Virus record (IMG/VR): IMGVR_UViG_3300032326_000080
Location: 1-48,135 of that record
Length of the DNA: 48,135 nucleotides
Source: a virus
Strand: one strand, 5' to 3'
This document shows positions 1 to 48,135 of the stretch, in pieces. The translations under genes and the position numbers were made by a program. Under the pieces are notes generated by a model, which saw nothing but the letters and a program-made list of their open reading frames with translations, made no database searches and was not told where the DNA came from. The first letter of the stretch is position 1, and each line of letters starts with the position of its first letter.

Positions 1-2
1 CA

Positions 3-1127
3 CAAAGATCTTTAGCAAACAACTCAGCAGTTTATAACGCTAAACCAAACACTGCACAATTTTTACGTGAATGGAGAAATCTTTACGAATCAAAATCTGG
101 AGAAAGAGGAATTTACAATATTGATTCAGTTCGTAAACACGTTGATTCATTTGGGCGTAGAGACTCAAGCAAGATATCAGGAACAAATCCTTGTGGAGAA
201 ATTTTACTAAGATCAAATGAATTTTGTAATTTAACAGAAGTTGTTATTTCTGCAGATGATACTGAAAAAGAATTACTAGAAAAGATTAGACTTGCTACAA
301 TTCTAGGAACTTGGCAGTCTACTTTAACTAACTTTAAATATCTTCGTAAGACATGGAAAGATAATTGTGAAGAAGAAAGACTACTAGGGGTATCTTTAAC
401 GGGTATATATGGAAATAAATTAACTTCTACCGCTGGAGATAAATTAAAAGAATTACTTATTAAACTAAGAGAACACTCAGTTGAATCTAATAAATTAGAA
501 GCAGAAAAAATAGGAATTAATCAATCCGTTTCTATTACCTGCGTTAAACCATCTGGAACAGTAAGTCAGTTAACTGGTGTGTCAAGTGGAATTCATCCAT
601 GGTATTCAGAATATTACATTAGAAGTGTGCGTGGAGATAACAAAGATCCATTAACTCAATTCCTAAAAGACTCTGGAGTTCCTTACGAAGCAGATGTTAT
701 GAAGCCAGATCAAACAACAGTATTTTATTTTCCACAAAAGGCTCCAAAAAATGCCACTATTACAAAAGATTTAACAGCAATAGATCATTTAGAAATGTGG
801 AAAATTTATAGAACATACTGGACAGAGCATAATCCAAGCGTAACAGTTAATGTCCACGAGGATGAATGGATGAGAGTTGGAGCATGGGTATTTGATAACT
901 TTGATTCAATTGGTGGGGTATCATTTTTACCATCTTCAGAGCACTCATACAAGCAAGCACCATATCAAGAAATTACAAAAGAAGAATATGAAGAGGCAGT
1001 AAAGAAAATGCCAGAATCAATTCGTTGGGATATGATGACTATTTACGAAACAGAAGATGGAACAACTGGTAGCCAAGAATTGTCTTGTGTTGCTGGAGTT
1101 TGCGAAATAGTTGATATTTCAAAATAG
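3..1127 (+). CDS. nrdJ: Class II (adenosylcobalamin-dependent) ribonucleotide reductase, 3' part
   Basis: This reduces ribonucleotides to deoxyribonucleotides for phage DNA synthesis in the host cytoplasm. The reading frame is open from base 3, so the 5' part lies outside the window; the GTG at 579 is internal and not a start. Seen: an NPCGEI motif near nt 190 (the active-site cysteine region), CVKPSGTVSQLTG near nt 540 (phosphate-binding loop), and a C-terminal SCVAGVC pair of cysteines that would re-reduce the active site. In the RNR family, this single-chain layout with a C-terminal CxxxxC matches the monomeric NrdJ type rather than NrdA or NrdE. Phages often carry an RNR to raise dNTP pools. 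It ends 31 bases before the next gene, with a promoter-like site between. Class II is favoured, but the B12-binding part is not visible. Confidence 0.85.
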   Translation, partial: QRSLANNSAVYNAKPNTAQFLREWRNLYESKSGERGIYNIDSVRKHVDSFGRRDSSKISGTNPCGEILLRSNEFCNLTEVVISADDTEKELLEKIRLATILGTWQSTLTNFKYLRKTWKDNCEEERLLGVSLTGIYGNKLTSTAGDKLKELLIKLREHSVESNKLEAEKIGINQSVSITCVKPSGTVSQLTGVSSGIHPWYSEYYIRSVRGDNKDPLTQFLKDSGVPYEADVMKPDQTTVFYFPQKAPKNATITKDLTAIDHLEMWKIYRTYWTEHNPSVTVNVHEDEWMRVGAWVFDNFDSIGGVSFLPSSEHSYKQAPYQEITKEEYEEAVKKMPESIRWDMMTIYETEDGTTGSQELSCVAGVCEIVDISK

Positions 1128-1134
1128 CCTTTTG

Positions 1135-1143
1135 TGCTAAAAT
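1135..1143 (+). promoter_or_regulatory. Extended -10 promoter TGCTAAAAT
   Basis: TG-C-TAAAAT lies 15 nt upstream of the ATG at 1159. Transcription would start near 1150, leaving a leader of about 9 nt containing AGGT. No -35 sits at 16-18 nt spacing (TTGATA at 1111 is 21 nt away). The same 13-base string TGCTAAAATAGAT recurs at 33095 before the large ssDNA-binding protein gene. Confidence 0.5.
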
Positions 1144-1158
1144 AGATTAGAGGTATAC

Positions 1159-4100
1159 ATGTCTAATCAAGTCTCAAATCTTTATGCCGCAAGAATATTT
1201 GCAGAGCACCCTCTTGCATTATGGGCCTTAGATGATGACTTTTCTTTTATATCAAAATTAAGCATACAAGATAAAAGCATTATTAATTGGGATCTAAGTA
1301 ACATAACTTCTGCCTCAGCATCAAATCCAGTAGGCTTAATACTTGAAAATGAGCAAACAGATGTATTAACTGTAATTTCTGCATCGTCTGGATATCAAGG
1401 ATCGGCATCGGGTACAGCAATAAATTCTATTACAGACTTAGATCCTAATAAAAAGACATTATCTATAAATGCTTTTGCTTATAACTATAACAACGTATCT
1501 AGTTTTGATATAGGGTTTATACATAGTGGTTCTACTTTTTTTACTTCCTATACCCCAGAAAGAGAAGAGGTATGGACAAAGATAAGTCATACCCTAAATA
1601 TTCCTACAGGCAATGTTAATATATATCCATATTTTAAAGTTAAATATGATAATACTTCACTAGGAAATTCTGGACCTGATTATAACTTTTCTATAAATGC
1701 TTTATCGGTTGGTCAATGGTCTGAACTATTTCACTATCAAAGCACTGGAACCCTATCAGCAAGCATAGACCCAAATATATTAAGCATCATATCTGCTTCA
1801 TCTTCTTTGTCAGCCTCAGCAATAACTGGGGTAGTAGCAGACTCTTATGGAATAGCAGAATCTAAAAATGGTTACTACATAGTTGAAAACAATAGATTAC
1901 TTTCTTATAGCGATAACTTCCCTATTACTTTCGGTGCTACAAATATAACTAATATTGCACACCCTCTTTATGGAGAAATACCTTCTATGGTTTTTCCAGC
2001 AGAAGGATTTTTAAATGAGTCTGGCAGATATAAAGAAACTACTTTAGAGTTTTGGCTAAGGGCACATACCAACGTATCAAGTCCAATAAGAATATTTGGA
2101 CCACTAACAACAACTGACGGTATTTATGTAGAAAAAGATTTTATAACAATTAAGATAGGACCATATAGAAAATCATACTTTATAGGTAAATGGTATAGAC
2201 CTATGCTACTAGACTTTAGATATAACATAGATACTGCTTCATTATTAATCAATGGAGATTTAGTTATTGATATGGACATAGATCAAAATAAATTTACATT
2301 GGCAGATAAAGATTATAACTATGTAGGAGTTTATGGAAATGAAAATGTATACCCATTTGAGATAGACGCTATTGCTATTTATCCATACGTAGTTCCAGAG
2401 CAAATTGCAAAGAAAAGATTTGTTTACGCTCAAGGAGTTGAGTCAGCAAATAACATTGTGTCTAATTTTAAAGGAGACTCTTTCCAGGTAGACTTCCCTT
2501 ACGCTAAATATACCTCTACTATAAACTACCCAGACATGAACGATTGGAACTCAGGATTCTTTAACAACTCTAACAGTACATCTAAATATCTTACAAATCC
2601 AGAATACTCTCTTCCACAAATTATTTTTAGTGAAGAGGTAGACTTAGATAATTTCTTAATAGATAACTATAATATACAAGGATCTGACTATCCATTTATC
2701 AAATTAAAGCCTAATGCAAATTATGACAACATAGTTTCAAGTATTAATTTTAATAGTTTGAATGTTTTGAGTACCCCAGTTAAAAGTATATTCGGGGTAT
2801 TTAGAGCACCATCTACTCTGACTGCTACCAAAGAAGTATTAATGTACTTCTCTAATAACTTCAACAATAACAACTTTTCAGTTAAAACAAGTAATGCAGG
2901 AGTAGAGTACTTCTATAACGATACTAAGATATTTGATCACGCTATTATAGAAGATACGATATTTATTGCTGGTTTTGATTTAGACACTATATCTCAAGAA
3001 TACTCAAGTACTTTAAATAACTTTTTTTCTAACCCTCAAAATATATCTTTTAGTTTGGGTGGAAATCAATCATCTATGTTTAGTGGAAAGATATTTAACT
3101 TTACATTCAACAATAGAATGTTTACAGATAAAGACCTTACTAGTTATGTAGATAGCAGTGGATTTTTTGACCCAGACGTTGAGCCAGACAATCTTATAGA
3201 CTACATTGGAAACTACACCTTCTCCCCACAAGTATTATCAGACAGTCTTATTATAGACGTTGCAAGTTCTGGGTACTGGGAAGACTCCATACCACTTTCT
3301 TACTTTGGAAAATTTGTAGAAGATAAAAATAAAAATCCATACTACGACTTAGACCTAATGCAGTTTAACGTAGAGGCACCATCACCTTTAATTTTACAAA
3401 AAGATCAGTACTACGTTCTTGACGGTGGACTGTCTACAACTTTAGACTTTGATTTATACTTTGACAGCGGCACACCAACCACATCTGCCTCCAGCGTTGT
3501 CCTATCCTTTGATGGAGGGACCCCCGCTACAGTTCTATTTATTGAGTACTTAACAGAAGAAGAATTAGACATAGCCTATGGATCATTCTCAAAAGATGAC
3601 TATACAATAAAGACATATATAACATTACAAAATTATACAGATGTAGGAAATATTCCTTATACAGAGTATTCTAATACTATAAGAATAGGTGCAGATAGAG
3701 TATTAGATTTAGATGAATATACTACTACCCAAATAAATAATACTAAGTTTGAAGTAACAGATAGAACAGTAATATTCCCACCAAAAGAGTTAGTAAACTT
3801 TGCAGATTATTATATAACTATACATTTAGAAATTCAAACAAAGGGTATAAATAGAAGTCCTATTAAAATTAAAAAAATGTCTATATCATCCCTTGCATAT
3901 GACGAATCATCTTTTTATTCCATTAATAGCCCTGACGGATATAAACTATTTCCATTTAATAGATATGGAGATATATATGCCTATAAACTAAAAAACCCTT
4001 TTACTATATATAAAGATTCTACTTCTTATATGTATAATACTGGAGACTCTGGTATCAGCGTTCTACCATACGAGAGTACTGCGACTAGAGGTATTACTAT

Positions 4101-4767
4101 TCCAATTAATCAACAGTTAGCAACAGAGTACTTGCTTGGAGGTGTTCAGTTTTGGAGTTTTTACAACAAGGGTGAAACAATAGAAGAAACGGTACAGGTA
4201 GGAAAGATTTCTACTAGAGATAGATCTTATGATATTAAATTAGTTCCAGAGTCAAATTATACTAGGGCTAAGATGGTTCTTTTTGACGAAGACACTAATA
4301 ATGAAGCAACTGGTATAGTTTTTTATCAAAACGGTAATATTGTAGACAATCCATATATTCAACCTTTATCTTGGAATACAATAATAATTACTTTTGAAGA
4401 GTCTATAGATTTGCCAAGTTCTGTAGGGCAGTTAGAAATATACGAAGGATTAATGGTTAATAATATTGCATTTTACAAAAAGTCTTCAGACGTTCTTGGT
4501 TCTATATTCATCGATAACGAGTGGAGAGACTTAAGAGCAGACACCACATGGGGATCATGGTATGAGTCTGGTGCTGGAACCTGGGAAGAAATAGAAGGAC
4601 AAAGCGAACCTTTGACATTTATTGTTGATGGAAAATCAATTTATGATTCTACTTTTGGAGTTTCTAGTGTAGTTGGAAGAGATAATTCAACCTTATCTAT
4701 TAATTCTGACGGCATAACAATAATTACTGGAACAATTTGGGAAGAGTATAGCGGAAGACCTGTATAA
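1159..4767 (+). CDS. Large structural protein with lectin/LamG-like region
   Basis: A 1202-residue protein of unknown exact role, probably a virion component. It is rich in Ser, Thr, Asn, Tyr and Asp and has few Cys, typical of beta-rich phage surface proteins. Residues about 290-420 read like a LamG/concanavalin-A type jelly roll: EFWLRA, then a GKWYRPML-type strand, SLLINGDLVIDMD, and a final strand containing DAIAIYP. Weaker repeats of that pattern follow to about residue 680 and again near the C terminus. No signal peptide or membrane segment is visible. It sits between nrdJ and the portal block and has its own -10 box. Such folds in phages usually bind glycans or decorate the particle. 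It could be a tail fibre, a head decoration or a minor tail protein; the position before the head genes does not settle which. Confidence 0.55.
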   Translation: MSNQVSNLYAARIFAEHPLALWALDDDFSFISKLSIQDKSIINWDLSNITSASASNPVGLILENEQTDVLTVISASSGYQGSASGTAINSITDLDPNKKTLSINAFAYNYNNVSSFDIGFIHSGSTFFTSYTPEREEVWTKISHTLNIPTGNVNIYPYFKVKYDNTSLGNSGPDYNFSINALSVGQWSELFHYQSTGTLSASIDPNILSIISASSSLSASAITGVVADSYGIAESKNGYYIVENNRLLSYSDNFPITFGATNITNIAHPLYGEIPSMVFPAEGFLNESGRYKETTLEFWLRAHTNVSSPIRIFGPLTTTDGIYVEKDFITIKIGPYRKSYFIGKWYRPMLLDFRYNIDTASLLINGDLVIDMDIDQNKFTLADKDYNYVGVYGNENVYPFEIDAIAIYPYVVPEQIAKKRFVYAQGVESANNIVSNFKGDSFQVDFPYAKYTSTINYPDMNDWNSGFFNNSNSTSKYLTNPEYSLPQIIFSEEVDLDNFLIDNYNIQGSDYPFIKLKPNANYDNIVSSINFNSLNVLSTPVKSIFGVFRAPSTLTATKEVLMYFSNNFNNNNFSVKTSNAGVEYFYNDTKIFDHAIIEDTIFIAGFDLDTISQEYSSTLNNFFSNPQNISFSLGGNQSSMFSGKIFNFTFNNRMFTDKDLTSYVDSSGFFDPDVEPDNLIDYIGNYTFSPQVLSDSLIIDVASSGYWEDSIPLSYFGKFVEDKNKNPYYDLDLMQFNVEAPSPLILQKDQYYVLDGGLSTTLDFDLYFDSGTPTTSASSVVLSFDGGTPATVLFIEYLTEEELDIAYGSFSKDDYTIKTYITLQNYTDVGNIPYTEYSNTIRIGADRVLDLDEYTTTQINNTKFEVTDRTVIFPPKELVNFADYYITIHLEIQTKGINRSPIKIKKMSISSLAYDESSFYSINSPDGYKLFPFNRYGDIYAYKLKNPFTIYKDSTSYMYNTGDSGISVLPYESTATRGITIPINQQLATEYLLGGVQFWSFYNKGETIEETVQVGKISTRDRSYDIKLVPESNYTRAKMVLFDEDTNNEATGIVFYQNGNIVDNPYIQPLSWNTIIITFEESIDLPSSVGQLEIYEGLMVNNIAFYKKSSDVLGSIFIDNEWRDLRADTTWGSWYESGAGTWEEIEGQSEPLTFIVDGKSIYDSTFGVSSVVGRDNSTLSINSDGITIITGTIWEEYSGRPV

Positions 4768-4769
4768 TC

Positions 4770-4778
4770 TGATATAAT
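4770..4778 (+). promoter_or_regulatory. Extended -10 promoter, leaderless start at 4785
   Basis: TGATATAAT ends at 4778, exactly 7 nt before the A of the ATG at 4785, so +1 is expected on the start codon. No Shine-Dalgarno precedes the gene and no -35 is seen at 17 nt. A second TATAAT (4763-4768) overlaps the stop of the previous gene. Confidence 0.6.
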
Positions 4779-4784
4779 TGGGTT

Positions 4785-5150
4785 ATGAATAATAATAATA
4801 TTGACAAAAATGGTAAGTCAAAGTTAAAAGTACTTAATAAACAACAAAGATATGGCCTATATGTGTGGCAGATGGATCATAATGGAAAGGCTTTTGGAGA
4901 CAAAGGTGGCAACGTAATGAATATTCCAGGTAATCAGTATGATTTAGATAAGATGAGCAAGGTAGCACAGGCCGCTAGATATTATAATGCCCCAGCAGGA
5001 AAAGTAATTTTTATGCCAGGAGTAAGAAGAGTATCAGATATGGAATACTCTGAACAAATTGGAAGAATGAAAGAAGGATATATTGCCAGCGAAACCGACA
5101 TTGGTGCCTGGATGGATGCTAAAAAAGGGATAAACAAAAATGGAGAATGA
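4785..5150 (+). CDS. Hypothetical protein upstream of portal
   Basis: A 121-residue soluble, basic protein with no recognised domain. The N terminus is Asn/Lys rich; the middle contains GLYVWQMDHNGKAFGD and a GNVMNIPG stretch, followed by predicted helices. There is no ribosome binding site; the ATG is placed 7 nt after a TATAAT box, so it is probably translated from a leaderless mRNA. Its last 11 bases overlap the portal gene, implying coupled expression with head proteins. Its conserved place next to the portal suggests a role in head or packaging functions, but this is guilt by association only. Confidence 0.6.
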   Translation: MNNNNIDKNGKSKLKVLNKQQRYGLYVWQMDHNGKAFGDKGGNVMNIPGNQYDLDKMSKVAQAARYYNAPAGKVIFMPGVRRVSDMEYSEQIGRMKEGYIASETDIGAWMDAKKGINKNGE

Positions 5151-6699
5151 AGAATTAGAATCTATTGCAAGAATAGATAATTTAGATAGAATGGAAAGAC
5201 CAGAAAAAAGCGATGACTTTATGGTCGATGCAGAATTAGCAAAAACATATACAGGACTAGATTCAAATTTTAAACGTAGAGCAACAAGATCAATAAGCAA
5301 GGCATTTACTGGTCAAGAAAATACAGGATCAAAACAGTTATTTCAAGAACAAGACATAGTTACAGCATACGGACTTTATGATGTAGTTGTTCCACCATAC
5401 AATTTAGACGAACTAGCATTCTTCTATGAAAACTCATTTGCTAACCATGCTGCTATAAATGCTAAAGTAGCAAATACTGTTGGCTTAGGATATTCATTTA
5501 TCAACACAGACTCAACTTTAGCAAGACTAGAAGATGCTGAATCAGATGAACAATTGATTAGAGCACAAAGAAAAATCCAAAGACTAAAGGCTCAAATGAC
5601 CGAGTGGCTAGAAGAACTAAACGATGAAGATACCTTTAGCCATATTTTAGAAAAAGTATATATTGATGCTGAATCAACAGGTAATGGATATATAGAAATT
5701 GGTAGAAAGGTTAACGGAGAAATCGGATACGTAGGCCATATTCCATCAACTACAGTGCGTGTAAGAAGATTGCGTGATGGTTATATTCAGATAGTAAATC
5801 AAAGAGTAGTTTATTTTAGAAACTTTCAAGGTAAAGAATCAAACCCAGTAACTAACGATCCTAGACCAAACGAATTAATTCACATTAAAAAATACTCACC
5901 AAAGACTTCTTATTATGGAGTTCCAGACACAGTAGCCTCATCTGTTGCTATGGTTGGAGATAATTTAGCGGGTAGATATAATATTGATTATTTTGAAAAC
6001 AAAGCAGTGCCAAGATATATAGTTACTTTAAAAGGAGCAAAACTATCATCTGATGCAGAAGATAAATTGTTTAGATTCTTACAATCAGGACTTCGTGGTC
6101 AAAATCATAGAACCCTATATATACCACTTCCAGGAGACTCTACAGACAATAAGGTAGACTTTAAAATGGAACCTATTGAAAATGGAATACAAGAAGGATC
6201 ATTTGAAAAGTATCGCAAATCAAACCGTGACGATATCTTAATGGCTCATCAAGTTCCATTCTCTAAAGTAGGAGGAGGCGCTGGAGTTTCAATAGCCTCA
6301 GCAATATCTTCTGATAGAACCTTTAAAGAGCAGGTTGCAAGACCAGCACAAAGAAACCTAGAAAAGGTTATAAACAAAATCATAAAAGAAAAAACCGATA
6401 TGGTTGCTTTTAAACTTAACGAACTAACCCTGACCGATGAGACTACTCAAAGTCAAATTGATGAGCGATACCTAAGAATGCAGGTAGTTGTTCCCAATGA
6501 GGTTCGTGAAAGACTTGGATTCCCATCAAGAGTGGGTGGACAAGAGCCTATCGTCTTAGGTGCTCAACAAAGAGCAGAGATCACATCTCAAGCCGCTGGC
6601 AATAGAATGAGAGACCAACAAAGAACTGATAACAACAGCGATTCTACTTCAACCACTACAGGACGAGGTCCTGGTGGCGAGGGTAGAACGGTAGAATAA
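5140..6699 (+). CDS. Portal protein
   Basis: 519 residues, the usual size for siphovirus portals, which form the dodecameric ring at one head vertex through which DNA is packaged and ejected. Seen: an acidic N terminus, a core starting around residue 85 (VVVPPYNLDELAFFYENS, then a repeat of NAKVAN-type helices), the NELIHIKKYSP segment typical of the PBSX/HK97-like portal family, a long helical stretch (residues about 290-440) with QVPFSKVGGGAG, and a Gly/Ser/Thr-rich tail. It overlaps the previous gene by 11 nt and is followed by the prohead protease, the classical order. The assignment rests on this layout plus family-like motifs. Confidence 0.85.
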   Translation: MENEELESIARIDNLDRMERPEKSDDFMVDAELAKTYTGLDSNFKRRATRSISKAFTGQENTGSKQLFQEQDIVTAYGLYDVVVPPYNLDELAFFYENSFANHAAINAKVANTVGLGYSFINTDSTLARLEDAESDEQLIRAQRKIQRLKAQMTEWLEELNDEDTFSHILEKVYIDAESTGNGYIEIGRKVNGEIGYVGHIPSTTVRVRRLRDGYIQIVNQRVVYFRNFQGKESNPVTNDPRPNELIHIKKYSPKTSYYGVPDTVASSVAMVGDNLAGRYNIDYFENKAVPRYIVTLKGAKLSSDAEDKLFRFLQSGLRGQNHRTLYIPLPGDSTDNKVDFKMEPIENGIQEGSFEKYRKSNRDDILMAHQVPFSKVGGGAGVSIASAISSDRTFKEQVARPAQRNLEKVINKIIKEKTDMVAFKLNELTLTDETTQSQIDERYLRMQVVVPNEVRERLGFPSRVGGQEPIVLGAQQRAEITSQAAGNRMRDQQRTDNNSDSTSTTTGRGPGGEGRTVE

Positions 6700-6739
6700 T
6701 AAATAGTTATAAGTTTTTCAAATCTCTTATAAACACTTA

Positions 6740-6745
6740 TATAAT
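6740..6745 (+). promoter_or_regulatory. -10 promoter before protease-scaffold gene
   Basis: TATAAT ends 10 nt before the ATG at 6755. The predicted leader is only about 3 nt, so the mRNA would be nearly leaderless. There is no clear Shine-Dalgarno or -35. Confidence 0.45.
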
Positions 6746-6754
6746 GGAAGTAGT

Positions 6755-8431
6755 ATGACTAATTTGCATAAAGCATTTTGGCACTCAGAAGATAATTCTA
6801 TCAAGTTATCTATGCCAATCGCTAAAATCGATAAAGAGAAGCGAACCGTTTCTGGGTTTGCCACCCTTGACAATGTTGACAAGCAGTCAGACATTGTCCC
6901 TACTGATGTAAGTATAAAGGCTTTTGAAAGGTTCCGTGGAAATTTACGTGAAATGCACATGCCAGTGGCTGTGGGTAGAGTAATGTCATTTAAGTCAGAT
7001 AAATTTTACGACAAAGAAAAAGATAAATTTTACAATGGAGTGTACGTAGATGCATATATTTCTAAAGGTGCTCAAGATACTTGGGAAAAAGTTCTTGATG
7101 GCACTCTTTCTGGTTTTTCTATTGGTGGCAGCATCAAAGATACGGAAGACCAATACGACCCAGAAATGGATAAATCCATTAGGGTTATTAAAGATTACGA
7201 ACTCCACGAATTATCGCTTGTAGATAATCCTGCAAATCAATTTGCTAATATTGTATCTATTCAAAAAGCAGAAGATGGACAAAATACTTTTGACGGTATA
7301 ATGACAAAAATGTCACTTGAAAATGTATACTGGTCTAAAGAAAATAACATTGTAAGACTATCTAAAGAAGAAGATATTAGATCAGGAGAAACCTTAATAG
7401 GTTTTGTAGAAACAACTGATAATGAAAAAAACGAAGTAATTAAGAATTTAATTAAAGCACATCATGGAACTATGACTAATGAAAATGTTCCTACTAAAAA
7501 TCCTACAACAATTAAACCTAAGAAAAAAAAGAAAGATGAGGAAGAAGATATGGATAAGGCATCAAATGTTAAAGTTGGCGACATGGTTTCATGGAACTCA
7601 AGCGGTGGTACTGCAAGAGGAAAAGTAACTAGGGTCGTTCGCAATGGAAAGATAAAAGTTCCAAATAGTTCTTTTACTATTACAGGAACTCCAGAAGATC
7701 CAGCAGTTGCTATTAGGCTCTACCGTGACGGTAAACCAACTGACACAATTGTAGGACATAAAATGAAAACTCTGAGAAGAGTTACAATGAAATCAGAACA
7801 AGTTTCTGATAATTCTAATAAGGAGGTAAATGATATGGCAAAAACAGAACAAGAAGCAACAGTAGTTGCAGAAGATGTTCAAATTGAAAAAACAGAAGTT
7901 GTAGAAGACGAATTAGTCGTTGTAGACGAAATCGTTAAGTCTGATTCAGATGCTCCAGCAGATGCACCAGCAGAAGCAGTAGCAGAAGATGCTCCAGTAG
8001 AAGAAGTAGTAGCAGCAGTTGCTCCTGCAGAAGATGCTCCAGCAGAAGACGCACCAGCAGATGTTGAAAAAGCCGAAACTCCTGCTGTAGAAAGCAAAGA
8101 TGATGACTTGGCAAAGGCTGTACAAACAGTTAAAGTTTCTGTAGAAGAAATTAGCAAGTCCGTTACCGCAGCAGTTGGAGATTTAGCGGCAACTGTAAAA
8201 TCAATTAATGAACAACTTGCCGAATTAACAAAGAGCGTTGCAAAAGTAACAGAGGAAGTTACAACAGTAAAAAGCAATGTAGAAGAGTTTGGAAAGCGTG
8301 TCGATGCAGTTGAAGATGACACCGCTATCCGTAAGTCTGGCGACCTCGGCGGGGTCGTGCAGGGAAATAAAATAAAAAAAGGATCGATGTGGGGCGGGCG
8401 TTTCCTCAATACCGCTGACCTCTATCGTTAA
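6755..8431 (+). CDS. Prohead protease fused to Tudor-like domain and scaffold
   Basis: A 558-residue three-part protein. Residues 1-175 match the XkdF/HK97-type prohead serine protease: VSGFATLDNVDKQSDIV, then His68 in REMHMPV, Ser119 or Ser122 in LSGFSIGG, and a YELHELSLVDNPAN end motif. The protease trims scaffold and capsid during head maturation. Residues about 268-345 (KVGDMVSW, GKVTRVV, GKIKVP, then a basic end) read like a small KOW/Tudor-type beta barrel. Residues 361-558 are Ala/Pro/Asp/Glu-rich, then a coiled coil with repeated V..SV..I, then a basic Trp/Gly-containing tail, a layout expected of a scaffold. A strong internal ribosome site precedes residue 361 (see nested entry). Major capsid follows after 27 nt. 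Confidence 0.8.
   Translation: MTNLHKAFWHSEDNSIKLSMPIAKIDKEKRTVSGFATLDNVDKQSDIVPTDVSIKAFERFRGNLREMHMPVAVGRVMSFKSDKFYDKEKDKFYNGVYVDAYISKGAQDTWEKVLDGTLSGFSIGGSIKDTEDQYDPEMDKSIRVIKDYELHELSLVDNPANQFANIVSIQKAEDGQNTFDGIMTKMSLENVYWSKENNIVRLSKEEDIRSGETLIGFVETTDNEKNEVIKNLIKAHHGTMTNENVPTKNPTTIKPKKKKKDEEEDMDKASNVKVGDMVSWNSSGGTARGKVTRVVRNGKIKVPNSSFTITGTPEDPAVAIRLYRDGKPTDTIVGHKMKTLRRVTMKSEQVSDNSNKEVNDMAKTEQEATVVAEDVQIEKTEVVEDELVVVDEIVKSDSDAPADAPAEAVAEDAPVEEVVAAVAPAEDAPAEDAPADVEKAETPAVESKDDDLAKAVQTVKVSVEEISKSVTAAVGDLAATVKSINEQLAELTKSVAKVTEEVTTVKSNVEEFGKRVDAVEDDTAIRKSGDLGGVVQGNKIKKGSMWGGRFLNTADLYR
7550..7552 (+). promoter_or_regulatory. Possible second internal start in protease gene
   Basis: An in-frame ATG preceded by GAGGAAG with 5-nt spacing, just before the Tudor-like domain. 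It could yield a Tudor-plus-scaffold product. The purine-rich upstream sequence also simply encodes a Lys/Glu-rich linker, so this may be chance. Confidence 0.2.
7835..8431 (+). CDS. Nested in-frame scaffold protein (internal start)
   Basis: An in-frame ATG at 7835 is preceded by AAGGAGG (7820-7826) with 8-nt spacing, one of the best ribosome sites in the window, yet it lies inside the protease gene. It would give a separate 198-residue product equal to the C-terminal part. The product starts MAKTEQEATVV, continues through acidic Ala/Pro repeats, has a long predicted coiled coil (about residues 85-165) and ends in a short basic tail. These are hallmarks of phage scaffolding proteins, and the arrangement parallels lambda, where scaffold Nu3 is made from an internal start in protease gene C. 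The full-length fusion would be the minor product carrying protease into the prohead, and the nested form the abundant scaffold. The start signal is seen; function is inferred. Confidence 0.7.
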   Translation: MAKTEQEATVVAEDVQIEKTEVVEDELVVVDEIVKSDSDAPADAPAEAVAEDAPVEEVVAAVAPAEDAPAEDAPADVEKAETPAVESKDDDLAKAVQTVKVSVEEISKSVTAAVGDLAATVKSINEQLAELTKSVAKVTEEVTTVKSNVEEFGKRVDAVEDDTAIRKSGDLGGVVQGNKIKKGSMWGGRFLNTADLYR

Positions 8432-8458
8432 ACAAAATTCACTGGGAGGTGAAAAATT

Positions 8459-9451
8459 ATGTCAGAAGAACAAATTTTAGAAAAGGCCGCTGTAACAGGC
8501 GTTATTGCTTCAGGAGGCGTTGGTGGAGTTGCTACTCCAGCATCACAACTTGGACCAGTAGGAACCGCAAAACCATCAGATGGTGGCGGTATCTTAAACG
8601 CAGAACAGTCAGCCCAATTTATCGAATATATTTTCGAGCAACAAGTTCTTGCTCGTGATGGTCGCCGTGTAACAATGCGTGGCAACACAGCAGAACTAGA
8701 GAAGTTAAATGTTGGTGAACGTGTAATTCGCGCTGCTGCACAAGCAGACGCTTCATACACTAACGCTGGAGTTACTTTCACAAAAGTTGAAATCACAACT
8801 AAAAAAGTTAGATTAGACTGGGAAGTATCATCAGAAGCACTTGAAGACAATATCGAAGGCGCAGGATTGGAAGACCACTTGGTCCGTACAATGACTCGTG
8901 CATTCGCTAATGATCTTGAAGACTTAGCAATCAACGGAACAGGTTCAGGAACAAATACATTCCTAAACATCCTTGAAGGCTTCTATGTAAAAGAACAAAC
9001 TGGTAATGACGCTGGTGGTGTATATGGTACAGACGTTGAAGACTTGCAAGCAATTGTGCTAGCAATGCCACGTAAGTATCGTGCATCAAGAGCAGCCATG
9101 AAGTTCTATGCTTCTAGCGAAACAGTAGCCGATATCATTAATGGTCTTGGCTCATCTGGTAACCTACCTTCAGAAAGAATCGTAGAACGCGTTATTGACG
9201 GTGTAGCACCACAAACATTAGGTGCTCCAATCCAATACCGTGTACTAGGTATTCCTTTGGTAGAAGTACCATTGATGCCTGCAGGATTCGTATCTTTGAC
9301 ATTCCCAGAAAATCGTATTTGGGGATTCCAAAGAGACGTTACTGTTCATCGTGAGTTCCAACCTAAGAAAGATACTATTGAATATACTACTTTCTTACGT
9401 TTCGGAGCACAAATCGAAGAAACAGATGCAGTAGCATTTGCAAAAGCCTAA
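8459..9451 (+). CDS. Major capsid protein, HK97 fold
   Basis: 330 residues, preceded by GGGAGGTG at good spacing, consistent with very high expression. Seen: a Gly/Ala-rich N arm (about residues 1-45), then FIEYIFEQQVLARDGRRVTMRGN (start of the E-loop region), EITTKKVRLDWEVSSEALEDN (spine-helix entry), a long helix with RTMTRAFANDLEDLAINGTGSG, and later A-domain segments ending with a TTFLRFGAQIEETDAVAFAKA C terminus. This helix plus NGTG pattern is typical of HK97-type capsids. There is no long N-terminal delta domain, which fits a separate or nested scaffold upstream. Codons look cleaner and slightly more GC-rich than in neighbours, as expected for an abundant product. A hairpin and a new promoter follow. 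Confidence 0.88.
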   Translation: MSEEQILEKAAVTGVIASGGVGGVATPASQLGPVGTAKPSDGGGILNAEQSAQFIEYIFEQQVLARDGRRVTMRGNTAELEKLNVGERVIRAAAQADASYTNAGVTFTKVEITTKKVRLDWEVSSEALEDNIEGAGLEDHLVRTMTRAFANDLEDLAINGTGSGTNTFLNILEGFYVKEQTGNDAGGVYGTDVEDLQAIVLAMPRKYRASRAAMKFYASSETVADIINGLGSSGNLPSERIVERVIDGVAPQTLGAPIQYRVLGIPLVEVPLMPAGFVSLTFPENRIWGFQRDVTVHREFQPKKDTIEYTTFLRFGAQIEETDAVAFAKA

Positions 9452-9470
9452 ATAACATTTAGGATATTAG

Positions 9471-9499
9471 AGGGGGAGACACCAAAAATGTCTCCCCTT
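9471..9499 (+). terminator. Hairpin after major capsid gene
   Basis: GGGGAGACA (9473-9481) pairs perfectly with TGTCTCCCC (9489-9497) around a 7-nt loop; one wobble and one A-T pair extend it to 11 bp. The following bases (TTCAACATTTTAT) are only moderately T-rich, so it may be a partial terminator or an mRNA-stabilising 3' end. Confidence 0.6.
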
Positions 9500-9515
9500 C
9501 AACATTTTATATAAA

Positions 9516-9524
9516 TGATATAAT
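9516..9524 (+). promoter_or_regulatory. Extended -10 promoter TGATATAAT
   Basis: It lies directly after the capsid hairpin. Transcription would start near 9531 and run through the GGAGG ribosome site to the ATG at 9549. This restarts expression of the connector block. Confidence 0.55.
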
Positions 9525-9548
9525 TAGTAAGGAGGATTTTATTTAAAT

Positions 9549-10439
9549 ATGGAAATATTAAATCAAAGACAATATAAAAAAGTTACTTCTCTTACCGCCA
9601 CTTTTACAATTTCTCCAAGTGGAACATACACATTAGATTACGAAGACCTTTACACAGGAGAATCATTTTCAGCATCTGCATCAACAATTTCTGGAGCAGT
9701 ATCATTTACTTTAGCACCAAAATATTTAGACTATACAGGATCACTGGCAGCATCTGTTAAAGACTCAAGTGGCAACACTGTCATCATGACAAACATAGAA
9801 ATTGTTAGACCTTACTGTAACTTAGACTCAGTTGCTTCAGCACTATCAATTACTGACGGTAGTGAAATAGCATATGAAAGATTAGCAAGATATATTATAG
9901 ACTCTCAAACACAAGGTTTTCCATTTGTTAGAAAAGAAAAAGATATTATAGGTATGGGAATGGACTATCTACCTATTGATGAAAAAATTTATAAAATATA
10001 CAAGGTATATAAAAACGAAGAGTTAATATATAATTCAAGTCTTAGTGCTAGTGTAAATCTTGTAACATACGCAATTACTAAAGACGGATCTTCAATTACA
10101 AATGTAGAAAATGAATCTGACGCTGAAAACAAGGTTAATTATAAACCAGTATGGCACGAGCGATATTTGGACCCTGCTTTTGCAGATGGGTCAGAGTATA
10201 GGGTAGATGCCGATTATGGCTGGAAAGTGGTCCCACAGGACATCCAAGAGGCATGTGAGATGCTAGTCCAGGATATTAAGTCAGATAACCTAAAGTACAT
10301 AAATAGATACATAGAGTCATTTGACAATGAAGACTTTAAAATTAAATTTGCTAAAAATCCTACCGCTGGAACAGGAAACATGTTTGTTGATAAAATCTTG
10401 GAGAAATATAGAAATAGGCTCCGTATCGGGGTTTTGTAA
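9549..10439 (+). CDS. Head-tail connector (adaptor) protein
   Basis: 296 residues, preceded by AAGGAGG. The C-terminal third is the informative part: WKVVPQDIQEACEMLVQDI, then NRYIESFDNEDFKIKF, then GNMFVDKILEKYRN. This helical pattern is characteristic of the gp6/gp15-like adaptor family that docks beneath the portal. The N-terminal two thirds are Ser/Thr-rich and beta-like, an unusual long addition for an adaptor, and may form an Ig-like decoration. It starts the connector block, and its stop overlaps the next start as TAATG. Position directly after the major capsid supports the call. Confidence 0.65.
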   Translation: MEILNQRQYKKVTSLTATFTISPSGTYTLDYEDLYTGESFSASASTISGAVSFTLAPKYLDYTGSLAASVKDSSGNTVIMTNIEIVRPYCNLDSVASALSITDGSEIAYERLARYIIDSQTQGFPFVRKEKDIIGMGMDYLPIDEKIYKIYKVYKNEELIYNSSLSASVNLVTYAITKDGSSITNVENESDAENKVNYKPVWHERYLDPAFADGSEYRVDADYGWKVVPQDIQEACEMLVQDIKSDNLKYINRYIESFDNEDFKIKFAKNPTAGTGNMFVDKILEKYRNRLRIGVL

Positions 10440-10912
10440 TGTTTCTTCCATCATCAACATTAGACGATATATTGTTTCCAATGACTGCAGATGTTTATTA
10501 CTCTACCACTCAACAACAAGACTATGGCAATATATCTAAAACTTGGGTATTTGATAGAAAAGTAAACTGCTCAGTAATAAGTGAACTATCTAATAGAGGT
10601 TTTACTGGAGAGTTAAGAACTAAAGGACAAGATTTAATTTATGACTCAAATGCATTTTTTAGAACTAAAGAAGATTTAAGAAAAAAAACTAATGGTTCAT
10701 ATATGCCTATTACAGCAATAGCCATTACTAATATTAAAGACCCTGCAGGAAACGATGTATGGATCAATGGACAAAATCTTTCTAATGCTGCGGGTGCAAT
10801 TAAAACAAAATATGAAATAAAAACTATAGTTCCTACATTTAACTATGATCATACATTAAGACATTTTAGACTATTTATAAGCAAGTCACAAATACAAAAG
10901 TGGGAGCAATAA
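10439..10912 (+). CDS. Head closure (head-tail joining) protein
   Basis: 157 residues. The family resemblance is mainly by position and size: the second small protein after the capsid, following the adaptor and preceding the tail-completion genes, where phages encode the SPP1 gp16/HK97 gp7-like stopper. Seen: MTADVYYSTTQQQDYGNISKTW, matching the common opening of head-closure proteins (a beta strand with a modifiable Tyr/Thr loop), and a short beta-rich body. It is translated by TAATG reinitiation from the adaptor gene. It would seal the head after packaging and join the tail. Confidence 0.55.
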   Translation: MFLPSSTLDDILFPMTADVYYSTTQQQDYGNISKTWVFDRKVNCSVISELSNRGFTGELRTKGQDLIYDSNAFFRTKEDLRKKTNGSYMPITAIAITNIKDPAGNDVWINGQNLSNAAGAIKTKYEIKTIVPTFNYDHTLRHFRLFISKSQIQKWEQ

Positions 10913-11604
10913 TGGCTGCTATAAAGGTTAAATTTAATGGAAAGAATTTTATAGATACCCTCACAAATGTAACAAACTATTCTCAAGGGTTTATTGATGA
11001 AGTAAAAAGAAATCAAAATAAGATAACAGAGAAAATTGCTAGTACCTCTGTAAATGTATTCTATGACTACCTAGATGGACTTGCTAGATCCCATCCAGGG
11101 ATGCTGCACCATGTTTATGAATGGGGTCAGGTAGGAGATCCATTTGCAAGACTATACGAACTTTCTGTATCGCTTCAAGGAAAATCAGCAGTTGTCAGTG
11201 CAGACTTTTTACAGTCTGACACACCTTCTCCAACAAGTAGAGAAGCATTTTACGATAAAGCAAATATTATGGAAGAAGGCATACCGTTAGTTATTGAAGA
11301 AAAAGATGCTCAAGTATTATTTTTTGAAATAGAAGGAGAAGAGTTTTTTAGAAATGGACCTATCTATATTGCAAATCCTGGAGGAGGAGCAACTCGTGGA
11401 TCTTTCGTAAGGGCATATAATGAATTTTATAATATATATTTTACTAAGGACTATTTGAACTCTATTAAATTTTATGATCACTTTAGAGGTTCTAAAGAAT
11501 ATCAAAAGAATGTTAAGATTGCGTCTAAGAGTAAGAATGCTACATCTATAGGTAGAGCAGCAGCACTATCTTGGATTAATAATGCACCAGGAGAAAGAGT
11601 ATGA
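10912..11604 (+). CDS. Neck/tail-completion protein (HK97 gp10-like)
   Basis: 230 residues from the ATG at 10912, which overlaps the preceding stop as TAATG and is backed by GGGAG; an in-frame GTG at 10900 is less likely. Seen: an N-terminal helix region with many Lys/Asn, a HPGMLHHVYEWGQVGDPFARLYEL motif and, near the end, a long helix. HPxxLxHVYEW-like motifs recur in neck proteins of the HK97 gp10/minor tail family in actinobacteriophages. It ends with an ATGA overlap with the next gene. The role as neck or tail-tube completion protein is inferred from order. Confidence 0.5.
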   Translation: MAAIKVKFNGKNFIDTLTNVTNYSQGFIDEVKRNQNKITEKIASTSVNVFYDYLDGLARSHPGMLHHVYEWGQVGDPFARLYELSVSLQGKSAVVSADFLQSDTPSPTSREAFYDKANIMEEGIPLVIEEKDAQVLFFEIEGEEFFRNGPIYIANPGGGATRGSFVRAYNEFYNIYFTKDYLNSIKFYDHFRGSKEYQKNVKIASKSKNATSIGRAAALSWINNAPGERV

Positions 11605-12200
11605 CAGTTTACAGACCAGAGAATATAATCAACAGATATGTTTGGGAACAGTTTAAAACACAGGCCCCAGCCTTTTATAACTTATACCCTCAAACAGTAG
11701 GAGGTAGCGAATTAATTCCATTTTTTCCAGCGGGTGCAGGAAATATTCCTCCTGAAATATTAGATGGAGACTTACCATATATAGTATTTGATAAATTTAC
11801 TAAAGTAAGAACAGGTGCTTATAAATATTTTTATCCTATTAAAAGTGAACAAATGAGATATACCATTTATGGCGGATCACTATATGGAGAAGCAGCCAAC
11901 GGTGGAGATAGATATGGAAACACTATTAATCTTACTTCTTTAATTACCCTTGTATTAGATAGAGAAGATGCTGCAGCAAATGATATAAATGAATTTGCAG
12001 AAGAACTATATGATAATTATCCTGTTTCTGCAAGTGCTTCTGTATATGATTATTATAAATATAGGTTTCAATGTATAAATGTTTTTCAATCGGGGTATGC
12101 AGAAAGTCAACAAGATGTATCTAATTTAATGGAATATAGACCTTCTAGAGATCTTATTATTAAATACGACTATCACTCTAGACAATATAATGAGTCCTAA
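11601..12200 (+). CDS. Tail terminator-like protein
   Basis: 199 residues, starting in an ATGA overlap. The N terminus has a VWEQFKTQAPAFYNLYP helix, then LPYIVFDKFTK, YKYFYPIKSEQMRYTIYG and a late helix with DINEFAEELYD, ending with beta strands. This alpha/beta order (helix, strands with a basic residue cluster, helix, strand) is what tail terminators of the gpU/gp17 kind show, and the gene is the last before the major tail protein, their usual place. These proteins cap the tail tube and dock it to the neck. No motif proves it; the call rests on position and predicted order. Confidence 0.5.
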   Translation: MTVYRPENIINRYVWEQFKTQAPAFYNLYPQTVGGSELIPFFPAGAGNIPPEILDGDLPYIVFDKFTKVRTGAYKYFYPIKSEQMRYTIYGGSLYGEAANGGDRYGNTINLTSLITLVLDREDAAANDINEFAEELYDNYPVSASASVYDYYKYRFQCINVFQSGYAESQQDVSNLMEYRPSRDLIIKYDYHSRQYNES

Positions 12201-12208
12201 AAGCACGA

Positions 12209-12214
12209 TATAAT
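12209..12214 (+). promoter_or_regulatory. -10 promoter for major tail protein
   Basis: TATAAT lies 54 nt before the start at 12268. The predicted 5' leader (about 12221-12267) contains a GAGGAAA/TTTTCC stem around a C-rich loop and then GGAGG. A structured leader fits an abundant mRNA. Confidence 0.45.
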
Positions 12215-12267
12215 AGTATTGAGGAAACAGCCCCACTTTTCCTTATAAAAGGAGGGTGAAAAAATAT

Positions 12268-12942
12268 ATGGCAACTTTAGGTAATAGCAATCAAATTATC
12301 GTAGGTGCAGCACAACTATTCGTTTCTAACGCAGGAGCACTTGAATACTCAAGTGGTTCAGGTTCAGCAGCGGTTTACAACTTTGGTTCAGGATCTGTTT
12401 CAACAGTACCAGCATTCGTGTCTGGAACTAGATATGCAGATACACTAGATGCAAACGCAAACTGGAGAAACGTAGGATACACCATGAACGGTTTGGAATT
12501 ACAATTCCAACCAGACTTTGGTGAAGTTCAAGTAGATCAATTGTTGGACGTAGCAAAACTTTACAAACAAGGTATGCAAGTTAATATGGTTACAGCATTC
12601 GCTGAAGCCACACTTGAAAATCTTCTTGTATCCGTTGCGGGTTCAAATGCAGATCTTACAAACACAGCAACACAAGACGTCTTAGTTATAAACTCAGGCG
12701 AACTTGGTGCAGTTCCAGTAGAACGTGCACTTATTGCAGTTGGTCCAGGCTCTGGAGATCCAGATGCAACAGGAGCAGCAGCAGTAGAAAGAGTTTACGT
12801 AGCAAACCGTGCATTGTCAATCGACAGTGTAACAGTATCTGCAAAACGTGATACTCCATCAATGTTCGAAGTATCTTTCAGATTACTTCCAGCATCAAAC
12901 GGTTCTTACGGTAAAATCGTAGATCGTGTAGTCGGTGCATAA
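12268..12942 (+). CDS. Major tail tube protein
   Basis: 224 residues from the ATG at 12268; the GTG at 12256 sits directly on the GGAGG and is rejected. Seen: MATLGNSNQIIVGAAQLFVS opening, a Gly/Ser-rich loop, NWRNVGYTMNGLELQFQPDFGEVQVDQLLD (the N-loop/strand signature common in actinophage tail tube proteins), then ERVYVANRALSIDS and a FEVSFRLLPASNGSYGKIVDR end. The NVGYT..GLE...P.FGEV.VDQ pattern is widely seen in siphovirus major tail proteins. It has its own promoter, leader and terminator, as expected for a protein made in hundreds of copies. Codon choice is as clean as in the capsid gene. Confidence 0.82.
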   Translation: MATLGNSNQIIVGAAQLFVSNAGALEYSSGSGSAAVYNFGSGSVSTVPAFVSGTRYADTLDANANWRNVGYTMNGLELQFQPDFGEVQVDQLLDVAKLYKQGMQVNMVTAFAEATLENLLVSVAGSNADLTNTATQDVLVINSGELGAVPVERALIAVGPGSGDPDATGAAAVERVYVANRALSIDSVTVSAKRDTPSMFEVSFRLLPASNGSYGKIVDRVVGA

Positions 12943-12967
12943 CCAAAACAACTAAATAAACACATTG

Positions 12968-12996
12968 CCCACTTCTTTTCAAGAGGTGGGTTTTGT
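12968..12996 (+). terminator. Intrinsic terminator after major tail gene
   Basis: CCCACTTCTT (12968-12977) pairs with AAGAGGTGGG (12981-12990), 10 bp with one wobble, followed directly by TTTTGT. The 3-nt loop is tight, so the innermost pairs may open. It is a good rho-independent terminator. Confidence 0.75.
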
Positions 12997-13004
12997 GCTA
13001 TAAT
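12996..13004 (+). promoter_or_regulatory. Extended -10 promoter TGCTATAAT
   Basis: It starts within the T-run of the preceding terminator. Transcription from about 13011 would include the AGGAGG before the ATG at 13030 and drive the chaperone, tape-measure and tail-tip genes. Confidence 0.6.
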
Positions 13005-13029
13005 TTAACTATATCCATAGGAGGATTAG

Positions 13030-13365
13030 ATGGCAAGCAGTGTTTACGAAGTTGTTGAAGTTGAGTTACAAGACGGTACAAAGGTAGAAATGAAGCCTTT
13101 AAAAATTAAATTCTTAAGGGACTTCATGAAAGAGTTCCAAAAAATTTCTGACGAAAAAATCGCAGAAGATAATATTAAATCAATGGATCTTTTACTAGAT
13201 TGTGCAGTAATTGCTATGAAGCAATACAATCCAGAATTAGCATCTAAAGAAAAATTGGAAGACGTTATTGACTTACCAACAGTTTATAAGATAATTGAAG
13301 TAGCAGCAGGGATTAAGTTGAACGACCCAAACGCACTAGCGGCGGCTCTAGTTGGAGCGAACTAG
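13030..13365 (+). CDS. Tail assembly chaperone (short form)
   Basis: 111 residues, with AGGAGG upstream. It is a small acidic/basic mixed protein with a strand-rich start (VYEVVEVELQDGTKVEMKPLKIKFLRDFMKEF) followed by helices, typical of the lambda gpG-like short chaperone that coats the tape measure during tail assembly. It lies between the major tail protein and the tape measure, the invariant place of this gene pair. A -1 frameshift near its end produces the longer form (separate entry). Confidence 0.8.
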   Translation: MASSVYEVVEVELQDGTKVEMKPLKIKFLRDFMKEFQKISDEKIAEDNIKSMDLLLDCAVIAMKQYNPELASKEKLEDVIDLPTVYKIIEVAAGIKLNDPNALAAALVGAN

Positions 13366-13697
13366 ATCTCGCCACGATAGAATCTAAGGTATTTCTTCTA
13401 GGATTCTGGAAGAATTATCAAGAACTGGAGGAATCAATATCAATGCCTGAACTAGTAGCGATACTAGAAGCAAAGAATAAAGAAGAAAATGAAAATAGAA
13501 AATTTTTTGCAGCGTTACAGGGTGTTGACATTGACAAGTCTTCTGGAGACCAAGATGCTTGGGAAAAACTCAAAGCAAAGGTTTACAGTCAAGGCAAAAC
13601 AACTAATCCAAGAGATATTGTTGCACTACAAGGATCTGCGGCTAAAAGAGCAGGTTTTGGTATTGGACAAGGTCTGGATTACGAGGTGATTGAATAG
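13030..13697 (+). CDS. Tail assembly chaperone, -1 frameshift fusion
   Basis: The lambda gpGT-like product. Ribosomes read 101 codons of the short form, slip back one base on CCCAAAC (13326-13332) and continue in the frame open to the stop at 13695, giving 222 residues. The downstream frame is open from 13320 onward and encodes a helical, charged segment (ELDLATIESKVFLLGFWKNY, then PELVAILEAKNKEENENR) that has no good start of its own: the ATG at 13443 lies mid-helix and lacks a ribosome site. This long form recruits the tape measure to the tail tip complex, while the short form is made in excess. The stop overlaps the GTG of the tape measure as TAGTG. Confidence 0.8.
13326..13332 (+). promoter_or_regulatory. 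Slippery heptamer CCCAAAC (-1 frameshift)
   Basis: It has the canonical X-XXY-YYZ form in the correct register (C-CCA-AAC relative to the chaperone frame). A short GCTC/GAGC stem (13345-13358) lies 12 nt downstream and could act as a weak stimulator. Confidence 0.75.
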
Positions 13698-16600
13698 TGG
13701 CAGAGATTATTAAAACGGTAATTGATGTTGACATCAATACCAGTGGTGCCGCAGCCGAATTAAGAAGTTTACAGCAGCAAATAAATGCTTTCAATCTTAC
13801 ATTAAATAAAGGTCAATTAGAACAAGGCCAAGCCTCAAGAGTTTTTGCAGAGGGACTTAGAAATTCAATAAATACAGGTGGTTTTTTTAGAGCAGAACTT
13901 GTTAAAATGCAAACTGCTGCTGGAGCACTTGATTCTACTTTAAGAAAAGGTCAAGGAACATTAGGTCAGTTCTTTAGTGCGTCTTTTAATAAAAAAGGCG
14001 GAATGGCCGCAGAAGTATTTGCCCTTGCAGCAGAACGTGCAAGAACAATGCAAACTCAATTTATTGCTACAGCAAAAGCATCAAAAGGTATGCAAGAGGC
14101 CCTTGCAGTTAGACCACTTACAGCATTTTCTGCTGATGCAGCAGTGTCTGCTCAAAGAATGCAAATATTAAACTCAATGTTTAAGCAAGGCACAACTGGG
14201 TTAATTAATTTTGGTAAAAACGTACAATGGACTGGTCGCCAACTTATGGTTGGTTTTACAATACCATTAACAATATTTGGAACAACAGCAGGTCGGGTAT
14301 TTTCAGATTTAGAAAAACAAGCAGTGGCATTTAAAAAAGTATATGGAGATATATTTACTACACCAGCAGAATTAGAAGAAAACTTTAAAGCAGTTCAAGG
14401 ACTAAGTAAAGAATTTACAAAGTATGGAATTGCAGCAAAAGATACTTTATCTTTAGCAGCACAGGCTGCAGCAGCAGGTAGACAAAACACAGATTTAACT
14501 GATGCAGTTAGGGAGTCAACAAGATTAGCAACACTTGGTCAGATGGATCAAAATGCTGCTCTTGAAACAACAATATCACTTCAAAGTGCTTTTAGGTTAT
14601 CTGGACAAGAACTAGCAGACACTATTAACTTTTTAAACATGGTTGAAAACCAAACAGTAGTAAGTTTACAAGACATTGCTGCAGCAATACCTCGTGTTGC
14701 TCCAGTTATTAAAGGCTTAGGTGGAGACGTTAAAGATTTAACAGTATTTCTTGCAGCAATGCAAGAAGGTGGCGTATCTGCTGAGCAAGGTGCTAACGCA
14801 TTAAAGTCTGGTCTTGGATCTTTAATTAATCCAACAAAAGCAGCAACAGATGTATTAGCAGGGTTTAAAATAAATCTTGACTCTATTATTCAAACTAATA
14901 GAGGAGACTTAATGGGTACTGTTATGGCCTTTAGCGATGCCTTATCTACATTAGACGAATTTTCAAGACAACAAGCACTAGAAAGTATATTTGGAAAATT
15001 TCAATATGCAAGATTAGGTGCATTATTTGAAAACATTTCTAGAGAGGGATCACAAGCACAACAAGTAATATCTACTCTAGGATATTCAACAGAACAACTT
15101 GCTAAGAGTGCAGAAAAAGAATTATCAACAGTAGAACAGGCTTTTAGTGTTCAACTTACTGGAGCAATAGAAAGACTTAAAATTGCAATAGCACCTTTAG
15201 GTGAAATTTTTGTTAAAATGGCTATACCTCTTGTAAACATGGTTACAAAAATAGTTGACGCTTTTAATAGACTTCCAGAGGGTGTAAAAAATGTTGCAGC
15301 ATTAGCAACAGTATTAGGTGGCGTATTACTTCCAGCCGCTACTATGATATTTGGTTTGTTTGCTAACTTAATTGGTACATTTGCTAAATTTACACACTCT
15401 ATGGGAATGTTTGGAGTTACTTTACTTAGAAAGGGTCCATTAGCAGCAATAAAAACATTGACCCAGTCTGCAAACTATTTAAGTCTTTCAGAAATAGATG
15501 CAGCAAATGCAGCAAGACAACTAGGATCAGCAACAGAATTAGCAAACGCTGCTTTATTAAGTCAAGTAGGTTCTGCAAATAGTGCAGATGTAGCAATTAA
15601 AAATTTAACTAACTCATATAGAGTATTAATATCTGAACAGACTAGAGCATCACAAGCACAATCATTTTTATTTGGAACAGGTCAGGCAGCAGGTAATTTA
15701 GGTAGGGGAAGTGCTGCTGCAAGTGTTGCAACAACAATGGCTACTAGAGGTAAGTCTAGAATTAAATCAGTAGGTTTAAATAAAGGTGGGTCAGTATTCA
15801 CACCAGATAATAGTAATACTGTTCCTGGATCGGGAAATACCGACACAGTTCCAGCAATGCTTACACCAGGAGAGTTTGTAGTTAATAAAGAATCAACTAA
15901 AAACAATCTTGGACTACTTCACGCAATTAATGCTCAAAGATTAAATATTGGCGGAAAAGTTAAAAATGGAATTCAATATGCTATGTCTGGATTTAAGATT
16001 GGTAATATACCAGGATATTCTGCATCAACAAATGCTGTAGCAGCAAAGTTAGCGGGTGTCGGTCAATCAGTTCAAAGAAGGGGTACTTCTACTGCGGTTT
16101 CTGGAAAAGTAAAAGGAGGAAAAAATAACTTAGTTTATTTACTAAAGCCTTCAAATAATCAACAACTTACTGGTGTAAGAACAATGAAAGAGTTTGATAA
16201 AAGAGGTGTTCCTATAGATGTATTAAGAGATGATATGGTTTCAGAAGAAGGGCTGTGGATGATAGATGCACTTGCAAAAGGTAATTGGAAAAAAGATGCA
16301 TATAAATCAACTCTTGAAAATAATTTTGCTAGCATTTCTGCTAAATATCCAGGTAAAGAAATAAGATTTCTTGATTCATTAGGACTAGAAAGAATTCAAC
16401 CATTACTTGGAAGACCAGAGTATCAAAATGTTCAATTTGTTTCAGTAAAAGAATTACAAAATAAAGAATTATTAAATAATTTAAGTTCTGATCATTTAGA
16501 AAGATTGATGACAGAGGCTACGCAGGTAACTTCAAAATTAAGAACTAGTAAAAGCAGAGGAACTACTTCAGTTAAAGATACTTATGAAGGAATTCCTGGT

Positions 16601-19600
16601 ATGGAATCTTATACAAAGATACAAGAAAGTTGGAGAGGAACAAAAAGACCTCCTGGACGACACGGTGCTCATATGTATAACATGGGTGGAAAAGTACAAA
16701 AAATGCGTATTGGTGGTGGAGTAAATGCTATTAAGTCAGCATTCTCAATGGTTACCTCAAAATTCCATAGAGCACATATTGGAAGACCAACTGGAATTGG
16801 TTTACAAACAATGCTTACAAATATATGGAGTCAAAAACCAGCAAGCAGAATTAAACTATTACAAAATTACGGACTAAGTTCTAAAGAAGCAACTAGACTA
16901 TCTAAAAAAGATTTAAATACTGCAATAGGAGAAATGCAAGTAAGAGGGTATGGATTTTATGCTCCAGGTTTTGGCGGGGGAACATCTTCTTTAGCAACAG
17001 GAAATTATAACTTTTTAACTGAAGAATTAAGAAGAATAAAAGTATTGTCAAAAAGCCAAAAACAAATTAAGAACGCAACCCCACCTCCACAATTTATAGA
17101 TATACCACCAGATAAATTAGTTAAAGCAGCACAATCACTACCAGACTATGTTCTTGAAGGAAGTTTTCCATTAACATCTAATGATGCAAAAACAGTTTCT
17201 GATGTATTTAAAAATATGGGTGTAGATTCTAGAACTAAAGAAGGTAGATTATTAAAAGAAATTACTGCACAGTTAGATAATTTTTCAACATTAAATCCAT
17301 CCAGTTATAAAAAAGAAATTAAAAGAAGAATGGGTGGAGTACATAAAGCAGCGGGTGGAAAGAAAGAAGATTTAGATTTTATATTTGAAGGATTAGGAAA
17401 TAACTATACAGCAGAAGATATTATAAGCAGAATATATAGTCCATCTAACCCAGCACTTGCTGGAAAAACTAGAGGAGTATTTGCTCCATCTAATGAAAAA
17501 TCATCTATTGGAAAAATTGATACAAAGATACAAGAAATTGCTAAAAAAACATTTGGTTCTGGATTTACATTTTTAGGATTAAATAAAGGTGGACAGGTTC
17601 CAGGTATGCAATATGCAAACATTGGAAAGATGATCGGCAAGGCAATGGGTCTAAATGCAGATGATGCATTAGGTGCTTTTGGATTACTTAAGCCAGCAGT
17701 AAGAAGTGGCGGTAAAACTAAAATACCTAAGAACTTAACAATGAAAGAAATATTTGAACATAAAGAATTTAAAGAAGGAATATATTTAGTTCAACCAGAA
17801 GGTGGTAAAGCGTATGAGGCCTCTCTCTATTATTTTAATGGAAAACCTAGATTACAAAGACATGGACAATATAATGTTGGTAGTGGAATGGGAACAAGAA
17901 CTCGTCAATTTGATCCAATAGATGTTGATCCAAATATGCGGGCATCAATTTATAATAGAAACGAATATACTGGTTCAAATGTAAGCGGTCCATTTAAAGC
18001 AAATAAAGGAAGTATAGTTCCAGGTACTGGAAATACTGATACCGTTCCAGCAATGTTGACCCCAGGGGAATTTGTAATAAATAAAGAATCTACTAAACAA
18101 AATTATGATTTACTAACTGCTATTAATAATGGACAAAATTTAAATGTAGGTGGAAAGGTTAAAGGATATGCTGTTGGTGGAGTTATAAAGACTGGACTTA
18201 GAGGTGTTGCTGGTATTGGTGCAGGATTTGCGGCAACTGCTGGATTAGAAGGTATGGGAATGAATTCAATGCTAGCAAATATATTAGGATTTACCATTGG
18301 CCCAGCACTTGCAACATCAAAAGGATTAGGCTTAATTGCAAAAACAGCAACCCCTCTAGTATCAGCACTAGGACTTTCTACAACTGCATTAATGAGCGTT
18401 ATTGGACCAATTGCCGCAGTTGCTATTGGTTACGCTGCACTTAGAAAAATGTCAGATAATGCTGTTCAGGCTGGTGGAGAATTAGTTAAATCAATGTATG
18501 GATCTTCAGATAGAATGAAAGAGTTTGCTAAAGCATTTGGCAGAGAAAACACTCAACAAGCATTGGCAAGACAACGTGCTGAATCAGCAGCAGGTGCACC
18601 AATAGGACAAGAAGCACAACAGTATAGTACACAATTTTTAGAAAGTGGAGCAGGAGCAACTTTGTTAAAAGATCTTCAAAATGTTTCAAAAGTTTCTGGA
18701 ACTGGCGGTAGAGATAAAGCATTACTTGCTCAATTAACAAGAGGAATCGTTACTGGGTCTATAACTGCAGAAGAAGCAAGAGCAATTGCTTTAGATGTTG
18801 GTAAAAAATTAGGAGACCAAAACATTGGTATAACATTAGGTGCACAAATTTCAGATTTAGTTGGTCCAGATGGTAAAAAGGTAGTAGATAATATTCTTAA
18901 AATTAATGCAGTTATTACACCAACAATAGATATAAATGAAATTCAAAAAAATGTAAGCAAGCAATGGGAAAATCTTGGAATTGGATCAAAACTTGGAATG
19001 ATTCTTACAGGCAAAGGTACAGATGATATGATTGTAGATACTTTAGCACAAGCAGCAATAGAGGCAACTTCAGTAACCAAAGAACAAATGGATTTATTAA
19101 GATTAGAATTTGAAAATGGAAATATTACATTTCAAGAATTTACATCAAAAAGAACAGCATTAACAGAGCAATCATTTAAAACAACACAAGATGCTATAGA
19201 AAAAATTAATCAAAAATACGGTGAAGGTACAGACAAAGCGTTATCAGCATTAAAAGAATTTAGAAAAGAATTTGAAAAAGATATGGTTGTTAATATTCAA
19301 ACAAACCTTGCAAAAAAAGATGCAGATGAATTAATAAAATTTATAAATGATTTACAAAATGCAAATAATCCAAATTTTGTTCCAAACCCAAATACATCTC
19401 CTAATGCTCCAAGTATTAATCCTAACTACGCTCCTGGAGTAAACCCATTTGGACCTAATACTGGACCAGTACCTCCTTCAATTAATCCTAACTATGCTCC
19501 TGGAGTTAGTGCATTTACAGCACCAAAATCATTAGAAGGTATAAGTCAAGAATTTATAACAGAATTTCAAAGACAAGCGACTTCCAACGCACCATTAGCA

Positions 19601-21655
19601 GATGCAATTAAAAAAGAAACAGATAAAAATAAAGATATTTTAAAAAACCTTGACAGTTTATTATCTAAGGATCCTCAACTGTTTGAAAAATTAGGTAATT
19701 TGCTTAATATAAGTTCAGATGCTTTACCAAATGCTTTAAATATGACAAATGAAGAACTTGAAAAATATTTAAATAATGTCGATAGAATATCTGCTTTACC
19801 AAAAGAATTAAAAATAGATACTAAAAAGTTGATAAGTGATCCAGAAAAATTAAATGGCTTTGTTCAAAATATAGATAAAGCAACAACATCTTTGGATTTG
19901 TTAAAAGAAGCACAGAAAAAAGGAAATATAACACAAAAATATGTAATGGAAACCGCATTTTCTGGAAACCAAACAGCAAAAGATTTATTAAACTATTATT
20001 TAAAAAATGGAAGAAAGTTTGAAAATATTGATTTAAATCTATTAGTTGGTGCCTCAATGGACCCAGCAGTTGCAAATGCTATAGCAGTATTAAATGATCC
20101 AAATTCTTCTATGCCAGCAAAAACTCAAGCATCACTGCTTTTGTCAAAATCTCAAATTCCACAAGGTGGAGGAAAGGCAGATAATACATATGTTGATGAT
20201 GAATCTGGAACAAAAAGTGCTTTACAGTCAGCAAAAGATGCAGCACTTCAAACAAAACAATCTATAGCAGCACAATCAAAACTTCTTGCTGCAGGTATAT
20301 CATTAGAAGCATTAGATGGATTAAGTCCAGAAGCCATTATAGAATTAGGAAAACAAAGCGGTAAACAATTAAGAGATAATATTAAACTATTTAATGAGCA
20401 AGCAGAAAGCATTAAAATTAATAGACTTGTATTAGAACAATTAGCATTAGAAGGTAACCCTGTTAAAAAAGCATTGGAAGATAGTAAAAAAACGGTAGAA
20501 GGTTATGACAATCAAATTAAAGAATTAAATAAAACTATAGAAAAATCAAATCGTGCTGACGAATTAGACAGAAGAAGAATAGAAGATAGAAATAAGGCTT
20601 TAGAAAATCTTACAAAGAAAGAAAAGAATATTAATGATCAGTATAATGAAAGAATTAAGGCTTTAGATAAAGTTGCTAATGCTAATGACAGAGTAGCAGA
20701 AAGACAAAGACAACAGATTGATCTTGCAAGTGCTTTAACTTCTGGAGATATTGCTGGTGCCGCACAGGCTGCTGGAGCAATAACACAAACTAATGCACAA
20801 AATCAAATTGAAGATACTAAAGCAGCACTTGAAGCACAAAATCAAGCAGAACTAGATGGGTTAACAGAATCTGTAAACGGTAAATTAATGACTAGAAAAG
20901 ATATTCAGGCAGAGATAGATACTATTGAAGAAACTATTTATCAAAGAAATATAAACTTAAGAGTAACAAATGATGCTATATATACAATACAACAAAGCAT
21001 TAATGCAGAAAAAATTAAACAAGATGGATTAAACAATATATTGAAAGCACAAGAAGAAATACAAGTAGACCTTGCAAAAAAGAAAATGGATTATTCAAAA
21101 GAAACTACAAGACAAAGCAAGGAACAACTTAATAACGCAATTAAACAAGCCTATCTACAAGCAGGAGGAGGAAAGAAAGGTAGTAGCCTTGGGTCATTAG
21201 CGGACTATCAAAAATCTTTAGGTTTTGCTTTTGGTGGAATGGTAAATAAATATGCATTTGGTGGAAACGTTGGATATAAAGGATCAAGAGAAGCACCGCC
21301 AAGATTAAAAATGGCTAGAGGTAGCATAGTTCCTGGACTTGGAAATACAGATAGAGTTCCAGCACTATTAACACCTGGAGAATTTGTAGTAAGAAAGTCA
21401 GTTGCTCAAGCAAATATGCCTTTATTGAAAGCATTAAACAGTGATGTATTCCCAAGTATGTCTTTAAATACCCCAGACGTTGCTCCAACAGTTACATCTT
21501 CAACAAGTACAATTCTTAACAACACGCCAGTGTATAATTATAGTATAAGTGTAAATGTTCCAAACACAACTGCATCACCAGATGAAATTGCAAACGTAGT
21601 TGTTTCAAGAATTAAAAGATCTATGGACACAAATATAAGGAGTAATAGATACTAA
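13697..21655 (+). CDS. Tail tape measure protein
   Basis: 2652 residues, the longest gene here, starting at a GTG that overlaps the previous stop (TAGTG). Length fixes tail length. Residues about 180-450 match the phage tape-measure core (TGRQLMVGFTIPLTIFG, then AAQAAAAGRQNTDLTDAVRE, AIPRVAPVIKGLGGDVKDL and ALESIFGKFQYARLG). Hydrophobic segments lie at about 531-563 and 1500-1585, which may insert into the host membrane during DNA ejection. Three copies of a PGxGNTDxVPAxLTPGEFV block occur near residues 706, 1438 and 2543, separated by unrelated cassettes. A Pro/Asn linker with a duplicated segment lies near 1890-1935, and long coiled coils with basic/acidic heptads fill 2150-2480. The C terminus has a VYNYSISVNVPNTTASPDEIA strand motif. 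No frameshift or truncation is seen. Confidence 0.93.
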   Translation: MAEIIKTVIDVDINTSGAAAELRSLQQQINAFNLTLNKGQLEQGQASRVFAEGLRNSINTGGFFRAELVKMQTAAGALDSTLRKGQGTLGQFFSASFNKKGGMAAEVFALAAERARTMQTQFIATAKASKGMQEALAVRPLTAFSADAAVSAQRMQILNSMFKQGTTGLINFGKNVQWTGRQLMVGFTIPLTIFGTTAGRVFSDLEKQAVAFKKVYGDIFTTPAELEENFKAVQGLSKEFTKYGIAAKDTLSLAAQAAAAGRQNTDLTDAVRESTRLATLGQMDQNAALETTISLQSAFRLSGQELADTINFLNMVENQTVVSLQDIAAAIPRVAPVIKGLGGDVKDLTVFLAAMQEGGVSAEQGANALKSGLGSLINPTKAATDVLAGFKINLDSIIQTNRGDLMGTVMAFSDALSTLDEFSRQQALESIFGKFQYARLGALFENISREGSQAQQVISTLGYSTEQLAKSAEKELSTVEQAFSVQLTGAIERLKIAIAPLGEIFVKMAIPLVNMVTKIVDAFNRLPEGVKNVAALATVLGGVLLPAATMIFGLFANLIGTFAKFTHSMGMFGVTLLRKGPLAAIKTLTQSANYLSLSEIDAANAARQLGSATELANAALLSQVGSANSADVAIKNLTNSYRVLISEQTRASQAQSFLFGTGQAAGNLGRGSAAASVATTMATRGKSRIKSVGLNKGGSVFTPDNSNTVPGSGNTDTVPAMLTPGEFVVNKESTKNNLGLLHAINAQRLNIGGKVKNGIQYAMSGFKIGNIPGYSASTNAVAAKLAGVGQSVQRRGTSTAVSGKVKGGKNNLVYLLKPSNNQQLTGVRTMKEFDKRGVPIDVLRDDMVSEEGLWMIDALAKGNWKKDAYKSTLENNFASISAKYPGKEIRFLDSLGLERIQPLLGRPEYQNVQFVSVKELQNKELLNNLSSDHLERLMTEATQVTSKLRTSKSRGTTSVKDTYEGIPGMESYTKIQESWRGTKRPPGRHGAHMYNMGGKVQKMRIGGGVNAIKSAFSMVTSKFHRAHIGRPTGIGLQTMLTNIWSQKPASRIKLLQNYGLSSKEATRLSKKDLNTAIGEMQVRGYGFYAPGFGGGTSSLATGNYNFLTEELRRIKVLSKSQKQIKNATPPPQFIDIPPDKLVKAAQSLPDYVLEGSFPLTSNDAKTVSDVFKNMGVDSRTKEGRLLKEITAQLDNFSTLNPSSYKKEIKRRMGGVHKAAGGKKEDLDFIFEGLGNNYTAEDIISRIYSPSNPALAGKTRGVFAPSNEKSSIGKIDTKIQEIAKKTFGSGFTFLGLNKGGQVPGMQYANIGKMIGKAMGLNADDALGAFGLLKPAVRSGGKTKIPKNLTMKEIFEHKEFKEGIYLVQPEGGKAYEASLYYFNGKPRLQRHGQYNVGSGMGTRTRQFDPIDVDPNMRASIYNRNEYTGSNVSGPFKANKGSIVPGTGNTDTVPAMLTPGEFVINKESTKQNYDLLTAINNGQNLNVGGKVKGYAVGGVIKTGLRGVAGIGAGFAATAGLEGMGMNSMLANILGFTIGPALATSKGLGLIAKTATPLVSALGLSTTALMSVIGPIAAVAIGYAALRKMSDNAVQAGGELVKSMYGSSDRMKEFAKAFGRENTQQALARQRAESAAGAPIGQEAQQYSTQFLESGAGATLLKDLQNVSKVSGTGGRDKALLAQLTRGIVTGSITAEEARAIALDVGKKLGDQNIGITLGAQISDLVGPDGKKVVDNILKINAVITPTIDINEIQKNVSKQWENLGIGSKLGMILTGKGTDDMIVDTLAQAAIEATSVTKEQMDLLRLEFENGNITFQEFTSKRTALTEQSFKTTQDAIEKINQKYGEGTDKALSALKEFRKEFEKDMVVNIQTNLAKKDADELIKFINDLQNANNPNFVPNPNTSPNAPSINPNYAPGVNPFGPNTGPVPPSINPNYAPGVSAFTAPKSLEGISQEFITEFQRQATSNAPLADAIKKETDKNKDILKNLDSLLSKDPQLFEKLGNLLNISSDALPNALNMTNEELEKYLNNVDRISALPKELKIDTKKLISDPEKLNGFVQNIDKATTSLDLLKEAQKKGNITQKYVMETAFSGNQTAKDLLNYYLKNGRKFENIDLNLLVGASMDPAVANAIAVLNDPNSSMPAKTQASLLLSKSQIPQGGGKADNTYVDDESGTKSALQSAKDAALQTKQSIAAQSKLLAAGISLEALDGLSPEAIIELGKQSGKQLRDNIKLFNEQAESIKINRLVLEQLALEGNPVKKALEDSKKTVEGYDNQIKELNKTIEKSNRADELDRRRIEDRNKALENLTKKEKNINDQYNERIKALDKVANANDRVAERQRQQIDLASALTSGDIAGAAQAAGAITQTNAQNQIEDTKAALEAQNQAELDGLTESVNGKLMTRKDIQAEIDTIEETIYQRNINLRVTNDAIYTIQQSINAEKIKQDGLNNILKAQEEIQVDLAKKKMDYSKETTRQSKEQLNNAIKQAYLQAGGGKKGSSLGSLADYQKSLGFAFGGMVNKYAFGGNVGYKGSREAPPRLKMARGSIVPGLGNTDRVPALLTPGEFVVRKSVAQANMPLLKALNSDVFPSMSLNTPDVAPTVTSSTSTILNNTPVYNYSISVNVPNTTASPDEIANVVVSRIKRSMDTNIRSNRY
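15796..15900 (+). repeat. Tape measure cassette repeat, copy 1
   Basis: Encodes a PGSGNTDTVPAMLTPGEFVV block followed by NKEST and, soon after, a LNIGGKVK motif. It shares clear protein similarity and partial DNA similarity with copies 2 and 3. Confidence 0.75.
18001..18100 (+). repeat. Tape measure cassette repeat, copy 2
   Basis: Encodes the same block (PGTGNTDTVPAMLTPGEFVI, NKEST) followed by LNVGGKVK. It is closest to copy 1. Confidence 0.75.
19415..19506 (+). repeat. Short tandem-type repeat in Pro/Asn linker
   Basis: A 26-bp unit at 19415-19440 recurs at 19481-19506 with one mismatch, encoding INPNYAPGV twice within a flexible Pro/Asn/Gly linker of the tape measure. Confidence 0.7.
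21313..21400 (+). repeat. Tape measure cassette repeat, copy 3
   Basis: The most diverged copy, PGLGNTDRVPALLTPGEFVV, followed by RKS rather than NKES. It lies about 100 residues before the C terminus. Confidence 0.7.
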
Positions 21656-22257
21656 TGCCTAATCAAACTTATATAAATAATAGATGGAATTTAAGTGGTT
21701 TAAGAAAAAGACCACAGGCTGTTGCATGGGCTGACACATTTTCAATATCAGATGCTGGACTATTAGTTCCAGGCGGGGTAGAAGAAGGAGAAGACTTTTT
21801 AATTCTTTCTGATCACAATAGAAGTGAAATAAACTTTACTAAACAAAGACTTGAAAATAGACAAAGAATGATTTCTGGCTCTATGCGTTCATATCACATA
21901 GCAGATAAGACAGGAGTATCTTGGTCATGGGACATGCTTCCATCAAGAGCCTATAGCGGAGATCCAGCATACAGTAACACAGGAGTAGTAACTACCAACG
22001 GTCTTACCCCATACACCGTAGACAACGGTGCTGGTGGAGTAGATATAGTAAAGTGGTACGATAACCACCCAGGTTCATTTTATATGTTTTTAGCATACGA
22101 TAGATTTGATAATTTTACTACTAGTGAGTATTCAAGGTTTGGTCAGTATAACGAGGTTATAGAAGTTTTATTTGCAGGGTTTGATTATTCTGTTGTTAAA
22201 CGAGGCGGAGAAACACACGACTTCTGGAACATATCTGTTACCCTTGAGGAAGTATAA
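21655..22257 (+). CDS. Minor tail protein, distal-tail-like
   Basis: 200 residues, immediately after the tape measure (1-nt overlap), where siphoviruses place the distal tail protein that caps the tube and holds the tip. Beta-rich with many aromatic residues; seen are EEGEDFLILSDHNRSEINF, then QRMISGSMRSYHIADKTGVSWSWDMLPSRA and a final WNISVTLEEV strand, the type of ending seen in tail tip ring proteins. The GSMRSYHIADK-like segment matches a protein family common in uncultured actinophages, whose structure is not known to me. The stop overlaps the next ATG as TAATG. The role is from position. Confidence 0.5.
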   Translation: MPNQTYINNRWNLSGLRKRPQAVAWADTFSISDAGLLVPGGVEEGEDFLILSDHNRSEINFTKQRLENRQRMISGSMRSYHIADKTGVSWSWDMLPSRAYSGDPAYSNTGVVTTNGLTPYTVDNGAGGVDIVKWYDNHPGSFYMFLAYDRFDNFTTSEYSRFGQYNEVIEVLFAGFDYSVVKRGGETHDFWNISVTLEEV

Positions 22258-25200
22258 TGTTCAATGATGAAGAACTTTTAGATCATATAAAAACTAAAAA
22301 TACATTACAAATAGAATCATTAGTAACTGCTGAATGGAATTTAAATGATTTAGAGAATATTTCTAATTATGGAAACTATAGATATAGACCAGGCAATGCA
22401 GCATCATCTATATATGTTAATTTAATTAATTCATATGATTCTAACGATACCGCGAACTATTATTTAGATGCTTTAGAATCTAAGACAGTTTCAGAATATG
22501 CTGTAGATGACAACGATGCTTCTTTATTATTTACTACAAATGAAGTAGATAGAGAATTATATTTTTCACTTAAAGAATGCTTTCAACCCTTTCGCCCACG
22601 CTCAGGTATAAACAAAGCATTATGGTTTAATAATAAATATGTAGATAATATAAGATCAGGTAGAAGACCAAGATATTATATGGCTTCTAGATATGATAAA
22701 TTTAAATACTGGAATTCATATCGTAAAGAATCTGTAACATCTAATAATAATACTAATACTTTTGAATTTGGAATATCTTCTGCTGTAGACTCAACTGTAG
22801 TTAGAGACTCAGGTGGAAATATAGTTTTTGCTGGAATTGGACACAAGATTGACGATGTTGCACCTTTTGTAACATACGAGACAGCACTTCCGTCAAATAG
22901 AATAGTTGTAAAAATGCAAACTAATCTTGCAGAAGACTCTATTGCAAATATAAGAACCCCTGATGGTCAAACAATAGTAGATCCTCTTGGAGATATAACT
23001 AAGTCTAGTATTCCTAAAAGATGGAAGATACAATACCTAGATGAAAATAATAATTGGGTAGAAGCAATATCATTTGATGAAAATAGTTTAAGAAGAGATA
23101 ATACAAATATAGTTTCATGGGATGGATATACAGAAATATATTATGGAATAAAAGTTCCAGATGAATATAAAGACTCATTTAATTTTGTTGAATACCTTAG
23201 TGCCAGTACCCAACTTTCGTTTGGACTAACTAACGGAGAATCCTACATTGTTGGAGCAACCACATCAAGTCCTGGAACTCTGTATATTTGGAATTACGAC
23301 TCTGGAGAATGGGACGTGTCAATTCCCGAATACGGATTCTCTTTATTAGAAGATGACGACACTAAAAGAATCGGTATGGTTAAAGATTTATCTGACCCTT
23401 TATTTTATACAATAAATAATCAAAGGGTATATAGAGATGTAGTATATCTAAAAGGATTAAGACTAGTAGTAGAAACTATGTATGGTCCTAACACTACCTT
23501 TGATTTAATAGAACTATCCCCTAGATTAAAAGCAGATATATCTTCATATGTACTAAGTTTTGAAACTAATAAAACTATATCTAAATCTGATTATGGTTTG
23601 CCAGTAGGTGGCTTAGTAGCCTCAAATGGACAGGTTGAAATATTAAATTATGACGGTGCATTCAATGAAAATAATACTGACAGCCTTATATATGGACTAT
23701 TAAAACCAAATGTAAAGTTTGATTTCTATGAAGCAGTATTAAATGTTAATGGCTATGATAAATTTATTCCTTTAAAAACTTTCTTTTCCGAAGAGTTCCC
23801 ATCTGTTGTAGGTGGACTTTCAAATCTATCCATACCACTAAGAGATAACTTCTTTAGGCTAGAAACAATGACAGCACCAAGCATCATGCTTAATAACACA
23901 ACCCTAACAAAAGCAGTTGCAGTGCTTTTAGACTATATAGGATTTAGTAACTATGTATTTAAAAATATAACTAATACAAACGATCCAATCATTCCATATT
24001 TCTTTGTTGAGCCAGACGCTTCAGTAGCAGAGGTATTAGAAAGACTAGCAATAGCAACTCAAACAGCAATGTTCTTTGACGAATACAATAACTTTGTAGT
24101 AATGTCAAAAGAATATCTATTGCCTGAAACTTATCAAAGAGAAGAAGACTATGTATTGTATGCAGAAAAAACTGCAGTATCTAGCGGATCAGTACTACCT
24201 AACATTATAAGTATTGATGGGGTAGAAACAAAAATTATTAATAACGGAAGAATTAACTATGTTACAAGATATATACAAAGATCTGTATCATCATTGAATC
24301 AAGCAATAAAAATAGATCAAGATAGAACTTATGTTTATAAGCCAGTCTTGCTATGGGAGATAGCAGACCAGCAAGAGAATAAAACAATAAACGAACAATC
24401 AAAGTCTGGTGGATACGCTTTAGGAGCGGTAGCATTAAATACAACATTATCAGCATCTGTACCATATGTTGAAAACAATATAATTAAAAATAACATTATA
24501 GATATTGGAGAAAACGTATACTGGCTACCAAGATTTCAAGGATACCTTTATGCTAATGGAGAAGTTATTAGATACGATGCAGTAGAGTATACAATTCCAG
24601 GACAAGGAACATTCTTTCTTACAAGTAATCAAGAGTATCAAAAATATTTTTCAACACTTCCCTTTAATGGAAAGATGTACGCTACTGGCAATATAAGAAT
24701 TTATACAGAACCATTCTATGAAGAGTTAGAGTCTGCAGCAGTAGTTGGATTAGAGCCAGGAGTTACTTACAAAAATGGTGTTGTAAAATCACATGGACGT
24801 GCACAATTTGGAACAACTGTAGTTGAGCATAACGCTGGTCTATCAAGTTACTGGTCAGACAATTCGTATGTTCGTGGCATAAACATGGCATCTCAATTTT
24901 TATTTACAACTACACCAACAGCGTCTATTCCTTTTCCTGCAAAAGTAGCACTTGGTCCAACAGTTGGAGCAGATACAACTACAGCAATTACTTCTTCTAG
25001 AACAGGAATTTTAGCAAACTTTATGAGACAAAATGTTCCAGATGATGACTTTGTTAAATCACTTAAAACAACTGCAAGCGGAACGGTTCAATCTTCTGCT
25101 TTTATTTTTACAGGACCAACCCCAATGCCAGCAACAATTAATAAAACAGACTTTGTGACTTATGTATACAAGGCAATGGACCAAGACTATAAACACTTTG

Positions 25201-26642
25201 GAACAAGAATGAGAATTATTGGAAAACCAGAAGCAAGCGAAAAAATACTAACAGCACAAAATGCTTCAGATTATTATTCTGTAGATCCCCAAACAGCAAA
25301 CGAACCCTCAACAGTAGTAGGTGGGTCTGGTGGTATTGCAGCAATGGTAAACCCAGATAATAACTATGGATACTTTTTTGAAATTATATCTTTAACTGGA
25401 GATAATTTACAAAAATATACATTAGCAGATTCTGTTACTAACCAGACAACCAGCGTATTACACAATATTGTATTTTATAAAGTTCAGCCAGGAACCGTAA
25501 ATGGTGCCACAGTAGCAGTTCCGTACAAGTTGTATGGAGGACTAACTCAGATACTTGTTGATGAAGGAAAGTTTGTTGGACAAGATAGACTACTAAATCA
25601 AAAAAATCCAACGGTATACGATTTAGCCATTGAATATGAAAACATAGGTACAACTAGAAGATTCTATCTATATCTAAATAATATATTAATATCTACAGTA
25701 GATGATACAGATCCTTTGCCAGCATATAATAATATTGCTTTATTTACCCGCGGCTCATCAAAATGTATGTTTGAAAATGTATATGCATTAAAGAATTTAC
25801 AAAGTAAAGAAAGTAGTGTATCTGTAGTAAACAGTGTATCAAATGTATTTTCAAATAGAGATATATCTTCTTCTGACGCTATAAGAAAGTATGCTGTATC
25901 TGGTTTAGTTCAGTCAACATACCTTTCTGGAATTAGTTCAAACAATGCTCCAAGGTACTCTATATACTTTGAAGAGTTTGGAACTATATTAAGAGAGTGT
26001 GCTTATTTTAATATTAAATACGATAAGGCGTTCCCAGCATTTCTTGCTTTCCTTGCCCCAACTTTTAATAGTGAGAAAACCTATACCGTGTCTGGTTTTA
26101 GGGCTGGCTCATACGGAGCAGAGTTCTTAATATTCAATAATACAGATAAGGCAATTGTGCTAGATGAAACTTCGGGTAGTTATTTAAGAATAGTAGGAGT
26201 AACATTTACTCAAAATACTTCTAATGTACTAACTGTTGATGACTACTATAGAGACATATCTAATTTTTCAGACCCTATTGTTGTTAATAATACTATTAGG
26301 TCTCCTCAAAGGGCAGATAAAATATATCAAGATGTTAAGTTAAGTAGATCTAAATATGGAGATAGATCTTTTTCTTTAGACTCTGCATATATTCAAAGTA
26401 GTGATTTAGCAAGAGATATAATGGAATGGATGGTTAAAAAAACAGTTAAGCCAAGAAAGACTATGTCTATTCAAACTTTTGGTACCCCACATTTACAATT
26501 AGGGGATATTGTAAAAATTAATTATACTTTGCCAGATGATGACTTATTTATAGATCCAGATAAAAAATTTGTTATATCAGAAATATCATACTCTAGATCT
26601 TCTGGAGGAGTTTCTAATAGACTTAAGGTGGTAGAAGTATAG
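22257..26642 (+). CDS. Tail-tip / baseplate hub protein with lectin-like insert
   Basis: 1461 residues. The N-terminal half is beta-rich and includes a segment (about 440-640) resembling hub proteins: DISSYVLSFETNKTISKSDYG, then GQVEILNYDG and SVAEVLERLAIATQ, which in other phages belongs to the tail-hub fold. Residues about 975-1180 form a jelly-roll-like domain (KHFGTRMRIIGK, GYFFEI, RRFYLYLNNILISTVDD, IALFTRGSSKCMFENVYAL), similar to laminarinase/LamG folds that bind sugars. The C terminus (RDIMEWMVKKTVKPRKTMSIQTFG, LQLGDIVKINYT) is typical of hub proteins of actinophages. It likely forms the tail tip and contacts the cell wall. No catalytic residues are recognised. Confidence 0.6.
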   Translation: MFNDEELLDHIKTKNTLQIESLVTAEWNLNDLENISNYGNYRYRPGNAASSIYVNLINSYDSNDTANYYLDALESKTVSEYAVDDNDASLLFTTNEVDRELYFSLKECFQPFRPRSGINKALWFNNKYVDNIRSGRRPRYYMASRYDKFKYWNSYRKESVTSNNNTNTFEFGISSAVDSTVVRDSGGNIVFAGIGHKIDDVAPFVTYETALPSNRIVVKMQTNLAEDSIANIRTPDGQTIVDPLGDITKSSIPKRWKIQYLDENNNWVEAISFDENSLRRDNTNIVSWDGYTEIYYGIKVPDEYKDSFNFVEYLSASTQLSFGLTNGESYIVGATTSSPGTLYIWNYDSGEWDVSIPEYGFSLLEDDDTKRIGMVKDLSDPLFYTINNQRVYRDVVYLKGLRLVVETMYGPNTTFDLIELSPRLKADISSYVLSFETNKTISKSDYGLPVGGLVASNGQVEILNYDGAFNENNTDSLIYGLLKPNVKFDFYEAVLNVNGYDKFIPLKTFFSEEFPSVVGGLSNLSIPLRDNFFRLETMTAPSIMLNNTTLTKAVAVLLDYIGFSNYVFKNITNTNDPIIPYFFVEPDASVAEVLERLAIATQTAMFFDEYNNFVVMSKEYLLPETYQREEDYVLYAEKTAVSSGSVLPNIISIDGVETKIINNGRINYVTRYIQRSVSSLNQAIKIDQDRTYVYKPVLLWEIADQQENKTINEQSKSGGYALGAVALNTTLSASVPYVENNIIKNNIIDIGENVYWLPRFQGYLYANGEVIRYDAVEYTIPGQGTFFLTSNQEYQKYFSTLPFNGKMYATGNIRIYTEPFYEELESAAVVGLEPGVTYKNGVVKSHGRAQFGTTVVEHNAGLSSYWSDNSYVRGINMASQFLFTTTPTASIPFPAKVALGPTVGADTTTAITSSRTGILANFMRQNVPDDDFVKSLKTTASGTVQSSAFIFTGPTPMPATINKTDFVTYVYKAMDQDYKHFGTRMRIIGKPEASEKILTAQNASDYYSVDPQTANEPSTVVGGSGGIAAMVNPDNNYGYFFEIISLTGDNLQKYTLADSVTNQTTSVLHNIVFYKVQPGTVNGATVAVPYKLYGGLTQILVDEGKFVGQDRLLNQKNPTVYDLAIEYENIGTTRRFYLYLNNILISTVDDTDPLPAYNNIALFTRGSSKCMFENVYALKNLQSKESSVSVVNSVSNVFSNRDISSSDAIRKYAVSGLVQSTYLSGISSNNAPRYSIYFEEFGTILRECAYFNIKYDKAFPAFLAFLAPTFNSEKTYTVSGFRAGSYGAEFLIFNNTDKAIVLDETSGSYLRIVGVTFTQNTSNVLTVDDYYRDISNFSDPIVVNNTIRSPQRADKIYQDVKLSRSKYGDRSFSLDSAYIQSSDLARDIMEWMVKKTVKPRKTMSIQTFGTPHLQLGDIVKINYTLPDDDLFIDPDKKFVISEISYSRSSGGVSNRLKVVEV

Positions 26643-27379
26643 TGGCAAAAATAGATAAAAATACTGGAAGGGTAACTGTTCAAAAAGGAGATACTCCTGC
26701 AAAAATTGCAAAAGATCTTTCTGCACAACTTAAACAACAAGTAACTACAAAACAAGTTCAACAAGCAATAACACAAAATAAAACTTTGGCTGCTAGACAG
26801 AAAGCAGGAACAACTGTTTTGTTCTCTGGTACAAATTTTAAGTTTGCTCCTGGAATTAAACAAGAAAAAACAAACAATCCTCCACCCCCAGATACAGGAT
26901 CTATTAGTTCAGAACCAGTAGTTCAACTTCCTCCACCACCACCACAAATGGTTAGGGTTCCAGAAAGAGACGTAGTTAGTCTTGCACAAGAAACCGTAAG
27001 TGCAGAAACAATAACTAATTTGTTATTTGAAAACGTTGGGGCTAACGAGTTAACTAAGTTTGTTAGACACGATACAGTCGAGGGTATAAATCCATACTAT
27101 GATGTTATATCTAACCTATCAGATATTAAAAGAAAATTTGACCCTTCTAACCTTATATCCCTTCAAAAAACTACTTCATCACTTTTTGACATATTCCCTA
27201 TTAAATTACAAGATAAGATACCTTCTGATGCATACCTTTTAGAAAATAATTTAACTAATTTTGTATATATAGATACTAATGGAGATCTTGTTATTGAGGT
27301 TGTTAACCTAAAAGATTCTGAAATTGTAGAAATTGAAATAGACACAAGTGGTACAATATTTGAAGTGGATGAATCATGA
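26642..27379 (+). CDS. Tail protein with LysM-like N terminus
   Basis: 245 residues, GTG start overlapping the preceding stop (TAGTG). Residues about 9-60 look like a divergent LysM-type module (GRVTVQKGDTPAKIAKDL, then TTVLFSG), a fold that binds peptidoglycan glycan strands. A Pro-rich linker with runs of 4-5 prolines follows (about residues 80-105), and the rest is a mixed domain with RVPERDVVSLAQE and acidic C-terminal strands. In the tail block between hub and fibre-like proteins it may help anchor the tip to the host wall. LysM identity is by pattern only, so moderate confidence. Confidence 0.45.
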   Translation: MAKIDKNTGRVTVQKGDTPAKIAKDLSAQLKQQVTTKQVQQAITQNKTLAARQKAGTTVLFSGTNFKFAPGIKQEKTNNPPPPDTGSISSEPVVQLPPPPPQMVRVPERDVVSLAQETVSAETITNLLFENVGANELTKFVRHDTVEGINPYYDVISNLSDIKRKFDPSNLISLQKTTSSLFDIFPIKLQDKIPSDAYLLENNLTNFVYIDTNGDLVIEVVNLKDSEIVEIEIDTSGTIFEVDES

Positions 27380-28503
27380 TAACAAATAACGGAAAACAGA
27401 TTATTGCAAAGTTCCTACTTGGACAAGCACCTGCTTTTGCTACCCATATAGCCGCTGGAAGCGGTCCTAAGCCACTAGAAACGGGAGAGCCATCATTAGT
27501 ATCAGCCTCCGTACAATCTCTTGATTTTGAGGTTTTTAGGGTTCCTATCATAGCCAAGGGTTTTGTTAAAGAGAACAATGTAGAAAAAATTGTATTTAAA
27601 GCAGAAATGCCAACAAGCCAAAGATACCTTATATCAGAGGTTGGACTATACCCAGCAGGGGCAAACTCTGTTGCTGGAAAATATGATAGCAAACTTATAG
27701 TTACCTTTAGCCCTATTGAACAATGGTCTTATGTTGCAACTGGAGCAGCGTCACCAGTTTTATTACAGCCAAACGGCGCAATTGACAGCGGAGACAATAA
27801 CAGCAATATCACAACAACCACTCCAGCGCAATTTGTTAACTCTGACTCAGATATCTTTAATAACAATACAAGAAAGATAAGACAAGAACCCCCAAGATTA
27901 TTAAGCAAAGCATTGATGGTAAGCGGAAGTAGTTCTTACATAAACTCATCCTATACTATACCAGCAGGCGCGGCATACTTAGAAAATTCTACATTAAATT
28001 TTGATCTAAGTAGAAATAACCCTACAGACAAAATTAAAATAGCACTAAGCCTAGTAAGTAAAGTTTTTAGTCAAAACACAAACCCAGATAACGTTAGAAT
28101 AGTAGTTCAGTTTATAAATAATGTTTCTAACATTGACTCAGAGCGTCCAAAGGCAACTCTGAATATAGGACTTACCTCTGCAGATTTTACACAAGATGCT
28201 TCAGCAAACAGATACCTTGTAGTCACAAGAGATATATCAGAACTAATTAAAGATGATAATTTCTCTTTTGCTAATATTAACTATATCAAGATATTTACTT
28301 CTGTATTAAGTTCAGGGGTACCTACAAACAACTACTTTGTTATTTATGACGGTATAAGAATAGAAAATATATCTACTTTAAACCCTCTTTATTCACTAGT
28401 AGGATATAATCTAATATCTACACAGAATGCTTTACCTATTTTAAAATCAGAAAATACTAATAACTATATTGAATATAGGTTTGGATTAGGCGTAGATAGT
28501 TAA
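27376..28503 (+). CDS. Tail fibre-like protein
   Basis: 375 residues, starting in an ATGA overlap. The N terminus (ITNNGKQIIAKFLLGQAPAFATHIAAGSG) and RYLISEVGLYPAG are typical of an N-terminal attachment module found in actinophage minor tail proteins of this genome position. The remainder (about 170-375) is a beta-rich region with a jelly-roll-like order (ENSTLNFDLSR, then KIKIALSLVSK, YFVIYDGIRIEN) suggesting a carbohydrate-binding head. It ends with a TAATG overlap into the next gene. It is probably part of the tail-tip fibre set; the receptor is unknown. Confidence 0.5.
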   Translation: MITNNGKQIIAKFLLGQAPAFATHIAAGSGPKPLETGEPSLVSASVQSLDFEVFRVPIIAKGFVKENNVEKIVFKAEMPTSQRYLISEVGLYPAGANSVAGKYDSKLIVTFSPIEQWSYVATGAASPVLLQPNGAIDSGDNNSNITTTTPAQFVNSDSDIFNNNTRKIRQEPPRLLSKALMVSGSSSYINSSYTIPAGAAYLENSTLNFDLSRNNPTDKIKIALSLVSKVFSQNTNPDNVRIVVQFINNVSNIDSERPKATLNIGLTSADFTQDASANRYLVVTRDISELIKDDNFSFANINYIKIFTSVLSSGVPTNNYFVIYDGIRIENISTLNPLYSLVGYNLISTQNALPILKSENTNNYIEYRFGLGVDS

Positions 28504-28985
28504 TGGCTAAAATAAAGGTGCCAGTTGAGAACTTGCCCCCACCAAATTATCTGGGTAATCACTATATAAGATTTAGAGTATCTTCAGAAGATAGAAACAG
28601 CATTTCTGAATGGTCTAGGCTTTTTAAAATAGAAAGCAAAGGTCAAATATTCCCTTTAGAATCAAACTATAGTATTGTAACTGCTTCTGGAGTATTAAAT
28701 TTAATTTGGGATACTCCGTCTATATATAATACTGGCCCATCAGCAGTAGGAGCGTCAGTACTTCATACACACCAAAGTGAGTTTAAACTTCACGATTCTG
28801 ACATATTTATTAAAATTAACGGGGGTTCTTATAGTTACTATGGAAGATCAAGGGACAACTCTTTTTCTACCGTAATACCTCCTGGAACGTCAACAATGCA
28901 GGTATGCATTCAATCAGCAAATTACCCACCAACAAGGTCAGATAAATTTAAAATATTTGAAACAACAGTTATACCAGTACCCTGA
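28503..28985 (+). CDS. Minor tail protein, Ig/fibronectin-like
   Basis: 160 residues. LGNHYIRFRVSSEDRNSISEWSRLFKIE is a fibronectin/Ig-like strand pattern that recurs in short minor tail proteins of actinophages, and the chain is beta-rich to the end. It follows the fibre-like protein with a 1-nt TAATG overlap. It probably decorates or bridges the tail fibre. No catalytic motif. Confidence 0.45.
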   Translation: MAKIKVPVENLPPPNYLGNHYIRFRVSSEDRNSISEWSRLFKIESKGQIFPLESNYSIVTASGVLNLIWDTPSIYNTGPSAVGASVLHTHQSEFKLHDSDIFIKINGGSYSYYGRSRDNSFSTVIPPGTSTMQVCIQSANYPPTRSDKFKIFETTVIPVP

Positions 28986-28991
28986 TATAAT
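28983..28991 (+). promoter_or_regulatory. Extended -10 promoter TGATATAAT
   Basis: Its TGA is also the stop codon of the upstream gene. Start near 28998; TAGGAG lies before the ATG at 29007. Confidence 0.5.
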
Positions 28992-29006
28992 TAACTAGGA
29001 GATAAA

Positions 29007-29429
29007 ATGGCAGCAATACCCTTACCAGAGCGTGGGCAACCACTAGACGTAAACTATATTTATGATATGGTCAGTCAAATTAATTCAATTGCTAACACAA
29101 TTGCTATTAGGGCTACCTCTACATCAAAGGTTAATGAAAATACAGACACTACCAGCAATTTAAAGATGTTTTCAGCAACTAAGACTTTAAGCACAACAAA
29201 CGCATCAGGAAATACAACTGAGTCATTTTTCTTCACATACCCAGAGTTTAAGTTTACCCCAGTAGTAACAGCAACAATTATAAATAATACAGGTTCTACT
29301 ACTGGAGACGATGTAATATGTACATTAAGAAATGTTGGAACATCCAGAGCAGAAGGGGTAGTAAGATTTAATACCTCTGGTGCTGTAAATTTATCAGTAA
29401 GTGTAATAGCAATCGGCATAGCGCCTTAA
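29007..29429 (+). CDS. Small tail/fibre-tip-like protein
   Basis: 140 residues. The N terminus (PLPERGQPLDVNYIYDMVSQINSIANTI) looks like a trimerising helix typical of short fibre proteins, followed by Ser/Thr/Asn-rich beta strands (FFFTYPEFKFTPVVTATIINN, then RVVRF-like strands) without enzymatic motifs. The helix-then-beta-head layout resembles phage receptor-binding tip proteins. It is the last gene of the tail block, with its own promoter. The role is inferred from layout and position. Confidence 0.45.
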   Translation: MAAIPLPERGQPLDVNYIYDMVSQINSIANTIAIRATSTSKVNENTDTTSNLKMFSATKTLSTTNASGNTTESFFFTYPEFKFTPVVTATIINNTGSTTGDDVICTLRNVGTSRAEGVVRFNTSGAVNLSVSVIAIGIAP

Positions 29430-29433
29430 GATA

Positions 29434-29442
29434 TGATATACT
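29434..29442 (+). promoter_or_regulatory. Extended -10 promoter TGATATACT
   Basis: It ends 10 nt before the ATG at 29452; the leader would be about 3 nt, nearly leaderless, with no Shine-Dalgarno. It marks the boundary from tail genes to replication genes. Confidence 0.5.
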
Positions 29443-29451
29443 TTCTCAACT

Positions 29452-29670
29452 ATGGCAAAAATAATTAACAATAAGCACATTGAGTGCAGCAAGTGTGAAG
29501 GAAGAATGCTAGTAGATAGAGTTTTTTCTTCCTACGATCACTTAGAACTATATTGTTTAGTTTGTGGAAAAAGAGAAATGTATAATCATCCAGATAGACA
29601 TGGAGAAGTTGCTCAGTGGATAATGAAAGCCGAAAAGACCAGAGCCAAGATACTTGGAAGCAATCTATAA
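29452..29670 (+). CDS. Small zinc-ribbon protein
   Basis: 72 residues with two CxxC knuckles: CSKC at about residues 8-11 and CLVC about 20 residues later, the treble/zinc-ribbon spacing, followed by a HPDRHGEVAQWIMKAE helix. Zinc ribbons of this size in phages are often nucleic-acid or protein-interaction modules. It is first in the group leading to DnaB and probably read from a nearly leaderless mRNA. The function is unknown. Confidence 0.65.
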   Translation: MAKIINNKHIECSKCEGRMLVDRVFSSYDHLELYCLVCGKREMYNHPDRHGEVAQWIMKAEKTRAKILGSNL

Positions 29671-30161
29671 AACCAAGTTCTAAAATATTCTTTTTTAATA
29701 AAGAACTAGTAAGATTAATTCATTTTAATCGTGCCAATGATATATGTGAAATTTATAATTTTATAAAAGATAAAGAGCAAACCCTATTATATTCAGACTT
29801 TAAAAAACATAGAAAAAGAGCATACACAGTTAAAAATACTGTAAAAATATTTGGAAGATCTAGAATACAGTTAGAAAGATGGATTGCAAAAGGGTTGGTA
29901 GATCCACCAACTGGGGCAGTTGCTGGGGGTAAAAGAATATTTGGAGAATATGCTTACTACTCAGAAGAGGACCTATTTACAATTAGGTCAACTATTGCTA
30001 CAATAAGTATAGGTAGACCAAGAAAAGACGGTAGGGTTAATGCATCAAAAAATATTCCTACTGAAAAAGAGTTGCGTTCTTTGATTGGAGATGCTATTAT
30101 GTTATATACAAGAACTAAGGATGGGGAATATATCCCTGTTTGGGCAGAAGAAACGTGGTAA
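29616..30161 (+). CDS. MerR-like helix-turn-helix protein
   Basis: 181 residues from a GTG at 29616 backed by GGAGAAG, overlapping the zinc-ribbon gene by 55 nt; no better start exists downstream. Residues about 69-125 (RAYTVKNTVKIFGRSRIQLERWIAKGLVDPP, then GGKRIFGEYAYYSEEDLFTIR) read as a MerR-type winged HTH: recognition helix, wing with basic residues, then the second helix. The rest is basic and helical. It may be a phage transcriptional regulator or a replication/partition-type DNA-binding protein. No effector domain is seen. Confidence 0.55.
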   Translation: MDNESRKDQSQDTWKQSIKPSSKIFFFNKELVRLIHFNRANDICEIYNFIKDKEQTLLYSDFKKHRKRAYTVKNTVKIFGRSRIQLERWIAKGLVDPPTGAVAGGKRIFGEYAYYSEEDLFTIRSTIATISIGRPRKDGRVNASKNIPTEKELRSLIGDAIMLYTRTKDGEYIPVWAEETW

Positions 30162-30163
30162 AT

Positions 30164-30364
30164 ATGTCTGACAAAACAACAGTATCCGTAACACTAGGGT
30201 ATACATTAAATTTAGGTAATTTTCAAAGTCTTAGATTAGATCTAGGATGTACAGATTTTGTTCGAGAAGGCGAAGACAAAGATGCAGCAATGGAAAGAAT
30301 ATATGAGTTTATTGAATCAAAGGTTGTTGCTAAAATTGAGGAAGCCAAGAAAGAAATAGAGTAG
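30164..30364 (+). CDS. Hypothetical small protein
   Basis: 66 residues from the ATG at 30164; an in-frame TTG at 30140 would add 8 residues but overlaps the upstream gene. Strand-rich start (TVSVTLGYTLNLGNFQSLRLDLGCTDF) followed by an acidic/basic C-terminal helix. Similar short proteins with a VTLGxTLNLGNF opening occur in many actinophages just before replication genes, but I do not know their function. Its stop overlaps the next GTG as TAGTG. Confidence 0.65.
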   Translation: MSDKTTVSVTLGYTLNLGNFQSLRLDLGCTDFVREGEDKDAAMERIYEFIESKVVAKIEEAKKEIE

Positions 30365-30669
30365 TGGCAGAAAAGCAATTACGTCATGCACTACTTACGA
30401 GATATAAAAAATTGGCTATTTCTAATAGCATTGATATTAATATTAATATTCACGTAGAGCAATGGGCTGCAGATTCTTTGATAGAGTCTTACGGTTTAGA
30501 TATGTGCTATGAAATGTTAGATTATTATTTTAGAATATCTGAAACTCCTTCTTGGAAGTGGTTTGCAAATAATGCAGATAAATTATATAAAAACTTGCAA
30601 GGTAAAAAAGAAGATGATAGAATTAGAGAGTTGATGAAACAACAAGCAAAAGATTGGTTAAATAAATAA
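30364..30669 (+). CDS. Hypothetical protein next to DnaB, possible helicase loader
   Basis: 101 residues, GTG start overlapping the preceding stop. Almost entirely helical, basic, with WAADSLIESYGLDMCYEMLDYYF and WKWFANNADKLYKNL, ending four codons after an acidic/basic QQAKDW stretch. The position directly before a DnaB-type helicase (TAATG overlap) suggests a loader or replisome partner. No ATPase motif is present, unlike DnaC, so this is only a hint. Confidence 0.55.
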   Translation: MAEKQLRHALLTRYKKLAISNSIDININIHVEQWAADSLIESYGLDMCYEMLDYYFRISETPSWKWFANNADKLYKNLQGKKEDDRIRELMKQQAKDWLNK

Positions 30670-31895
30670 TGTCAGCAGATCTAGAGGGTAAAGTATTATC
30701 TGCTGTATTAAAAGATAAGCAAATACACATATTATTACAAGCAAATCCAGATTCTTTATTTAAGACCCACAAAGATGTATGGGACTTTATTAGAACATAT
30801 CAAGAACAAAATAGTTCAGTACCCCCAATTAATTTAGTAATAGAAAAATTTAGAGATTTTGATCCAGTTGGAGAAATTGGTGGCACAAAACATCATCTAG
30901 AAGAATTAAGAACAGAACATCTACAAAGTAGTTTAAGTAATGTACTTATGGATACAGCAGGAAAGTTAAAATTAAATCAACCAGTAGAAGCACTAAACAG
31001 TATTATTTCTAAGACTGCTGATCTAAAAAGAATTACTGCAGAGATTAGAGATATTGATGCTGTAGATATAGATGATGCTGTAGCATACTATGAACACGTA
31101 AAGGAGATGCATGATCAAGGCATTCACGGTATTCAAACAGGTCTTGCAGGTTTTGACAACTATCTTCCTGCGGGTATTACTGCTGGTCAGTTTGGCATTC
31201 TTCTTGCTTATCCTGCTATTGGTAAGTCTTGGCTCGCACTTTTTATGGCTGTTCAAGCATGGAAGAACGGAAGAAAACCGCTTTTTGTTTCTTTAGAAAT
31301 GACAGAGTCAGAAGTTCGTAATCGTGCATATACAATTATGGGTCAAGGAATGTGGTCACATAGAAAATTAAGTTCTGGAATTATTGATACAGAATCATTT
31401 AAGAATTGGGGCAAGACTCACTTAGAAAGAATGCCGTCTTTTCACATAGTTTCTAATGATGGATTAGGGGAAGTGTCTCCATCAATTTTGCGGGGTAAGA
31501 TAGATCAATATAAACCAGACATAGTATTTGTTGACTATATTCAATTAATGCAATCAAATAACTATACTGATAATGAAGTAGTAAAGATTAAGAATATATC
31601 TAGAGAATTAAAGATCCTTGCTATATCTGAACAAGTTCCTATTGTAGCAATTGCATCAGCAACACCAGATGATGCAACTGACATGTATACCGTTCCATCA
31701 CTTGGACAGGTAGCATGGTCAAGACAATTGGCTTATGATGCAGATTGGGTATTGGCATTAGGTCGTGCACAGGGAAGTAGTATTTTAGAGTGTGTCTTTA
31801 GAAAAAACCGTCATGGATTTTGTGGAGAGTTTATGATAGATATAGATTTTGACTCTGGAAGGTTTATGTATAAGGATACTGAGGGAATTGCTTAA
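30669..31895 (+). CDS. dnaB: DnaB-like replicative helicase
   Basis: 408 residues, about the size of phage DnaB helicases. Seen: an N-terminal helical domain (residues 1-110), then the RecA-like core with a Walker A that reads AYPAIGKS (residues 180-187), deviating from GxxxxGK[ST] in the first position, an LFVSLEM H2 motif, and Walker B as PDIVFVDYIQL followed by the expected acidic residue pattern. A final RKNRHGFCGEF segment matches the arginine-finger/H4 region. It unwinds DNA ahead of the DnaE polymerase. It is in the replication block with primase downstream. Confidence 0.88.
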   Translation: MSADLEGKVLSAVLKDKQIHILLQANPDSLFKTHKDVWDFIRTYQEQNSSVPPINLVIEKFRDFDPVGEIGGTKHHLEELRTEHLQSSLSNVLMDTAGKLKLNQPVEALNSIISKTADLKRITAEIRDIDAVDIDDAVAYYEHVKEMHDQGIHGIQTGLAGFDNYLPAGITAGQFGILLAYPAIGKSWLALFMAVQAWKNGRKPLFVSLEMTESEVRNRAYTIMGQGMWSHRKLSSGIIDTESFKNWGKTHLERMPSFHIVSNDGLGEVSPSILRGKIDQYKPDIVFVDYIQLMQSNNYTDNEVVKIKNISRELKILAISEQVPIVAIASATPDDATDMYTVPSLGQVAWSRQLAYDADWVLALGRAQGSSILECVFRKNRHGFCGEFMIDIDFDSGRFMYKDTEGIA

Positions 31896-31903
31896 ATACA
31901 AGA

Positions 31904-31909
31904 TATAAT
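31904..31909 (+). promoter_or_regulatory. -10 promoter, leaderless start at 31916
   Basis: TATAAT ends at 31909, exactly 7 nt before the A of the ATG at 31916. No Shine-Dalgarno, TG extension or -35 is seen. Confidence 0.55.
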
Positions 31910-31915
31910 TTAAGT

Positions 31916-32230
31916 ATGACTTACAGCCACAAAAGAATAGAGAAGTTTTCCCTAGAGGGTGAGATCTTTGACGACTCTCATATCTCAAGATTAAAAGATC
32001 AATATATTTTTATGGTCGTTAATGGAATGAGAAATAAAGGCTACGTTCCTAGGTACGACATTGACACAGACTTTACTATAAGTTATAATGGTAAGACATT
32101 TGATTTTAAATTATCGGTTTACGGAGTGCATGTTGGAAAAGGTAAAGCAAAATGTATACTAGGAATAGACAAGAACACAATCGTTCAATCTCTTACTACT
32201 CAGAAAACCAAATCAGAAGAAGTCTTTTAG
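31916..32230 (+). CDS. Hypothetical protein, leaderless, overlapping primase
   Basis: 104 residues, unknown. Mixed alpha/beta with a basic N terminus (HKRIEKFSLEGEIFDDSHISRLKDQY) and a FTISYNGKTFDFKLSVYGVHVGKGKAKCILGI segment with beta hairpins. The ATG is at the predicted +1. Its 3' 79 bases overlap the primase gene in another frame, which is long for a phage overlap; the C-terminal 25 residues may therefore be constrained mainly by the primase frame. Position between helicase and primase suggests a replication-linked accessory. Confidence 0.5.
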   Translation: MTYSHKRIEKFSLEGEIFDDSHISRLKDQYIFMVVNGMRNKGYVPRYDIDTDFTISYNGKTFDFKLSVYGVHVGKGKAKCILGIDKNTIVQSLTTQKTKSEEVF

Positions 32231-33105
32231 CCTCTGGCATAGACATAGTATCAGAAGTAGATATAGATTTTATTATTTACTGCCCATTTCACAATAACTC
32301 AAGAACACCTGCTGCAGAAATACACAAAACAAATGGAATGTTTTACTGCTTTGCTTGTCAAGAAACAAAGGAACTTACAGAAGTTATTATGCAGGCCTCT
32401 GGCAGATCATACTTTGAAGCAGCAAGACTTATTGACTCTAAATCAGATGATAGAAATTTAGTAGAAGTATTACAAGAAACATTAGATAAAAAAGTAGAAT
32501 TTAAAGAGTATGATTTAGAAGTGATAGAAAGATTACATCAAAGTGTATTTACAAGTTCAAAGGCTATTAAGTATTATCAGGATAGAAAGATAGATAAAGA
32601 TAGTGTAGTTAAGTATAAACTTGGATACTCCGAAAAACAGGACATGGTAACCATTCCAGTTTATTCACCAGATGGCATGTGCTTAGGATTTGTTGGCAGA
32701 TCAACAGAAGGCAAGGTATTTAAAAACACACCTGGCTTACCTAAAAGCAAAACTTTATTTAATTTACAAAGAGCAAAGAGATATGACAAAGTTTTTGTTG
32801 TAGAATCATCCTTTGATGCAATAAGGCTAGAGCAGGTGGGTGTTCATGCTGTTGCAACCTTGGGTGCTACTATTTCAAAAGAACAAAGAAAACTTCTAAA
32901 GCAATACTTTAATCAAGTTATAGTTTTAGGAGATAACGATGAGGCTGGTCAAAATATGTCAAAGAAAATGATTGCATATTTTGGAACAGGTTGTATGGCT
33001 CCACCACTTCCAGAGGGTATAAAGGATGTGTCCGATTTGTCTAATGAAGACTTAAAAAACTTTGTATATAGATTTGACGACATGCTATCCTCTATGCTAA
33101 AATAG
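32152..33105 (+). CDS. DNA primase (CHC2 zinc finger + TOPRIM)
   Basis: 317 residues, shorter than cellular DnaG because the C-terminal helicase-binding domain is absent. Seen: a CHC2-type zinc site with CPFH (about residue 44), then CFAC about 25 residues later; next the RNA polymerase core with KLGYSEKQDMVTIPVYSPDGMCLGFVGRS; then TOPRIM with VFVVESSFDAIRLEQ (catalytic Glu) and VVLGDNDEAGQ-type DxD (VLGDNDEAGQN). This makes RNA primers for the DnaE polymerase. The start at 32152 is the only standard one in frame, backed by GGAAAAGG, and overlaps the upstream gene by 79 nt. Confidence 0.87.
   Translation: MYTRNRQEHNRSISYYSENQIRRSLLASGIDIVSEVDIDFIIYCPFHNNSRTPAAEIHKTNGMFYCFACQETKELTEVIMQASGRSYFEAARLIDSKSDDRNLVEVLQETLDKKVEFKEYDLEVIERLHQSVFTSSKAIKYYQDRKIDKDSVVKYKLGYSEKQDMVTIPVYSPDGMCLGFVGRSTEGKVFKNTPGLPKSKTLFNLQRAKRYDKVFVVESSFDAIRLEQVGVHAVATLGATISKEQRKLLKQYFNQVIVLGDNDEAGQNMSKKMIAYFGTGCMAPPLPEGIKDVSDLSNEDLKNFVYRFDDMLSSMLK
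33074..33103 (+). promoter_or_regulatory. Promoter TTGACG-N18-TAAAAT (extended)
   Basis: A -35 TTGACG (33074-33079) and TGC-TAAAAT (33095-33103) with 18-nt spacing lie inside the 3' end of the primase gene. It should drive the ssDNA-binding protein gene, leaving a leader of about 40 nt ending in AAGGAG. Confidence 0.65.
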
Positions 33106-33148
33106 ATACAAGGCTCATTTACAGAGCAAACATTAAGGAGAAAAAAGT

Positions 33149-33799
33149 ATGTCAATTATAAAAGGTCTAAAAAACATTGAAGCAATTATTGATAAGCCAA
33201 AATCAAATGTTTCAGGAGAAAAGGTAAGTTGGCTAAAATTAGATGATGGTCAAAGTACCCAAATAAGATTCATTAGTGAATTAGATGCAGACTCACCAAC
33301 GTATGACGAAAAGCGTGGTCTTGCAATTGTTGTAAGTGAACACTCAAACCCAGATGACTATAAGCGTAAATCTGTTTGTACAACAGACACACAAGGTCGT
33401 TGCTTTGGTTGTGAAATGTTTAGAAAAGATCCAAAGAGTGGATGGAGAGCACGTCTAAGATTCTATTGCAACGTATTAGTTGATAATGGAATTGATGCAC
33501 CACATGTTGCAGTATGGAGCATGGGAGTAAGCAAGGCTGCTACTTTCAACACAATTAGAGAATACGCGTCAGATTCTCCAAGTATTTCAAATATGACTTG
33601 GAAATTAAAACGTAATGGCAAGGGAACAGAAACTAACTACGTATTGCTTCCACAAAAGCAAGACTCAGATCCATTTAATTGGGGTACTTATGAATACCCT
33701 AACTTAGAAAAGGTTGTTAGAGAAGTACCTTATGCAGATCAAGAAAATTTTTACATTGGTTTTAGTAACCAAGCAACCTCAACATCTGTTGACTGGTAA
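33149..33799 (+). CDS. Putative ssDNA-binding protein, gp32-like
   Basis: 216 residues between primase and polymerase. Seen: a basic N-terminal region (KPKSNVSGEKVSWLKLDDGQSTQIRF), a zinc-type site with CTTDTQGRCFGCEM, then WRARLRFYCNVLVDNG, and a C terminus ending in an acidic and aromatic-rich stretch. The QxRF-type strand followed by a Cys-rich loop is typical of phage ssDNA-binding proteins in this position. It has its own strong promoter, AAGGAG and a following hairpin, consistent with stoichiometric production. A second, OB-fold SSB is encoded at 46421. Confidence 0.6.
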   Translation: MSIIKGLKNIEAIIDKPKSNVSGEKVSWLKLDDGQSTQIRFISELDADSPTYDEKRGLAIVVSEHSNPDDYKRKSVCTTDTQGRCFGCEMFRKDPKSGWRARLRFYCNVLVDNGIDAPHVAVWSMGVSKAATFNTIREYASDSPSISNMTWKLKRNGKGTETNYVLLPQKQDSDPFNWGTYEYPNLEKVVREVPYADQENFYIGFSNQATSTSVDW

Positions 33800-33805
33800 A
33801 CAATT

Positions 33806-33829
33806 TGGGGGAGCGAAATATCTCCCCCA
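33806..33829 (+). terminator. Hairpin after ssDNA-binding protein gene
   Basis: TGGGGGAG (33806-33813) pairs with CTCCCCCA (33822-33829), 8 bp, loop of 8 nt. The following TCACATTAAGG is not T-rich, so termination may be partial; the next gene has no obvious promoter between and must rely on read-through. Confidence 0.55.
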
Positions 33830-33847
33830 TCACATTAAGGATTAAAT

Positions 33848-36800
33848 TTGAATTACGCACCTCTTCACGTTCATACTCATTATTCACTTATGGACGGAGT
33901 AGCGACACCAGAAGAATATTGTAAACGTGCAAAGTCTTTGGGTATGCCCGCTATTGCAATTACAGATCACGGTGCACTATCTGGACATCGTCCAATGTAT
34001 CGTGCTGCAAAAGAGCAGGGTATAAAACCAATCCTTGGTATAGAAGGATATATAACATTAGATAGATTTGATAAAAGAGATAAGTTAGAAAGAGCAGGAG
34101 ATCCTTTAGATTTAGTTTATAATCATATAGTTATTCTTGCAAAGAATCAAAAGGGTTTAGAAAATTTAAATAAATTAAATGAATTAGCATGGACAGAAGG
34201 ATTTTATAGAAAGCCTAGAATAGATTTTGAAATACTAGAAAAGTATAAAGAGGGATTAATTGTTTCTACCGCTTGTCCTAGCGGCATGATTAATAAGGCT
34301 CTTGAGTTTAACGAATATGCTGTTGCCAAAAAGCACCTGACTTGGTTTAAGAATACCTTCGGTGATGATTTTTATGTGGAAATAATGCCACACAATAGTC
34401 GTGAGATGAATCATGAACTTCTAAGTCTAGCAGATAGCATGGATATAAAGGTGATTGTTACTCCAGATTGCCATCACTCACACCCTGATCAAAAGGTAAT
34501 TCAAGAAATTATGCTTCTTTTAAATACACATGCCAAGTTAGATAAAGATGCTAAGTTTGAAAAGTCACAAAAGATAAGTGACCCTATGAAGAAACTTGAT
34601 TATCTATATGGTGAAGATCGTCAAATGTCATTTAGAACATTTGATATACATTTATTATCATATGAAGAAATGAAACAAGCCATGAATATGCAGGGTATAA
34701 CTAGAGAAGATATATACACTAATACTTTAGATATAGTAGATAAGATAGAAGATTATGATATTAAATCAGGATTAGATTTGTTACCTACAAAAACAGATGA
34801 TCCTCATCAAGGACTTGTTGATTTAGTTTTAAAGGGCATGGTAGAAAAAGAATTATATGATATTCCAGAATATAAAGAAAGAATGCAAGAAGAACTAGAT
34901 ATTATTAGAGATAAAAACTTTTCTCCATACTTTTTGATTGTAAGTAATATGTTGAATTGGGCTAAAGAGCAAGGCATATTAATAGGTCCTGGTAGAGGAT
35001 CTGCCGCTGGATCACTAGTTTGTTATGCTTTAGGAATAACTGATGTTGATCCAATTAAATATGGACTTCTATTTTTTAGATTCGTAAACCCAGACCGTAA
35101 TGACTTTCCAGATATTGATTCAGACATTGCAGATTCAAGACGTGACGAGTTAAAAACATACCTAGAACAAGAGTATGAAAACGTTGCTTCTATTGCTACT
35201 TTTTTAGAGTTTAGAGGAAAGGGTATTGTTAGAGATGTTTCTAGAGCATTTAATATACCTTTGTCAGAAGTAAATAAAGTTTTAAAAACAGTCGATGATT
35301 GGGATGACTTTATATCAAGCAAAAGCGCTCAATGGTTTAGATTAAAATACCCAGATGTAGTTAAGTACGGAGAACAACTTCGTGGTCGTATTCGTGGTAC
35401 AGGAATTCACGCTGCTGGAGTGGTAACTTCTAAAGAACCTATTTTTAAATATGCACCAATGGAAACTCGTACTGCTCCAGGAACTAAGGAAAGAATTCCA
35501 GTAGTTGCTGTTGACATGAATGAAGCAGCAGATATTGGACTTATTAAACTAGATGTTCTTGGATTAAAAACTTTAACGGTAATTGATGACACAATAAAGG
35601 TTATTAAGCAAAGACATAAGATAGATATCAAATTAAAAGAAATAGATCTTGATGATAAAAAGGTTTATGAAATGCTTTCAGATGGAAGAACTAAGGGAGT
35701 GTTTCAGTGTGAAGCGGCACCTTATACAAACTTATTAGTAAAGATGGGCGTTAGTAATTTAGATGAACTTGCTGCATCTAATGCTTTAGTAAGACCTGGT
35801 GCTATGAATACAATTGGTAAAACTTATTTAGCAAGAAAACACGGAAGAGCAATTACAGAATATATTCATCCTATTATGCAACAGTTTACAAAAGATACCT
35901 ATGGGTGTGTTTTATATCAAGAACAAGTAATGCAAGCCTGTGTTTATCTTGGCGGAATGAGTATGACAGAATCAGACAAGGTTCGTAAAATTATTGGTAA
36001 GAAAAAGGATGCAAAAGAATTTGACGTGTTTAAAGAGAGATTTGTTACTGGTGCATCAAAACATATCACCCCATTCAAAGCAGAGGGCCTATGGCACGAT
36101 TTTGAGGCTCACGCAGGGTACTCATTCAACAAGTCACACGCAGTTGCTTACTCTATGCTTTCATACTGGACAGCATGGTTAAAGTATTACTATCCTATTG
36201 AATTCATTTATTCATTGCTAAAAAATGAACAAGACAAAGATGCTAGAACAGAATATCTTATTGAAGCAAAGCGTATGGGTATATCACTTAAACTTCCTCA
36301 CATAAATGAATCTGATAGTGATTTTAAAATCGAGGGTAAAGGAATAAGAATAGGACTATCCGCTATTAAATGGATCTCTGATGGTATTGCTTCTAAGATT
36401 ATAAGTAAAAGACCATTTAAAACATATCAAGAATTTTATGACTTTGTATTTACTAAAGGTAGTGGAGTAAACTCTAGAGCACTCTCGGCACTAGATGCTG
36501 TTGGGGGACTTACTTTCCCAGACAACCCAAGAGATGATGTTAAGGTTAAAGAAAATCTTTACGAGTACTTAAACCTACCAGAATTTAAAACTACAGTTCC
36601 ACAACACTATTATGCATACTTAGATGATGTTGAAGACTTTGAAGAGTCAGGAGTTTTTATTTTAATGGGTGTAATTAAAAACATTAAACGTGGTAAAGGT
36701 TGGTCTCGTGTTGAGTTAATGGATTCCACTGGTATGGTTGGAATATTTGATGATGAAGAAACTAAGATAGAGCCAGGCAAGACATATGTTATGGCGGTAG

Positions 36801-37129
36801 CAAGTAATAGAATTATGGAAGCAGTTCCAGTAGATGATATAAAGGATTCTTTGAATAATCCATTAATTAAGTTTTTAAATTATAAAACTTTACCCTATGG
36901 AAATGATGAGTATTATGTGCTATCATTTAAACCTAGAACAACAAAAACAGGAAAGAAGATGGCCAACATGATTGTTGCCGATGCAAGTAGAGATATGAAA
37001 CCTATTGTAATATTCCCAACTAAATTTTCAGAGGGATTTATGAAGTGTGAGCCAGGAAAGGCAAAGAAAATGACTTTTGAAGTAACAAAAGATGGAACAG
37101 AAATACTCAGAGAGGTAATAAATGGTTAA
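33848..37129 (+). CDS. dnaE: DNA polymerase III alpha subunit-like polymerase
   Basis: 1093 residues, near the size of bacterial DnaE (about 1160). It starts at a TTG backed by AAGGA. Residues 1-240 hold a PHP domain with intact metal-binding motifs: HVHTHYS (His7, His9), ITDHG (Asp40, His41) and TPDCHHSH, so a PHP-based proofreading activity is possible. The catalytic palm shows FPDIDSD (Asp422, Asp424) and IKLDVLGLKTLT. A tandem helix-hairpin-helix region and an OB-fold (about 930-1030, SGVFILMGVIKNIKRGKG) follow. A C-family polymerase in a phage is typical of certain actinophages; it replaces the usual family A enzyme. The tau-binding tail of cellular DnaE is missing. Confidence 0.9.
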   Translation: MNYAPLHVHTHYSLMDGVATPEEYCKRAKSLGMPAIAITDHGALSGHRPMYRAAKEQGIKPILGIEGYITLDRFDKRDKLERAGDPLDLVYNHIVILAKNQKGLENLNKLNELAWTEGFYRKPRIDFEILEKYKEGLIVSTACPSGMINKALEFNEYAVAKKHLTWFKNTFGDDFYVEIMPHNSREMNHELLSLADSMDIKVIVTPDCHHSHPDQKVIQEIMLLLNTHAKLDKDAKFEKSQKISDPMKKLDYLYGEDRQMSFRTFDIHLLSYEEMKQAMNMQGITREDIYTNTLDIVDKIEDYDIKSGLDLLPTKTDDPHQGLVDLVLKGMVEKELYDIPEYKERMQEELDIIRDKNFSPYFLIVSNMLNWAKEQGILIGPGRGSAAGSLVCYALGITDVDPIKYGLLFFRFVNPDRNDFPDIDSDIADSRRDELKTYLEQEYENVASIATFLEFRGKGIVRDVSRAFNIPLSEVNKVLKTVDDWDDFISSKSAQWFRLKYPDVVKYGEQLRGRIRGTGIHAAGVVTSKEPIFKYAPMETRTAPGTKERIPVVAVDMNEAADIGLIKLDVLGLKTLTVIDDTIKVIKQRHKIDIKLKEIDLDDKKVYEMLSDGRTKGVFQCEAAPYTNLLVKMGVSNLDELAASNALVRPGAMNTIGKTYLARKHGRAITEYIHPIMQQFTKDTYGCVLYQEQVMQACVYLGGMSMTESDKVRKIIGKKKDAKEFDVFKERFVTGASKHITPFKAEGLWHDFEAHAGYSFNKSHAVAYSMLSYWTAWLKYYYPIEFIYSLLKNEQDKDARTEYLIEAKRMGISLKLPHINESDSDFKIEGKGIRIGLSAIKWISDGIASKIISKRPFKTYQEFYDFVFTKGSGVNSRALSALDAVGGLTFPDNPRDDVKVKENLYEYLNLPEFKTTVPQHYYAYLDDVEDFEESGVFILMGVIKNIKRGKGWSRVELMDSTGMVGIFDDEETKIEPGKTYVMAVASNRIMEAVPVDDIKDSLNNPLIKFLNYKTLPYGNDEYYVLSFKPRTTKTGKKMANMIVADASRDMKPIVIFPTKFSEGFMKCEPGKAKKMTFEVTKDGTEILREVING

Positions 37130-38156
37130 TAAGATGGACGATAAAATACAAGGAATATCAACAGAAGATTTTCTTTCACAACTAGAACCAAGTTTAAGAA
37201 AAAGATTAAGTAATGCTACTGATGTAGAAATTACAAAACAAAAAACTCCAAGTCCTAGTTTAAATAATGCACTTAGAGGTGGCTTTGCATACGGAAGACA
37301 AGTTTTAGTTTGGGGTAACAAGTCTGCTGGTAAATCATCATTTTGTTTACAGATGATTGGAGAAGCACAAAAAGAAGGAAAGTTGTGTGCGTGGATAGAT
37401 GCCGAACAATCCTTTGATCCTATTTGGGCACAAAAACTTGGGGTAGATACAGATAAATTAATTTACTCTGAAGCAAGAACTATTAATGATATGGTTGATG
37501 TCGCTACTCAACTAATGAAAGCAAAGGTAGATATATTAATTGTTGATTCTATATCAGCATTATTACCTGCTATCTATTTTGAAAAAGACTCAGCAGAATT
37601 AAAACAATTAGAAAATACTAAGCAGATAGGTGCAGAGGCTAAAGATATGACCAATGCAGTTAAGATGCTTAACTATGCCAATAATCAAGAAGCCAAAACA
37701 CTGTTGGTATTGATATCACAACAAAGAAATAACATTGGTGCAATGTATGCTTCTCATATGCCTACAGGTGGACAAGCAGTTAAGTTTTTCTCAAGCACTG
37801 TAGTTAAACTATGGTCAAGTGAATCAGAAAATCAAGCAATTAAAGGTAAGATTGCTGTTGGAGACAAGTTAATTGAATCTAAAATTGGCCGTATTGTAAA
37901 TTGGCACGTAGATTTTAATAAGACTGGTCCAGCATTTATTAGTGGATCTTATGATTTTTATTTTGGTTCTGAAGAAATAGGTATCGATAAGGTTGCTGAC
38001 TTGGTAGATACAGCAGAACTAGTTGGAGTAATTGAAAAAGGTGGGGCATGGTATACAGTTTTTGAAGAAAGACTGCAGGGTAGAGCAAAAGTAATTGAAT
38101 ACCTAAAACAAAACCCAGATAAGTTAAAAGAACTTGAATCAAAACTTAACTCTTAA
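37122..38156 (+). CDS. recA: RecA-like recombinase
   Basis: 344 residues. Starts inside the end of the polymerase gene at the ATG at 37122, backed by GAGAGG. Seen: Walker A as GNKSAGKSS (near residues 65-72), CAWIDAEQSFD (Mg-binding Glu region), DILIVDSISALLP (Walker B), LLVLISQQRNNIG (the allosteric Gln motif) and a GEEIGIDKVADLVDTAELVGVIEKGGAWY C-terminal pattern matching RecA. It promotes strand exchange, and with SSB and the nucleases supports repair or concatemer formation. The usual long acidic C-terminal tail is absent. Confidence 0.88.
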   Translation: MVNKMDDKIQGISTEDFLSQLEPSLRKRLSNATDVEITKQKTPSPSLNNALRGGFAYGRQVLVWGNKSAGKSSFCLQMIGEAQKEGKLCAWIDAEQSFDPIWAQKLGVDTDKLIYSEARTINDMVDVATQLMKAKVDILIVDSISALLPAIYFEKDSAELKQLENTKQIGAEAKDMTNAVKMLNYANNQEAKTLLVLISQQRNNIGAMYASHMPTGGQAVKFFSSTVVKLWSSESENQAIKGKIAVGDKLIESKIGRIVNWHVDFNKTGPAFISGSYDFYFGSEEIGIDKVADLVDTAELVGVIEKGGAWYTVFEERLQGRAKVIEYLKQNPDKLKELESKLNS

Positions 38157-38304
38157 ATATACTATATATAATGGCAAATTTATTTGTCAAACATGTAAAG
38201 CAATAGTAGAAACAGCAAGGATGTACAAAGAAAAGCAAGACTTGACTTGGATGTGTGCTAACAAGCATATATCTAAAGTTAATTTTAACGTAAGGGGATA
38301 TTAA
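38128..38304 (+). CDS. Small zinc-knuckle protein with non-ATG start
   Basis: An overlooked frame of 58 residues between recA and the next gene. It reads NGKFICQTCKAIVETARMY, later WMCANKHISKVNF, giving CxxC...CxxxH, a plausible zinc site. No ATG precedes the first cysteine; candidates are the TTG at 38128 (inside the end of recA, with a weak AAAAG) or ATA at 38164. The ATG at 38171 is in another frame and gives only 11 residues. The stop overlaps the next ATG as TAATG, the coupling style used throughout this genome, which supports reality. The start is uncertain. Confidence 0.5.
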   Translation, partial: KNLNQNLTLKYTIYNGKFICQTCKAIVETARMYKEKQDLTWMCANKHISKVNFNVRGY

Positions 38305-38597
38305 TGAGTGAGCGTGGAGAACTAAAACGCATTGGTGCCAAGCAACACATTAATTCAGGCAGAGGACCAGTCAAGGCTGACGGATCGTTGGATGACTTCG
38401 TTGTAGATGTCAAGGAATATTCCAAGTCCTACTCCGTTAGCCGAGACTCTTGGGCAAAGATAGTGTCAGACACAATGCAAGTAGATAGGAAAAAAGATCC
38501 AGTACTTATGGTTGTGCTTGGAGAAGGAAATAAAAAAGTTAGACTTGCTATAATTGAATGGGAAGTATTTGAACAGTTAAGAGAGAACAATGGATAA
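38304..38597 (+). CDS. PD-(D/E)XK-type nuclease/resolvase-like
   Basis: 97 residues. GAKQHINSGRGPVKADGSLDDFVVDVKEYSKS reads like the minimal catalytic core of a Holliday-junction resolvase or nicking nuclease of the PD-(D/E)XK fold: a conserved Gly/Ser-rich turn, the acid pair in DD, then DxK in VVDVKEY, and YSVSRDSWAKI. Several actinophages carry an analogous small protein after RecA. It is translated by TAATG coupling. The family call is by motif only. Confidence 0.6.
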   Translation: MSERGELKRIGAKQHINSGRGPVKADGSLDDFVVDVKEYSKSYSVSRDSWAKIVSDTMQVDRKKDPVLMVVLGEGNKKVRLAIIEWEVFEQLRENNG

Positions 38598-38901
38598 CAC
38601 AGTAGATCTATTAAATAATGTAACAAAGTTTAATGAAATATCAGAGTATATGCAGGATGAAGAACTGACTAAAGCATTAGTTATGATTGCTAAGTTAATT
38701 GCTAATCCAGATATACCCCCAGCAAAAGCAACACTGTCTATTACTCAGTTGCAAGCATACTCGGCAAAATTTGCAATGCTTGCTTCTTGGTATTCACACG
38801 TAAAGAAAGATGAAAGAGCAAAGAAAAATATTTACTACACAGCAAGAGAAGCGGTAGACAAACTAGTGGATGCCCTTAAATATAATGTAAGGAATTTCTA
38901 G
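38590..38901 (+). CDS. Hypothetical helical protein
   Basis: 103 residues, mostly helical with acidic N-terminal and basic C-terminal parts; contains YMQDEELTKALVMIAKLIANPDIPPAKATLSITQLQAY and a KKDERAKKNIYYTAREAVDKLVDALK helix. It overlaps the previous gene by 8 nt and the next GTG by one base (TAGTG). It is between two nuclease genes, so it may be an accessory to recombination. No domain is recognised. Confidence 0.6.
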   Translation: MDNTVDLLNNVTKFNEISEYMQDEELTKALVMIAKLIANPDIPPAKATLSITQLQAYSAKFAMLASWYSHVKKDERAKKNIYYTAREAVDKLVDALKYNVRNF

Positions 38902-39680
38902 TGGCTAAAAGGTTAATGAAAAAGATTGTTCCAGTTAAAGAAGTTTCTAAAGAAGAAACTAAGATTGATACTAAAGCAATAATTAAAAAAATACACGATG
39001 GGTACGAACACAAGAAGGGTATGACCTTTAAAAAAAGGGTAGGCTTTACTCCTTCTGGATTAACATATGGTGCTGGACATTGTCCAAGATTTTGGTATTT
39101 ATGGTTTGAAGGAAATGAAGCAGAAAATAGTAACGACTGGTATTCAGTTGCAAACATGGACTCTGGTACTGATAGACATACTAGAATTGAACAAGCAATG
39201 GAAGATGCTGGAATACTAGTACACAAAGAATTATCCATTAAGAATGAAGATCCTATTATATCTGCAAAGACAGATGCAATTATTAATTGGGACGGTATGG
39301 AAATACTTACTGAAATAAAAACATCTAATGAAGAATCCTTTCATAGAACTACTAAACCAAGAAACTATAATATAGAACAACTATTAATATATATGAAGAT
39401 ATTAAAGAAGTCATTTGCTTTCTTAATATATGAAAATAAGAATACCCATGAACTAAAGTTCTTTCCTGTTAACTTAAATCAAAAATATAAGGACTTTATA
39501 AACTATTTCTTTGATTGGATGAGAAGAGTTCAGAAGGCTTTTGATGATAAGCAACTTCCAGAAAATCCATATAGAAATAAGTTTGAAAATAAAATATGTA
39601 AAAGTTGTGATTTTTTTAAGGTGTGTCAAACTAAACCAGTTGGAGACATTAAGATCGAGGCTAGGAAAAACCTTGAATGA
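38901..39680 (+). CDS. Cas4/RecB-like PD-(D/E)XK nuclease with Fe-S cysteines
   Basis: 259 residues, GTG start in a TAGTG overlap. Seen: a cysteine in GHCPRFWYLW (about residue 61), the nuclease core with DAIINWDGMEILTEIKTS (Asp and ExK), then QLLIYMKIL (the Q motif of RecB/Cas4-type nucleases) and a C-terminal CKSCDFFKVC, so four cysteines frame a predicted Fe-S cluster. This layout matches Cas4/RecB-like exonucleases. In phages these make or process 3' ends for recombination. No CRISPR lies nearby. Confidence 0.78.
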   Translation: MAKRLMKKIVPVKEVSKEETKIDTKAIIKKIHDGYEHKKGMTFKKRVGFTPSGLTYGAGHCPRFWYLWFEGNEAENSNDWYSVANMDSGTDRHTRIEQAMEDAGILVHKELSIKNEDPIISAKTDAIINWDGMEILTEIKTSNEESFHRTTKPRNYNIEQLLIYMKILKKSFAFLIYENKNTHELKFFPVNLNQKYKDFINYFFDWMRRVQKAFDDKQLPENPYRNKFENKICKSCDFFKVCQTKPVGDIKIEARKNLE

Positions 39681-39970
39681 ACAAAATATGTCAATGGTGC
39701 GAAAAAGATTTTTTTACAAAAAATAAGAATCAAATATATTGCTCTGTTGATTGTAGAACCCTTGCCACAAAACAAAAAATTACACAAAGATATCAGATGT
39801 CTAAGTTTAAAAGTAGGTTTGGAAAAGAAAGAAGATGCGCTGGAGGGTGCGAAACTTTGTTAAGTGCTTATAATGACGAGACATTCTGCAATTCTTGTTT
39901 AGTTAATAATAAAAAAGTAGATAAATTTATTAAAGAGATTAAGGACTATTTTGATTATGAAAAAGAATAG
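39677..39970 (+). CDS. Zinc-binding small protein
   Basis: 97 residues. Two pairs of knuckles: CQWC with CSVDC about 18 residues later, and CAGGC with CNSC about 20 residues later. The basic middle and Lys-rich C terminus suggest nucleic-acid binding. It overlaps the nuclease gene by 4 nt (ATGA) and the resolvase by 14 nt. The HNH-like Cys pairing resembles zinc-finger proteins that accompany phage nucleases, but no catalytic histidine pattern is seen. Confidence 0.6.
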   Translation: MNKICQWCEKDFFTKNKNQIYCSVDCRTLATKQKITQRYQMSKFKSRFGKERRCAGGCETLLSAYNDETFCNSCLVNNKKVDKFIKEIKDYFDYEKE

Positions 39971-40568
39971 ACTATTAAGTATAGGACATCCAAGTAGAAT
40001 TTTAGCAATAGATGCTTCAACTAACTCTATGGCCTTTTCTATATTTATAGATAAAGAATTACATAAGTATGGAAAGATTAACTTTAGCGGTAAGCATGTA
40101 TATGAAAAAGCAGGGGATGCTTGTAAAAAATTAATACCATTTCTTAAAGACTTTAGTATTGATGCTGTTGTTATTGAGTCAGCAATATATACTAACTCTC
40201 AAAAAACTGCTATGAACTTGTCTTTGGTTCAAGGTGCCATCATTGGTTCAGTTCAAATGTATGAGTCTAGACCAGTAGTTTCTTGTTCTCCAGTTGCTTG
40301 GCAAAATTGGATTGGTAATAAAAAACTTACTAAAGAAGAGAAATTAAAGATTAGAGAGGATAATCCAGGAGATCACTCATTTTCTTGGTATAAGCAAAAA
40401 GAAAGAGAATTTAGAAAAGAAAGAACTATTAAATGGGTAAACATAAATTTTGACACAGACATACACGATGATGATGTTGCTGACGCAGTTGCAATAGGTT
40501 GGTATTCAAGTAACAATTGGTTTAAGTTAGCAGAAGAGCCTAAAAATGTTGACAAGGCTCAGGGATAG
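39957..40568 (+). CDS. RuvC-like Holliday junction resolvase
   Basis: 203 residues from the ATG at 39957 (an in-frame TTG at 39951 is less likely). An RNase H-fold: RILAIDASTNSMAFSIF (Asp19), VVIESAIYTNSQKT (Glu74), and DIHDDDVADAVAIGWY (C-terminal Asp cluster) give the DxE...D catalytic set of RuvC-type resolvases. QGAIIGSVQMYE lies at the usual helix, and SPVAWQNWIGNKKLTKEEK is the variable loop typical of phage versions. It would cut branched DNA before packaging. It ends shortly before a strong promoter. Confidence 0.8.
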   Translation: MKKNRLLSIGHPSRILAIDASTNSMAFSIFIDKELHKYGKINFSGKHVYEKAGDACKKLIPFLKDFSIDAVVIESAIYTNSQKTAMNLSLVQGAIIGSVQMYESRPVVSCSPVAWQNWIGNKKLTKEEKLKIREDNPGDHSFSWYKQKEREFRKERTIKWVNINFDTDIHDDDVADAVAIGWYSSNNWFKLAEEPKNVDKAQG

Positions 40569-40577
40569 TGATAAAAT
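40549..40577 (+). promoter_or_regulatory. Consensus promoter TTGACA-N17-TAAAAT overlapping a start codon
   Basis: TTGACA (40549-40554), 17-nt spacer, TGA-TAAAAT (40569-40577). The -10 covers the A and T of the ATG at 40576, so +1 (about 40584) lies inside the small HTH gene. It should express the Nmad1-like and terminase genes but not the HTH start. Confidence 0.65.
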
Positions 40578-40725
40578 GAAACTGTACACAAGTAAGGCTT
40601 GGCTAACAAAAAGGTATCAAGTTGATAAAAAAACACCAGAGCAAATTGCAAAAGAGTGTGGAGCATCTGTTGAAACTATATATGTTTATCTTGCCAAGTT
40701 TGGTCTTAGAAAGTCAAAGAGGTAA
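40576..40725 (+). CDS. Small helix-turn-helix protein (49 aa)
   Basis: Reads MKLYTSKAWLTKRYQVDKK, then TPEQIAKECGASVETIYVYLAKFGL and a basic KSKR end: helix, tight turn, recognition helix, typical of a homeodomain-like/resolvase-type HTH. AGGGA lies upstream and the ATG is in frame; translation needs transcripts from farther upstream because the local promoter starts after its ATG. A DNA-binding protein encoded across its own promoter could autoregulate. The gene is followed after 2 nt by the Nmad1-like gene with AGAGG at its end. Confidence 0.6.
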   Translation: MKLYTSKAWLTKRYQVDKKTPEQIAKECGASVETIYVYLAKFGLRKSKR

Positions 40726-40727
40726 TT

Positions 40728-41063
40728 ATGGCAGAATATAAAACTCCAAACTTTGAAAAAGAACTTGAAGATAGAATGAAATTCATTCGTGATGTCTCAA
40801 CTCAAGCACCTGCGGGTAGAAAGATATTAAAAGAATGTCTTGATATAGCAGAGTTATTAATAAATAAGAATAGATCATATGGTAGTTCATATAGTCATCC
40901 TATTAATATATTTAGTAAATCTGAACCTAAAGAGCAATTATATATTCGTATTGATGATAAACTTAATAGAATACATAAAGGTAAAGAATATGCATCAGAG
41001 GATACTATTTTAGATCTTATTGGATACCTCGTATTATTAAGGACATTAGATGACAACAGATGA
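40728..41063 (+). CDS. Nmad1 (DUF1599)-like protein
   Basis: 111 residues. ELLINKNRSYGSSYSHPINIFSKSE, then EQLYIRIDDKLNRI and EDTILDLIGYLVLL match the DUF1599/nucleotide modification-associated domain 1: a Lys/Arg-rich opening with Tyr-Gly, Phe-Ser, IRxDDKLxRI, and acidic metal-binding-like ExxxDLxGY. The family is thought to act with modified nucleotides, like MazG-type pyrophosphatases. No base-modifying enzyme is seen next to it. It precedes the terminase pair with a 14-nt overlap. Confidence 0.65.
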   Translation: MAEYKTPNFEKELEDRMKFIRDVSTQAPAGRKILKECLDIAELLINKNRSYGSSYSHPINIFSKSEPKEQLYIRIDDKLNRIHKGKEYASEDTILDLIGYLVLLRTLDDNR

Positions 41064-41571
41064 TTTAGTAAAACACTTAGACCTTGTAAACCAAGTTGCT
41101 TCTGAGTACTTAAAAGGCTTTGATGCTTCTCAAATTTCAAATACGCTAGATATTCCACGTCCAAGAGTCATGGCATTGCTTAATGACTGGCGCTCTATGG
41201 TCTCAAACAATCAAGCAATTCACGCAAGAGCAAAAGAAGCACTCGCTGGAGCAGATCAACACTACTCATCTTTAATTAGAAAAACATATGAGGTTATAGA
41301 CTCTGCAGATTCTTCTGCAAACCTAACAGCAAAAACAACCGCTATCAAACTGATAGCAGACATTGAAAGCAAAAGACTTGAGATGCTGCAAAAAGCGGGG
41401 TTATTAGACAATAAAGAAATAGCAGAACAAATTATTGAAATGGAAAGAAAGCATGACATATTAATAAAGATATTAAAAGATATTGCTTCAAGCCATCCAG
41501 AAATTAGGGAAGAGATAATGAAGCGTCTTTCTGAAATTCAAACTGAGGTGATTGTAATTGACAACGATTGA
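41050..41571 (+). CDS. Terminase small subunit-like protein
   Basis: 173 residues. The N-terminal half has a helix-turn-helix-like segment (YLKGFDASQISNTLDIPRPRVMALLNDW), the DNA-recognition part of small terminases, and a coiled-coil with oligomerising heptads (EIAEQIIEMERKHDILIKILKDI) follows. AAGGA backs its ATG. It ends overlapping the large subunit by 14 nt. It would bind packaging sites and deliver DNA to the large subunit. Family-level identity is by order and HTH. Confidence 0.65.
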   Translation: MTTDDLVKHLDLVNQVASEYLKGFDASQISNTLDIPRPRVMALLNDWRSMVSNNQAIHARAKEALAGADQHYSSLIRKTYEVIDSADSSANLTAKTTAIKLIADIESKRLEMLQKAGLLDNKEIAEQIIEMERKHDILIKILKDIASSHPEIREEIMKRLSEIQTEVIVIDND

Positions 41572-43333
41572 TTTTAGTGACTTTATAGAAGCACTAGATG
41601 AAAGTCCTTTTTTAGAATTACCAGTAGATGTTAAAACATTTGTTATGAGTAAAGACTATTTAAATCAACCAGAGTTATCAGACTATCAATATACCCTCGT
41701 AGAGTGTATGAGTCAGATATATAAAGAAGAAGATGTTCAAAGATGGTTGGGTAAAGAAGAAGGAAAAGAACATTACAAAAAATATACTAAACAAGAAGTT
41801 ATTCTTATGTGTGGAAAGGGTAGTGGTAAAGATCATACTTCTACTATTGGTTGTGCTTATATTGTTTATAAACTATTATGTTTAAAAGATCCGTCAAGAT
41901 ATTTTGGTAAACCATCTAACGATGCTATAGATTTAATTAACGTAGCGGTAAACGCTCAGCAAGCAAAGAACGTATTCTTTAAAGGCTTTAAATCAAAGAT
42001 TGAAGGATCTCCTTGGTTTGCTGGAAAGTATGAAGCAAAAGCAGACAACATAGAATTTAATAAATCTATTACAGTTTATTCTGGACATTCTGAAAGAGAG
42101 TCTGCTGAAGGTTTAAACTTAATGCTTGCAGTTCTTGATGAAATTTCAGGGTTTGCAATGGAGGGTGCTGGTGGTAATGATCAAGGAAAGACCTCAGATA
42201 ACCTTTACAAGGCCTTTAGAGGGTCTGTAGACTCACGTTTTCCAGACTTTGGGAAAGTTATACTCCTATCATTCCCAAGATTTAAAGGTGACTTTATTTC
42301 TAAAAGATATGAAGATGTTGTTGCAGATAAACAAACAATAATTAGAAAGCATCAGTTTACAATTAATCCAACACTAAGCGAAGAAGATCCAAATAATAAG
42401 TTTGAAGTAGAGTGGGAAGAAGACCATATTGAGTCTTATAAGTACCCTGGAGTATTTGCTTTACGTAGGCCAACATGGGAAATGAATCCAACTAGAAAGA
42501 TAGAAGATTTTAAGTTAGCATTTTTTACAGATCCAGCAGATGCACTTATGCGATTTGCATGTATGCCAACAACTTCTTCAGATGCCTTCTTTAAATCAAG
42601 AGAAAAGATAGAAAAGGGTTTGTCAAATAGAAATCCATTAGATAGTGTAAGAAGATTTGATATTAACTTTAAGCCAAACCCAGATACTGTTTACTATGTT
42701 CATGCAGACTTAGCACAAAAACATGACAAGTGTGCTGTAGCAATCAGTCATGTTGACAAGTGGGTAAGTGTACAATCCTTTAATGACTATGAACAGATTG
42801 TTCCATTTGTTGTAGTAGACGCAATTGCTTGGTGGGAACCACATCGTGAAGGGCCAGTAGACTTAAGTGAAGTAAAAAACTGGATTATAGATTTGAGAAG
42901 ACAGGGATTTAATCTAGGGTTAGTCACCTTTGATCGTTGGCAATCATTTGATATACAACAAGAATTAAAACAGGTAGGAATAAAGACTGAAACCTTATCA
43001 GTAGCAAAGAAACATTATGAAGACTTAACTATGCTGTTCTATGAAGAAAGACTGATAGCACCTCACATAGATATATTGTTAGAAGAACTATTAGAACTTA
43101 GAATTATAGGAAATCGTGTAGACCATCCTAGAAAGAAGTCTAAAGATTTGGCTGACGCTATGTGTGGATCAGTTTATAACTCTATATCAAATACCGAAAG
43201 AAATAGAGTTAAAGAAATAGATATACATACTTGGTCTCAGGGCGGAACTGACTCAGACAATGCAGATGATTTTTTCCCAGACAAGATTAAAGGTAGTTCC
43301 CTAGATTGGAACGGAGGGTACCGACTTGTCTGA
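41558..43333 (+). CDS. Terminase large subunit
   Basis: 591 residues, TTG start backed by GAGGTG, overlapping the small subunit by 14 nt. The ATPase half shows Walker A as GKGSGKDH (Gly86-Lys91) and Walker B LMLAVLDE (Asp194, Glu195). The nuclease half has the RNase H-like Asp residues in YVHADLAQKHDKCAVAIS, GLVTFDRWQSFDIQQEL and KSKDLADAMCG. This powers DNA packaging into the head and cuts concatemers. Terminase far from the capsid genes, downstream of replication, is unusual in siphoviruses but would be ordinary if the genome is circularly permuted. Confidence 0.88.
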   Translation: MTTIDFSDFIEALDESPFLELPVDVKTFVMSKDYLNQPELSDYQYTLVECMSQIYKEEDVQRWLGKEEGKEHYKKYTKQEVILMCGKGSGKDHTSTIGCAYIVYKLLCLKDPSRYFGKPSNDAIDLINVAVNAQQAKNVFFKGFKSKIEGSPWFAGKYEAKADNIEFNKSITVYSGHSERESAEGLNLMLAVLDEISGFAMEGAGGNDQGKTSDNLYKAFRGSVDSRFPDFGKVILLSFPRFKGDFISKRYEDVVADKQTIIRKHQFTINPTLSEEDPNNKFEVEWEEDHIESYKYPGVFALRRPTWEMNPTRKIEDFKLAFFTDPADALMRFACMPTTSSDAFFKSREKIEKGLSNRNPLDSVRRFDINFKPNPDTVYYVHADLAQKHDKCAVAISHVDKWVSVQSFNDYEQIVPFVVVDAIAWWEPHREGPVDLSEVKNWIIDLRRQGFNLGLVTFDRWQSFDIQQELKQVGIKTETLSVAKKHYEDLTMLFYEERLIAPHIDILLEELLELRIIGNRVDHPRKKSKDLADAMCGSVYNSISNTERNRVKEIDIHTWSQGGTDSDNADDFFPDKIKGSSLDWNGGYRLV

Positions 43334-43691
43334 TGAAGAGTATGTAAATGAAGAAGATCTTTCAAACATTATTTTGCAGTTAATAGAGATGGGAGCATTA
43401 GAAATTAGAGGGTATGACTCTATTAGCAATCAATTTATATATAACTTAACACCTAAGTGCCAAGAAATAATGCCAGACCTATTTGAAGAGCATTTTAAGA
43501 TGGTCAATGAATTAGCATTTAGACTATGGTCAAAAGACATAATAGATTTAACCTTTGATAAAGATGGTACCCCAATGGTTATGCCTAAAGATATAGAATA
43601 TACAAGGTCTGTTATGTATACCCTGCCTGAAGAAGAAAGATTCTTTTTAGAAAATCTGTTACAAAAACGTGAAAAAGATATGAAAGAATAG
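43326..43691 (+). CDS. Hypothetical protein after terminase
   Basis: 121 residues, TTG start backed by GGAGGG at good spacing and overlapping the terminase by 8 nt. Acidic, helical, with NIILQLIEMGALEIRGYDSI resembling a winged-helix start, then HFKMVNELAFRLWSKDIIDLTFDKDGTPMVM and a Lys-rich tail. It may be packaging-linked by position. No family is recognised. Confidence 0.55.
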   Translation: MSDEEYVNEEDLSNIILQLIEMGALEIRGYDSISNQFIYNLTPKCQEIMPDLFEEHFKMVNELAFRLWSKDIIDLTFDKDGTPMVMPKDIEYTRSVMYTLPEEERFFLENLLQKREKDMKE

Positions 43692-43700
43692 TGATATAAT
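43692..43700 (+). promoter_or_regulatory. Extended -10 promoter, leaderless start at 43707
   Basis: TGATATAAT ends at 43700, exactly 7 nt before the A of the ATG at 43707; no Shine-Dalgarno or -35. Third case of this spacing. Confidence 0.6.
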
Positions 43701-43706
43701 TTTATT

Positions 43707-44630
43707 ATGCCTTACGATATTATAAGAAACGGTCCAGGATGCAATGGCGGCTATGCCGTAGTTGGACCATCAGGCGCCATAGGTTGTCACAAAACTAGAA
43801 GTTCTGCTATTAATCAACAACGTGCATTGTATGCAGCAGAAGCAAATAGTAAAAAAGTAGATGAAGTACAAGAGTGGGAAGGAAAGCCACTATACGATGA
43901 ATTGTCAGACGCAGAAAGAATGCTTGCAGATTCATTAATAAAATTAGCACAAGAGGCAGGACCCCTTGATAAAGCAGAAGGAATTTGGGTTGGGTATGTA
44001 GATGGTGCAAATAATGAAAATAATTCTATAGGAGTAAACTGTGGAAACTGTGCATTGCATAAATCATCTGTAGCATGTCTCATATTAGATATGCCAATTG
44101 AAGAAGAGGGTGCTTGCAGATTTGCAGTAATTCCAGATGGTTATGTTACCCAAGGAAACACCTCAGATAATGACATGGATGATATGGAAAGTTCCATGGA
44201 CATGGAAGACGAAATGTCTAAAAGATCTTTAGAAGATTTAGATTTAAGACCAACAGAGTCGATGGCAAATAATGCTCGTAGAGGTTTAGAATTAAGAAGA
44301 AAATTTGGTCGTGGTGGTACTGCAGTTGGAGTTGCTCGTGCTCGTGATCTTATGAATAGAAATAAATTAAGTCCAAGTACAGTACTAAGAATGTATTCTT
44401 TCTTTTCTCGTCATGAAGTAGACAAACAAGGTAAAGATTTTAACAACTCAGAAAGACCATCTAATGGAAAAATTGCATGGCTTCTATGGGGTGGAGATTC
44501 AGGATATGCATGGGCTAAATCAAAAAGAAATGCAATTATGAATATTAGATCACAAAAATCTGACGGTATGTGGATAGATTCTCCATTTAGTTTACAAAAG
44601 TATATTGACAAATCAGACTACGACCTGTAG
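43707..44630 (+). CDS. Protein with Cys cluster and conserved phage C-terminal domain
   Basis: 307 residues. N terminus NGPGCNGGYAVVGPSGAIGCHKTR is followed by a Cys cluster (CGNCALH, then ACLILD and ACRFAVIP, residues about 112-138) resembling a HiPIP/zinc-type fold. The C-terminal domain (residues about 190-285: RPTESMANNARRGLELRRKFGRG, GVARARDLMNRNKLSPSTVLRM, SFFSRHEVDKQGKDF, then IAWLLWGGDSGYAWA) is a widely occurring phage domain often next to portal or terminase. It may be a structural or maturation factor. Read from a probable leaderless mRNA. The function is unknown. Confidence 0.6.
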   Translation: MPYDIIRNGPGCNGGYAVVGPSGAIGCHKTRSSAINQQRALYAAEANSKKVDEVQEWEGKPLYDELSDAERMLADSLIKLAQEAGPLDKAEGIWVGYVDGANNENNSIGVNCGNCALHKSSVACLILDMPIEEEGACRFAVIPDGYVTQGNTSDNDMDDMESSMDMEDEMSKRSLEDLDLRPTESMANNARRGLELRRKFGRGGTAVGVARARDLMNRNKLSPSTVLRMYSFFSRHEVDKQGKDFNNSERPSNGKIAWLLWGGDSGYAWAKSKRNAIMNIRSQKSDGMWIDSPFSLQKYIDKSDYDL

Positions 44631-44642
44631 AATATATATAAT
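44615..44642 (+). promoter_or_regulatory. Consensus promoter TTGACA-N16-TATAAT
   Basis: TTGACA (44615-44620), 16-nt spacer, TATAAT (44637-44642), the best match to a housekeeping sigma promoter in the window, inside the end of the preceding gene. It drives 44657 with AAAGGGA in the leader. Confidence 0.7.
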
Positions 44643-44656
44643 AGAAAGGGACCGTG

Positions 44657-44818
44657 ATGAATAGTGAAGAATCTACTGAGATTTTACAATCTTTGCTTCA
44701 GTATTATCGCTCTAAATGCTCTCAACTTGAATATGAATTTTTATCATACAAGATCATATCAGAAAGAGAACTTTCAAAATTTAGAGAAAAGTCTGTTTCA
44801 AAAGATAAAAAAGAATAA
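44657..44818 (+). CDS. Small helical protein (53 aa)
   Basis: ATG at 44657, AAAGGGA upstream and a strong promoter 15 nt before. Reads MNSEESTEILQSLLQYYRSKCSQLEYEFL and a Lys/Glu-rich end, a coiled-coil-like pattern. A longer open frame from the GTG at 44664 crosses the same bases in another frame but has no ribosome site, so its first 56 codons are judged spurious. The function is unknown. Confidence 0.65.
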   Translation: MNSEESTEILQSLLQYYRSKCSQLEYEFLSYKIISERELSKFREKSVSKDKKE

Positions 44819-44831
44819 AAAGTTTTCTCAA

Positions 44832-45044
44832 ATGCATAAACTTTTAAATAAAGATAGTGTTGATGTTGCTATCGTTGATAAAAATGCTTATTGGGTACAT
44901 AATAATACTTTTTATGTAGCAGAAATAAATGATTTAGGCGAAATAGATACAGATAATGCAAAGAAGATAGATGTATTTTCATTATCAAATAAAGAAGCAA
45001 AAAACTTACTAAAGATCCTAGACTCACTTACAGAAAGAAACTAA
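44832..45044 (+). CDS. Small hypothetical protein (70 aa)
   Basis: ATG at 44832, 14 nt after the previous stop. Reads MHKLLNKDSVDVAIVDKNAYWVHNNTFYVAEINDLGEIDTDN with alternating beta strands and an acidic loop, then a Lys-rich helix. No domain recognised. A longer form from 44664 is possible but less likely. It is part of the accessory cluster with SLOG and WhiB genes. Confidence 0.6.
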   Translation: MHKLLNKDSVDVAIVDKNAYWVHNNTFYVAEINDLGEIDTDNAKKIDVFSLSNKEAKNLLKILDSLTERN

Positions 45045-45045
45045 A

Positions 45046-45393
45046 ATGGTTATTGCCGTAGAAGGGACTAAGTCCTTTTCTGATTACGATATATTTATGA
45101 GAGCAATGGGAATTGCTTTATCTAATAATACTGAGTCTGAAATAACGATATGGTCTGCTGGCCCTCATACTATAAATAGTTTTACTGCTGCATTTTGTAA
45201 TTCATCAGAAAACTTTTTAAAGCAAAAGGGTTTTAAGATTAAGTTCTCAAAAGCACCAACATTTTGGGTAGCAGATAATTTATCTTATGTTGACTACTTT
45301 GCCTTTTTTAGTGCACCTAAAGAATCTTTGTCAAGACTTGCCCAACAAGCAGAACTACTAGAGAGTTGTGAACTTGGAATTTTTAGATATTAG
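45046..45393 (+). CDS. SLOG-like (YspA/DUF2493-type) protein, degenerate
   Basis: 115 residues. VIAVEGTKSFSDYDIFMRAMGIAL parallels the GSRxFxDYxxF opening of YspA-type SLOG proteins, a Rossmann-like family that binds nucleotide-derived ligands. The second half follows the fold (EITIWSAGPHTINSFTAAFCN, then WVADNLSYVDYFAFFSAP) but the glycine-rich ligand loop (GGAxGAD in relatives) is changed to SAGPHTINSF. It may bind a nucleotide differently or be structural. It overlaps the membrane protein gene by 26 nt, so the two are likely made together. Confidence 0.5.
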   Translation: MVIAVEGTKSFSDYDIFMRAMGIALSNNTESEITIWSAGPHTINSFTAAFCNSSENFLKQKGFKIKFSKAPTFWVADNLSYVDYFAFFSAPKESLSRLAQQAELLESCELGIFRY

Positions 45394-45676
45394 TCTTAAT
45401 ACTTGGTCGATAATAATATTGTTTACACAAATTATATTCTTTACCTGTATGAGCCTAGCAGTTTTTGGGGGTAGAGGAAATATACTACTATTTTCTTCTA
45501 TAGTAACATCATTCATACTTAGTCAAATAACACTATTTGCATATGGACTTGTTACAAAGCAATTAGGATTTATATTAATACCTGTATATCAAATATTCTT
45601 AGTTATGATTACATACATATATATAAATAATTCAAGTGTAGAATTAATGGAGGAAATAGAATATGATAGTGAATAG
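45368..45676 (+). CDS. Small membrane protein (3 TM)
   Basis: 102 residues, GTG start. Three hydrophobic segments at about residues 11-33, 38-60 and 65-87 (WSIIILFTQIIFF; ILLFSSIVTSFILSQITLFAYG; ILIPVYQIFLVMITYIYI) with an acidic C-terminal tail. It overlaps the SLOG gene by 26 nt. Possible roles: a holin partner of the endolysin at 47294, a superinfection-exclusion factor, or a transporter-like protein; the number of segments and small size suit a holin but do not prove it. Confidence 0.6.
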   Translation: MNLEFLDISLNTWSIIILFTQIIFFTCMSLAVFGGRGNILLFSSIVTSFILSQITLFAYGLVTKQLGFILIPVYQIFLVMITYIYINNSSVELMEEIEYDSE

Positions 45677-45884
45677 TTTTGATAAAATGGAGTCAATAGT
45701 AAAGTCTAATCCTAATTTTGAATGGGATAATTGGACAGTTGTAATTTATACAGATGATGATGGATACTATAATAAAAATGGTATATTTAAAGATAATAAA
45801 TGGATGACTAAATATAAATTTGAAATGATAGATCACGGTGTATGGAATATTCCAGATAGGTTCTTGGCATATGTACAAGTTTAA
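45663..45884 (+). CDS. Hypothetical protein (73 aa)
   Basis: Has GGAGGAA just upstream of the ATG and overlaps the membrane protein gene by 14 nt. Acidic, with ESIVKSNPNFEWDNWTVVIYTDDDGYYNKNG and a KWMTKYKFEMIDHGVWNIPDRF segment, probably a small beta-sheet fold. No family recognised. Confidence 0.6.
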   Translation: MIVNSFDKMESIVKSNPNFEWDNWTVVIYTDDDGYYNKNGIFKDNKWMTKYKFEMIDHGVWNIPDRFLAYVQV

Positions 45885-46152
45885 CGATAAGGCTTTATGT
45901 TTAAATATGGATACAAATTTATTTTTTGATAAGTATGAAGAAAATAAAAATGTTGCAAAAACTGTTGATTCTTTATGTGTTAGTTGTCCAGCACAAAGAC
46001 AGTGCCTTGCGTATGCCGTTAGCAATCAAGAATGGGGTGTGTGGGGCGGAATATACTTTGAGGGTGGAAAAATATCTAAAGAGTTTAACTCACATAAAAC
46101 AAAAGAGGACTGGTTTAATACCTGGTCTGGTGCAGTAATAGAGAGTTCATAA
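45871..46152 (+). CDS. WhiB-family Fe-S regulator
   Basis: 93 residues from the ATG at 45871, overlapping the previous gene by 14 nt; an in-frame GTG at 45838 would add 11 residues. It shows the full WhiB pattern: Cys10, then CVSCPAQRQC (Cys36, Cys39, Cys45) binding a [4Fe-4S] cluster, followed by the GVWGG turn at 56-60 and a basic tail. WhiB proteins occur only in Actinobacteria and their phages, giving the host clue. They usually act with sigma factor at -10-type promoters; this one could control the -35-less promoters seen in the window. That link is speculative. Confidence 0.85.
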   Translation: MYKFNDKALCLNMDTNLFFDKYEENKNVAKTVDSLCVSCPAQRQCLAYAVSNQEWGVWGGIYFEGGKISKEFNSHKTKEDWFNTWSGAVIESS

Positions 46153-46397
46153 TGTATACAGATCAAATGAAAAAAGCGGTAAGAACATTCAAGGTTCCAA
46201 AAGAATTTAAGATAGATATACTTGACTACGATGCCTTTCTTACGATACAATTCTATGAGAGTCAGTGGAGACATTACACTGATGCAGAAAGATTTCAGTG
46301 CATTCAATACCTACAAAAGGTAAAGGGTGCTTTGGAAAAACTAGGAGCAAGGGTTGCTTTTGATCCTATTCTAGATGTAACATACAAAAATAAATAA
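46152..46397 (+). CDS. Hypothetical protein (81 aa)
   Basis: ATG overlaps the WhiB stop as TAATG. Basic N terminus (KKAVRTFKVPKEFKIDI), then WRHYTDAERFQCIQYLQKVKGALEKLG as a long helix and a short end strand. Conserved as a neighbour of WhiB and SSB only by this context. No domain recognised. Confidence 0.55.
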   Translation: MYTDQMKKAVRTFKVPKEFKIDILDYDAFLTIQFYESQWRHYTDAERFQCIQYLQKVKGALEKLGARVAFDPILDVTYKNK

Positions 46398-46420
46398 TCA
46401 GAGAAGAGAGAAGGTAAGAT

Positions 46421-46843
46421 ATGCCAGCAGTAACAACTATTGTGGGTAATCTAGTAAGAGATCCAGAGTCAAAAGAGTTTGGACCAGATAAAAATGTAAC
46501 AAATATTCGTGTTGCATGTACAGACCGTATGCCAGATGGCAAGGGCGGCTGGAAAGATGGAGATACAGCATTTTATAATGTATCTGCATGGAGAAGTCTT
46601 GGAAAATATATGGCTTCCTCACTTAAAAAGGGCGATAAAGTTATCGTTCAGGGTAAAATTAAATACCATGAATTTAAAAAGAGTGATGGTACTAATGGAC
46701 ATGCTTATGAAATTGAAGCAAGTGATGTTGGTCTTGCACTTTATTCTAAAACAGCAAAAAAAGATGGATCTAGCAATCCTTGGGACACATCTTCAAACAC
46801 AACAACAGTAAATACCTCTAATGAACCAGATCCCTGGTTGTAA
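46421..46843 (+). CDS. ssb: Single-stranded DNA-binding protein (OB fold)
   Basis: 140 residues. TIVGNLVRDPESKEF, then NIRVACTDRMPDG, FYNVSAWRSLGKYMASSLKKGDKVIVQGKI and YEIEASDVGL match the bacterial SSB OB fold, including the usual WRSLG and KGDxVxVxG elements. The tail is short (EPDPWL) instead of the bacterial DDDIPF, so interaction with host SSB partners may be weak or phage-specific. A second, zinc-type binding protein exists at 33149. A promoter/hairpin follows. Confidence 0.82.
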   Translation: MPAVTTIVGNLVRDPESKEFGPDKNVTNIRVACTDRMPDGKGGWKDGDTAFYNVSAWRSLGKYMASSLKKGDKVIVQGKIKYHEFKKSDGTNGHAYEIEASDVGLALYSKTAKKDGSSNPWDTSSNTTTVNTSNEPDPWL

Positions 46844-46851
46844 TTAGATAG

Positions 46852-46857
46852 TATAAT
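46852..46857 (+). promoter_or_regulatory. -10 promoter overlapping terminator region
   Basis: TATAAT in TAGTATAATT. The predicted +1 (about 46864) falls inside the left arm of the following hairpin. No -35 at 17 nt. Confidence 0.4.
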
Positions 46858-46859
46858 TG

Positions 46860-46894
46860 TAGAGGGTAGAGAAATCTGCCCTCTATTTTATTTA
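46860..46894 (+). terminator. Strong intrinsic terminator with GAAA loop
   Basis: TAGAGGGTAGA (46860-46870) pairs with TCTGCCCTCTA (46875-46885), 11 bp with one wobble, closed by a GAAA tetraloop and followed by TTTTATTTA. It ends the SSB transcript. Confidence 0.8.
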
Positions 46895-46907
46895 CTAGGA
46901 GACAATA

Positions 46908-47294
46908 ATGGGAATGTATGTTCAATGGAAAGACGATAAAGTAAAACAATCATTTAAACCTAAAAAATGGCAACCAATGATATTAAATGGAAAAGATGCA
47001 ATTGTTCCAACAGAAGAAGGTCATTGCTTTTGGGAAGCACAACTACATTTAACTCTACCAAAAACAGGTAGACCAACGTATGTAAAGATGAATTACTCAA
47101 GAGACTATAAAGGCAAAAACGACACTACTGGAACAAATACATATGCTATTCCTGCTGACGTTGAATCCGTACAATTTACACTCTCATGGTACTTTAATGC
47201 TAATCCAAGCACACCAATTTCTTGCATGGTTTATCATAATGGATCAACAGACATTGTTTCTGAAATAAGACAATTTAAAGGACTGATATTATAA
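46908..47294 (+). CDS. Beta-rich protein before endolysin
   Basis: 128 residues, AGGAGA upstream. Reads MYVQWKDDKVKQSFKPKKWQPMILNGKDAIVPTEEGHCFWEAQLHLTLPKTGRPTYVKMNYSRDY, then a late WYFNANPSTPISCMVYHN. A compact beta-sandwich is likely. It is translated immediately before the M23 endolysin (TAATG), so it may be a wall-binding partner of the lytic enzyme, or a virion protein. No family recognised. Confidence 0.5.
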   Translation: MGMYVQWKDDKVKQSFKPKKWQPMILNGKDAIVPTEEGHCFWEAQLHLTLPKTGRPTYVKMNYSRDYKGKNDTTGTNTYAIPADVESVQFTLSWYFNANPSTPISCMVYHNGSTDIVSEIRQFKGLIL

Positions 47295-47683
47295 TGGCAT
47301 CACCAATCAAAGATGGAAAAATTACAACAGCATACAAAAAACTAGGTAAGATGTGGTCAAAAGGCTATCATACTGGGGTCGACTATGCATGTAAAACAGG
47401 CACACCAATACTTGCAGTTGCAGATGGAAAAATTGAACCAGCAAACTGGGGCAAATCATATGGAACTCAAGCAGTGCAGAAAGTTGAAGGCGGATGGGTA
47501 ATTTATGCACATCTTTCTAAACTAGATGTAAAGCCTGGAGACAAAGTAACCAAAGGACAAGCAATTGGATTAAGTGGAAACACAGGAAACTCTTCTGGCC
47601 CACACTTACATTTTGAAATGCGTGACAACATTCGTTGGTCAGCAGGAAAAGATATAGATCCAACAGCAATTCTTAACTCATAA
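47294..47683 (+). CDS. M23-family endolysin (LytM-like)
   Basis: 129 residues, start in a TAATG overlap. A single M23 metalloendopeptidase domain: HTGVD (His26, Asp30), YAHLS (His73) and GPHLHFE (His104, His106) give the zinc-binding and catalytic residues of LytM-type enzymes that cut peptide cross-links of peptidoglycan. No signal peptide and no separate cell-wall-binding domain are seen, which is short for an endolysin; the preceding gene may supply binding. It would lyse the host with a holin, possibly the membrane protein at 45368. Confidence 0.82.
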   Translation: MASPIKDGKITTAYKKLGKMWSKGYHTGVDYACKTGTPILAVADGKIEPANWGKSYGTQAVQKVEGGWVIYAHLSKLDVKPGDKVTKGQAIGLSGNTGNSSGPHLHFEMRDNIRWSAGKDIDPTAILNS

Positions 47684-47689
47684 TACATA

Positions 47690-47709
47690 ACTTTATTTAA
47701 TAATAAAGT
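47690..47709 (+). repeat. Perfect inverted repeat overlapping a -10 box
   Basis: ACTTTATT (47690-47697) and AATAAAGT (47702-47709) around TAAT. Its right arm ends on the first base of TATAAT (47709-47714). It could be an operator or an AT-rich terminator for the endolysin. Confidence 0.5.
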
Positions 47710-47714
47710 ATAAT
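47709..47714 (+). promoter_or_regulatory. -10 promoter before secreted-protein gene
   Basis: TATAAT with +1 near 47721; an AGGCA-TATAT-TGCCT hairpin (47721-47735) would begin the leader, then GGAG. Confidence 0.4.
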
Positions 47715-47779
47715 GTAATTAGGCATATATTGCCTTGGAGTGAAAAAAGGTTAAAAATAAAAGACTTAAAATAAGAGCA

Positions 47780-48135
47780 ATGCTTTTGACACCAATGTTA
47801 TTAGCATTGTTCTTTTCTTTTATACCCCAAACTAATGCAAACGTAGCACCATGTGATACCTATCAGGTAAACGGTGGAGACCAAGCCTTCTTAATGAATT
47901 TAAATACCCCTCTTAAATGGGGAGAAACAGTATATACAAATAATATTTATGTAAGTCCAAAAGGAACTATTACATTTGGTGCAGGAGATTATACATTTTG
48001 GGACTATCCACCTACTCCGTCTATATCAATTGGATCTTTTGATTATCATGCATTTCCAAATAGTGCAGCAGGTGGATGGAGTCCAGGATGGGGTTATGGA
48101 AATAATTTATATGTTAGATATGGATCTACGGCAAC
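47780..48135 (+). CDS. Secreted protein, N-terminal part, runs off window
   Basis: Open from the ATG at 47780 to the window end (118 codons). MLLTPMLLALFFSFIPQTNA is a signal peptide with a cleavable Ala-Asn-Ala end; upstream in the same frame the DNA encodes a Lys/Arg-rich stretch (KKVKNKRLKIRA) that would make a textbook n-region, but it has no standard start and is closed by a TGA at 47741. A run of six A (47743-47748) after a GTG at 47740 would join the frames if one base shorter. The mature part (GETVYTNNIYVSPKGTITFG) resembles nidogen-like/adhesin beta domains. Its role, probably outside the host membrane, is unknown. Confidence 0.55.
   Translation, partial: MLLTPMLLALFFSFIPQTNANVAPCDTYQVNGGDQAFLMNLNTPLKWGETVYTNNIYVSPKGTITFGAGDYTFWDYPPTPSISIGSFDYHAFPNSAAGGWSPGWGYGNNLYVRYGSTA

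Follow-up and report, generated by a model that had tools for sequence, protein, structure and literature searches.

Probable promoter boxes abutting start codons and predicted leaderless genes in an uncultured phage and its relatives

Does a -10 box that nearly touches a start codon set the beginning of the transcript on that codon, leaving the mRNA without a leader? A preliminary description of an IMG/VR virus record raised this question by placing TATAAT hexamers that end at 4778, 31909 and 43700 ahead of ATGs that begin at 4785, 31916 and 43707. These coordinates are correct, and the difference of 7 amounts to six intervening bases. Throughout, the gap is the number of bases between the -10 box and the start codon, so that a coordinate difference of 7 is a gap of 6. 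The window, that is the whole stretch of DNA analysed, is the record itself (48,135 bases; GC 34%).

The window and its near-start boxes

The proteins encoded in the window include a portal, a protease, a capsid protein, tail proteins, DnaB, a primase, a DnaE-like polymerase, a UvsX-like protein and a terminase. All 45 window ORFs of at least 80 aa, called under a non-overlap rule, lie on the + strand, and the long genes all run in one direction; with the limit at 70 aa and TTG starts allowed, two extra small ORFs appear on the - strand. Among the protein matches listed, the nearest named relatives are Streptomyces phages (51-54% identity for the polymerase, ~52% for the portal). The Streptomyces phages Wakanda and Samisti12 belong to the Stanwilliamsviridae, and the gene order DnaB - small gene - primase, together with the portal and the polymerase, is common to the window and Stanwilliamsviridae phages of Streptomyces. 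Judged by portal and polymerase identity and by gene order, the window looks like a Stanwilliamsviridae-like actinophage, and its host is probably an actinobacterium, since the nearest named phage relatives infect Streptomyces. Positions 1-20000 had no DNA-level match among phage records, and no tRNA genes were found in the window. The ribonucleotide reductase gene at 3-1127 is truncated by the left end of the record; when this fragment was compared with genome contigs, the sole confirmed match (55% identity) was in L198, a 64% GC MAG bearing the title Bifidobacterium breve, which does not settle the host.

The boxes and genes under discussion are the following.

4773..4778, + strand: -10 box TATAAT with TGA just before it (extended -10); gap 6 to the ATG at 4785
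4785..5150, + strand: gene of 121 aa (PHROG 9394), upstream of the portal gene; leaderless start predicted
6740..6745, + strand: -10 box TATAAT; gap 9 to the ATG at 6755; predicted leader of ~3 nt
6755..8431, + strand: head maturation protease gene; near-leaderless start predicted
28986..28991, + strand: -10 box TATAAT ahead of gene 29007, which serves as an SD-led comparator; the gap is 15 and contains AGGAG (28997-29001)
29007..29429, + strand: gene 29007, 140 aa, without PHROG match; orthologs alternate between leaderless and SD-led
29437..29442, + strand: -10 box TATACT with TGA just before it; gap 9 to the ATG at 29452
29452..29670, + strand: gene of 72 aa (PHROG 12850); near-leaderless start predicted
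31904..31909, + strand: -10 box TATAAT within the 20 nt that follow the stop codon of the DnaB helicase gene; gap 6 to the ATG at 31916
31916..32230, + strand: gene of 104 aa (PHROG 17515) with DnaB on one side and the primase, whose ORF it overlaps, on the other; leaderless start predicted
43695..43700, + strand: -10 box TATAAT with TGA just before it (extended -10); gap 6 to the ATG at 43707
43707..44630, + strand: gene of 307 aa (partial PHROG 2859 match), second after the large terminase; leaderless start predicted

None of the five near-box genes of the window (4785, 31916, 43707, 6755 and 29452) has a Shine-Dalgarno (SD)-like motif, versus 29 of the 45 called + strand genes, in agreement with the earlier remark that the three gap-6 genes lack one while most others have it. 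That remark extended to two further boxes, at 6755 and 29452: their placement holds, with 9 intervening bases and a leader of ~3 nt, but the box at 29452 is TATACT and not TATAAT. In the three gap-6 cases the preceding gene stops 17, 20 and 15 nt before the start.

Some further features lie close to these sites. The conserved small gene at 31916-32230 shares 79 bases with the start of the primase ORF (32152-33105); the annotations of Wakanda, Samisti12 and NiceHouse also have an overlap here, and that of Peregrin does not. An extra TATAAT (4763-4768), lying 10 bases ahead of the 4773..4778 box, overlaps the preceding gene's stop codon and recurs in many relatives, perhaps through a conserved protein end. 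The two best terminator-like hairpins of positions 1-20000 (9470-9500 and 12967-12991) each have a TATAAT within ~25 bases downstream, with an SD-led gene after it; the total of such hairpins in this interval was not above shuffles.

The hexamer is frequent at 34% GC, so a bare TATAAT carries little weight and position matters: the window holds 81 copies, 44 on the + strand (28 wholly within called genes, 16 not) and 37 on the - strand. TATAAT stands at gap 6 before 3 of the 45 gene starts, against a mean of 0.052 in dinucleotide shuffles of the upstream regions. Three or more at gap 6 occurred in none of 5000 shuffles, and three or more at any single gap from 0 to 30 in 6 of 5000; when the higher TATAAT rate of the real upstream regions is used, the binomial P for gap 6 alone is 0.002. 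The window by itself is suggestive; the strong evidence comes from the excess among relatives.

Spacing, Shine-Dalgarno exclusion and conservation in related phages

We collected 190 related loci by protein scans with the portal (best 80 of 83), DnaB (best 80 of at least 596) and the gene-43707 protein (30), some loci being pieces of one contig. The start of a gene was taken as the first ATG or GTG of its ORF, the box being ignored in this choice. The gap count excluded ORFs below 70 aa, TTG starts and any start no more than 70 nt from the end of its locus; once genes with 70% or more identity to one already retained had also been dropped, the non-redundant set comprised 786 of 2386 genes. In this set, exact TATAAT was found at gaps 5, 6, 7, 8 and 9 in 14, 34, 5, 3 and 20 genes (76 in total), and at gaps 10, 11, 12 and 13 in 0, 2, 0 and 2 (4 in total). 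At internal in-frame ATGs, used as a control (n=11150), TATAAT at gap 6 occurred 0.0 times per 1000. The reversed hexamer ATTATA was found at gaps 5-9 only twice, versus 76 for TATAAT, and the overlapping hexamer TTATAA showed a smaller excess (15). Ten linkage families lie behind the gap-6 cases and four behind the gap-5 cases, and two account for 19 of the 20 gap-9 cases; these families join some unlike genes, for example gene 43707 with the protease. The preliminary description had let its reading depend in part on the TATAAT-to-ATG distances of relatives, counted with controls, and the near-ATG excess is clear rather than absent. A rigid 7-nt rule is rejected, as the relatives spread over gaps 5-9.

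Presence of an SD separates the same genes. It was found in 4 of the 76 genes at gaps 5-9 (5 of 76 with another SD pattern, the count being pattern-dependent) versus 21 of the 22 genes at gaps 13-19 (Fisher P 2e-16). From the gap counts and this split it follows that a start near TATAAT either abuts the box without an SD or stands at least ~13 bases off with one. A TGn precedes the box in 38 of the 76 gap 5-9 cases versus 287 of the 1911 TATAATs in the redundant loci, read on the strand as given (P 4e-12), and the intergenic space has a median of 18 nt (75 of the 76 predicted leaderless cases). Position statistics, SD exclusion and the conservation described below thus argue for the part of the earlier reading in which a promoter abutting the ATG gives a leaderless start; the fixed spacing of 7 does not survive.

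We then followed individual genes across non-redundant orthologs. A -10 box at gap 5-9 was accepted if it had no more than one mismatch, confined to the three letters in the middle. Hits were dropped if their alignment began beyond residue 25 of the query or their start lay 60 nt or less from the end of the locus, and so were near copies. For gene 31916 the box is present at gap 5-7 in 36 of 40 orthologs and is retained in those of 39-50% protein identity; the four misses are the Streptomyces and the Rhodococcus phages examined, two of each. All four orthologs of gene 43707 keep it, one of them together with an SD-like string. For gene 4785 it lies at gap 6-7 in 15 of 19, two Streptomyces phages among them. 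The four misses (L064, L065, L067 and L073) are counted as such, but each has a TACAAT 7 bases before a later in-frame ATG, so the start choice there may be wrong. The protease gene 6755 has a box in 10 of 11 orthologs (gap 9 in 9 of 11, gap 6 in 1 of 11, Wakanda), with Samisti12 lacking it, and gene 29452 has one at gap 5-9 in only 8 of 20. Comparator genes show next to none: near boxes precede 0/32 orthologs of SSB, 0/9 of MCP, 0/29 of DnaB, 0/17 of the polymerase, 0/28 of UvsX, 0/11 each of genes 9549 and 44664, and 1/7 of the terminase.

The pattern can also be followed outside the AT-rich loci. The stretches of Wakanda and Samisti12 reach 53% and 48% GC, and their gene starts were assigned by other annotators. 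Their gene-4785 orthologs have TACAAT and TATGAT, respectively, at gap 6, and 9 of the 88 genes of both phages together have TANNNT there, versus ~1 expected. Two Rhodococcus phages have TANNNT at gap 6 in 2 of 84 genes (~2 expected) and at gap 5 in 4 (~0 expected), with no exact TATAAT at gaps 5-9. Control stretches of T4 and SPO1 showed no gap-6 excess (TANNNT in 1/48 and 1/45 genes). In a weakly informative sample of genomes from the phylum of the MAG, which are GC-rich and for which the first-start choice is unreliable, TANNNT at gap 6 precedes 5/65 genes in G017 and 3/71 in G040 (~0 expected), 1/68 in G155, 0/57 in G023, 0/62 in G194 and 0/36 in L200-L207. The Bifidobacterium breve-titled MAG (L198) has it in 2/17 genes.

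Gene 29007, SD-led in the window, has both kinds of start among its orthologs. The box stands at gap 5-9 in 27 of its 45 orthologs (4 of these also with an SD-like string), and the remaining 18 of 18 have an SD. Among the 71 loci of the DnaB set with a readable start (L082-L161, window included), the nearest box lies at gap 4-9 in 44, at gap 14-17 in 25 and at gap 10-13 in none, with no box in range in 2. Mapped onto a tree built from 80 DnaB proteins, 62 of them distinct, the start types (leaderless in 38, SD in 27; 6 of the 71 rows left unlabelled for showing both signals) need 7 changes (bootstrap 6-8), 4 of which are forced by starred branches, against a mean of 20.1 for shuffled labels. 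The own tree of gene 29007, with 4 of 45 rows unlabelled for the same reason, needs 10 changes, of which starred branches force only 1; it is too weak to tell whether some of the state changes stem from gene exchange between phages, as they could. We lean slightly towards the view that the promoter evolves together with the start codon as a single module that permits two states, a leaderless or near-leaderless one (gap 4-9, mostly without an SD) and a minimal SD leader at gap 14-17, leaders of ~4-7 nt being avoided. On this view gene 29007 has switched repeatedly, as a short stretch carrying the SD was acquired or lost downstream of a box of the same kind.

Predicted transcription starts and rival explanations

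We hold it to be very probable that the boxes are promoters of the extended -10 type, with transcription beginning on the start codon or 1-3 nt ahead of it, and that they yield leaderless mRNA. What we observe are the position of the boxes, the exclusion of SD and the conservation; what we infer are the transcription start, the polymerase, the translation mode and the host. The boxes would be sigma70/sigmaA-type promoters, often of the extended -10 type (TGnTATAAT) without a recognisable -35, squeezed into short intergenic gaps and acting as internal promoters amid long genes that run one way. No -35 motif was enriched around the boxes relative to offset controls, and scans for consensus -35/-10 pairs were not above shuffles in positions 1-20000 (82 vs a shuffle mean of 77.6) or 28136-48135 (72 vs 89.3). 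Points against the promoter reading are this missing -35 enrichment, the absence of the gene-31916 box from the Streptomyces and Rhodococcus phages, the low share of gene-29452 orthologs with a near box (8 of 20), the gap-6 counts of the Rhodococcus phages, which match expectation, and the origin of nearly all gap-9 cases from two linkage families. The last T of a -10 box usually lies at -7, which makes the A of the ATG +1 at gap 6. Host RNA polymerase would begin on the first base of the start codon or 1-3 nt earlier: a gap of 6 puts the predicted RNA start on the ATG, and gaps of 7-9 put it 1-3 nt upstream; gap-9 starts would not be strictly leaderless, as ~3 nt of leader remain. Because transcription would begin at or 1-3 nt before the start codon, the mRNA would have neither a 5' leader nor an SD, and actinobacterial ribosomes would initiate directly on the 5'-terminal AUG or GUG.

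Chance, to which we give almost no credence, would have it that TATAAT is common at 34% GC and stop-start junctions are AT-rich, so that some boxes fall near an ATG. The window leaves room for this: it has 81 copies on both strands, 16 of the 44 + strand copies lie outside called genes or extend beyond them, and there are only three exact gap-6 cases, at a binomial P of 0.002 under the upstream rate. Yet none of the 5000 shuffles reached three at gap 6, the ATTATA control gave 2 against 76, the gene-31916 box persists at 39-50% protein identity, and the sharp gap-6 peak of the relatives, with gaps 10 and 12 empty, already contradicts it. A/U-rich stretches can aid translation, and the box could instead be an enhancer of this kind on a longer mRNA, Kozak-like or S1-binding, standing in for the SD rather than serving as a promoter. 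Kozak-like sequences are reported in the SD-poor Flavobacterium johnsoniae (PMC6847099). The preference for exact TATAAT over other AT-rich hexamers and the enriched TGn extension both speak against an enhancer, and SD-led orthologs of gene 29007 retain the same kind of box at gap 14-17, where a substitute for the SD would be needless; we consider this reading highly improbable.

It is also conceivable, though we think it unlikely, that translation proceeds mainly from read-through transcripts and is coupled to the upstream gene, with the internal leaderless promoter being minor or conditional. The upstream stops are indeed near (17, 20 and 15 nt in the window cases, a median of 18 nt in 75 of the relatives' 76), and the long window genes all run one way, but coupling leaves unexplained why the SD is absent precisely at boxes with gaps of 5-9. 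If promoters at the start codon are indeed the cause, transcription starts can be predicted from DNA only for a group of uncultured phages, which helps settle start codons there. The gene-29007 series, with leaderless and SD-led versions behind one promoter, offers matched pairs in which the effect of a leaderless start on the timing and level of phage expression can be studied; were the two-state module true, it would be a natural series for testing what a phage gains from leaderless translation.

Comparison with known leaderless systems

The cI gene encodes the lambda repressor. Its mRNA is leaderless (PMC9031893; given as lambda in PMC3160421), so that it shares with the genes predicted here translation of a phage gene from a leaderless mRNA, but cI is a single regulator gene, acting in E. 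coli, whereas several structural and other genes are concerned here. Other parallels come from phages of mycobacteria. In Cluster O mycobacteriophages the predicted SigA promoters PL1, PR2 and PL2 have their +1 on the first base of the start codon (PMC4351075), Adephagia P90 gives a predicted leaderless phage transcript (PMC11373665), and leaderless translation has been proposed for a hidden endonuclease gene in mycobacteriophages (PMC11855218). Our boxes resemble Cluster O in having a phage promoter with its +1 on the start codon, and Adephagia P90 in the leaderless phage transcript. They differ in belonging to other phage families and in being backed by distance statistics and an ortholog series, neither of which appears in the accessible portions of PMC4351075 and PMC11373665. 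In the open-licence literature, preprints excluded and as far as its accessible text goes, we found no treatment of leaderless starts across the Stanwilliamsviridae or their uncultured kin.

According to the available sections of PMC3160421, a TANNNT box ~12 bp upstream of starts marks leaderless genes in Actinobacteria; such TA-led genes average 19.2% of actinobacterial genes and also occur in Deinococcus-Thermus (PMC3160421, PMC12340547), and changes of initiation mode between orthologs have been estimated genome-wide for them. The phage genes are like these in having TANNNT just before the start, no SD, an expected leaderless mRNA and orthologs that change mode, and the near-consensus TATAAT seen here matches what the sections of PMC3160421 and PMC12340547 at hand describe for low-GC genomes; they are unlike them in that a phage lineage is concerned, counted gene by gene across phage orthologs. 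For mycobacteria, the -10 box and the SD are described as mutually exclusive, and a 5'-terminal ATG or GTG is reported to be necessary and sufficient for translation, with seemingly weaker starts at +2 to +5 (PMC4633059). The predicted phage transcripts share the 5'-terminal ATG/GTG and the exclusion between -10 hexamer and SD with the Mycobacterium ones, which were measured by RNA-seq and ribosome profiling (PMC4633059), while those of the window are predicted only. The preliminary description had seen in these boxes a distinct phage design, a view that gives way to the same architecture as already described, in the parts of these papers available, for Actinobacteria and Cluster O mycobacteriophages (PMC3160421, PMC4633059, PMC4351075). 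Already known from actinobacteria and some of their phages, the architecture looks real and conserved in this lineage.
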